The translations under genes were made by a program, and so were the position numbers. From an uncultured Candidatus Poseidoniales archaeon (GTDB taxonomy: Archaea; Thermoplasmatota; Poseidoniia; Poseidoniales; Poseidoniaceae), in the NCBI GenBank assembly GCA_902563095.1, contig CACEWA010000011.1, forward strand, positions 1 to 39,937: a DNA stretch of 39,937 nucleotides, written 5' to 3'. Below, one piece after another: positions 1 through 39,937 of this stretch. Position 1 is the first letter of the stretch; every line of letters starts with the position of its first letter. Below the pieces are notes generated by a model. It was not told where the DNA came from and did no database searches. It saw only the letters and a program-made list of their open reading frames with translations.

Positions 1-182
1 TCCTTGAGGATGCAATCGGTGCAACAAATCCATGGATATTAGGCACGACATTGACAATGATCTGTATCGGATTATTGTTCGTGCTTTCATGGATGCGAGT
101 CGCTACTGCAAAACACGGGGATTCCGATTTAGAATGGGAATTGGATGAAGAGTTCGACGAAGAAGAGTTCGACGAAGATTGA
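1..182 (+). CDS. C-terminal end of a membrane protein (5' partial)
   Basis: An open frame enters from the left edge (codons in phase with position 3) and stops at TGA 180-182, leaving 59 readable residues. They contain one clear hydrophobic span (WILGTTLTMICIGLLFVLSW), then a short basic stretch and a strongly acidic tail ending FDEEEFDED. The arrangement suggests the last transmembrane helix of an integral membrane protein with a cytoplasmic acidic C-terminus. Too little remains to assign a family. The stop lies 26 nt upstream of the nadE start on the same strand, so the two genes may be co-transcribed. Confidence 0.7.
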   Translation, partial: LEDAIGATNPWILGTTLTMICIGLLFVLSWMRVATAKHGDSDLEWELDEEFDEEEFDED

Positions 183-208
183 GTCTATTGTGTCAACGGG
201 GGGATTAT

Positions 209-1894
209 GTGACTTCAAAAATTGCTTTATTGCAGGCTAATCCCATTGTAGGAGATATTGGCGGTAACGCCGAAATGATCTGCGATTTGGCGGAAATTGC
301 AGCAGAGGCTGGCGCTAGTTTTGCAGTTACTACTGAATTAGCAATTAGCGGCTATCCTCCCAGAGATTTGTTACTTCAGTCTGATTTCGTAAACGAATGC
401 CATAATGTTGCAAGCGCCTTGGAAACGGAAATTCCAGTTTTGGTAGGGACCCCAGTTCCTCCACACACAGACCGTTCTTTACCTGGTAATGGTGTAGTTA
501 GAGCCGGTGACTCTGTTCGTGAAGTTACTCGTAAACAATTGTTGCCGACTTACGATGTTTTTGATGAAGCACGCTATTTTGAAGCGGATGAAAGGCCGGG
601 AATTGCAAGAACAATTGCAGGTTTAGATATTGGAGTTACAATTTGTGAAGATGCTTGGCAACATTGCGGAGCAACTCCCAATGATTACGAAAGTGACCCG
701 ATTGCTCAAATTGTTGAATGGGGGCGCCAAGGAGTCGTCTTAGACGCTACTGTAAATCTCTCAGCTTCACCATATCATGCCAACAAATCTGGAATCAGAA
801 TTGCAGTTGCTCGCAGTGCAGCATCTTCTCTCAATCATCCATTCTTGCTGGCAAACCAAGTCGGTGGAAATGACGACCTGTTATTCGATGGACGTTCAAT
901 CATCGCTTGGCCGGATGGCACAGTAGTCATTGGCCCAGCGTGGTCACAAGGAGTTTTACTCACGGATTTGTCAGATCCTAAAGCCTGTACCTGGATAGGA
1001 GAAGGCGAGATTAGGATTCTAAAGCCGGATGAAGATTTAGAAGAAGACGAGGGTGATTTGCTTGATGCGATAATTATCGGTTTGTCTGATTATTGTATGA
1101 AGAGTGGGATTTCAAAAATTGTTCTTGGAATGTCAGGTGGTATCGATTCCGCTCTAGCAGCATGCGTTGCCAGTGCAGCGGTCGGCGCACAGAATGTCAC
1201 TGGAATTTCTATGCCTTCTAAGCATTCAAGCCAGCACAGCATAGACGATGCCAAGGCTACAGCTGAAGCATTAGGTCTTGATTTCTCGATACAACCAATA
1301 ACGGATTTGCATGATGCTTCAGAGTTAGCCCTTAGAGGGATTCTCGAGGGAGGTCATCCTGTTGCTGGAGAGAACCTGCAAGCAAGACTTCGAGGATTGA
1401 TTGTGATGGCACATGCTAATGCGCATGGCGCTATGGCAATTGCTACAGGTAACAAATCTGAACTTGGGCAGGGTTACTGCACTTTGTATGGAGATATGGC
1501 TGGAGGCTATGCTCCATTGGGTGACTTATACAAAATGGAAGTTTACGCATTAGCCAGGTTGTTTAACGAGAGAATGGGTGTTGAAGCCGTAACAGAATCA
1601 ACACTAACTAAGCCGCCGAGTGCTGAACTTGCACCGGACCAGAAAGATGAGGACAGTCTTCCTCCATATCCCATTCTAGATGAGATTCTTCGTTTACACA
1701 TAGAAGATGGTCTTGATGCGACACAGATAACGGCAAAGGGCCATGACAAAAAAACCGTCAAGGAAGTACTAACACGTCTTGCTAAAAATGAACACAAGCG
1801 TTGGCAAATGCCGCCTGCTCCTCGTGTTTCCAAGAGAGCATTTGGTCAAGGTTGGCGCCAACCTCTGGCTGCTCGCCATGATTGGCGTCAATGA
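209..1894 (+). CDS. nadE: Glutamine-dependent NAD+ synthetase
   Basis: Last step of NAD biosynthesis: ATP-dependent amidation of nicotinic acid adenine dinucleotide, with ammonia from glutamine. The 561 residues carry two domains. The N-terminal nitrilase-type glutaminase (about 1-260) has a catalytic triad readable as E43, K109 and C146 in TICEDAW. The C-terminal synthetase domain has the PP-loop SGGIDS at 309-314 and the family motifs ATGNKSELGQGY and TKPPSAELAPDQKDED. I chose the GTG at 209 because a G-rich Shine-Dalgarno run lies just upstream and the protein then begins TSKIALLQANPIVGD, where family members normally start. The in-frame TTG at 179 would overlap the preceding stop. Length suits the two-domain class, so free ammonia is probably not the only donor. 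Confidence 0.95.
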   Translation: MTSKIALLQANPIVGDIGGNAEMICDLAEIAAEAGASFAVTTELAISGYPPRDLLLQSDFVNECHNVASALETEIPVLVGTPVPPHTDRSLPGNGVVRAGDSVREVTRKQLLPTYDVFDEARYFEADERPGIARTIAGLDIGVTICEDAWQHCGATPNDYESDPIAQIVEWGRQGVVLDATVNLSASPYHANKSGIRIAVARSAASSLNHPFLLANQVGGNDDLLFDGRSIIAWPDGTVVIGPAWSQGVLLTDLSDPKACTWIGEGEIRILKPDEDLEEDEGDLLDAIIIGLSDYCMKSGISKIVLGMSGGIDSALAACVASAAVGAQNVTGISMPSKHSSQHSIDDAKATAEALGLDFSIQPITDLHDASELALRGILEGGHPVAGENLQARLRGLIVMAHANAHGAMAIATGNKSELGQGYCTLYGDMAGGYAPLGDLYKMEVYALARLFNERMGVEAVTESTLTKPPSAELAPDQKDEDSLPPYPILDEILRLHIEDGLDATQITAKGHDKKTVKEVLTRLAKNEHKRWQMPPAPRVSKRAFGQGWRQPLAARHDWRQ

Positions 1895-1995
1895 ATGATT
1901 ATCCATTCATCGCTTAATTCTCCGTCACAGACATTCTATGATTAGAGTGTATTCCCTACAAAGTGTTCATGAGAGTGTTTCTCTAGCGTCTATTC

Positions 1996-3729
1996 ATGGA
2001 GTTACCCGAAAGGCTCGCAACAATGCTTTCGGGCGCAGAGGGGTTGACTCGCCAGAAGGCTGCTAGATTGGTGATAGATTTAGCAAATACAGCAGGTGCT
2101 GAAGGGTTCATTGAAGTTAATCACAGTCACGTATCTGGAGTATCTGTAATCACTGGCGGGCATGGTTTGCGAAGATTCCTTGCAGATTTAGCAGGAGAGG
2201 GTTCGGTAGCGATTCCAACTACGCTGAATTCTGCAGGCTGCGATAAGAGAAAGATGGAAGAGATGGATATCGACTATCCAGATTTTTTGCAGCAACAATT
2301 CGAGATTATTACTGCTTACGAGCAACTTGGAATTGAGTCTACCTTGTCATGCACGCCTTATGATAGGGGGATAGAAGGAGAATCGGGGATCGCTTCATGG
2401 GCGGAGTCCAATGCGGTTGCATTCTCAAATTCATGGACAGACCTAGTTACCAACCGCGAGTCTGGGCTATCCGCTTTAGCAACTGCACTCACAGGTTATG
2501 CTCCGAAATGGGGTTTACATCTAGAAGAAAATAGAGTTCCTAACATTGTTGTAGATGTTGAATGTGATTTATCTTCGTTAGCGGATTGGTCAATACTTGG
2601 TGATTGGATTGGCAAGCAGGTAAGGCCGGGATGGGATGTTCCATACGGCCCAATGCCGCTAATTCGTGGATTGCCTTCATACATCAGTTTCGCATCTAAG
2701 AAGGCATTGACGGCCGCTGCTGCTAACTATGGTTGTGCAATGCTTTGGGCTGAAGGACATACCAAGGCTCCTACATTGACAGGTAAAGAAGAAACTCTAG
2801 TTTTCACAGAGCAAGATTTGGCTGCAAGGTACGAAGATTTAGCTCCTAAAGGGCAAGTTGACCTAGTGGTTATTGGTTGTCCTCAAGCCAGTCTTGAAGA
2901 GATTAGAATCACGGCTGCTGCGGTGCGTTCTCACAGTGAGATGGGCCAACTAATCCCAGATGAGCGACTTTGGGTTTTCACCTCGAGACATAACTACCAA
3001 CTCGCTGAAGCCGACGGCTCCATCGGAATTTTAGAAGAAGCTGGAGCCGTTATTCTGCAAGATACCTGTCCTGAAGTAACACCTTACAATCGTAATCATT
3101 ACAATCATCTAATGACAAATTCTCTCAAGGCTGAACATTACCTAACTAGCGGTCTAAACAAGATGCCAACATCTGTTGGAACGATTCAGGATTGCATAGC
3201 ACACGCCTTCAATCCTGGATTGAGCGAGGGAGAGGTCACACAGTTGCAACCTAAGGCGCAGCCACAGCATGCTTCTGCAAAAACACATCAATCTGGTGGA
3301 TGCTCAATCACAGGCGGTGGCCTTGAATCTCAAGGAGATTGGGAAGTCGAAGGTAGAGCGATGGTAACAGATGTAGCGATTACATATCTAGGGTATGTCA
3401 ATCGGGATAGTGGTGTGATTGAGGAAGTTGGTCACCCCTTGGATGGGCAATCTATTGAGGATACGATTCTGATTTATCCTAAGGGTTCAGGTTCAACGGT
3501 TGCTCCTTACGTCCTAATGGGATTAATCTACACCGGAAAGGGGCCAAGAGCAATTGTCAATCGAGATGTTTGCTCGTTAACTCTTCCCGCATGTAGTCTT
3601 CTTGATTTGCCTTATTCTCATGGATTCGAAGAAGATCCATGTCTCGCAATCAATGACGGTGACATGGTCAGAGTAAGCAAAGTTGGGGACAAGGTCACGG
3701 TTCAAGTTCTGGAGCGCGTAGGTGAGTGA
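1996..3729 (+). CDS. AcnX-type dehydratase, large and small domains fused (candidate phosphomevalonate dehydratase)
   Basis: This 577-residue protein matches the aconitase-X family. The catalytic large domain (about 1-420) includes TTLNSAGCDKRKMEEM, CTPYDRG and the Fe-S-type cysteines. After a Q/A-rich linker, a swivel domain (about 448-577, DUF126 type) carries the signature YPKGSGSTVAPYVLMGL. In most archaea the two parts are separate subunits of phosphomevalonate dehydratase in the alternative mevalonate pathway to isoprenoids. In bacteria, fused AcnX proteins act on hydroxyproline. Archaeal context favours the mevalonate role, but the fusion leaves substrate uncertain. No Shine-Dalgarno precedes the ATG, suggesting a leaderless message. 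The next gene begins immediately after this stop, so the two are likely co-translated. Confidence 0.85.
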   Translation: MELPERLATMLSGAEGLTRQKAARLVIDLANTAGAEGFIEVNHSHVSGVSVITGGHGLRRFLADLAGEGSVAIPTTLNSAGCDKRKMEEMDIDYPDFLQQQFEIITAYEQLGIESTLSCTPYDRGIEGESGIASWAESNAVAFSNSWTDLVTNRESGLSALATALTGYAPKWGLHLEENRVPNIVVDVECDLSSLADWSILGDWIGKQVRPGWDVPYGPMPLIRGLPSYISFASKKALTAAAANYGCAMLWAEGHTKAPTLTGKEETLVFTEQDLAARYEDLAPKGQVDLVVIGCPQASLEEIRITAAAVRSHSEMGQLIPDERLWVFTSRHNYQLAEADGSIGILEEAGAVILQDTCPEVTPYNRNHYNHLMTNSLKAEHYLTSGLNKMPTSVGTIQDCIAHAFNPGLSEGEVTQLQPKAQPQHASAKTHQSGGCSITGGGLESQGDWEVEGRAMVTDVAITYLGYVNRDSGVIEEVGHPLDGQSIEDTILIYPKGSGSTVAPYVLMGLIYTGKGPRAIVNRDVCSLTLPACSLLDLPYSHGFEEDPCLAINDGDMVRVSKVGDKVTVQVLERVGE

Positions 3730-4629
3730 ATGCGTATACTGGTGACGGGAGGAGCGGGTTTCCTCGGCTCACACTTGGTCGATGCATTGGTTGCTCGAGG
3801 CGATGAAGTTGTTGTCTTAGACGATTTATCCAGAGGGGATAAGGCGCATATCAACCCAAATGCAACATTCATCCAAGGAGATGTTCGCTCATTTGCTGAT
3901 TGGGAAAAAGCGTGTGATGGTTTCAATCCTGATGTAATTCATCACTTAGCTGCTATCAACGGCACTCGTAGATTCCACAAAGAAGCAAATTTAGTTGTAG
4001 ATGTCAATGTAAATGGTACGAGAATGTCTTTACGGGCTGCTAAAAAATTTGATTCAAATCTCATATTCTATTCTTCTCCAGAGGCATTCGGTGAACAAGA
4101 ATCTATGCCTTTGAACAACGAATCCACAAGTGTGTTCACTCCTGCACATTTACACCAGCGTCATTCGTATGGTGCTTCGAAGCACATTGGGGAATTATTG
4201 TGTCAATTCGAATCGAGAAAGGGATTGGATATACGCATAGTTCGTCCATGCAACGTGTATGGCCCCAGACTTCGTGGAGATGATAACGGACAAGTAGTTT
4301 CAATGATGATGGAATCTAATCCAATCGTGGTACACGGGGATGGATTACAAACAAGAAGTCTGACCTGGATTCATGATGTGATTGAAGGTTTACTCAAGGT
4401 CAATGACAAAGCTAATCTTTCAGGAAAAGCATTCAACCTTGGCTCAAATGAAGAGATTTCAATGCTAGACTTGGCAACAAAAATCGCAAAACTAAGGGGC
4501 GTAGGCGTCACTCATGGCGATACTAACCATGGAGATAGCAGAAGGCGTCTTCCTGATGTTTCAATGAACAAAGAAATTCAATGGTCTGCTCGGACCACTT
4601 TGGATGAGGGTTTATCTCAACTCCTGTGA
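3730..4629 (+). CDS. NAD(P)-dependent sugar-nucleotide epimerase/dehydratase
   Basis: An extended short-chain dehydrogenase of 299 residues. The Rossmann dinucleotide motif GGAGFLGSH sits at 7-15, the catalytic Tyr-x3-Lys at Y147/K151 (SYGASK), and the SSPEAFGE segment near 115 matches the active-site serine region. RPCNVYGPR and the downstream LTWIHDV segment are typical of UDP-sugar 4-epimerases and decarboxylases. It probably makes a nucleotide sugar for surface glycans or protein glycosylation, but the exact substrate cannot be read from sequence. The ATG abuts the TGA of the AcnX gene with no spacer, implying translational coupling to an enzyme of unrelated chemistry. Its 3' end overlaps the convergent flavoprotein gene by 13 nt. 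Confidence 0.9.
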   Translation: MRILVTGGAGFLGSHLVDALVARGDEVVVLDDLSRGDKAHINPNATFIQGDVRSFADWEKACDGFNPDVIHHLAAINGTRRFHKEANLVVDVNVNGTRMSLRAAKKFDSNLIFYSSPEAFGEQESMPLNNESTSVFTPAHLHQRHSYGASKHIGELLCQFESRKGLDIRIVRPCNVYGPRLRGDDNGQVVSMMMESNPIVVHGDGLQTRSLTWIHDVIEGLLKVNDKANLSGKAFNLGSNEEISMLDLATKIAKLRGVGVTHGDTNHGDSRRRLPDVSMNKEIQWSARTTLDEGLSQLL

Positions 4630-5390
4630 TGAGTTGCGATGTGCGCCCAATCGATTGGACTGGGTGTCAATCTGTCCATTCCATGCTGGCAAAGTAAGGA
4701 TAGGCCTTCTTCGGGAGGTAGGTATGACGGAACGATCATACTCTCAACTCTAAGTGTAAGCAGCCTTGCTACAGCACCTTCAGGTAATGGATTATCTTCG
4801 ACTAATCTGCATTTCATGACAACTACTGCCAACGGGTGAATTGGGCCATCACTGTCCAATAATTCCCATTCACTTCCCTCTATTGGCTTACTTGCAATGT
4901 CTACATCTGCTGCAGCTTTACTGGTTGGTGCAAGGAATTGCAGTTCGCATTCTTTGCTTTCTATGAGGTTAAGATAGGTGTCCCTTTGCCGTCCTTCTCT
5001 ATTTTGTGATAGCGACATAACAATTAGTGGAGGTGAATTTGATACGACTGAAATACTAGTCATCGGAGCAATGTTTTCTCTGTCTTCGCTTCTGGTTGAA
5101 ACCATCGCTAGCGGTCTTGGTGATGCGGCTGCAGTTAGCCATTTAGCCCGAGTTAAATGATCCAATTCTTCCATGTCAAGTTCCATGTCAGCCGTAGGAG
5201 ATTTCCTTTCGAACCAATGGTCAAGGTCACCCTTTTCTATCTCTTCTAGGGCGTACTGGGTGTAATTTCTGTATGCTTTCCATTCAGCGATTATTTCAGA
5301 ATCATCGCCTCTTTCTTCCTTTCTCTTCATAGAAGAATCAGCATATTCGATGCATCTTCTGAGGAATTCGCATACCGATTTTTTACTCAC
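4617..5390 (-). CDS. Flavin-reductase-like FMN-binding split-barrel protein with helical N-terminal extension
   Basis: The C-terminal two thirds matches the flavin reductase/DIM6-NTAB split-barrel family: ASPRPLAMVSTRSEDRENIAPMTSISVVSNSPPLIVMS, read in parts, is the classical flavin-binding entry, followed by conserved ECELQF and LVEDNPLPEG stretches. About 70 N-terminal residues are charged and helical and are not part of the fold. I chose the GTG start because AGGAGGG lies 7 nt upstream and the start overlaps the acyltransferase stop by 8 nt. An ATG 27 nt further upstream would put that Shine-Dalgarno inside the gene. The gene is third in the operon peroxiredoxin, acyltransferase, flavoprotein. 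Substrate is unknown; a flavin-dependent redox partner role is plausible. Confidence 0.8.
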   Translation of the reverse strand: MSKKSVCEFLRRCIEYADSSMKRKEERGDDSEIIAEWKAYRNYTQYALEEIEKGDLDHWFERKSPTADMELDMEELDHLTRAKWLTAAASPRPLAMVSTRSEDRENIAPMTSISVVSNSPPLIVMSLSQNREGRQRDTYLNLIESKECELQFLAPTSKAAADVDIASKPIEGSEWELLDSDGPIHPLAVVVMKCRLVEDNPLPEGAVARLLTLRVESMIVPSYLPPEEGLSLLCQHGMDRLTPSPIDWAHIATHHRS

Positions 5391-5850
5391 CTGACTCCCT
5401 CCTTGAATGGTACTCATCTAAAGTCATTAGAAATTTTGCAGGATTTCCTGCCCACACTTGATTGCTTGGTACATCGTTTGTTACTACAGAGCCGGCTCCT
5501 ACAACACAACCTGATTCTAGAGTTACTCCAGCAACAACTGTGGCATTTGCTCCTATTACCACTTTGTCTTCGACCACAACCGGGGACCATTTGCCTCCAG
5601 AAGGAGGATGGCGGTCGTTTGTTAGTGTGGCATTTGGTCCGATGAATACCTCGCTTCCGATTACACAACCATCTGCTATGTATACGGAGCCTTGGATTTT
5701 GCAATTCTCTCCAATCTTCACATTTTTGCCAATATGAGATAATGCTCCAATGTTTGTTCTATTACCAATCGATTCACTAGCAATCATACAAGGCTGCCAT
5801 GCAATTGCGCCATGTGGCAACTCGACCTTACGGCCGTTAAGCTCACTCAT
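5383..5850 (-). CDS. Left-handed beta-helix (hexapeptide) acyltransferase
   Basis: A 155-residue protein built of hexapeptide repeats (for example IGENCKIQGSVYIADGCVIG and VIGANATVVAGVTLESG), ending in the conserved AGNPAKFL of the sugar O/N-acetyltransferase family. TNDRHPP in the centre resembles the loop of WlbB/WbpD-type enzymes that acetylate UDP-3-amino-glucuronate derivatives. Its role is probably to acetylate an amino-sugar nucleotide for surface glycans, consistent with the epimerase encoded nearby. The gene overlaps the upstream peroxiredoxin stop by 8 nt (ATGAGTGA) and the downstream flavoprotein start by 8 nt, so all three are translationally coupled. The acetyl acceptor is not determinable here. 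Confidence 0.87.
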   Translation of the reverse strand: MSELNGRKVELPHGAIAWQPCMIASESIGNRTNIGALSHIGKNVKIGENCKIQGSVYIADGCVIGSEVFIGPNATLTNDRHPPSGGKWSPVVVEDKVVIGANATVVAGVTLESGCVVGAGSVVTNDVPSNQVWAGNPAKFLMTLDEYHSRRESGE

Positions 5851-6328
5851 CTATTCCCAACTCTCGCATTAGCATAGAAACATGGCCCTTGGCCTTTACA
5901 TTGTAACGAGCGAAAGTTAAGTTTCCATCTTCGCCGATTACGAATGTTGATCTTGCACAACCCATGTATTCCTTGCCATAGTTCTTCTTCATTCTCCATG
6001 TGCCAAATGCTTCGTGAATAGATCCGTCCTCATCCATCAGCAATGGGAAGTTTAACTCTTGTTTGTCAATGAAATTCTCATGGCTTTTTACCGAATCTTT
6101 GGATACTCCAAATACGGTATATCCATGCGAGGAAAGTCTCGCCATATCGTCTCTGAAATCACATGCTTGTACAGTACATCCAGGTGTTGAATCTCTTGGA
6201 TAAAAGTACAGAATCACCTTATTTCCTGAAGATGTTATTTCTGTTAAATTATGACGCACGCCTTTGGAATCTAATGCATCAAATTGCGGAGATTTGCCAC
6301 CGGCTTCGAGTGTTATTGGTTCTGCCAT
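5843..6328 (-). CDS. bcp: Thioredoxin-dependent peroxiredoxin, Bcp/PrxQ type
   Basis: Reduces hydrogen peroxide and organic hydroperoxides with a catalytic cysteine. The motif YFYPRDSTPGCTVQACDFRD contains the peroxidatic Cys and a second Cys five residues later, the arrangement of atypical two-cysteine Bcp proteins. The later FGVSKDS, FPLLMDEDG and RSTFVIGEDG are family landmarks. I placed the start at the ATG giving MAEPITLEAGGKSP, preceded by GGAAGTG. A longer frame (start 6352) adds eight residues with no homology. It is the first gene of a three-gene minus-strand operon, with a TATA-like element and palindrome upstream that could make it a regulated oxidative-stress operon. Confidence 0.93.
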   Translation of the reverse strand: MAEPITLEAGGKSPQFDALDSKGVRHNLTEITSSGNKVILYFYPRDSTPGCTVQACDFRDDMARLSSHGYTVFGVSKDSVKSHENFIDKQELNFPLLMDEDGSIHEAFGTWRMKKNYGKEYMGCARSTFVIGEDGNLTFARYNVKAKGHVSMLMRELGIDE

Positions 6329-6367
6329 GTCACTTCCAGATAGTGATAGCAAATCAAGGCTTTCATT

Positions 6368-6386
6368 CCTAGTTTTTCTTACTAGG
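6368..6386. promoter_or_regulatory. Palindrome CCTAGT-N7-ACTAGG, candidate operator of the bcp operon
   Basis: A perfect 6+6 inverted repeat with a 7-nt T-rich spacer lies 40-58 nt upstream of the bcp start, between the minus-strand TATA-like element and the expected transcription start. That position would suit a repressor. No regulator can be named, and short palindromes do occur by chance. Confidence 0.35.
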
Positions 6387-6392
6387 TGGGGC

Positions 6393-6397
6393 TATAT
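6393..6397 (-). promoter_or_regulatory. TATA-like element for the bcp operon
   Basis: The minus strand reads CATATAGC here. A start about 26 nt downstream would fall near 6368 and give a 5' leader of roughly 40 nt before bcp, compatible with its Shine-Dalgarno. Confidence 0.35.
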
Positions 6398-6466
6398 GTG
6401 CTTGTTATGCAGATTGAATAGTATTGCATTCATTGCGCATGAAAACGAGTACTGCTAGCGATTGTC

Positions 6467-6472
6467 TTATAA
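6467..6472 (+). promoter_or_regulatory. TATA box of the surface/archaellum locus
   Basis: CTTATAATCC lies 25-30 nt upstream of the ATG at 6497. An archaeal transcription start about 25 nt downstream would fall at or just before that ATG, so the first gene is probably read from a nearly leaderless message. This also supports the start chosen for the gene. Confidence 0.5.
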
Positions 6473-6496
6473 TCCGCCCGGAACTTACAGAAGGTC

Positions 6497-6928
6497 ATGG
6501 CAGCCGGGCGTATGTCGAGAAGATGTCGCAAATTCATGCGGCAGATTCACAAGGCGACCACCCGATATGGCTTGCAGGAAATCGCTTCCTCCATCCAAAG
6601 CGACCTTGATCGCCGCTACCTCTCATACGAAGAGGCACTAAATTTGGGTAACATTCTCCAAGACAGGGCAGATACATTGCCTGGTGACGAAATTGTTTAT
6701 GCGGTTTCTGACCGAGACTCTTATCGAAGAACTCTCGAGTTGTATCTCAAGGACGGAGTATTAACTCAGGCTGAACAACTTCTCCTGTGGGAAGAACGAA
6801 GGCGACTAGGTATTGGAGACATAGTTCACAATCAATTGATGGAACAATTGCTAACAGTCTGGACTCGCCAAGGTAAGTCGGTACAGATTCATGCATTTAG
6901 AGGAGGTATGACCGATGTCCAGTCGTAA
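6497..6928 (+). CDS. Small helical protein of unknown function, first gene of the surface/archaellum locus
   Basis: A 143-residue basic, soluble protein that I do not recognise. Secondary structure looks all-helical: a basic N-terminus (RMSRRCRKFMRQIHK), then a segment around YLSYEEALNLGNILQDRAD, and DGVLTQAEQLLLWEERRRLG, which faintly resembles TerB-like or EF-hand-like helical turns. No signal peptide or membrane span is present, so it should be cytoplasmic. The start at 6497 sits about 25 nt below a TATA box; ATG 6512 is an alternative. Its last 14 nt overlap the start of the giant surface protein gene, whose Shine-Dalgarno AGGAGGT lies inside this gene. It should therefore be made in step with its neighbours. 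Confidence 0.75.
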   Translation: MAAGRMSRRCRKFMRQIHKATTRYGLQEIASSIQSDLDRRYLSYEEALNLGNILQDRADTLPGDEIVYAVSDRDSYRRTLELYLKDGVLTQAEQLLLWEERRRLGIGDIVHNQLMEQLLTVWTRQGKSVQIHAFRGGMTDVQS

Positions 6929-9900
6929 AGTTGCATTCTCAATGCTACTTTTGCTCCTAGTTCAAGTGATAGTTCCAATCATTCCTGCTGATGCAACAAC
7001 CGGCAGAACTTCGCCAGACTTCAATGTCTCAGTCCTGACTCTATCTTCAGGCGGCTCTATCGATGAAGCAGGCCAAATCAAGTTATCTCCTGGCGACCAT
7101 ATCATTCGCGTAGTCGTTTCGAATGATGGTCCAGCTGCAGGCTCTGCAGTTCTGAACATTGTTCATCAAGCATCTGCGTCTTCTGGAGAAACGCCTGTTA
7201 CTTCCATCGACCTCGGTAGTATTGGTGCAGCATCATCTTCTAATCCGGTTCTGATTAACTGGACTGCAACATCGGGTGATGGCCAGACTCTCTTCGCAAG
7301 AATCGTATCTGCTGCGGACTCAGATAATTCAGACAATGAGCGTAGCATCGATTTCGATGTCACTATGTATCACAAAGGTACAGTATTGGGTCATAATGTT
7401 CCAGGACCAACGCCTGGTTTCACAGACCTAAGATTAGACCATTCAATTCATACGTATGAAGCAACGGTTAGAAATGACGGTGTCATGGATATTTCTGCTG
7501 TTTACGAATTGAATTTCACAGATGATTCAAACCCTAGCAATCAAGTTTCATATTGGTCCAATACTCTAATTTTGGAACCTGGCAGTTTGTTATATGCTTC
7601 TAGCGGTGCAACATTGTCAGTTTCATTTGACGCCTCAACTATGTTGGGTTCATGGACAATGGCGTCCAAGGTCCACTTCAATGGAACACTCTGGACTAAC
7701 ATGATTGTAGCAGATGTCATTACTGTTACATTCTCAGATTTCATAGTAGATCTATCAACTCCAGGCGATAGAGCGATTGAGCCCGGGGCAACAACTACGC
7801 TAACCTGGATAGTTTCCAATATCGGTAATACAGATACTCTAACAATTGAATTGGGCTCAGATTTGGGATGGCACGATAATGGCCAGAATGGAAACCTCAT
7901 CAGCATAAACGGGGGAGAATCAACTTCAATCGTTGTCCCTGTCACGGTTCCTGCTAATGCTGTAAAACCTACTCTAGAAAATGTATATCTTAATCTGACT
8001 AGCAATTCAGCTAGTCCATACACTGCTAGAAGTGTTGCACACGTAATGGTCGGCGACCAGTATCAGGCCGAGGTCATTGCGCCAGCAGGACCAGTCACTG
8101 TAACGCCTGCACAAACTTCCTCACTGTTATTCACCATAGAAAATAGTGGCAATGTTCCGGCGGCATTTGATATCGCAACAGGTCTTTCAGCAGCAGCTGA
8201 AAACTGGCTAATCGAATCATCGGTCACTAGAACAGATGTAATTCCAGTTGGCGCAAATGTTTCTGTATCGATACAAGTAACGCCTGCTCCAATTTCTTCA
8301 CCGCTTGATTCCGGAGAGAGGAACGCTGCTGGAGACAGTTTGTACGCATGGCTGTCTGCAACCCCTGTCGAAGGCGGAATCCCGGCACTTAACTCAACCC
8401 AGTTGGTTATCAGAGCAGTTATTGCAGTAGACCCTGGTCCAGAAACCGACCAGATAATTCTCACTCCTCAGGACATTATTGATGCGAATGGTTCAGGAGG
8501 AATCGATAGGATTCTATCTCTTTCAGTAGAGGTACGTCATAATCTTGGAGGAACGGTTACTGGCGGAGTCGATGCCAATATTACTACTTCTGCTGCTTTA
8601 TTCACTCCAGCAAATAGTGGTGGAAATAACGAAGCAGCACGGTGGATAACCAATGTAACTCCTAATTCCGTTTCTGGATTAGAAGTGGGCGAAATATTCC
8701 AATCTTGGTTAGCAATAGATGGTCCTGGGGATGAATTGCCATTAGCAGGCGAATTGGTAGTCCCGGTCACAGCAACACCAATTTTGACGGCTAGCCAACA
8801 AGCTAACGGCGTATTGGCGAGTAGCGTTACTAGGAATATTTCAATCATAGTTCCAAGCGTTATTGATGGTGAAATCATTACGGAAGGTCCTCTAGATGCC
8901 GATGTTGGAAATCTAACCAATTTCACGATTAAATTAGCCAATACGGGCAATGACCTTTCTTCTTACAGACTAGTTATCGAAGACGATCTTCCGGAACTTT
9001 GGTCTGCTAGCATTGAAACATCAAACACAAACAATCCATCTATTGTTTCCAATTTAACACCATCAATGGCCGACCATCCAATCACTGGCAATGCACATAT
9101 TTCCAATGTGACTCTCAAAGTTACTACTGACCCTCAGGCTCCCGCAGATACCTTGCAACCATTAACTGTAAGAGTAGAAGATAGGGATACTGGAGAGATT
9201 CTATCTCTGAACACTTTATTGATTCGGGTTGAAGAATCTATCAATTTCGAACTTCAACCTACCAATCATACTGTGGATTTGTCACCTTATGAAACTCCGT
9301 TGACTCGCGTATACATCAACAATACAGGAAACGTTGCTACTACATTCTTGGTGTGGCTAGATAATTCACAATCTAATGATGTAGACTTCTCTTTAGAGTC
9401 AGCTACCGAAGTAGTAGTTGCTCCAGGATACTCGGACTCTGTGAAGATTAGACTTACTCCAGATACAGAGGCAAGCGCAGATGAATCGCATATGACCACT
9501 CTCTGGGTGGAAGCAATTGGTGGAATGAATAAGTCTGCTAGTATTGTAGCGAATATCTCGGCTGATCACCATCTTACAATCGAAGTACAGCCCCTAATCT
9601 CAGTTACTCCTGGTGTTAACGAAACAATAGATGTTTTATTCACAAATACGGGTAATTTGGAAGAATTCCTGAATGTTACAGCTGTTATTGAAGGTGGCTG
9701 GGAATCGAGTTGGGTCGAGAGCCAAATGGTTCTGCCTATCAACGGTAGCCTGCAAAACGATTTGACAGTCACAATTCCTGCATTAGGTGGCAACTTCTCC
9801 CTAGCAAATGGTGATACTCACAATGTCACCATTTCTCTGTACCACACAAATAATGGCGTATTTCTTTCTTCCAGAACAATTACGTTAGTAGTTGCTCCAT

Positions 9901-11927
9901 TATTCCTAGTTGAGTTTGAAGACTGGCCTTCCGAGGTAAATTACCATCGTCAGTGGGTAAGGGATTGGAAAGTAACTGTAACCAATGTTGGAAACAAGGA
10001 TGTTACAGCGGATTTGGAATATGAAGTCCTCAGGCCTGGTCTAGAAATCAACTCCCTGTCTTGGGAAGTCATTCAACCGGCGCCACCGTCGTTGATATTG
10101 CCTGTTGGACAATCTGTGGATTTAACATTCTCAGTAGAAGCCAAGGAATTCGAGCCAGACCTATACTTGGAGGCTCTATTGCGCCTTACATTGACTCCTA
10201 ACGACTCAGAAGTAAATGGTTCAGCAATTGCAGAAACAGCACTCAAAATGTCGAGATTATTCGCCTACAAGGATTACCAAATTAGCCTTCCACCTGAAGA
10301 CAATTCCAATTTGACTGAGGAGATAATTTGGTCTCACATCCCAGGTCTTGCGGGAGAAACTCCTGTAGAGTATATGATCGAGTTGTGTGATGCACAAAGA
10401 AGAGTCAATCTCACCCAATTAGGGCTAAGTGAAGATGATTTCGAGTGGTCTTTCGCCATTGATTTGAACGGTGAAAATCAAGAATTGAACTTAAACAACA
10501 ATTGCGATGGCAGCTCGCATTCTGTAATCTCTCTACCTTTGCGACCAGCATGGGAAACCAACAATCCGCTACTGATGATTGTTGATACTCCAAATCGGCC
10601 GAATATTTTGAAGAATGATGGTTATGATTTGACATTTAGGTTGTACCACCCTGGCGAACACAATGGTTTCACAGAATATACTGAAGAGACCTTTTCGTTT
10701 TACTTTACAACAAAGGCTTCTCTGAATATTTCCAAGTTCGAGTATGATGATGATTCGATGTCCGAAGGTTCTGTTTCCACCATTTCCGCAACCATTGGGA
10801 ATGCAGGAACCTCAATAGCAATTGGTGTAATATCCACATTGAGTTGCGAAGGAGTTACAGTTTCCAATCCTGTTGTTGAACATGGATTGGTAACAGCAGG
10901 CGAATCTATTCCTGTTGTTTGGGAAGTCGAAAGCGACAACCTTGATTGGTGGGCGCAATCAACAGATGTTTCTTGTGAACTTCTACTCTCTGGAACCGCT
11001 TGGAATGGTACGCCACTCGACTCTAGGTCTGTAACACGTGAGACAACAGTCAGTTCGTGGTCACCAGGAGTTACAGTTTCATTCATAGCAGTATTAGTAT
11101 TGTTAGGAGCGTCAGTAGGGCTGCTAAGGCTGGTTGGTCAAAATGACAAATTCCGTCTTGCAGCGATCTACACCGGCGTCTTGGCCCTAGGATTCGCATT
11201 CCACTTGATGGACTTAATCTCAAGCGATTGGGGCGGTCCTGCAATTTTGCTCATTGCAGCGTTATGGGTTTGGATTATGACATGGAAGTCTACCGAAGAG
11301 TTCCAATTGATTCACGAAGATTATCAGCGTGCAAGAAAGGGCATCAGCACCCTTTACAGTGACCACTTTGACGTATTGTCGAATTCTAAGCGCCAATTAG
11401 TAATCATTTTGGCGATGCCAATATTGGGTATGATCGGCGTTATCTTAGGATTCCCACCTCAGATAAATCCAGATTCAACAAATATGTTCTCTCTAATCGC
11501 ATATTTGGCGATTGTAATAGTTGGAGTAACATTCCTAATTTGGAATGCTAACAGAATGTACGGTTCATTGTATGGTAGATTAACTGAAGTTGAAGTACAG
11601 GCGAGTCGAATCGAGAGAGACTTAGGTGACCCAGCACGATTACTGACTGAGTTGGCTAGCGATGGATTGGATATTAGTTCAATAATCTCTCAGCCCAAAT
11701 CAACGGTTGCTGCGCCTGGCAACGCATCATCCTCTGCCGTAATCGATTGGGACGAAGAGGTAGGCCTATTGATGGAAGATGATCAATCGCCTCCGGAATC
11801 GATTACCTTAGAGTTAGAATCCGATGAAACTCCATCGGATGAAGGCACAGAGGAAGATGAACAGGCTGTAAGCGATATCGATGTTGAGGATTTATTTGTA
11901 GATGAGGAGGTGAGCAACGATGACTGA
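6915..11927 (+). CDS. Giant CARDB/NEW3-type surface protein with five C-terminal membrane spans
   Basis: 1670 residues. A signal peptide at 1-27 (LLLLLVQVIVPIIPADA) is followed by about 1350 residues of repeated beta-sandwich modules with the hallmark 'NxGN' strand pairs of CARDB and NEW3-type domains, such as VSNIGNTDTLTIEL, IENSGNVPAAFDI, LANTGNDLSSYRL, INNTGNVATTFLVW, FTNTGNLEEFLNV and VTNVGNKDVTADL. Many N-x-S/T sequons suggest N-glycosylation. Five hydrophobic spans follow at about 1384-1404, 1415-1435, 1441-1460, 1493-1514 and 1523-1544, then a 125-residue acidic tail. The topology would place the modules outside and the tail inside. The Shine-Dalgarno AGGAGGT is at 6901-6907. The 3' end overlaps the coiled-coil gene by 8 nt. 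Function is unknown; adhesion, an S-layer link or a motility anchor are options. Confidence 0.88.
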   Translation: MSSRKVAFSMLLLLLVQVIVPIIPADATTGRTSPDFNVSVLTLSSGGSIDEAGQIKLSPGDHIIRVVVSNDGPAAGSAVLNIVHQASASSGETPVTSIDLGSIGAASSSNPVLINWTATSGDGQTLFARIVSAADSDNSDNERSIDFDVTMYHKGTVLGHNVPGPTPGFTDLRLDHSIHTYEATVRNDGVMDISAVYELNFTDDSNPSNQVSYWSNTLILEPGSLLYASSGATLSVSFDASTMLGSWTMASKVHFNGTLWTNMIVADVITVTFSDFIVDLSTPGDRAIEPGATTTLTWIVSNIGNTDTLTIELGSDLGWHDNGQNGNLISINGGESTSIVVPVTVPANAVKPTLENVYLNLTSNSASPYTARSVAHVMVGDQYQAEVIAPAGPVTVTPAQTSSLLFTIENSGNVPAAFDIATGLSAAAENWLIESSVTRTDVIPVGANVSVSIQVTPAPISSPLDSGERNAAGDSLYAWLSATPVEGGIPALNSTQLVIRAVIAVDPGPETDQIILTPQDIIDANGSGGIDRILSLSVEVRHNLGGTVTGGVDANITTSAALFTPANSGGNNEAARWITNVTPNSVSGLEVGEIFQSWLAIDGPGDELPLAGELVVPVTATPILTASQQANGVLASSVTRNISIIVPSVIDGEIITEGPLDADVGNLTNFTIKLANTGNDLSSYRLVIEDDLPELWSASIETSNTNNPSIVSNLTPSMADHPITGNAHISNVTLKVTTDPQAPADTLQPLTVRVEDRDTGEILSLNTLLIRVEESINFELQPTNHTVDLSPYETPLTRVYINNTGNVATTFLVWLDNSQSNDVDFSLESATEVVVAPGYSDSVKIRLTPDTEASADESHMTTLWVEAIGGMNKSASIVANISADHHLTIEVQPLISVTPGVNETIDVLFTNTGNLEEFLNVTAVIEGGWESSWVESQMVLPINGSLQNDLTVTIPALGGNFSLANGDTHNVTISLYHTNNGVFLSSRTITLVVAPLFLVEFEDWPSEVNYHRQWVRDWKVTVTNVGNKDVTADLEYEVLRPGLEINSLSWEVIQPAPPSLILPVGQSVDLTFSVEAKEFEPDLYLEALLRLTLTPNDSEVNGSAIAETALKMSRLFAYKDYQISLPPEDNSNLTEEIIWSHIPGLAGETPVEYMIELCDAQRRVNLTQLGLSEDDFEWSFAIDLNGENQELNLNNNCDGSSHSVISLPLRPAWETNNPLLMIVDTPNRPNILKNDGYDLTFRLYHPGEHNGFTEYTEETFSFYFTTKASLNISKFEYDDDSMSEGSVSTISATIGNAGTSIAIGVISTLSCEGVTVSNPVVEHGLVTAGESIPVVWEVESDNLDWWAQSTDVSCELLLSGTAWNGTPLDSRSVTRETTVSSWSPGVTVSFIAVLVLLGASVGLLRLVGQNDKFRLAAIYTGVLALGFAFHLMDLISSDWGGPAILLIAALWVWIMTWKSTEEFQLIHEDYQRARKGISTLYSDHFDVLSNSKRQLVIILAMPILGMIGVILGFPPQINPDSTNMFSLIAYLAIVIVGVTFLIWNANRMYGSLYGRLTEVEVQASRIERDLGDPARLLTELASDGLDISSIISQPKSTVAAPGNASSSAVIDWDEEVGLLMEDDQSPPESITLELESDETPSDEGTEEDEQAVSDIDVEDLFVDEEVSNDD

Positions 11928-12891
11928 ATCTGAAGAATATGATGTAGGAGTTTCTGATTTGGAAGATGCTCGTAGAGTCATTCGCGATTCACAGACAAGC
12001 GCAGATAGATTGATTCGTGCAAGTCGTGAACTAGAGCATATTGTCTATGGCGTGTCAAGAGATGAATCCTCATTGGCAGCTACAGAGTTCGATATTATCG
12101 AAGCAAGAACCAGTCTTGAGCAACATCAGTTGATGCGTGCTAGCCGTTCAGTAAGGCGTGCAGAAAAAGCACTTTCTTCCTTAGAAGAAGATGTAGTTGA
12201 CCTGCGAAGAAATATCGCAATGCTGAATCGATTGTTGAAAGAAAAGACTCTCACTGAAGCGGAACTTGAGATAATACTGCGCCGCTTACGGAATGCCACA
12301 GGAGCCGCTGAAGTCGGCGAAGTCGGTTATGCAGCCGAAGAAGTGGAACAATTGATTGGAGATTTAGTAGTAGATTCCGCTGTCGCTCTAAATCCGTTCT
12401 TGTTCAGAAATTTCTGGATGGGAGTAGATACTCGTTGGCCAGCAGGCGGAGAAACTGGAGTCATGATTGTCAGAATTTGCAATGATGGAACCCGTCCTAT
12501 TCCTGAGATGAGGCTAGCGCCCCCGGTCCCAACTGATTGGCAATGCGTCCCCGAATCAATCGATTTGCCAATAATGCGCCCCGGCGATGTAATTCTTGTC
12601 AGGTTTGAGGTCAAACCTGGACTGCGCTTTGGATTGGACGAAATTCCACTGTCTCGCAAATTAGCAATCCAAGCAGGGTATGAAGTAGAAGCAGGACAAG
12701 TAAATGTTACAATGCGCGTACAAAACCGTAGCATGGAAACAATTCGTGATTTGTTGCTTCAGCCTTGGATGCCTCCTGGGTACAAATCAGATACTATCCC
12801 TCTGGTAGAGAAACTCTCACCAGATGAAATCGGAGTGGTCACTATGCCACTCGTAATAGACATGGGCGACGGGGGTGAAACCGCCGCCTAA
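11920..12891 (+). CDS. Cytoplasmic coiled-coil protein with C-terminal beta domain, unknown function
   Basis: 323 residues with no signal peptide or membrane span. Residues about 10-160 are strongly helical and heptad-like, rich in E, R, L and A (for example SRSVRRAEKALSSLEEDVVD), predicting a coiled coil or helical bundle. The rest looks like beta-sandwich modules: a VRICNDGTRPIPEMRL segment and later VTMRVQNRSMETIRDLLL resemble the CARDB-like strands of the preceding surface protein, but in a protein that appears cytoplasmic. The ATGACTGA overlap with the upstream gene implies stoichiometric production with it. It could bind the acidic cytoplasmic tail of that protein or the archaellum base. 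I do not recognise a named family. Confidence 0.82.
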   Translation: MTESEEYDVGVSDLEDARRVIRDSQTSADRLIRASRELEHIVYGVSRDESSLAATEFDIIEARTSLEQHQLMRASRSVRRAEKALSSLEEDVVDLRRNIAMLNRLLKEKTLTEAELEIILRRLRNATGAAEVGEVGYAAEEVEQLIGDLVVDSAVALNPFLFRNFWMGVDTRWPAGGETGVMIVRICNDGTRPIPEMRLAPPVPTDWQCVPESIDLPIMRPGDVILVRFEVKPGLRFGLDEIPLSRKLAIQAGYEVEAGQVNVTMRVQNRSMETIRDLLLQPWMPPGYKSDTIPLVEKLSPDEIGVVTMPLVIDMGDGGETAA

Positions 12892-12914
12892 TCATTTTCC
12901 ACCCTGCGGCGGTT
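12879..12914 (+). terminator. GC-rich hairpin spanning the stop codon before the archaellin genes
   Basis: AACCGCCGC at 12879-12887 pairs perfectly with GCGGCGGTT at 12906-12914 around an 18-nt loop that contains the stop codon of the coiled-coil gene. No T-run follows, so it is not a standard intrinsic terminator. It may attenuate readthrough or act as an RNA processing site that separates the surface-protein module from the archaellins. Confidence 0.5.
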
Positions 12915-12966
12915 GAGCCAGTGGGGAGGATGTAGAGATACAAAAAAGAAAAAGAGGTGAAAACCA

Positions 12967-13545
12967 ATGCAGAAAAGAAAAATGAATGAAGAAAGCAACG
13001 ATTGGGGTTCAATCGGTATTGGTGCGATGATTGTTTTCATCGCCCTAATCCTGGTTGCCGCGGTCGCAAGTGCAGTTATCATCCAAACGGGTGAGAAGTT
13101 GCAGCAAAACGCACAACAGTCGGGAAGCGACACACAACAGGAAATTTCGGGTAAAATCTCGATTATTACTGTCTGGGTCGGTGCCCAAAACGCGAACAAT
13201 GAAGAGATCACTATGGTCTTTGAACTAGCACCTGGCTCCGAGCCAATTGCAGATACTGCAGTCCACTGGGCTGTAATTTGTGATGATGGTGCTGGTACTC
13301 CTTCAGTAGTCGATGGCGATTTGTCAACAGCAACAGAACTAGACGGTGCAACAGCAGTAGCACAATTTGACCCAGGGTCGACCTACATGATCGACCTGAT
13401 TGTCGGTGGTGCAAACGGTGGCGGCTCAGATTGTCCACCTACACTAAATGAAGAGCACTCTATGGTAATCTCCGCAAATGGTGGAGGTTCAACCTATGAA
13501 ACACTGTTCTATCAAAGCACAACACAAGGAGACCAAGTTGTTTGA
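12967..13545 (+). CDS. arlB1: Archaellin 1 (archaellum filament subunit)
   Basis: Major filament subunit of the archaellum. The 192 residues start with a short class III signal peptide. Cleavage by an ArlK/PibD-type peptidase is expected after G14, followed by SIGIGAMIVFIALILVAAVA, the near-universal archaellin N-terminal helix. A conserved GEKLQQNAQQ segment follows, then a variable beta-rich domain, ending in QGDQVV. The residues before the cleavage site are D12-W13 rather than the usual basic pair. The ATG is preceded by AGAGGTGA at a 6-nt spacing. A 75-nt gap carrying a hairpin separates it from the upstream gene, and archaellin 2 follows directly. Two cysteines in the mature domain (one in AVICDDG, one in SDCPP) could form a disulfide. 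Confidence 0.93.
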   Translation: MQKRKMNEESNDWGSIGIGAMIVFIALILVAAVASAVIIQTGEKLQQNAQQSGSDTQQEISGKISIITVWVGAQNANNEEITMVFELAPGSEPIADTAVHWAVICDDGAGTPSVVDGDLSTATELDGATAVAQFDPGSTYMIDLIVGGANGGGSDCPPTLNEEHSMVISANGGGSTYETLFYQSTTQGDQVV

Positions 13546-13555
13546 GGTGATTATG

Positions 13556-14128
13556 ATGAAGAATAATAACGAAATTAAGAATGATGAAATCGGTTCTATT
13601 GGTATCGGTGCAATGATTGTATTCATTGCTCTAATCCTGGTGGCAGCAGTGGCATCCGCTGTTATCATCCAAACCGGTGAGAAATTACAGCAAAACGCAC
13701 AACAGACAGGTTCTGATACTCAGCAAGAAATCTCTGGAAAGATTTCTGTTAACTCAATATTTGTCTATGACGATTCAGCATCTTACCTAGTCTACTTCGA
13801 AACCGCTCCAGGTTCCGAAGTTCTAGATGAGTCTACAACAGATTACCAGATGACCTGTGAAACTGCAGGTGGAGCATATCAGTATGTTTCAGGAACCTTC
13901 GCAGCAGCTACAGAAGTCGATGATGTAGGCGGTGCTGCAGTAGCAAATAATCTACTGCCAGGTGTAACATATGCGCTCGTTATGAACGCAGCACCAGGCG
14001 ATGATTGCTCTGCAACATCTGTTGGAATTAACGCAGAAGTCACACTTTGGATACACGTCGAAGGTGGCGGCTCAACTTATGAGACGCTATACATCTCCGA
14101 TACTACCAGAGGATCGATAGTTATCTGA
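13556..14128 (+). CDS. arlB2: Archaellin 2 (archaellum filament subunit)
   Basis: Second archaellin, 190 residues from ATG 13556. That start sits 5 nt after GAGGTGA; the adjacent ATG at 13553 would add one Met. Its signal peptide ends at G13 and is followed by the same SIGIGAMIVFIALILVAAVA helix as archaellin 1. The two proteins match almost perfectly through the region ending QQEISGKIS, then diverge fully in the outer domain. The DNA of the shared part differs at many third positions, so the identity reflects selection on the buried filament core. Paired cysteines (one in QMTCETAGG, one in GDDCSA) match the spacing logic of archaellin 1. The two genes are 10 nt apart and likely form one transcript ended by the hairpin at 14136-14172. 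Confidence 0.93.
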   Translation: MKNNNEIKNDEIGSIGIGAMIVFIALILVAAVASAVIIQTGEKLQQNAQQTGSDTQQEISGKISVNSIFVYDDSASYLVYFETAPGSEVLDESTTDYQMTCETAGGAYQYVSGTFAAATEVDDVGGAAVANNLLPGVTYALVMNAAPGDDCSATSVGINAEVTLWIHVEGGGSTYETLYISDTTRGSIVI

Positions 14129-14135
14129 TTCGAAC

Positions 14136-14172
14136 TGAACCCCAAAATTGCTCTTCGGGGCATTGGGGTTCA
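14136..14172 (+). terminator. Two-part hairpin with C(UUCG)G tetraloop after the archaellin genes
   Basis: A perfect 10-bp outer stem (14136-14145 with 14163-14172, TGAACCCCAA/TTGGGGTTCA) is extended, after a 3-nt bulge, by a 5-bp inner stem (14149-14153 with 14158-14162, including one G-U pair). It is closed by the exceptionally stable tetraloop TTCG at 14154-14157 flanked by C and G. There is no T-run. It starts 8 nt after the archaellin 2 stop and ends 10 nt before the next Shine-Dalgarno AGGAGGT. It is probably a 3' stabiliser or partial terminator that sets archaellin mRNA above motor-gene mRNA. Confidence 0.65.
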
Positions 14173-14194
14173 ATGAGAATTAGGAGGTACTGAT

Positions 14195-15013
14195 ATGGCA
14201 TGGCCATTCGGTAGCAGTGAAAAGTCTGGGGAAGTCCCTAGCGACCTCTCGGAGGAGCGCTTGCGCGTTATGTCAAACATAGCGATCGAGCAAGTTCCTA
14301 TGCCTGAACAAGGCGAATTAACCGAAGAGGACGCTTGGACAATTTCTCCCGGACCTACAAGGGCTAAGCTCAACAGTTCTGGATCTATTCCAGTTGCAGC
14401 AACTGCTCCAGCACAAACTCAAGCGAACGTCGATACATCAGGTCTAGAGCGAATGATTTCCACTCGCATAGATTTGGTTGAAGATATTCTCAATAGAGTT
14501 GAGAATAGACTTGAGGACGGTGTTGTGGCTCGCGCTGACGGCACAGGTTCAGAAGGTAGTGCATCTGGTGAAGTCGAACTTGGAGAAGGCGATACAATCG
14601 TCACAGCTTCAGGCGACGTCATTACAGCATCGGGAACAGAACGCCTGAAGTCTGATGATGCAGCACCTTTGTTGGAATTGTATGAGGCTCAAGCCTTAGC
14701 ATCTAACCCATTCCTAATCGCTCCGGCGCACTTAGGAGATGGTGCAGATGGAACAGTCGGTGCGCCGACTGTAGCAGCATTATTGCTTGACAATCTGTCT
14801 GGCATGGCAGCAGTCTCCTTCACTCAGAAGGCGATGAATTCTGGCATGCTAACTGCAGATGAAGGAAAGCATGTATTGGCAATTGTTCAGATGGCCGCTC
14901 CTGGTGATACAGAGAGCGCATTGGAAGACCATTTGCCACACAGAGAGTTGCTAACATTCTCTGCCCTAATCTCCAATTGGAGAAGGGCGAGAGCACTCAG
15001 GGGTGAAGAGTGA
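14195..15013 (+). CDS. ArlC/D/E-like archaellum accessory protein
   Basis: 272 residues, soluble and acidic, with no signal peptide. It occupies the position where euryarchaeal loci encode ArlC, ArlD and ArlE, which form the cytosolic ring coupling the motor to chemotaxis input. The C-terminal part agrees with the ArlD/E pattern: a hydrophobic segment (VAALLLDNLSGMAAVSF), then a short turn (NSGMLTADE) and LEDHLPHRELLTFSALIS, which resembles the DH-x-LxFIxxL block of that family. The N-terminal half is low complexity with an amphipathic helix near 85-105. A strong Shine-Dalgarno AGGAGGT lies at 14183-14189. The stop abuts the next ATG. The assignment rests on synteny and weak motif resemblance. 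Confidence 0.6.
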   Translation: MAWPFGSSEKSGEVPSDLSEERLRVMSNIAIEQVPMPEQGELTEEDAWTISPGPTRAKLNSSGSIPVAATAPAQTQANVDTSGLERMISTRIDLVEDILNRVENRLEDGVVARADGTGSEGSASGEVELGEGDTIVTASGDVITASGTERLKSDDAAPLLELYEAQALASNPFLIAPAHLGDGADGTVGAPTVAALLLDNLSGMAAVSFTQKAMNSGMLTADEGKHVLAIVQMAAPGDTESALEDHLPHRELLTFSALISNWRRARALRGEE

Positions 15014-15655
15014 ATGGGTAGCGTAGCAGTTGGAGCGATGGTGGTTGGAACATCATTGCTGGTAGTTTTCGCATTAGCGATGGCTACTCTTGAAGCGCAG
15101 GTGGATGATTCCATTGCGCAAATCGAGGCATCTGCTGAACCCATTTCACAATTTACTATTGAGAACGCCAATAACGTTGAGGGAGCAGTGGTGTCATTCA
15201 CAATAAATAACGGTGGAACCGGCTATTCAGCCGGCCAAGTCGAAGTGAATGGCAGCGCAGGCTCCTTCCTCGCGGACCTTGTGATCTCCGGGGGTACAGT
15301 TACAGGATTGAATATTCTTGACCACGGATCATCGTATCTCTACGCCTCCTCGTACTTTTTGGAGGTCACAGGTCCTAACACTGGTTCGAACCTAAACATC
15401 TCAGCCACATTAGGGAATCTAGTTTACCTGAATGTTACCAATGATGGTAGCACGGATTTAGCAACTGATTTCTCATGGTTGTTTTCTGATGGAAGTTCGC
15501 CAATAAATCTCTCAGATGGGCATGATGGATATCAACCAACTATCATTTTCCCAGGGGAGACTTTCCAATTCTACTACGATAGCGGGACTCAAGCAACAGT
15601 TTCTCGTCTTGCTATTACCATAGATGGCCAAACCAAGGCTACAAGTGTTCTGTGA
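15014..15655 (+). CDS. arlF: ArlF-like archaellum stator subunit with GGxGY-repeat insertion
   Basis: ArlF is the pseudoperiplasmic stator protein that ties the archaellum to the S-layer. This 213-residue protein has the typical N-terminal membrane helix (GAMVVGTSLLVVFALAMATL), a polar helix (QVDDSIAQIEAS) and a C-terminal beta-sandwich (about 135-213: NLVYLNVTNDGSTDL, then a P-G-E turn and a final strand). Between them, at about 60-134, lies an extra module with NNGGTGYSAGQVEV, ISGGTVTGLNIL and DHGSSY. This is the repeat style seen in many extracellular and phage-tail proteins and is not expected in ArlF. It is translated directly after the ArlCDE-like gene with no spacer. Function is assigned by position and fold pattern. 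Confidence 0.75.
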   Translation: MGSVAVGAMVVGTSLLVVFALAMATLEAQVDDSIAQIEASAEPISQFTIENANNVEGAVVSFTINNGGTGYSAGQVEVNGSAGSFLADLVISGGTVTGLNILDHGSSYLYASSYFLEVTGPNTGSNLNISATLGNLVYLNVTNDGSTDLATDFSWLFSDGSSPINLSDGHDGYQPTIIFPGETFQFYYDSGTQATVSRLAITIDGQTKATSVL

Positions 15656-15664
15656 GGTATTTCT

Positions 15665-16159
15665 ATGGCAGACGGCGGCGCAAGTTCAATGATTTTGCTT
15701 GTCACATCTCTATTGATTAGTGGAGCAGCCTCGGTTGTTCTCCTAGAATCATGGGGGGATCTTGCAGCAGCCAACGGTACCAATGCTAAGGGTAAAGTGG
15801 CTAATTCCGAAACCGATGTTTCCTTTAGTGGAGACAGAGGCGATGTGCTGTTAGATAATTCAGGTGCGAATCAAGAAATAACTCTGTATTTCCAAAATAC
15901 TGGTTCTCGCACTTTAGACAAGAGTTCATTCTCGATATTTGTTGATGGTGTCGCTGCTAGTACTGTGGGTGCTACAACGCTGTACCCTGCTAATGGAGTA
16001 TGGGCTACTGAATATGTCATTGAAGTGACGGTTAGCGACGCCAGTTTCAGTTATGCTGACAATGATTTAGCAACTGTAACAATTATTGTTCAATCTACTG
16101 CTACCGATGGAGTCAAAGGAACAGATTCTGAAACTGCCGAGGTGAGGCTAAGTGTTTGA
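15665..16159 (+). CDS. arlG: ArlG archaellum stator subunit
   Basis: 164 residues. An N-terminal hydrophobic helix (MILLVTSLLISGAASVVLL) anchors a beta-sandwich facing the pseudoperiplasm, with EITLYFQNTGSRTL as the conserved strand pair. ArlG forms filaments that bind ArlF and hold the motor against the S-layer. It is smaller than the preceding ArlF protein and lacks its inserted module. The gene follows arlF after 9 nt and its last 8 nt overlap the GTG start of arlH, consistent with a tightly coupled motor operon. Confidence 0.82.
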   Translation: MADGGASSMILLVTSLLISGAASVVLLESWGDLAAANGTNAKGKVANSETDVSFSGDRGDVLLDNSGANQEITLYFQNTGSRTLDKSSFSIFVDGVAASTVGATTLYPANGVWATEYVIEVTVSDASFSYADNDLATVTIIVQSTATDGVKGTDSETAEVRLSV

Positions 16160-16868
16160 TGAACCACCAAAGCCCGTTGAGGACGGGTATGAATTCACTC
16201 TTGAGCAAGATAGCCTTGCAAATGCGATGGGTGCTCGCTTACCGAATAGAAGCCTCTGGATGATTCAGGGCGAGGTAGGTAGCGGTAAATCCCTAGTGAG
16301 TCAAAGGATAATTTTTGGATTGCTCGAAAATGGTTCCAAGGTATTGGTAGTTACCACAGAATTAACCACTCGTGGTTGGATTGAACAAATGGAATCGATT
16401 GGTTATCCAATCACAGATTACATCGCAACTGGGAAACTAATGGTATTCTCTAGGTTCGGTGTTATCGCAGAGGCCAAAGAGGGCGTAGACTTATTCGACG
16501 TCTTAGAATCTGATGCCATCGAAAAGGCAGATGTCATCGTAGTCGATTCAGCATCAGCATTGATGCCGGAAAGCCTAGAGCAATCAGAGCATCTCGCTAC
16601 ATTACAGAAGCTGCGAAAGGTTTGCAGCGAATCACGCTCACTATTGTTAACAGTAGATCCATCAGAGATGGACGAGAAATTGTTACACAAATTACGTTCA
16701 TCCTGCGAAGTCTTGCTTGATATGAATGCAGGTTTCGTAGGTGGGGAAATCAAGAGAACAATCGTTGTTACTAGATTCCTTCGTGCTGCTGGTCCAGTTC
16801 AAGCAAGCGTTGGATGGCGTGTTGAGCCTTACATGGGCTTCATCGTAGATATTACGGCGGTGAGCTGA
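16152..16868 (+). CDS. arlH: ArlH, RecA/KaiC-fold ATP-binding regulator of the archaellum motor
   Basis: 238 residues with a Walker A loop GEVGSGKS at 40-47 and a hydrophobic Walker B strand ending in D (VIVVDS, 128-133). ArlH binds ATP on a KaiC-like fold, forms a ring under ArlI and regulates assembly and rotation. The TTELTTRGWIEQM stretch after the P-loop is a family feature. The start is GTG at 16152, overlapping the arlG stop; the frame allows no better start. The stop TGA shares its final base with the ATG of arlI. Confidence 0.92.
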   Translation: MFDEPPKPVEDGYEFTLEQDSLANAMGARLPNRSLWMIQGEVGSGKSLVSQRIIFGLLENGSKVLVVTTELTTRGWIEQMESIGYPITDYIATGKLMVFSRFGVIAEAKEGVDLFDVLESDAIEKADVIVVDSASALMPESLEQSEHLATLQKLRKVCSESRSLLLTVDPSEMDEKLLHKLRSSCEVLLDMNAGFVGGEIKRTIVVTRFLRAAGPVQASVGWRVEPYMGFIVDITAVS

Positions 16869-18583
16869 TGGATGAAGAACTCAAATTCCAACGCGGTGAC
16901 TTAGATTCTGTCATGGCTGCACATCCTCACGTGGCACAGTGGGTTCAGGATTTTGAAGCAAAATATGGCAGTAGACCGTACTATTACGGGCCATTGGATA
17001 GAGATGCTCGAAAGGTCGAGCCAATGAATCTTATCTATATCACAAAAGAACCAATCTTTGTGCATATGTATCGGCCTGTCGATGATGATGGTTCAGAGGG
17101 TCAGACACTTTGGTTTGGTCTAGAACCTCAATTGACCGATGAAGAAGAAAATATACGTCGAACTTTGATTGAAGTCCTTCTCCAAGAAGCGCCAAGTGCA
17201 CCTACATTCACAACGGATGATGAATTCGAAAACATTCTATCTGGAATGATTGATAGATATACCATCCTAGATTCAGAAGCAAGAGGTTCTGTACGTAGGC
17301 AAGGTAGAATGTGGGAAGTTCTAGGTATGGACGACAAGCGAATTGTAGTCACAAAGGAGCAAAGAGATAGGCTACGATATACAATTATTCGTGACTTAAT
17401 CCGTAATGGTCCATTGGAACCACTTCTTTCAGATGAGATGCTAGAAGATATTCACTCAGTTGGTTTGAAGCATGTTCATATGGATCACAAGGTGTTCGGC
17501 ATGGTAACTTCCAACATCCGTTTCCGTGAGAGAGATTTACTGGCAAGATACCTTAGAGCAATGTCTGAGCGTATTGGAAGACCAGTATCCGATAACAAAC
17601 CGATTATTGATGGAGCATTGTTAGATGGTTCACGTATCAACATCATTTTCTCTGATGACGTATCTATGTTAGGTCCGTCATTTACAATCAGAAAATTCGC
17701 TGAAGAAACAATCTCAGTAATTCAACTGATTAAATGGGGTACGATGAGTGCCCAGCAAGCTGCATACATCTGGATTTGTTTGGAGTATGGAATGTCGGTA
17801 TTGGTGAGTGGAGAAACAGCATCTGGTAAGACTACTACTCTGAACGCAATTCTTCCTTTCATCGACCACAATGTCAAGATTTACTCTGCTGAAGATACAC
17901 CTGAAGTTAAGGTAAGGCACAAAATTTGGCAGAGACTAGTTACTCGAGACTCCAAGAATGAGGAAAGTAGAGTAGAGATGTTCGACTTGCTCAAGGCTGC
18001 TTTGCGTTCCCGTCCTCGTTACATTATCATTGGTGAAATTCGAGGTGTGGAAGGTGCAACTGCATTCCAGGCTATGCAGACAGGTCACCCGGTCATTGCT
18101 ACATTCCACGCATCGTCAATCGTTAAGATGATTCAGAGATTTACTGGCGACCCAATCAACGTTCCAATTCGTTTCTTCGATAACTTGAACTTCGCAATCT
18201 TCCAAGAAGTTGTAGAAGCACCTGGCGGTGGAATAGCAAGACGTATTACCGGTATTGACGAAGTTATTGGATACAACAAGCACAGTGACGGTGTTCTAAC
18301 AAGAGGTATGTTCGAGTGGGACCCAGTAAAAGACAAGCATTACTTCCGTGGTATGTTTCAATCACATCTTCTAGAAAACAAAATTGCTGCTCAGATGGGT
18401 TTCGAAAACAAAAGAGAAGCGTATGATGAATTGACGCGACGTGCAGAAGCGATTGAAATAATGGCAGAGAGGAATTTGACCCACTATGATGATGTTTTCG
18501 ATCTGTTGAATTTGTATTACAACGGCGGCTGGGAAGCATTCCGTGCTGCCGTAGAAACTTGGGTCAGTATTACTGAGCGCTGA
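16868..18583 (+). CDS. arlI: ArlI, hexameric secretion/rotation ATPase of the archaellum
   Basis: Type II/IV secretion superfamily ATPase, 571 residues. It assembles the filament and powers its rotation from the cytoplasmic face. Walker A is GETASGKT at 315-322; the Asp box follows in IIIGEIRGVEGATAFQAM, and the His box in TGHPVIATFHASS. The N-terminal part (about 1-270) carries ring-forming segments including IHSVGLKHVHMDHK and a conserved RIGRPVSDNKPIIDGALL block. Length is in the normal range for ArlI. The ATG overlaps the arlH stop by one base, and arlJ follows after 15 nt with its own Shine-Dalgarno AAGGAGATGA. Confidence 0.96.
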   Translation: MDEELKFQRGDLDSVMAAHPHVAQWVQDFEAKYGSRPYYYGPLDRDARKVEPMNLIYITKEPIFVHMYRPVDDDGSEGQTLWFGLEPQLTDEEENIRRTLIEVLLQEAPSAPTFTTDDEFENILSGMIDRYTILDSEARGSVRRQGRMWEVLGMDDKRIVVTKEQRDRLRYTIIRDLIRNGPLEPLLSDEMLEDIHSVGLKHVHMDHKVFGMVTSNIRFRERDLLARYLRAMSERIGRPVSDNKPIIDGALLDGSRINIIFSDDVSMLGPSFTIRKFAEETISVIQLIKWGTMSAQQAAYIWICLEYGMSVLVSGETASGKTTTLNAILPFIDHNVKIYSAEDTPEVKVRHKIWQRLVTRDSKNEESRVEMFDLLKAALRSRPRYIIIGEIRGVEGATAFQAMQTGHPVIATFHASSIVKMIQRFTGDPINVPIRFFDNLNFAIFQEVVEAPGGGIARRITGIDEVIGYNKHSDGVLTRGMFEWDPVKDKHYFRGMFQSHLLENKIAAQMGFENKREAYDELTRRAEAIEIMAERNLTHYDDVFDLLNLYYNGGWEAFRAAVETWVSITER

Positions 18584-18598
18584 AAAGGAGATGATTAG

Positions 18599-20407
18599 AT
18601 GGAGCGAATGGCGACGTGGCAGATTGCTCTGCGTCGTCTAGAGATGCCAGTTCCTCGCTTTCTGTTTGCATTCGTTTTACCTGCTGCATTGGCTGGTTTG
18701 GTCTCTGCAATTCTGTTGATTTGGTTGACAGGCGGGTTCTCTGAAGGAGGATTATTTGCTGGGTTCACTGGAATTTTTCTAATCATCACGTTACCGCTAT
18801 TGACGGGAGCCGCAGCAATCTACTTCCCTATTCTCGAAGTAAATCGCTCCGCGATAAAAATCGAGAAAGAAATGCACATGTTCATTACGCGAATGGGAAT
18901 TCTCTCTCTTGGTGAAGTCGGAGCAGACACTATTTTCGATATACTAAGGCAGATGAAAGATTACGGTGAATTAGCTCAAGAAGTAAAGCGAATTGAAACA
19001 CTTGTAGACAAATGGCACACCTCTTTACCAGAAGCAGCGAGAATCGTAGCTCAACAATCACCTTCTCCATTGTGGACTGATTTCCTAGATAGAATGGCAT
19101 TCTCGATTGAAGCAGGTCAACCTATTGATGCTTTCATGCGTGCAGAGCAAGAAACGGTTGCTGAACAGTACAACACAATCTATGATACTAGGCTAGAGAG
19201 TGTTGACACACTAAAGGAAATTTACGTTTCACTTGTTTCCGCTGGATTATTTGGATTAGTTGTTGCTGGTATCCATTTGGTATTATTCGAAATTGGAAAC
19301 GGTAGTAGTGCGACTCCGATTGAATTAGCAACCAGAATTAGATGGTTATTACTTGCTGGATTCTTATTCGTAGTTATCCAAGTTGGTGCCTTATTCGCAT
19401 TTAGGGCTACGATTCCCGATGACCAGACATTCGCTCGTGATGGATTCGAAACACCATTCCGTCTGCTTTTCAGACAAACCTGGCTTGGAGCAGGTTTGGT
19501 TAGTATTGCTCTAATGATAGTAACAATTGTTGTAGTAATTTCATATTGGGATAGTTTGACCACTACTTGGGACAAATACGGATTAATTCTTCTAGCTTTA
19601 CCGTTGACTCCATTGTTAGTCCCCTCCATTTTAGTTCATCGAGAAGAAAGCAAAGTTCTGCGCAGAGACGAAGCATATCCTGACTTCATTCGCGCTTTAG
19701 GTGGTACAGCGCAAGCACGAAGTGCGGAGCCAAGCGCTACAATTAGGGCACTCCGCGGGATTGACTTCGGTATGCTGGACGAATCCATCGATCGCCTAGA
19801 GAAGCGTCTTTCCACGAGAATAGATAGCGAACGGGCATGGGATTATTTCGCAGCAGACACCAACTCTGCAGTGATTTCTCGCTACAATAGAATCTACATT
19901 GAAGGCTCACAATCATCTGGTGAGCCAGCAGAAACCGCCGATATGGTTTCTCGTTCTGTCACAAACTTACTATCTCTGCGTAGAAGAAGGAGTCTTTCTG
20001 CTTCTACAATGTGGGGTGTAGCATTTGGTTTACTGATTTCTTCAGTTGTATCTTTGAACGTTACAATTTCCATTGTTCTTCAACTGGGTGAAACAATCGC
20101 TGGAGTTGCAACTAGTATTGCTGAAACCACAGATATTGGGTCGATATCCGATGCTGCCGGTGATTTCGTCCTTCCAGTAATGGAAGACCCTACTGCAGTT
20201 GCAGACAATATTTTGATGTTCAAGATAATCGCCTCAATTCTTATTTTAGTTCAAGTATTAGCAGTATCTCTAATCGCAACACGCCTTCGAGGAGGAGGTT
20301 TCACAAGTGCTGTTGGGCAAATGATTCAACTACTCTGGGTTGCAGCTCTAGCAAGTCTAATCTCGTCTTTCATCCTAGATGGCGCATCAAGCATGTTCTC
20401 AACATGA
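18599..20407 (+). CDS. arlJ: ArlJ, polytopic membrane platform of the archaellum
   Basis: 602 residues, a TadC/GspF-type membrane protein forming the platform on which ArlI acts. I count nine hydrophobic spans, for example FAFVLPAALAGLVSAILLIW, LFGLVVAGIHLVLFEIG, WGVAFGLLISSVVSLNVTI and LIQVLAVSLIA-like segments near the C-terminus, with two cytoplasmic GspF-like helical domains (about 85-205 and 345-460). Its conserved IRALRGIDFG and FIRALGGTAQARS segments match archaeal FlaJ/TadC proteins. It is the last gene of the plus-strand locus; the stop is followed within 20 nt by two more in-frame stops. Confidence 0.93.
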   Translation: MERMATWQIALRRLEMPVPRFLFAFVLPAALAGLVSAILLIWLTGGFSEGGLFAGFTGIFLIITLPLLTGAAAIYFPILEVNRSAIKIEKEMHMFITRMGILSLGEVGADTIFDILRQMKDYGELAQEVKRIETLVDKWHTSLPEAARIVAQQSPSPLWTDFLDRMAFSIEAGQPIDAFMRAEQETVAEQYNTIYDTRLESVDTLKEIYVSLVSAGLFGLVVAGIHLVLFEIGNGSSATPIELATRIRWLLLAGFLFVVIQVGALFAFRATIPDDQTFARDGFETPFRLLFRQTWLGAGLVSIALMIVTIVVVISYWDSLTTTWDKYGLILLALPLTPLLVPSILVHREESKVLRRDEAYPDFIRALGGTAQARSAEPSATIRALRGIDFGMLDESIDRLEKRLSTRIDSERAWDYFAADTNSAVISRYNRIYIEGSQSSGEPAETADMVSRSVTNLLSLRRRRSLSASTMWGVAFGLLISSVVSLNVTISIVLQLGETIAGVATSIAETTDIGSISDAAGDFVLPVMEDPTAVADNILMFKIIASILILVQVLAVSLIATRLRGGGFTSAVGQMIQLLWVAALASLISSFILDGASSMFST

Positions 20408-20425
20408 ATGTAGAATATAGTGTAG

Positions 20426-20581
20426 TATCTATCCTACAAAGATAGCTTCAGACGAGCATCTGCGAAATATGCTCGTGCAAAAGGCATGGTTGATGTCTTA
20501 ACTTGGGTTATTGGAGGAAAGGGTGTTCCTGACCCAATGTCTGGATTCGAGGATGTTAGCGAGAGCCCATCTCTTGCTTGA
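20426..20581 (+). other. Orphan open stretch after arlJ, same frame, weak coding character
   Basis: After three stops the arlJ frame stays open for 51 codons to TGA 20579-20581. The translation looks protein-like (SFRRASAKYARAKGMVDVLT, then VIGGKGVPDPMSGF), but the only in-frame ATG is at 20486, with no Shine-Dalgarno, and it would give 31 residues. The stretch overlaps the 3' end of endonuclease III on the other strand. It may be a gene remnant or chance. Confidence 0.25.
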
Positions 20582-21209
20582 TTCTCTTCTTTGTAGCAGC
20601 CCAAGAACAAATTGGACACTGTGTTAAGTCGTGATTTCTTGCTGGGCAATACTCTCGTCCAAAAAATATGATTTGCAAGTGAAGTTTGTTCCAAGATTCC
20701 TTTGGAAAGATTGCCTTGAGGTCCTTTTCTGTCTTGACCACATTAGTGCCGTTAGAAAGCCCCCATCGTGCTGCCAAGCGGTGAATGTGTGTGTCGATTG
20801 GGAATGCAGGAACTCCGAAGGCTTGGGCCATGACAACTCCTGCGGTTTTGTGACCAACGCCAGGTAAGCTCTCCAATCCTTCGAAAGTATCGGGAATCTC
20901 TCCCTCATATGATTCGACCAATATCTTAGATAATTTGGAGATGTTCTTGGCTTTAGTTGGAGCAAGGCCTACTTCACGGATCATCTCTTGAATATGGCTT
21001 ACTTCTAAGGTTGCCATTCTCGTAGCATCAGGGCCATGGCGGAATAACTCAGGTGTAACTTGATTCACTTTCTTGTCGGTAGTTTGAGCGCTCATTAGTA
21101 CGGCAATCAGCAACTGAAACGAATTATCATGGTCTAGAGGGGGAGGTGTTTCAGGATAAAATTCTTCAAGCATCTGCAGAATTTTTGCAGCTTTTTCCGA
21201 ACGCTTCAC
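20556..21209 (-). CDS. nth: Endonuclease III (DNA glycosylase/AP lyase) with non-canonical Fe-S cysteines
   Basis: Base-excision repair glycosylase for oxidised pyrimidines, 217 residues. The helix-hairpin-helix is LPGVGHKTA (115-123) with catalytic lysine K121, and the catalytic aspartate is D139 in FPIDTHIHR. The C-terminus normally carries four cysteines spaced C-x6-C-x2-C-x5-C for a [4Fe-4S] cluster. Here only C188, C198 and C201 occur (C-x9-C-x2-C): the second and fourth canonical positions read Leu and Ala. The cluster is thus lost, remodelled or three-ligand. It is the last gene of the minus-strand group after PolX and a small membrane protein, 4 nt downstream of the latter. Confidence 0.93.
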   Translation of the reverse strand: MKRSEKAAKILQMLEEFYPETPPPLDHDNSFQLLIAVLMSAQTTDKKVNQVTPELFRHGPDATRMATLEVSHIQEMIREVGLAPTKAKNISKLSKILVESYEGEIPDTFEGLESLPGVGHKTAGVVMAQAFGVPAFPIDTHIHRLAARWGLSNGTNVVKTEKDLKAIFPKESWNKLHLQIIFFGREYCPARNHDLTQCPICSWAATKKRIKQEMGSR

Positions 21210-21213
21210 AATA

Positions 21214-21429
21214 TCAGCCTCGATAATCTACGCCGTATTCTGCTCCATTGGCCCATGCCCACATGAAGCCTAGGAACACTGAGCCTAGCGGGATAATGTT
21301 GCAAAAGAATACAACTGAGAGTGAGTAATTATTCTCGCTCGAGCCAGTCGCAAGCCAACCAAGATAACCAATAATTGTACCTGGAAATATCGAAAGTAAT
21401 CCTATCACAATTGCACGTATAAATCTCAT
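21214..21429 (-). CDS. Small two-span membrane protein of unknown function
   Basis: 71 residues with two hydrophobic helices (AIVIGLLSIFPGTIIGYLGW and VVFFCNIIPLGSVFLGFMW), joined by a short polar loop (ATGSSENNYS) and ending in EYGVDYRG. It lies 4 nt after the PolX stop and 4 nt before the endonuclease III start, so it is very probably translated as part of that repair operon. No family is recognised. Exact packing between two confident genes is the main argument that it is real. Confidence 0.72.
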   Translation of the reverse strand: MRFIRAIVIGLLSIFPGTIIGYLGWLATGSSENNYSLSVVFFCNIIPLGSVFLGFMWAWANGAEYGVDYRG

Positions 21430-21433
21430 TAAA

Positions 21434-23365
21434 TCACCCCAGCAACCTCGTTGCCATTTCTTCTCCGCTCAATGAATTGAGAATATCATCATTTTCAAGC
21501 CAGCCCTTACGAGCAACCATTACACCATAGTCAATGTCTCCCAATCCTTTGATTGAATGAGCATCAGGATTGATTACTACTGGTACGCCTAATTCTTTAG
21601 CACGTTTACACAATCGCCAATCTAAGTCTAGCCGGTATGGTGATGCATTCAGTTCAACAGCCTTCAGTTCACCTTCCTTGTTCGCTTCAGACATGTGCTC
21701 AAGAACGGTATGCAAGTCTACTTCATAACCATCTCTGCCTTGTAAAATTCGACCTGTAGGGTGTCCTAACACAGTTGTAGCAGGATGTTCTAGACATTTC
21801 AGTAAGTCTTCAGTATTTTGAGATTCATCTCTTCCTCTCCATCGAGTCATAGCATGTACGCTGGCAACAACATAGTCGATTTGCGACAACACGTCATCAG
21901 GATGGTCTAATTTCCCATCCTCTAGAATATCAGATTCCACGCCGCTGAATAAACGGAAATCAACGCCTTCATTCTTCCATTCAGCATTGTATTTTTGCAT
22001 AGTCTGGTGTTGTGCGATTAAATCATCAGCGCTAGCGCCATTTGCAATTTGTAAAGTAGGAGAATGGTCTGCAATTCCCAGCCAATTCCACCCCATGCGT
22101 CTCGCAGCATCTGCCATTTGCTCTAGGCTTGCATCGCCATCAGAAAGGGTGGTGTGGTTGTGCAATGCTCCTTTGACATTGGATAGAGAAATCAGTTCAG
22201 GTAGTTCACCAGCAGCCGAAGCCTCCATTTCTCCTAAGTCCTCTCTCAGTTCAGGAGTGACATACCTGAGTCCTAAATGCGCATAGATGTCAGCTTCATC
22301 AACTGCGGGCAACGATGTTGCAGCAGCCTCTAAGCCAGTCAAATCAGTTTCAGGCATTAATCCAAACTCGTTCAGTTTGAGACCCTTGTCTTGAGCGACT
22401 TGCCTCATGCGGATATTGTGCTCTTTGGAACCGGTAAAGTATGCCAAGGTGTAAGGGAACACGTGAGAGGGAACTAATCTAACTTGGGCATCGATAGTTC
22501 CACCCGATTCTAATTGCTCATAGGACTCTCCACCAATTGCGTCAAGCACATTTGCATCTAGATGTCCTAGGCTAAATCCATCTTCAAAAATAGAGGTGTC
22601 AAGGATGACTGATACTTTGGAATCTCCAGCACCTTTGACGTCTGCAATTCCTTTGAGAGATAGAATCTTATTTGTCACATCCTCTACATCTTCTGGTTTT
22701 ACTGCAGCGACGATATCTAAGTCCCCAATTGTCTCTCTTCTTCTGCGTGCTGAGCCAGCAAGTTCGGCTCGCTCAACTCCTGGAAGTTGTTGAATCATTG
22801 AAAGGAATGTTTGTCCGTATCTCAAACCAATATCTAGTCTTCTGCGAGCAGAGAATCTCGCTAGTAGGTCTATCCCATCGAGGATTTTTTGTTGGCTTTT
22901 AGCGCCAAATCCCTTCATTGGCGCTACTTCGTTCTTTACACAAACTTCTTGTAAATCCGCTACAGACATCACGCCTAGTTCATCGTGTAACATTTTGATT
23001 TTCTTTGGGCCTACTCCTGGAATGCCGAGCATTTCGATTAGTCCTTGAGGAGTGCTTTCATGTAATTCAACCCAATCTTCAGGCCACTTGCCTTCTCCAA
23101 CCGCTTGTGAAATTGCAGAGCCAAGGCCTTTGCCTATACCTTTGAGTTCGTAAATGTCTCCACTAGCAACCAATTCTCCCAAGTCTTGTGATAATGAACC
23201 GATGAGGCGCGAAGCGTTTTGATAAGATCGAGTACGAAACATGTTCGCACCAGAAAGTTCCAGTAACACCGCCATCTGATGTAGTGCAGTGCTGATTTGG
23301 TTGCGGCTAAAGTACGGCGGGCCACTAGTTCGCGGCTTTGCCAGTGTCCAAGATCCGCCTGCCAT
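21434..23365 (-). CDS. polX: Family X DNA polymerase with C-terminal PHP phosphoesterase domain (PolX)
   Basis: 643 residues, a repair polymerase for gap filling with a PHP nuclease. Helix-hairpin-helix motifs are seen at 74-85 (LKGIGKGLGSAI) and 113-126 (LGIPGVGPKKIKML). The nucleotidyltransferase motif GSARRRRETIGDLDI sits at 204-218, with metal-binding D215 and D217. The PHP domain begins at 402 (HNHTTLSDGD), and later metal-ligand motifs GIADHS, GVESDI, ASVHAM, LGHPTGR and NPDAH are all readable, so the nuclease should be active. The ATG at 23365 gives a 20-residue leader before the domain; a later start is possible. It is co-oriented with endonuclease III, fitting a base-excision repair operon. 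Confidence 0.95.
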   Translation of the reverse strand: MAGGSWTLAKPRTSGPPYFSRNQISTALHQMAVLLELSGANMFRTRSYQNASRLIGSLSQDLGELVASGDIYELKGIGKGLGSAISQAVGEGKWPEDWVELHESTPQGLIEMLGIPGVGPKKIKMLHDELGVMSVADLQEVCVKNEVAPMKGFGAKSQQKILDGIDLLARFSARRRLDIGLRYGQTFLSMIQQLPGVERAELAGSARRRRETIGDLDIVAAVKPEDVEDVTNKILSLKGIADVKGAGDSKVSVILDTSIFEDGFSLGHLDANVLDAIGGESYEQLESGGTIDAQVRLVPSHVFPYTLAYFTGSKEHNIRMRQVAQDKGLKLNEFGLMPETDLTGLEAAATSLPAVDEADIYAHLGLRYVTPELREDLGEMEASAAGELPELISLSNVKGALHNHTTLSDGDASLEQMADAARRMGWNWLGIADHSPTLQIANGASADDLIAQHQTMQKYNAEWKNEGVDFRLFSGVESDILEDGKLDHPDDVLSQIDYVVASVHAMTRWRGRDESQNTEDLLKCLEHPATTVLGHPTGRILQGRDGYEVDLHTVLEHMSEANKEGELKAVELNASPYRLDLDWRLCKRAKELGVPVVINPDAHSIKGLGDIDYGVMVARKGWLENDDILNSLSGEEMATRLLG

Positions 23366-23415
23366 GATTATTCCAATGCGTGTGGGTTCAAGAACTCCTG
23401 CCTTTTAGCATAGGC

Positions 23416-23742
23416 ATGGTCGAGACCGAAATCATCGAGACTCTCGCCCAATCCATGTGTTTTTTATCGCTAACTGCTTTTATTTTCATAGCAACCTTTT
23501 CCAGAAATGAGAAGATGGAACTAATGGCTCAAAATTTCATTATGATTTCTTTATTGATTACAGCAGGAATTCTGTGGTGGTTATCAACAGCAGGAGGGGA
23601 ACTGTGGGGTTCGAACTATCTTCCCAAACCGCTTTCATTGCTTTGCGTAGTTGTCGCAATCGCAGCTAGGTTGAATATCAAAGGCCAGAATGTATCATTC
23701 GGGGCTAATCCTCACAACATTGGGAAGAAAGAAGAGGAATAA
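23416..23742 (+). CDS. Small three-span membrane protein, unknown function
   Basis: 108 residues from the ATG at 23416; a GTG at 23380 would add 12 residues without homology. Three hydrophobic segments (SMCFLSLTAFIFIATF, FIMISLLITAGILWWL and LSLLCVVVAIAARL) are followed by a polar tail ending GKKEEE. No Shine-Dalgarno is seen, so the message may be leaderless, divergent from polX. The stop abuts the stop of the convergent NifU-like gene with no spacer. No family is recognised. Confidence 0.65.
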   Translation: MVETEIIETLAQSMCFLSLTAFIFIATFSRNEKMELMAQNFIMISLLITAGILWWLSTAGGELWGSNYLPKPLSLLCVVVAIAARLNIKGQNVSFGANPHNIGKKEEE

Positions 23743-24048
23743 TCAGATTATTTCGCCTTCAGGCTCACCTGATTCATCGGCCATTTTTTGGTCGATGAAT
23801 GTGCGCATGTATTCCGGAAGTTCCCCATTTACGAAGATCACATCATTTACAGCATCCAGTTTCATTAAAGAATAGTAAATTTGCATTGCAGTCATCGGAG
23901 TGGAGGAACACCCAACACATCCACCATCAAGAGAAAGCATGACATTTCCATCAGCCGTGTCGATAACAGTAACCACACCATCGTGCGCGTCCAATACCTC
24001 TTGAACAGGTCCAATTTCTTTGAGGACCTCCTCTGCTGTGATTGCCAT
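23743..24048 (-). CDS. NifU C-terminal-domain Fe-S scaffold protein
   Basis: 101 residues. The single domain matches the NifU C-terminal/Nfu family, which transiently carries an Fe-S cluster on a CxxC motif, here C44 and C47 in GGCVGCSS. The surrounding VLDAHDGVVTVIDTADGNV and MLSLDGGC are standard for the fold. The start was chosen at MAITAEEV, preceded by AGGTG; a longer frame from 24072 is unlikely. The acidic tail (DESGEPEGEII) is not part of the domain. It may supply clusters to Fe-S proteins encoded nearby, such as AcnX, but that link is inference. Confidence 0.87.
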   Translation of the reverse strand: MAITAEEVLKEIGPVQEVLDAHDGVVTVIDTADGNVMLSLDGGCVGCSSTPMTAMQIYYSLMKLDAVNDVIFVNGELPEYMRTFIDQKMADESGEPEGEII

Positions 24049-24115
24049 CAAACACCTGCAAAAGCCGCTCATCTATCAACCATCGCATTCAAGTGTGATA
24101 CATACTGGGGAGGCC

Positions 24116-24334
24116 ATGGGATTGTTTTCCAAAGCCGAAATCTTAGAATTCTCCGTGTCTGGAATGAGTTGTGGAGGGTGTGAAGGTAAAATCACCAAAG
24201 CATTGAATAAGATTTCAGGGGTTAAGAAAGTCGAGGCTTCTGCTGCTAAAGGGTTAGTAATCGTGAAGTCTAAAGGTGTAGAATCACATGAGATCATCGA
24301 CAAAATTGTGAATGTCGGCTTTAGTGTAGAGTAA
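24116..24334 (+). CDS. Heavy-metal-associated (HMA) metallochaperone-like protein
   Basis: 72 residues with one ferredoxin-like HMA domain. GMSCGGCEG provides the CxxC metal site (C19, C22), and the following KITKALNKISGVKKVEA and the final NVGFSVE fit the fold. It probably binds Cu+ or a similar soft metal as a CopZ-type chaperone. The start is fixed by GGGGAGG 3-9 nt upstream of ATG 24116. No copper ATPase is encoded in the window, so its partner is unknown. Confidence 0.88.
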   Translation: MGLFSKAEILEFSVSGMSCGGCEGKITKALNKISGVKKVEASAAKGLVIVKSKGVESHEIIDKIVNVGFSVE

Positions 24335-24337
24335 AGC

Positions 24338-24362
24338 AAAAACGCCATACGCCGTAGTTTTT
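24338..24362. terminator. A-run/T-run inverted repeat after the HMA gene
   Basis: AAAAAC (24338-24343) pairs with GTTTTT (24357-24362) around a 13-nt GC-richer loop, 4 nt after the HMA stop. On the plus strand it ends in five T, so it could terminate transcription, but the stem is short and A-T rich. Confidence 0.35.
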
Positions 24363-24380
24363 CATAGGGATGTCCTTATG
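24363..24380. promoter_or_regulatory. 18-bp near-perfect palindrome upstream of the pyrophosphatase
   Basis: CATAGGGA-TG-TCCTTATG is symmetrical at seven of eight arm positions. The 2-nt centre is too small for an RNA hairpin, so a DNA-binding dimer site is more likely. It lies 37-54 nt upstream of the hppA ATG, near where TATA-binding protein should sit. No regulator is identified. Confidence 0.3.
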
Positions 24381-24416
24381 AAGGGGAGGTAGGTCGGCGG
24401 CCAGCAGGTGTATTTT

Positions 24417-26492
24417 ATGGACATCGAGATAATGGCAGCCGGAGCAGCATTGGTAGGACTGATTGTTGCTTTTGTGTTATACAAGAAGAACGATAGCATT
24501 GAAATTGAAGACAAGAAGGTAGCTGAGATCACTCAGGAAATTCAGGATGGCGCAATGGCTTTCCTGTATGCTGAGTACAAGATTCTCTCAATTTTCGTCG
24601 TAATTGTTGCAGGATTACTGTACTACGATACCGGCGATTACTACACTCCAGGAGCATTCCTAGCAGGTGCAGTCGCAAGCGTACTAGCAGGATTCTCTGG
24701 TATGAGAGCAGCAACTTCCGCTAACGGAAGAACAGCTATGGCTGCTAAGAATGGAGGGCAACCTGCTGCACTTGCTGTATCATACAACGGTGGCGCAGTC
24801 ATGGGATTGTCAGTTGGTGGACTTGGTCTACTAGGTATCTCATTGATTGCATACTGGTTGAGTTCCGGTGAAACATCTCACATCGAGTCCGCTGCTGGAT
24901 TCGGTATGGGTGCATCTTCAATTGCACTATTCGCAAGAGTTGGTGGCGGTATTTACACCAAGGCTGCTGACGTTGGTGCCGACCTAGTGGGCAAGGTCGA
25001 AGCAGGTATTCCTGAAGACGACCCAAGAAACCCTGGTGTTATCGCAGATAACGTTGGTGACAACGTTGGTGACGTTGCAGGAATGGGTGCGGATATCTTC
25101 GAGTCCTTCGTAGGTTCAATCATAGCTGCAATGATTATTGCAGATGGTACTGGTTTCGGCGGGGATAATTTCACAGGATCTGCAGAGGATTACATTCTGC
25201 TCCCAATCCTTCTAGGTTTAGTCGGATATATTGCTTCTCTAGTAGGCGTTTTCTCAATGGCCTTCATGAAGGGAATGAAAGACCCTGCGGCGGCTCTAAG
25301 AAACACTACTTTCATCGCAGCAATTCTATTCTGGGCAGGCGGTTACCTTGCAATTGACTACTTCGGACTTGATGTCGACTCCGATGTGATGCAGGCTGTA
25401 ATCCTAGGAAGCGTTGTTGGAATCCTAATCGGACTAGTAACCGAATACTACACTGGAATTGAACCGGTAATGGGAGTTCCAACTAGAGCGATTCCTCACA
25501 TTGGTGAGATGTCCAAGACAGGCCCAGCAACAAACGCAATCGCTGGTTTGTCAGTCGGAATGATGTCAACATTTGTTCCAATTCTACTAATCGCAGCAGG
25601 TATCTTTGGAGCATTCAAGATTGGTGGCGACGAGTTTGGCCTATACAACATTGCAATCGCTGCAATGGGTATGCTGGGAACTGTTGGTGTAACAATGACT
25701 GTGGACGCATATGGACCAGTTGCTGACAACGCAGGTGGTATCGCAGAAATGGGTGAACTAGGTTCTGATGTACGTGAAATCACTGACGCTCTAGATTCAA
25801 TTGGAAACACAACAGCAGCAGTTGGTAAAGGATTCGCAATCGGTTCCGCTGCTCTAACTTCTCTAGCACTATTCGCAGCATACAGTACTGCGGTCACATA
25901 CGATGAGTTCACTCTAAGCCTTGCAGATCCATCTGTGGTAATGGGTCTTCTAATCGGTGGTGCACTACCATTCGTAGTTGCAGCAATGACAATGACCAGC
26001 GTCGGAAAGGCTGCTGGAGAAATGGTTGTTGAAATCCGTCGCCAATTCAAAGAGATCGACGGCCTTCTAGAAGGGAAGGAAGGAGTCAAGCCAGATTCCG
26101 CAACCTGTGTTGACATTTCAACCAAGGCTGCATTGAGAGAAATGGTAGCGCCAGGTCTTGTAGCAGTATTCGCTCCAGTTATTGTTGGATATGCATTAGG
26201 AGCCTCTGCTCTTGGTGGAATGCTTGCTGGTGCTCTAGTAACCGGTGTTCTACTCGCTCTATTCATGGCAAACGCCGGTGGAGCATGGGACAATGCAAAG
26301 AAGGCAATCGAGCAAGGTCACATTGAAGGCGCAAAGAAGGGCGATGATGCTCACGATGCTGCTGTTATCGGTGACACAATCGGTGACCCATTCAAAGACA
26401 CAAGCGGTCCAGCTCTGAACATTCTAATCAAGTTGATGAGCATCGTTGCGGTTGTTATCGCAAGCGGATTGGATAGCGGTTTCTTGTTCTGA
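24417..26492 (+). CDS. hppA: Membrane-bound ion-translocating pyrophosphatase, K+-dependent type
   Basis: Couples pyrophosphate hydrolysis to pumping of H+ or Na+ across the membrane; 691 residues with about 16 spans. Signature blocks: [11 protein letters not shown] (185-195), the PPi/Mg site [19 protein letters not shown] (201-219), and the C-terminal [19 protein letters not shown]. At the position that decides potassium dependence, the sequence is [10 protein letters not shown] (463-472) with Ala at 467, as in K+-dependent enzymes; the independent class has Lys. The ion pumped cannot be fixed by eye. ATG 24417 was chosen over GTG 24408 because AGGTG then lies 6 nt upstream. Confidence 0.97.
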
Positions 26493-26505
26493 GCAGGAAA
26501 CCCGC

Positions 26506-27498
26506 ATGCTGAAAAATAAGACCGTTGTGGGTCGTAACATGCGTGCTTACTTGTTGTCGCTGTTGATGATAACAGTCAGCCTTGCTGGTTGTATTAGTAA
26601 CGAGGATAATACTACCTCTGGTATTGGTGATACTACAGAAGATGATTTGATTTTGCCTGAATGGCAAATTGGTGACCAGTGGTTGTACACTTTCATTACT
26701 CCACAGTTTGGAGAAGACAGTACTCGCTTAGTGGTTGCAGATGTCCGTGAGGATGATGGCTTGTTCATGCTAGGCATCTCCTCGGAGGGCGAGGCTCAAA
26801 GGCATGCGGTAATCAATCACAATCCATTTTTGGGCAGAGTTACTATGGATGGATTGTCAGTTTATGAGAACGGAGAACCTCAGCCAGTTTTCAATTTCCC
26901 TTGGGAGGTTGGCAACAATTGGGCGTTCAGACTCTTAGGCCAAGATTGGAGTGCGACTACTGATAATATCTACAATGGGGAAGTCACTGTATCTGCAAGT
27001 TCAAGTGAAGGTCACCAACTTAGCTACATCTTTAGTGGTCGCCAGGGTTTCATCATGAGTCTTCTTTGGACAGATAATGAGGGTGTAGTTAACTTACAAA
27101 TGAGTCTCGTCCAAAAAGATACAGGATATACAGGTGATGTATTCTTCTACCGTGCTGGAGATTTACACGATAACTTGTATGAAGAAAATGATCAAGAAAT
27201 TTATGATTCATTCTTTGATGATGGCTATTCTCCCAATGAAGCATGGGATACTCTAGTTTGGTATCTCGATGTCGAAATCGACGACAAAGGAGGTTCTGGA
27301 ACATTGACTATAAGCGACCAGCAAGATGGCACTTCTCCGTTATCTAGAGCTTGGGGTAATGGAGCAACCGAAAAAGGCTCGTTTGGTACTATTCCATCTA
27401 AGACAGGCGAGCATAGAATAACTCTAACATTACAAGGTGAAACTTCATTTGTTCATCTCAAAGTTGCAGGTGCACTTGTCCGCTCTTGGACATTGTGA
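26506..27498 (+). CDS. Secreted lipoprotein of unknown function
   Basis: 330 residues. A basic N-terminus and hydrophobic stretch lead to a lipobox (TVSLAGC, Cys29), so the mature protein is probably lipid-anchored outside the membrane. The rest is beta-rich with many Trp and Gly, including [14 protein letters not shown] near the mature start and a C-terminal sandwich-like part ([20 protein letters not shown]). No catalytic motif was found. An AGGAAA run precedes ATG 26506, 13 nt after hppA, and ATG 26539 is an alternative start closer to the hydrophobic core. It may be co-transcribed with hppA and the esterase that follows 9 nt later. Confidence 0.78.
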
Positions 27499-27507
27499 GG
27501 TTGCAAT

Positions 27508-28086
27508 ATGCCTACACTTGTCATGATGCACGGCATGACTGGTACTGCAGAAATGATGCGACCATTCGCTGAGAAGATTTTGCCTGAAGGTTGGAGTTTA
27601 CTCGTTCCACAGGCCGATTTTGAACATCCTAGCCGAGGTTACACGTGGTGGCGATATGAAGGTGGAGATAACCCCGGACGCAGAATCCTAACTGCAAAAG
27701 AACTCTCAGATGTTGATGCATCTTTACTCAAGTTATCGAATATACTCCCTGATGATGATTTAGTATTGGGGGGTTTCAGTCAAGGTGGTGCTATGGCTCA
27801 AGAGCTCCTTCAATTCAATCACAATGTGTTGGGAATTATCGCAATCGGAACTAGGGCGGTCAGGCCTCTAGAATTGAAGGACAGGCTTAGAGAAATTCCT
27901 GAAGGAAAATTATTGTGGATGCATGGCGAATCCGATCATAGAGTTTCACTTGAAGCGGGTATGGAAATACCAGCGATTTTCGAAGAATCTGGCTGGGAAG
28001 TAACTCGTATTCAACATCAAAAAGGGCATATGATTCCAATTGAATTTCATTTTTCAGTCAGAGAATGGCTTGGAAATATAGGTTGA
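27508..28086 (+). CDS. Alpha/beta-hydrolase of the carboxylesterase/phospholipase (YpfH-like) family
   Basis: 192 residues. The catalytic triad reads S91 in GGFSQGG, D143 in HGESDHR and H174 in QKGHMIP, and the oxyanion region is HGMTGT. Length and layout fit small cytosolic serine esterases related to YpfH and acyl-protein thioesterases. There is no signal peptide. The natural substrate is unknown. It starts 9 nt after the lipoprotein stop with little Shine-Dalgarno, suggesting coupling to the upstream gene. Confidence 0.87.
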   Translation: MPTLVMMHGMTGTAEMMRPFAEKILPEGWSLLVPQADFEHPSRGYTWWRYEGGDNPGRRILTAKELSDVDASLLKLSNILPDDDLVLGGFSQGGAMAQELLQFNHNVLGIIAIGTRAVRPLELKDRLREIPEGKLLWMHGESDHRVSLEAGMEIPAIFEESGWEVTRIQHQKGHMIPIEFHFSVREWLGNIG

Positions 28087-28096
28087 ATAAACCAAT

Positions 28097-28125
28097 TGGA
28101 ATTTTAAATTTTAAATTGAAAATTT
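28097..28125. promoter_or_regulatory. AT-rich self-complementary stretch upstream of the sugar kinase
   Basis: A run of repeated AATTTTAAATTT units, almost free of G and C, fills the start of the 106-nt gap before the GHMP kinase. It could melt easily, bend or bind a nucleoid protein, and stands out against surrounding sequence. It is too far (about 70-95 nt) from the ATG to be that gene's TATA box if the message is leaderless. Confidence 0.3.
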
Positions 28126-28192
28126 AGCGAGTGAATTCTATTGCCGGCCTATTAGGGGCAGATGAGATAAGTTATGGCTGCTTAGGCAAGTC

Positions 28193-29005
28193 ATGCCTTC
28201 CGCAAAAGCTCCCGTTAGAATTGACTTAGCGGGAGGATGGTCAGATGCTCCTCCTTTTTGTGAACAAGTTGGCGGCGATGTAGTAAACATAGCAATCAAT
28301 CATTACGCACACGCAAATTTGGAAGTTGATGAATCCGGTAAACTCAGTGTTTCATACACATGTGATGTTCCTATTGGAAGTGGTCTAGGAACTACTGGCG
28401 CAATCAACGTAGCACTACTAGCGGCAATCAAAGGCAAGGAAAACTCCGAAGAATTAGCCTACCAATTTGAAAGATTACTTGGAAACCATGGCGGCCGTCA
28501 AGATCAGTGGGCTGCCAAATATGGAGGTATTCAGCACCTCAAGTTCATTGGCAGTGATGTTGAAAGAGTTCATCTTGTACCTCCACCTTCATTCAATAGA
28601 TGGATTGAGAAGCATCTAATTCTTGCAGATACAGGAATACGTCATACTTCTGGAGACTTACATAGCGGGGTTTGGGCCAGATATGAGGAAGTCTTACCAC
28701 ATTTGATGGATATACGGCAAAGTGGAAGGGATATGGCTGCTGCAGTTCAGAGGGATGATAGGTTCAACGTATGTGCTGCAATGAATGCCTACACGGAAGC
28801 AGTCGGACGTTTGGATTCAAGTTTGAACGAGCCATATCAACTCCTAACCGAACTTCCAGATGTACTTGCATGGAAGGGTATGGGAGCCGCAGCTGGGGGA
28901 TTTGTAGGAATAATTTCACGAAATCCAGATGCAACGAAAGAAGCGATCCCTTGGGAAATTCTAGATTGGCAGATTGACAATGATGGTTTGATTCTTTCAG
29001 AGTAG
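28193..29005 (+). CDS. GHMP-family sugar kinase (fucokinase/heptose kinase type)
   Basis: 270 residues. The N-terminal APVRIDLAGGWSDAPPF is the signature of GHMP sugar kinases acting on fucose or heptose 7-phosphate. The phosphate-binding loop is PIGSGLGTTGAIN, NHGGRQDQWAAKYGG is a family block, and the third motif is KGMGAAAGGFVG. It probably phosphorylates a sugar destined for a nucleotide-activated precursor. It is shorter than typical members (about 330), yet all three motifs are present, so it should be functional. No Shine-Dalgarno precedes the ATG. The substrate could be L-fucose, D-glycero-D-manno-heptose 7-phosphate or another sugar. Confidence 0.83.
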   Translation: MPSAKAPVRIDLAGGWSDAPPFCEQVGGDVVNIAINHYAHANLEVDESGKLSVSYTCDVPIGSGLGTTGAINVALLAAIKGKENSEELAYQFERLLGNHGGRQDQWAAKYGGIQHLKFIGSDVERVHLVPPPSFNRWIEKHLILADTGIRHTSGDLHSGVWARYEEVLPHLMDIRQSGRDMAAAVQRDDRFNVCAAMNAYTEAVGRLDSSLNEPYQLLTELPDVLAWKGMGAAAGGFVGIISRNPDATKEAIPWEILDWQIDNDGLILSE

Positions 29006-29047
29006 TGAAACACACAGATTGAAATGACTGGTAAGGAAGTGTAAATC

Positions 29048-29317
29048 ATGGGACGTGTTGTTGAAGATGCATTGGCCTCGGATGCAGATTTCGTTGTATA
29101 TTCGTCGACATTTTGCCCTTATTGTGTCGCAGTGAAGCGCTTATTTGACTCGAAAGGCCTAACCTATGATGAAATCAATTTCGACCATATACCTGGAATA
29201 AGAAATGAGGTGGTTGCTGAAACCGGCCACAGAACTGTACCTGTTGTAATTGACAACAGGGGCGAAAATCCGATGTTCATTGGTGGATTTAACGAGACTC
29301 AGAGATACCTACGTTAA
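29048..29317 (+). CDS. Glutaredoxin
   Basis: 89 residues with the dithiol active site CPYC at 23-26, the cis-proline loop HRTVPVV, and GGFNET near the C-terminus: a complete glutaredoxin fold. It reduces disulfides using a low-molecular-weight thiol or a reductase. AGGAAGTG lies 7 nt upstream of the ATG. It follows the GHMP kinase by 42 nt, and its last 4 nt overlap the convergent tspO stop. Confidence 0.92.
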   Translation: MGRVVEDALASDADFVVYSSTFCPYCVAVKRLFDSKGLTYDEINFDHIPGIRNEVVAETGHRTVPVVIDNRGENPMFIGGFNETQRYLR

Positions 29318-29694
29318 TTTGCATGCAGGTAGTATGCAGCATTGATCAACCCTGCAAAACTTACCCACGCAATGTACGGCCATACCAATATTGAACCTTG
29401 CTTGTTACCTTCGTAAATCAGGTACGCATATGCGATTGTGAACACAACCATTACTACAATCAATAACAGCGACTGTAGATATTTGGCATCATTGAATACA
29501 CTGGGCCACATTAGGTTTGCAATCATCTGAATAGCAAACAAAGCGATAGCAATATTTCGATAATTAATCTCACTTCGATTAACTATTGTAGTGTACATAC
29601 TGATTGCCAACATGAGATACAAGACATTCCAAATTGGCCCAATAATCCACCCAGGTGGTTGGAAGAACGGTTCGTATTCGGAATTAAAGGTCAA
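29314..29694 (-). CDS. tspO: TspO/MBR family protein lacking the first membrane helix
   Basis: 126 residues. QPPGWIIGPIWNVLYLMLAI, the NLMWPSVFN segment and WPYIAWVSFAGLINAAYY are classical TspO blocks. TspO proteins bind tetrapyrroles and cholesterol-like ligands and normally have five helices in about 155 residues. Here the protein begins at the loop just before helix 2, so helix 1 is missing. The start is TTG at 29694, well supported by GGAGGT at a 6-nt spacing, and an upstream extension is blocked by the tRNA gene 36 nt away. Loss of helix 1 looks real rather than a mis-set start. Confidence 0.82.
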   Translation of the reverse strand: MTFNSEYEPFFQPPGWIIGPIWNVLYLMLAISMYTTIVNRSEINYRNIAIALFAIQMIANLMWPSVFNDAKYLQSLLLIVVMVVFTIAYAYLIYEGNKQGSILVWPYIAWVSFAGLINAAYYLHAN

Positions 29695-29730
29695 ATTCTT
29701 ACCTCCATGAATCCTTGCTCAGCAAAAGAG

Positions 29731-29803
29731 TGCTCGTGCCGGGATTTGAACCCGGGTCGCCGGAATGAAAACCCGAAATGATGGACCACTACACCACACA
29801 AGC
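29731..29803 (-). tRNA. tRNA-Glu (anticodon UUC)
   Basis: The minus strand folds into a full cloverleaf of 73 nt. Acceptor GCTTGTG pairs with CACGAGC, with discriminator A. The anticodon stem TCGGG/TCCGG has loop TTTTCAT with anticodon TTC (complement of 29767-29769). The T stem CCGGG/CCCGG encloses TTCAAAT. No CCA is encoded, as in most archaea. It has no intron. It sits between a VTT membrane protein gene and tspO, all on the same strand. Confidence 0.95.
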
Positions 29804-29826
29804 AGATATTCTTCGCCCATCGTTGA

Positions 29827-30444
29827 TTATTCATGAATGTTGGGGTCGACAGTCAAGCTATTCCACCAACGAATTCCAAACCATGATATTGCGATTCCAA
29901 TTATCAAAACAGCCCCAATCAATATTTCCCGATCCAGAATCCACCATAACGCATCAATCGCTTTGTTTCCATATATCCCGATAAGAACTGCTTCTAGGCC
30001 AAATCTCAATCCTCTACCTAACAAACCTGCAATGATGAATGGTTTCATTTTCATTTCACCCATCCCTGCAGCCCAGCCAAACACTTTGTATGGGATAGGA
30101 GAAAATGCAGCTATGAAAGTTCCAATTGTCCCATATCGTAATGCCAAGGCTTCTATTTTCTCAAGATGCCTTTCGGCCTTGAATCTAGTAAAGAGTGGCC
30201 TGCCCCATTTCTTACCAATCCAATATCCTACGATGCTGCCTAATACGCTGGTGACCGTGACAACTAGCCATAGCCAAAAAACCAGAGCCGTGTCACCTTC
30301 AGCCGCCACTAACATTGGTAAAAATAGCAAATCAGGAGGTACAGGCTGGATAATCGCCTCGGTAAATGACATGGCCGCTAGACTAATCCAGCCAAACCCA
30401 TCAAACCATTCTACGATGGTCTCTTTCCACGACATCCAACCCAT
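29827..30444 (-). CDS. DedA/VTT-domain membrane protein (YqaA-like)
   Basis: 205 residues with about five hydrophobic segments. EAIIQPVPPDLLFLPMLVA, then GSIVGYWIGKKWGRPLF, AFSPIPYKVFGWAAGMG and the GRGLRFGLEAVLIGIYG block are family markers of YqaA-type VTT proteins. Members are implicated in lipid scrambling or membrane homeostasis; a specific role is not determinable. The start at 30444 or at the Met three codons later are both possible. It is divergent from nob1 by about 58 nt. Confidence 0.87.
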   Translation of the reverse strand: MGWMSWKETIVEWFDGFGWISLAAMSFTEAIIQPVPPDLLFLPMLVAAEGDTALVFWLWLVVTVTSVLGSIVGYWIGKKWGRPLFTRFKAERHLEKIEALALRYGTIGTFIAAFSPIPYKVFGWAAGMGEMKMKPFIIAGLLGRGLRFGLEAVLIGIYGNKAIDALWWILDREILIGAVLIIGIAISWFGIRWWNSLTVDPNIHE

Positions 30445-30471
30445 GGGGTAACAATCACACGGATGAACCCT

Positions 30472-30478
30472 TTCTTAA
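30472..30478 (+). promoter_or_regulatory. TATA-like element of nob1
   Basis: TTCTTAA lies 25-31 nt upstream of ATG 30503, the distance expected if nob1 is transcribed without a 5' leader. No Shine-Dalgarno precedes the ATG, consistent with this. Confidence 0.4.
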
Positions 30479-30502
30479 TCGAAGTCTTGATTGCTACAAA
30501 TC

Positions 30503-30979
30503 ATGACCCGACCATACATGCCGGTACTGGATACAGCCGCATTGCTTCATTGGCCTGTGGAGAGATTACAAGGAGGAATTGTAGCTCATAGCCAGTTAGA
30601 GGAATTGAGAAAACTGTCACCACAAAGGGCAATGTTGCTTGAGTCCATCGAAATGGAATGGATGACCATGGGGACAGGTGATGCTGAATCAGCAGCATCC
30701 CTCTCGGGAGATTTACCTAGATTGAGTCCAGTAGACCTAGAAATTTTGGCAATAGCATTAGCAACGGGTCAAACTTTGTTCACAGATGATTATTCCTTAC
30801 AGAATGTCTGCAGGCATTTGCATCACCCTTTCGAAGCTGTCTCGAATAAGCCAAGTAAGGAGCAATGGTCTTGGGAATTGAGATGTATTGGCTGTAGAGC
30901 CACTAAAAAGGCAGACTCACAGAATGAGCAAGAATGCGATGTATGTGGCTCAGTGATGAAGATTAAGCGTGCAAGGTGA
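30503..30979 (+). CDS. nob1: Nob1-like rRNA maturation endonuclease (PIN domain plus zinc ribbon)
   Basis: 158 residues. The PIN domain begins with VLDTAALLHWP (catalytic D10) and includes LSPVDLEILAIALATG and LFTDDYSLQNV with the other acidic residues. A zinc ribbon follows with two pairs, CIGC and CDVC, separated by about 13 residues. Nob1 cleaves the 3' end of 16S/18S pre-rRNA during small-subunit maturation and is characteristic of archaea and eukaryotes. Start chosen at ATG 30503, because TTG 30491 adds only four residues. Confidence 0.9.
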   Translation: MTRPYMPVLDTAALLHWPVERLQGGIVAHSQLEELRKLSPQRAMLLESIEMEWMTMGTGDAESAASLSGDLPRLSPVDLEILAIALATGQTLFTDDYSLQNVCRHLHHPFEAVSNKPSKEQWSWELRCIGCRATKKADSQNEQECDVCGSVMKIKRAR

Positions 30980-31060
30980 TTACTCTTCTTCGAGGATTTT
31001 TTCAACTTCTTCGCCCGCTCCAAACATGGAAGCAAAGATTGCAGATATCCAGTCTAACAT
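30980..31060 (-). CDS. 26-residue amphipathic microprotein downstream of tatA
   Basis: An open frame of 27 codons starting ATG, 3 nt after the tatA stop and ending TAA, directly abutting the convergent nob1 stop. The product begins MLDWISAIFASMFGAG (a short hydrophobic or amphipathic segment) and ends EEVEKILEEE, an acidic helix. It fills the space between two confident genes exactly, with no other explanation for that stretch. Its placement suggests a tatA-linked peptide. There is no clear Shine-Dalgarno; translation could be coupled to tatA. It is too short to be recognised as a known family. Confidence 0.5.
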   Translation of the reverse strand: MLDWISAIFASMFGAGEEVEKILEEE

Positions 31061-31063
31061 GGT

Positions 31064-31357
31064 TCATTCTTCTGCAGTAGAGATCTCTTCAGCAACTTCT
31101 TCCGCAGTCTTACCCGATGGGTCGACGCCGGCCGCTTCTGCTTTTTGTGCCAGGTCGACAGACTTGGTCTTTCCACCAGCATCTAAATCGGCTTCAGTAT
31201 TGGCGGATGACGGCTCTCCAGTTACTTCAGATAGTCCTTTTTGGAACTCCCCTTTCGACTGTCCAGCGGCTCTCGCAAGTTTAGGTAGGCGTTCTGCTCC
31301 AAACAGTAGGAAGAAGATTGCCAGTAGAATCATGATTTCAAATGGTCCGAACCTCAT
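31064..31357 (-). CDS. tatA: TatA/TatE-type twin-arginine translocase subunit
   Basis: 97 residues. The N-terminal hydrophobic helix (FEIMILLAIFFLLF) is followed by the hinge FGAERLP and an amphipathic helix (KLARAAGQSKGEFQKGL), the core of TatA. The rest is a polar, acidic, low-complexity tail. TatA oligomers form the pore for folded proteins bearing RR signal peptides. AGAGGGA precedes the ATG. No tatC is encoded in the window. Confidence 0.9.
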   Translation of the reverse strand: MRFGPFEIMILLAIFFLLFGAERLPKLARAAGQSKGEFQKGLSEVTGEPSSANTEADLDAGGKTKSVDLAQKAEAAGVDPSGKTAEEVAEEISTAEE

Positions 31358-31410
31358 GTTGTTCCCTCTGATACACGCCAGTTACTCCCGCTTTGTCAAT
31401 CAATCGGCTC

Positions 31411-31644
31411 TCAACCGCCAGAAACAGGCGGAAGTAATGCAATCTCATCTCCGTCGTTAACAGGCTCATCTTCCGCCACTTTGTTGCCATTTATGCTGAC
31501 CACAAGTCCTTGACTGAGCCACATTTCTATACCTAATTCCTCTAAGACAAACCGTATTGAAGAATTAGGCAACAGTTCAATCAGGTGCTCTCTAGCGCCC
31601 ATTTGTTCAGCCAACGGGCCAAATGCGAGTACTTTGGCCTGCAT
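31411..31644 (-). CDS. MoaD/ThiS-family sulfur-carrier protein
   Basis: 77 residues of beta-grasp fold ending in the essential C-terminal Gly-Gly (LLPPVSGG), which is adenylated and thiocarboxylated. The opening KVLAFGPLAEQMGARE and the VSINGNKVAEDEPVNDGDE block match MoaD, the small subunit of molybdopterin synthase. In archaea such small proteins can also act as SAMP-type modifiers. The start is ATG 31644; a longer start at 31665 adds seven residues. A TATA-like element lies about 26 nt upstream of 31644. Confidence 0.86.
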   Translation of the reverse strand: MQAKVLAFGPLAEQMGAREHLIELLPNSSIRFVLEELGIEMWLSQGLVVSINGNKVAEDEPVNDGDEIALLPPVSGG

Positions 31645-31665
31645 GAACACGCTATCAAGCGGCAT

Positions 31666-31673
31666 CTTATCAA
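31666..31673. promoter_or_regulatory. TATA-like element possibly shared by divergent moaD-like and ABC ATPase genes
   Basis: CTTATCAA lies with its centre about 26 nt from the moaD-like ATG on one side and 27-28 nt from the ABC ATPase ATG on the other. Neither start has a Shine-Dalgarno, so both could be leaderless transcripts using one central element. Confidence 0.35.
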
Positions 31674-31696
31674 CCCGTGGCGCCGTGTCTTACACA

Positions 31697-32377
31697 ATGG
31701 CAGTCGCACTTTCTTGTCAAGGGCTTTGGAAGATATACGAAATGGGCGATGAAAAGGTGCAAGCAGTCCGTGGAATCGATCTTGAAATAAAAAATGGAGA
31801 GATGGTGGCAATAATGGGCCCGTCTGGGTGTGGAAAAACCACACTGCTCAACATTTTATCCGGTATTGATGACCCTTCTGCAGGACAGGTTATGGTGTCT
31901 GGGAAGCCGCTGTTCGGAATCAGTGATGATGAACGAACTGACCTACGCGGGACAGAAATGGGTTTTATTTTCCAAAAGTTCCATCTCTTAGATGTGATGA
32001 ACGCAGTTGAAAATGTAGAGATACCGTTGTTATTGTTGGGCATGAACCCTGACGAAGCTCGGACTAAAGCCAACGCTGCGTTAACCAAAGTAGGCCTTGG
32101 CGATAGGTCAGACCACAGGCCTGCAGAGTTATCTGGGGGCCAACAACAACGTGTTTCTATTGCCAGAGCATTAGTTCACAATCCTTCTGTGATACTCTGC
32201 GATGAGCCTACAGGAAATTTGGATTCAACTACTAGCGGTCAAGTTATGGAATTGCTCGCCGAATTAAATGAATCAGGGTCGACTCTAGTTATCGTAACCC
32301 ACGACAATGAAATCGCTGAACGTTGCTCTCGTATAATTCGCATTATTGACGGTAGAATCTTGTCTGAAGAGGAATAA
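31697..32377 (+). CDS. ABC transporter ATP-binding protein, MacB/LolD type
   Basis: 226 residues. Walker A GPSGCGKTT begins at 41, Q-loop in IFQKFHLL, signature LSGGQ at 145-149, Walker B ILCDEP, and the switch histidine in IVTHDNEIA. The sequence style matches MacB/LolD/FtsE ATPases that pair with FtsX-type permeases rather than importers. A start at ATG 31697 is chosen because earlier in-frame codons lack homology. The permease gene follows after 2 nt. The pair should extrude or mechanically release substrates at the outer face. Confidence 0.95.
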   Translation: MAVALSCQGLWKIYEMGDEKVQAVRGIDLEIKNGEMVAIMGPSGCGKTTLLNILSGIDDPSAGQVMVSGKPLFGISDDERTDLRGTEMGFIFQKFHLLDVMNAVENVEIPLLLLGMNPDEARTKANAALTKVGLGDRSDHRPAELSGGQQQRVSIARALVHNPSVILCDEPTGNLDSTTSGQVMELLAELNESGSTLVIVTHDNEIAERCSRIIRIIDGRILSEEE

Positions 32378-32379
32378 AA

Positions 32380-35300
32380 ATGCTCTTTGAAACCCTTGCA
32401 ATCATTGCATTGATTACTCCAATCAGTGCAACTTCGGCTTGGGTTTTGCGTAATGATGTTGAGAAGATTTGGCAATCAATTCTGCTTTACGCAGGACCAA
32501 TAATCGATGCCTGGTTTGTTTGGCTATTCCTTGATTGGCTTGAAATGGGTTTTTTCTCTACATGGGGATGTACTATCTCAGCAGGAATTATTTCTAGTAT
32601 GCTTTTACAACCAATATTCTCTCCCAGAAGGCTAGTAGTATTCCGTTTGTCATGGCAACAAGTTCGTCGAAGACCTCGTCAGGCGGCATTGATGATGGCA
32701 GGATTATTGGTTGCATCCTCGATAATTACTTCATCACTTGTAGTTGGAGATAGTTTGGATGCAACACTTAGCAAAGAAGTAGAGGCAGTGTATGGAGATA
32801 CAGATATACTAATTTTCCAAAAAGATAGGCGTACTGGTTTCTCATTCGATTTGGACATCAATCTAACCTCTGCATTTGGAAGTGCTCTAATCGAATCGAA
32901 AATTGCAGATGAATGGTCTCATGGCATCGACACGACAGCAACATTGTCTCGAAGTGACGGTCTAGCGCTGCCGTCAGCAGCTTGGTACGCCTATGATGGG
33001 TGGCAAGGCGTTGCTATCAACCAAGTTGCTTCTGATGAGTTAAAGATTTCAAAGGGTGATGTGTTGGAAATTTCTTGGTTTTCTTATTCCGATGATGCAG
33101 AATTGGTCCGTACCTCTGAAAATTTGACAATTACCTCGGTTATCTCAATGAATGGCAAGGGTTCGATGAGCGGAACTAAATCCCCAGCATTATTCACCTC
33201 ACTTGAACTATCACAGCAGTTACAATCAAAGCAATGGAAAGTAAACATGATGCGAGTTTCTCTAGTTGATGACAGTTCAGCATCTCAGAGCATTACTGGA
33301 ATCGAATCCACTCTGGACGGTCTAATTGATTATGAATCAGCAGGCTTCGAAATCAACACTGATCAAGATTCCATTTCAATTTCTAATTCCAATGGTTTAG
33401 GGAGATTAGAGGCATCCTTCATGGAATCTTGGGATGGAAACAAGACCAGACTAATAGGCCAAGGCTCGAGTATGGAGGTTTTGCAAATCCCGTTAGTACA
33501 AATCGAACAAGATGGAAAGGTAATGTCGCTCCCTGATGATAGAATTGACGAGATTATGGCAACAGAAGAAGGTGACTGGTACATTTCAGGAGGTGCGGTT
33601 TCCTATCAGAAGGAGCGTGGGGGATCAAGTCATGGTTGGGAGGTGCCAAATGGGGGACTGATTAGAGATGTCACTTTGTTAAACGATTCTTTATTGGTGG
33701 CGCATAGTGAAGGATTGGTTGAGGTTCCTGCAGATCGAGATGGAGATTTAGTTCACCATATCAAGGGTGAAGAAGTAATGGTTGCTGCATTATTTGAACA
33801 AGATTTGCCGGATCTTCCCTCGACAGTATTTTCAATGGATTATCTCGAAATATCAGGTGAAGATTGGCTTGCAGTTAGCCACATTACAGGAAAAGAAGTC
33901 TATCGGTATTCTGGCTCGGAATGGCTAGAAACGACATTGATTGGTGAATGGTTACATTTCGACGATGAGGTGATGGCAGGTTCACCTACTACTGGCTGGA
34001 CTACAATCTCTGGACTGCAATCACCAACTTGGCCTGCAGTAAGAGGGGGCCTACTGCTCGATAACAATTCGATATACAGTTTCGATGGAGAGGTGATTTA
34101 TCTTTCAGATTTCGATTCTGTTTGTGATGAAAGAGTATTTTCTTACGATGGTGAAGTAATCTGCAGTACCTCATTTGGGGTAGTAATCGATTCGGGAGGA
34201 TTATCCCCCCGCTTACCCTTGACAGTTGATATTGGTGGATTTGGAGTAATGCCACAACTATTGCTTGCTACCGATGGCCCGCTATCGCCTGCCCAGGGAG
34301 ATGTGCTAATCTCATCTAGGCTTTCTTTACTCGATTCTTCTGAAAACGTTCTATTCAATGGATTGATTCCATGGGCGTATGGCGACAACTCACCAATTAC
34401 TTTGGAAATAGAAGGCAATATGTCTTCAATCGATGCTCCAGGTTTAGATGAACTTGAATCGATAATTATTGGCTTTGTTAATCTAAGCGATGGAGAAATA
34501 CTAGCGGCTTCGGCTGAAGGCGAACGCAGCATCTTAGTCGTGAATGGAGGAAATCAGTCTGAAATTTTGCTTTGGCTTGATTCTATCTCTGGTGTAGACT
34601 CAATGAACCTGAAAACTATTGCAGCCAAAGAAGAGGCGCTTGCTACAGCTGAAGAAGGCGCAGGAGCCCTTTCAGCAATGTTCCTAGTATTCGGAGCGTT
34701 CACGATTGGTGCAGGACTATTATTGGTGCTAACAATTGTAATGATGCTTGCAGAATCCCGAAGAACCGATGAAGCAATCATGCGAGCAATTGGATTGAAG
34801 CGCTCCGACATGAGGTCTCTAGCATTGATGGAAGGAATGATGACATCTGCTGGAGCATCAATTCTTGGCGGAATATTTGGTTTGGTTTTAGCATGGATAG
34901 TTTCTCTTGCATTTAGCAGTGTTTTTGCTAGTGCAGGAGCTGATGGTATTGCCTATTCTTTCAGTATCGAAAGTATGCTTATTGGAATGTCCGCAGGTTT
35001 CATCATTGCAATGGCAACTCTTTGGGGTACTGCATTTTGGACTAGTAGGCTGAATATAGTGCAAGCATTACGAGGCCTATCTCCGATGCGTAAACGAGGA
35101 ATACCATGGTGGCTATTTCTATTGTTGATTGTATTCATTGGTACCGGTTTATTGGCGGGACTTAGTATTCTTACATTTGATTCATCTTCACCAATGAGAT
35201 TTGCATTGTGGCATATTATGGCATCATGCTTGATCGTCGGAATAACGCCATTATTCACCTTTATCCTACCGCATCTTAGAGGGTGGTCAATCAGAAATAC

Positions 35301-36735
35301 AGGCCGGAATACCATGGCAGCCATAGGTTTGAGTCTTGCGTTTTGGGCACTCACTCCTGATTCCTGGGTACCAGTTGACAGTGGGATAAAACCAGACGAA
35401 ATCACCTTCGCAGTTTTGGGGATTGTTCAGGTATTTGCAGGTGTACTAATCCTGACGGGCATTGCACCTAGGTTTGCGTCTTGGGTCATATCAAAATCAT
35501 TCCTTGCAAAGCGTATAGGGCCAGTTGCCAAGGTTTCACTTGCTTATCCTGCTTCTGCACCTCTGCGTACCGCCGTAATCATGGGCATGTTTTCCTTGAC
35601 GGTGTTCAGTGTAATTGTTCTCGCTGGATATTCAGTTCAGTTTGAGGAGCATTCTTCTGGTTACGTCGAAGATGCTAGTGGTGACTTTGAGATTTTGTTA
35701 TCGTCATCGAGACGAGTGCCTCTCGAGTTATCTTCCAATCCTGTTGAATGGGATTTGGAAGAAACCAATCCTGAACATATTGATGCGGTAGGTATTGTCA
35801 ATCGAGCGGTTGTTTGGGTTGATGATGGTGATGATAGCATAGGCTATATTTTACGCGGAGTAGATTCAGGATTTATTGAACACGGAGCGATTCCTCTACA
35901 GGATTGGGATAAGGCTCTTGGAGACACCGAGCAAGAGGCTTGGGAATCGCTAAAAATCAACGAGAATGTAGTGTTTGTAGATAGTTCATTTGCTCTAATC
36001 GACCCTAATACGGGGGAGTCAATTTCAGGCATGACTCTTCCAATTGGAAAATCGATTTCGCTAATTGATATTTCCAACCCCGGAAATAGTCGAAATGTGA
36101 TTGTTGGAGGCATACTATCTCAGTCTAGCCAACTATTCTCCCAGGGCATATGGATGGATGGGGAAATTGTCGAAGAACAGTATGGGGGAGTTGTGACTAG
36201 AATTTATGTTTCACACGGACCTGAAATCTCATCTTCTGACCTAGAATCTTCACTCTCTTCAGACCTGGCACCTAGTGGAGTTTACACCTCAATTATTGAA
36301 GATGAGATTCTTCTAATTCTTGGGTTGATTTTTGCCATATTAGCAATCTTCCAAGCTTATCTTGCTCTAGGATTGGTGGTTGGAATTGCGGGAATTGGCG
36401 TAGTTACTTATCGCTCAGTGTCTGAACGCTCAGGCCAAATCGGTATGCTTAGAGCGCTTGGATTCCGAAAGCGAATGGTGATGAGTGGAATGATCCTTGA
36501 AGTTAGTTGGACTTCCCTGTTGGGAATGATAAACGGAGCCATAGTTGCGATTGCATTCCACTATGCTCTCTATCAGACCTTTTGGGAGGAGCAAGGTGCC
36601 AAACTAATATTGCCCTGGTTCGAAGTTATTTCCATGGTTTTAGGGGGTTGGATTCTAGTTTTGTTGGCAACATGGGTTCCAGTAACTAAAGCAACAAGAG
36701 TAACTCCGTCACAAGCATTATCATCTATTGATTGA
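32380..36735 (+). CDS. Giant FtsX-domain ABC permease with large extracytoplasmic insertion
   Basis: 1451 residues, a double-module FtsX permease. After two N-terminal spans and the basic RRRPRQ segment comes TM helix ALMMAGLLVASSIITSSLVV. The first FtsX module is at about 765-905 (ESRRTDEAIMRAIGLKRSDM, then paired helices). A group of spans lies near 910-1070, and the second module at about 1305-1451 ends SQALSSID. Between the first helix and the first FtsX core lies an approximately 600-residue outer domain with repeated beta-strand blades (GDWYISGGA, LLVAHSEGLVEV, DWLAVSHITGKEVYRY, IYSFDGEVIYL), suggesting a beta-propeller. This is far larger than MacB (about 650). The substrate is unknown; lipoprotein or surface-protein release is possible. 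Confidence 0.88.
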   Translation: MLFETLAIIALITPISATSAWVLRNDVEKIWQSILLYAGPIIDAWFVWLFLDWLEMGFFSTWGCTISAGIISSMLLQPIFSPRRLVVFRLSWQQVRRRPRQAALMMAGLLVASSIITSSLVVGDSLDATLSKEVEAVYGDTDILIFQKDRRTGFSFDLDINLTSAFGSALIESKIADEWSHGIDTTATLSRSDGLALPSAAWYAYDGWQGVAINQVASDELKISKGDVLEISWFSYSDDAELVRTSENLTITSVISMNGKGSMSGTKSPALFTSLELSQQLQSKQWKVNMMRVSLVDDSSASQSITGIESTLDGLIDYESAGFEINTDQDSISISNSNGLGRLEASFMESWDGNKTRLIGQGSSMEVLQIPLVQIEQDGKVMSLPDDRIDEIMATEEGDWYISGGAVSYQKERGGSSHGWEVPNGGLIRDVTLLNDSLLVAHSEGLVEVPADRDGDLVHHIKGEEVMVAALFEQDLPDLPSTVFSMDYLEISGEDWLAVSHITGKEVYRYSGSEWLETTLIGEWLHFDDEVMAGSPTTGWTTISGLQSPTWPAVRGGLLLDNNSIYSFDGEVIYLSDFDSVCDERVFSYDGEVICSTSFGVVIDSGGLSPRLPLTVDIGGFGVMPQLLLATDGPLSPAQGDVLISSRLSLLDSSENVLFNGLIPWAYGDNSPITLEIEGNMSSIDAPGLDELESIIIGFVNLSDGEILAASAEGERSILVVNGGNQSEILLWLDSISGVDSMNLKTIAAKEEALATAEEGAGALSAMFLVFGAFTIGAGLLLVLTIVMMLAESRRTDEAIMRAIGLKRSDMRSLALMEGMMTSAGASILGGIFGLVLAWIVSLAFSSVFASAGADGIAYSFSIESMLIGMSAGFIIAMATLWGTAFWTSRLNIVQALRGLSPMRKRGIPWWLFLLLIVFIGTGLLAGLSILTFDSSSPMRFALWHIMASCLIVGITPLFTFILPHLRGWSIRNTGRNTMAAIGLSLAFWALTPDSWVPVDSGIKPDEITFAVLGIVQVFAGVLILTGIAPRFASWVISKSFLAKRIGPVAKVSLAYPASAPLRTAVIMGMFSLTVFSVIVLAGYSVQFEEHSSGYVEDASGDFEILLSSSRRVPLELSSNPVEWDLEETNPEHIDAVGIVNRAVVWVDDGDDSIGYILRGVDSGFIEHGAIPLQDWDKALGDTEQEAWESLKINENVVFVDSSFALIDPNTGESISGMTLPIGKSISLIDISNPGNSRNVIVGGILSQSSQLFSQGIWMDGEIVEEQYGGVVTRIYVSHGPEISSSDLESSLSSDLAPSGVYTSIIEDEILLILGLIFAILAIFQAYLALGLVVGIAGIGVVTYRSVSERSGQIGMLRALGFRKRMVMSGMILEVSWTSLLGMINGAIVAIAFHYALYQTFWEEQGAKLILPWFEVISMVLGGWILVLLATWVPVTKATRVTPSQALSSID

Positions 36736-36863
36736 TTTAATTTAGATATTATATTTCTTTGCAAATACAAAAACAAACACATTGTACCATTGACAATTAT
36801 ATCCCCTAGTTTTTTGAATAATTCCTTGCCAAAAACGCTATACTGCTAGCCCTAATCTGCACT

Positions 36864-36891
36864 TCACAGGAGCCATTTCCTGTGACTTTTT
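36864..36891 (+). terminator. Hairpin followed by T5: intrinsic-type terminator or attenuator
   Basis: TCACAGGA (36864-36871) pairs perfectly with TCCTGTGA (36878-36885) around a 6-nt loop, followed after one C by five T. It lies about 130 nt after the permease stop and 78 nt before the next start, so it could end the ABC transcript or lie in a leader if a promoter near 36840 is used. Confidence 0.45.
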
Positions 36892-36931
36892 GGCTAATCT
36901 CCTTTGCCAACGCCTAAATACCGTATATGTC

Positions 36932-36949
36932 GTCGGAGGTGATACCGAC
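36932..36949 (+). promoter_or_regulatory. Hairpin containing an extra strong Shine-Dalgarno upstream of the surface protein
   Basis: GTCGG (36932-36936) can pair with CCGAC (36945-36949). Its loop side contains GGAGGTGAT (36935-36943), a 9-nt match to the usual archaeal anti-Shine-Dalgarno, but no start codon lies at a normal distance from it. The gene's own GGAGG (36956-36960) is 8 nt before the ATG. TATA-like CTAAATA (36914-36920) or TATAT (36924-36928) lies just upstream, so how much of this hairpin is transcribed is unclear. Confidence 0.4.
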
Positions 36950-36968
36950 CCTTTTGGAGGAGATGACA

Positions 36969-39937
36969 ATGAGCAAGTTAACCCCCATGATTTTGGCTAT
37001 ACTAATGCTAGCTAGCACCTCGCTAGTTGCAATGGATTGGTCCGAATTGGAAAACAACACAATGACTGAAGCAGATGGCCGATCTGGCCCTGACGCTCAA
37101 GTCACGAGCATACTATCGCCTAGAGCGACAACGACCGACAGCATAACTGGTGAACAGATACACACCATGCGCGCAGGAGACAATGTACACTTTGAAGTTT
37201 ACATTGAGAATGTAGGAGACGCAGCCATCGAAGAGATGGGTGTATCACTAACAGTATATCTAGCAGAGAATGGCGAGAGAGGAATGATCGCTAAGGACGC
37301 AGCTGGTAATGACCTATCCTGGTACAATGGAGACGTCGTCTGTGACGACACATTCGTTTGCCCATGGTCAACATTGGCAGCAGGTACTGCGCTAGATTAC
37401 GGTAAGTACACCTTTGCTTACCAAGGTTCTCCAGTTAGCTGGAGCCCGGCTACTGGTGACTATGTCATCGTAGTAGAAACCAACGCAATTGGCGATGCTG
37501 ACGCAGGAAACGACTACGCTGAAAACTTAGTTTCAGTTGTAGATTGGACTGACGTTATAGTTGACCTTGCATGGGATTCAGGCAAAGATGTTGAAGGAGG
37601 CGCTGGAGACAAGGCATTCACATTGACCGTAGAAACCGGAGGTTCATCCTCTTGGTCTGCACGTTCAATCACTGTTGACCTAAGCGTTCAAGGAACTCTT
37701 TCTTCTGCAACAGACAACAGTGGTAACGACATTATGGGAATCACAACAGTCGCAGAATTCGGAACCTATGGAATGACTGAAACATGGCGTCACGAGACCG
37801 AAGCAAACAACTCTACTTCAGATAACAGATATGTTATCGATTTCCAGAACCAACATGAGTGGTTCGGAGTTGTAAGCCCAGATACATCTGGTGACAGTGG
37901 AGATTACTCTGTTACTGTTAACGTAGTAAGTTACGTGGTATATGGACAACTTCCTGACTGTGAGGAAACAACAACTGGAAACAGTTCACAAGCCCAAAAC
38001 GGTTCACAAGAAATGACTTACATTCACTTCTGTGAAGTAACAATGTACCAAGATGGCGATGCTGCTACTAGCGAAGATGAAATCGAAGGTAAAGTACAGA
38101 CTTTCCACGACATTGGAGTATCTACTCTAGTTGTCAACCAAGGATATGTTGTTGACGAAAACGGTGATGCAATGGCAGCACCTACAATGCCTGGAATCAC
38201 CACAGGGCCACTAAACCCTGCATGGTCTAGCATTCAAGCATCGGTCAGACACTCTGGTAGTGATCTGATGGTAACATATGATTGGGAAGTTACTTTCGTA
38301 GTAGAGAACACTGTAACAGGAGTCACTGAGACCATTGTTGCAGATAGTTGTACATTTGGTCAAGGACCAGCATACACCCACATGCTATTGGGTGATGATA
38401 TGGGCAATGGAGGAGCATTTGAAGTCGGAGAAGCATGTATCATGTTCGAGTTCGCTCCAGGTATCTACAATCTTACTGCAACAGTTTCCATGGTCGGTGG
38501 AACAGCAGGAACAGCTGATATGTCCGCAAGGAATAATGCTGCAAGTATTTACGAAATCTCTGCACTAAACAACAGACCTTCTGTTTCTTTGACAGTACAG
38601 CAAGATGAAGGCTCTATTGTAATTGGACCTGATGGAATGATTACTCTTGAAGCAGATGCAGATGATGCAGATGACGACACTGGTCAGAATCTAAACTATG
38701 TATGGACTCATCCGGCAATGCAAGACATTAACGGAACAGAGCAACCATCTCAGTGTAATGGTCTAGGAATTGCATTCTCAACATGCAATCTAATGGCATT
38801 CGATTCTGATTGGGCTGGAGTTCAAACCTACTCAGTAACTGTTACTGACGAGCACGGCTCATCCGCAATGGATTTCACAAATGTATTCATTTGGAACCAA
38901 ATCGTTGCAACCGCAACAACCGCTAGCGGAATTGGCATTGAATACAACCTAACCTATGATGGAGTAAACGAATTCCACTTGGATACTTGGGCAGATAGTG
39001 AGACCTCTTACACACAAGATCTAACTGCGTTCGGATACGCCGGCGAGTACAGTTCTGTTGCAGTAATTGATTATCAACCATCTACTACATACATGCCAGA
39101 AGATGTTGACTCTCAAGAAGTCGTAATGACTTACGATACTGCTACACTAGAACCAACCAGTGTATTCTGGATTAGCAATGGAAACTGGGTTCAGTTAGAT
39201 GCTACCATTACTTCCGCAGGAAGCGATGGTACCATCACCATTGACTTAGGAGAAGACAGCCAAGTTCTTCCACAGGGTGAAATCGCTCTGATGGGTGGAG
39301 TACTGCAAATTATCGAAGCACCTGGTGCGCACGCAACTGGTCTTACTGTAGTGGCTTCCAAGGGCGGTACAATCTCCGCATCTTGGTCATACTCTGGTAA
39401 CACTGTTCCAGGCGTTGACTGGCTATCAATGGAAATCTGTGATTCTGCAGATGTCTGTACTACCACACAAGAGAACACAACTCTAGTCGCTCACTCCATG
39501 AATGGACAGACTGACACTGTACACGGTGAAACATACACCTACACTCTGCAAGTCTGTAACGTTGGAGGATGCAACCCAACTATCGCAACCGCTTCAGCAA
39601 CTGCTGACAAGATGGTTGACGGAGATGCATCTGCAACTGGAATGACTGTTGCTAACAAGGCAGGAGCAAATGCATGGACCGTTTCCTGGACTGCATCTGG
39701 AGACACCTCTGATGTAGCAGGATGGATGGTTTGCTGGACAGACTTCTCATGGTCTACCTCTGGTGAAATGCCAGATACCTGTGCAGATGCTGGCGACGCA
39801 ACAAGCACTGACATCAACCACCCAGGTGGCGCAGCTGGTTCTAAGACCTACTACTTCGCCGCAGTACCTTATGATGACAAGTCCAACATGGACAACGCTC
39901 TTCCAGGTACTGACATCTTGTTGACCATTGAATCAAC
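36969..39937 (+). CDS. Giant secreted surface protein with CARDB, PKD/Ig-like and FN3-like modules (3' partial)
   Basis: The frame runs from ATG 36969 to the right edge, about 990 residues without a stop. A signal peptide (MILAILMLASTSLVA) leads into a CARDB-type module (VYIENVGDAAIEEMGVSL). Further beta modules follow, including a second one around VDLAWDSGKDVEGG. A PKD/Ig-like stretch sits near residues 535-640 (NNRPSVSLTVQQDEG, YVWTHP, YSVTVTDEHGSS). Repeated fibronectin-III-like segments occur near the C-terminal part seen (TVVASKGGTISASWSYSG, NKAGANAWTVSWTASGD, TYTYTLQVCNVGGC). It should be secreted or cell-surface, perhaps an S-layer or adhesion protein. Its strong Shine-Dalgarno and separate promoter region suggest high expression. 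The C-terminal anchor is outside the window. Confidence 0.85.
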   Translation, partial: MSKLTPMILAILMLASTSLVAMDWSELENNTMTEADGRSGPDAQVTSILSPRATTTDSITGEQIHTMRAGDNVHFEVYIENVGDAAIEEMGVSLTVYLAENGERGMIAKDAAGNDLSWYNGDVVCDDTFVCPWSTLAAGTALDYGKYTFAYQGSPVSWSPATGDYVIVVETNAIGDADAGNDYAENLVSVVDWTDVIVDLAWDSGKDVEGGAGDKAFTLTVETGGSSSWSARSITVDLSVQGTLSSATDNSGNDIMGITTVAEFGTYGMTETWRHETEANNSTSDNRYVIDFQNQHEWFGVVSPDTSGDSGDYSVTVNVVSYVVYGQLPDCEETTTGNSSQAQNGSQEMTYIHFCEVTMYQDGDAATSEDEIEGKVQTFHDIGVSTLVVNQGYVVDENGDAMAAPTMPGITTGPLNPAWSSIQASVRHSGSDLMVTYDWEVTFVVENTVTGVTETIVADSCTFGQGPAYTHMLLGDDMGNGGAFEVGEACIMFEFAPGIYNLTATVSMVGGTAGTADMSARNNAASIYEISALNNRPSVSLTVQQDEGSIVIGPDGMITLEADADDADDDTGQNLNYVWTHPAMQDINGTEQPSQCNGLGIAFSTCNLMAFDSDWAGVQTYSVTVTDEHGSSAMDFTNVFIWNQIVATATTASGIGIEYNLTYDGVNEFHLDTWADSETSYTQDLTAFGYAGEYSSVAVIDYQPSTTYMPEDVDSQEVVMTYDTATLEPTSVFWISNGNWVQLDATITSAGSDGTITIDLGEDSQVLPQGEIALMGGVLQIIEAPGAHATGLTVVASKGGTISASWSYSGNTVPGVDWLSMEICDSADVCTTTQENTTLVAHSMNGQTDTVHGETYTYTLQVCNVGGCNPTIATASATADKMVDGDASATGMTVANKAGANAWTVSWTASGDTSDVAGWMVCWTDFSWSTSGEMPDTCADAGDATSTDINHPGGAAGSKTYYFAAVPYDDKSNMDNALPGTDILLTIES

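Follow-up and report, generated by a model that had tools for sequence, protein, structure and literature searches.

A conserved gene pair for a giant Ig-like membrane protein and a cytosolic partner, linked to the archaellum genes of Poseidoniales and other Thermoplasmatota

The locus considered here lies in a window of 39,937 nucleotides (the whole stretch of DNA that was analysed), which is contig C11 of a Poseidoniaceae MAG estimated to be 63% complete. Three neighbouring genes on the + strand, called A, B and C below, encode proteins of 143, 1670 and 323 aa, and adjacent genes overlap by 14 nt (A/B) and 8 nt (B/C). On the same strand, they are followed by a complete arl cluster that consists of two archaellins, a CDE-like protein, F, G, H, I and J. 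The ORF calls thus agree with the strand, the overlaps and the lead into the archaellum genes described in an earlier note on this DNA. The features of the locus are as follows.

6466..6472, + strand: TATA-like element CTTATAA, 24-30 nt 5' of A (consensus match only)
6497..6928, + strand: gene A, helical protein with a basic N-terminus; optional, Poseidoniales only
6900..6907, + strand: Shine-Dalgarno sequence of B, GAGGAGGT, within A (from the sequence)
6915..11927, + strand: gene B, giant Ig-like protein with five TM helices
11904..11913, + strand: Shine-Dalgarno sequence of C, GAGGAGGTGA, within B (from the sequence)
11920..12891, + strand: gene C, cytoplasmic partner
12967..13545, + strand: archaellin 1 (PF01917, 6e-20)
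13553..14128, + strand: archaellin 2 (likely start at 13553)
14195..15013, + strand: divergent ArlCDE-like protein (position; weak ArlCDE profile match)
15014..15655, + strand: ArlF-position stator-like protein (position; no family match)
15665..16159, + strand: ArlG (NF052591, 1.4e-18, below cut-off)
16152..16868, + strand: ArlH (NF052589, 3e-55, below cut-off)
16868..18583, + strand: ArlI (T2SSE)
18599..20407, + strand: ArlJ (T2SSF)

At each of the two overlaps, a strong Shine-Dalgarno sequence is located inside the upstream gene, and these internal sites together with the overlaps suggest that A, B and C are co-translated. A TATA box had been claimed upstream of the first gene only. When one mismatch to TTTATAA is allowed, CTTATAA is the sole match on the + strand from 3037 to 10703, and there is none by the same measure from 10711 to 17680. 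This fits a TATA element at the first gene only; note that a consensus match is not proof.

Protein B can be divided into the following parts.

6915..6998, + strand: signal peptide, residues 1-28 (hydropathy)
6999..11048, + strand: ectodomain, residues 29-1378 (10 Ig-like domains detected, residues 49-1374)
11049..11543, + strand: five-helix membrane domain, residues 1379-1543 (hydropathy; AlphaFold2)
11292..11363, + strand: cytosolic loop TM3-TM4, residues 1460-1483, the most conserved segment of B
11544..11690, + strand: cytosolic helical stalk prolonging TM5, residues 1544-1592 (AlphaFold2; conservation)
11691..11924, + strand: acidic tail, residues 1593-1670, not conserved (conservation)

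The Pfam matches of B belong to the Ig-like families NPCBM_assoc/NEW3, FixG_C and CARDB. These matches, in the ectodomain of B as well as in C, are weak to moderate and define the domain type only, as no family spans the whole of B, its membrane domain, or C. Having several such matches and a signal peptide, B, alone of the three proteins, can be classed as a multi-Ig surface protein of the CARDB/NEW3 type. A profile built from the repeats of B itself counts 10 Ig-like domains in this protein and 7 to 12 in its relatives; the ectodomain probably contains one or two further domains beyond those detected, giving a total of about 10-12. From the helix count and the signal peptide, together with hydropathy and models, the ectodomain is predicted to be outside and the tail inside. 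In an AlphaFold2 model of residues 1268-1600 (45 sequences; mean pLDDT 92.9), an Ig-like domain precedes the five membrane helices, the last of which, TM5, is long and reaches into the cytosol. Foldseek finds no whole-domain match for this membrane domain.

Conservation differs strongly along B: within Poseidoniaceae, column entropy is 0.54 in the TM3-TM4 loop and 0.73 in the TM5 extension, whereas it is 1.75 in the ectodomain. The acidic tail has an entropy of 2.36 with few filled columns, and it is nearly absent from the sister family. We rejected the tail as a working element on these grounds, and the earlier description of B stands in its CARDB-type domains and five spans but loses its acidic inner tail. 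The trans-envelope architecture proposed at the same time is supported by the topology and the models. Taken together, the domain layout and the pattern of conservation suggest a trans-envelope scaffold that would bind C, and probably also the motor, on its inner face.

The variability of the ectodomain would also fit an adhesin or a sensor. As an adhesin or sheath, B would be a surface protein at the archaellum base that is co-regulated with archaella for particle attachment, and C would be its cytosolic organiser. CARDB/NEW3-type domains are indeed frequent in the surface and adhesion proteins of archaea (PMC8416519), and Poseidoniales have been proposed to use their archaella for adhesion (PMC6461757). 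We nevertheless regard this reading as distinctly unlikely: the five-helix base and the highly conserved cytosolic face exceed the needs of an adhesin, and the tight linkage to arl extends to lineages beyond Poseidoniales (see below).

Protein C, which has neither a signal peptide nor a TM segment, is cytosolic and soluble. AlphaFold2 predicts it with a mean pLDDT of 85 as a helical domain followed by two Ig-like domains, located as follows.

11950..12375, + strand: helical domain, residues 11-152 (AlphaFold2)
12412..12858, + strand: tandem Ig-like domains, residues 165-313 (AlphaFold2; profiles)

The view of C as a cytoplasmic protein with a helical part and beta domains is thus retained, and the coiled-coil matches of C, such as those to EzrA and Spc24, are set aside as coiled-coil similarity only (the EzrA match is below the curated cut-off). 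Foldseek gives no whole-domain match for C, only likenesses of Ig and adaptor-appendage type at the level of the fold. Such appendages are of interest for another possible role, in which B and C would form a polar cap-like platform or help to secrete or assemble the archaellin and stator proteins; the position of the genes directly 5' of archaellin and the existence of polar cap-associated complexes of unknown identity (PMC5517150) would also suit it. Polar caps have been reported in Euryarchaeota such as Pyrococcus (PMC5517150), however, and the Thermococcus genomes tested do not have full-length C. We consider this role very unlikely.

Profile searches of each protein, which had been recommended as a check, found Ig-like domains, and searches of A, B and C against Pfam, NCBIfam and PDB profiles gave no family name beyond these. 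In the same kind of search, none of the three contains a known signalling domain, and no CheW or CheA domains or receptors are encoded with them.

Protein A, read from its sequence, appears to be helical with a basic start. A 48-residue stretch of A recurs in a protein of about 333 aa encoded elsewhere in most of these genomes; the A-matching region of that protein weakly resembles TerB. A is missing from two archaellate genera of family f2 (g13 and g20), and none was seen outside Poseidoniales. For this reason, the three-gene module originally proposed has to be reduced: the conserved unit is the B-C pair, to which A is optional.

To describe the relation of this pair to the archaellum, searches with A, B, C and ArlJ were run over one set of 146 Poseidoniales genomes. 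Of these, 83 contain both C and ArlJ and 52 contain neither, while C alone occurs in 4 and ArlJ alone in 7; in other words, the two coincide in 83 of the 94 genomes with at least one of them. Note that MAGs are incomplete: nearly all of the ArlJ-only genomes are draft MAGs, and five of the seven do have B, in some just as a fragment at a contig edge. Co-occurrence with arl across the order, and absence where arl is absent, had been predicted, and these counts (83 with both, 52 with neither, 11 with one alone) bear this out. On the RpoB tree, the joint presence/absence state of C and ArlJ requires at least three changes inside the order, so that a single historical accident does not account for the association. 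Moreover, in all 55 genomes in which C and ArlJ share a contig, the two are on the same strand and 5.6-7.9 kb apart, a kept arrangement that is far beyond chance; in the other 28 genomes with both, they are split over contigs. For 19 loci from both Poseidoniales families, the order of the genes was read directly; the upstream flank differs between the families.

Outside Poseidoniales, we searched 243 Thermoplasmatota genomes using profiles of C and of the C-terminus of B, followed by an iterated C profile. The order B-C-archaellin-CDE-F-G-H-I-J is found in family f11 (L148, L149, L156, L159) and in f28 (L157, L158); in f11, B-C also immediately precedes archaellin and the cluster at L146, and another locus (L145) is covered from C onward, while an f12 locus (L160) at the edge of its contig shows C-archaellin. 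In f26, B-C lies at the end of a contig (L147) and CDE to J at the end of a different one (L167), a layout compatible with this order. In addition, a scan for ArlI yielded 80 named arl loci, in which two halophilic lineages, Candidatus Halarchaeoplasma halalkaliphilum (L184) and a Thermoplasmatota MAG from Great Salt Lake (L189), encode B-C 3' of arlJ, still in the cluster. This position is an independent second arrangement, and the pair is encoded within or beside the arl genes in unrelated chromosomal contexts.

The joint presence and absence with arl holds within Poseidoniales, whereas many archaellate Thermoplasmatota do without B-C; families f24, f27, f15, f16 and f30 (L163, L164, L166, L165, L171) lack it despite a similar cluster order. 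B-C is also absent from the examined arl loci of Archaeoglobaceae, Methanocaldococcus, Methanothermococcus, Methanoperedens, Methanosarcinales, Thermococcus and DHVE2, and full-length C was found in none of 21 non-Thermoplasmatota genomes tested, so that the absence outside Thermoplasmatota covers the arl loci that are named and the genomes carrying them. C-like Ig proteins that occur solo in f7, f25 and f22 were not counted as members of the module.

In f8 and f18 (L150, L154, L155), the B-C pair is intact but does not adjoin arl, and these genomes have ArlH. These are the exceptions, all in archaellate genomes; wide occurrence away from arl loci with no conserved linkage, which the earlier note had named as the outcome that would speak against it, was not found. 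The unlinked pairs, like the solo C-like proteins, are what one would expect if B and C were co-regulated neighbours with an envelope function separate from the archaellum. Set against the joint change with arl, the two independent linked arrangements, the constant same-strand proximity in 55 of 55 genomes, and the fact that genomes with an unlinked pair still carry arl genes, we find this highly improbable.

Known components of the archaellum resemble B and C in part. The stator proteins ArlF and ArlG, which are pseudoperiplasmic and bound to the S-layer, are similar to B in that all have Ig-like domains outside the membrane, are encoded in the arl cluster and have a proposed anchoring role. 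B differs in being a multi-Ig protein of 1200-1700 aa with five TM helices and a cytosolic face, whereas ArlF/G are small archaellin-fold proteins that are also present. No Arl family profile matches B or C, and neither consists of a short N-terminal helix and a single archaellin-fold domain, by which ArlF and ArlG are recognised. Similarly, C is like the ArlCDE/ArlX cytosolic ring in being a soluble cytosolic protein with a helical domain encoded in the arl cluster, but it has no profile similarity to ArlCDE, and the two coexist in f11 clusters. In Pfam profile searches, C has neither the FlaC (PF05377) nor the Arch_fla_DE (PF04659) domain and so does not qualify as ArlCDE; that C is a diverged ArlCDE was rejected (hhalign probability 4%). 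It had been suggested that the genes replace part of the usual input module. This does not hold, since an intact FlaC + FlaD/E protein lies beside B-C in f11 and Poseidoniales keep the divergent CDE-like gene: with ArlCDE and ArlF/G retained, nothing is replaced, and B-C adds to the usual parts.

The region has been seen before. In the MGII motility region, several orthologous proteins without annotation are noted beside flagellins and FlaHIJ (Tully 2019, PMC6336850, Fig. 4). These belong to the same region, so the B-C genes had already been observed, and, in the text covered, they are not named or interpreted there by domains, function or tracing outside Poseidoniales. In the literature covered, mostly titles and abstracts, we found no paper that ties CARDB-type proteins to the arl cluster. 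Another comparison is with the VARTIG modules of Thermococcales (PMC8416519), hypervariable islands centred on arCOG07710, in which likewise a large Ig/CARDB-type surface protein comes first in the operon and smaller genes follow. VARTIG islands are recently acquired, are not described as arl-linked and have a predicted C-terminal TM domain in some cases only, whereas B-C is conserved and remains linked to arl; the conservation of its pattern throughout the order speaks against B-C being a VARTIG module.

A further role to be weighed is that of a sensor, in which the Ig ectodomain of B would detect particles or ligands and signal to C by way of the cytosolic loop and stalk; C would then switch or brake the motor in cells without chemotaxis proteins. 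A CheW-domain protein is missing from all 13 Poseidoniales genomes tested and from the f11, f8, f18 and f26 genomes. The absence of chemotaxis genes was also noted by Rinke et al. (PMC6461757), who proposed adhesion. In an f28 genome (G193), the CheW genes adjoin another arl cluster (C14) rather than the one with B-C (C117). The conserved cytosolic face of B under a variable ectodomain would suit such signalling as well. However, the archaellate lineages f24, f27, f15 and f16 lack both CheW and B-C, ArlCDE persists beside B-C in f11, and the three proteins are devoid of known signalling domains. We therefore judge a sensor unlikely. Since CheW is missing also where B-C is missing, the pair is not a simple substitute for chemotaxis, and B-C as its general replacement was rejected.

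The reading that we prefer, and to which we give about an even chance, is that B and C form a trans-envelope scaffold or anchor dedicated to the archaellum, a function that we infer from a linkage observed directly. The case is strong for its dedication to the archaellum, whereas the mechanism is inferred. This scaffold is supported by the co-occurrence, the joint change inside the order and the gene order in two arrangements, as well as by the conservation of the cytosolic loop and stalk against the variable ectodomain and by the confident model of the membrane domain. In such a scaffold, the stalk of 10-12 Ig-like domains would stand in the envelope around the archaellum base, would give the stator proteins ArlF and ArlG a counter-support to push against, and would hold or space the motor where the envelope is flexible. 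B would be fixed in the membrane by its five-helix base, and the conserved cytosolic loop and the TM5 stalk would dock C, which in turn might couple B to the ring of motor proteins in the cytosol (the CDE-like protein, ArlH and ArlI), so that torque would be carried to the envelope and the cell body. A, where present, may be an accessory cytosolic subunit.

A more specific form of the same idea is a membrane-anchored palisade of Ig repeats with a cytosolic coupling protein, serving several Thermoplasmatota lineages as a stator anchor where the envelope cannot provide one; this we regard as possible but doubtful. ArlF/G anchor the archaellum motor to the S-layer, and the case without an S-layer has been stated as open (PMC12448462). 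Thermoplasma and Oxyplasma lack an S-layer and swim nonetheless (PMC12448462), and the Thermoplasmatales-like clusters of f27 (L164) do not contain B-C; hence, such an anchor is not generally needed. Further points against the scaffold are that f8 and f18 keep the pair unlinked to arl and that the fold searches with the membrane domain of B and with C gave matches at the level of Ig only. The sequence by itself is compatible with an anchor, a gate or a sensor.

The only explanation so far of how an archaellum withstands the torque that it generates is the binding of ArlF/G to the S-layer, and archaea that lack this layer are a stated gap (PMC12448462). B-C is a candidate for the anchor or scaffold of the motor, which has yet to be identified in archaea lacking a rigid surface layer. 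The pair may also serve as a marker for this variant of the archaellum, and it shows that the arl clusters of Thermoplasmatota include machinery still without a name among curated families. B-C is carried by archaea that rank among the most abundant at the ocean surface, for which there are now named genes and segments (the TM3-TM4 loop, the TM5 stalk and C) with which anchoring, gating and adhesion could be tested.

The cytoplasmic partner protein C and the divergent ArlCDE-like protein both carry an NPFL motif following a helix, the ArlCDE counterpart of which is INPFID. Profile comparison gives only a weak link between the ArlCDE-like protein and ArlCDE.

window:11920-12891 (+), C, motif as ALNPFL
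window:14195-15013 (+), ArlCDE-like protein, motif as ASNPFL

The sister-family genus g14 has a coiled-coil-rich ORF of 1061-1082 aa, for which no Pfam match was found, between A, the first gene of the module, and B, the large Ig-like protein gene. In addition, a segment of A recurs in a 333-aa zinc-ribbon protein (genome G000, contig C6), the gene for which is flanked by a thiolase gene on one side and an MreB/actin-like gene on the other.

L092:3367-6552, g14 coiled-coil-rich ORF
L102:5079-8327, g14 coiled-coil-rich ORF
L091:1241-2242, zinc-ribbon protein

Families f7 and f25 contain solo C-like proteins with no adjoining B (loci L143, L144, L152 and L153), which match chiefly over the Ig-like domains. 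Euryarchaeota bin41 (CP070732.1) encodes a lone CARDB-type ORF, without C, immediately 3' of arlJ.

L248:15464-18592, bin41 CARDB-type ORF, 1042 aa, signal peptide and one TM helix

Within the window, a 1451-aa FtsX-type permease adjoins another large protein, the start of which looks CARDB-like (window:32380-36735 and 36927-39937).

In the Candidatus Poseidoniaceae genome G045 (L098), arl genes are present and B and C were not found, an absence that is uncertain because the arl contig ends about 370 bp past arlG. The f28 genome G193 has two arl clusters, one adjoining CheW-domain genes (contig C14) and the other carrying B-C (contig C117; L157), a ready-made comparison for working out what this pair does.
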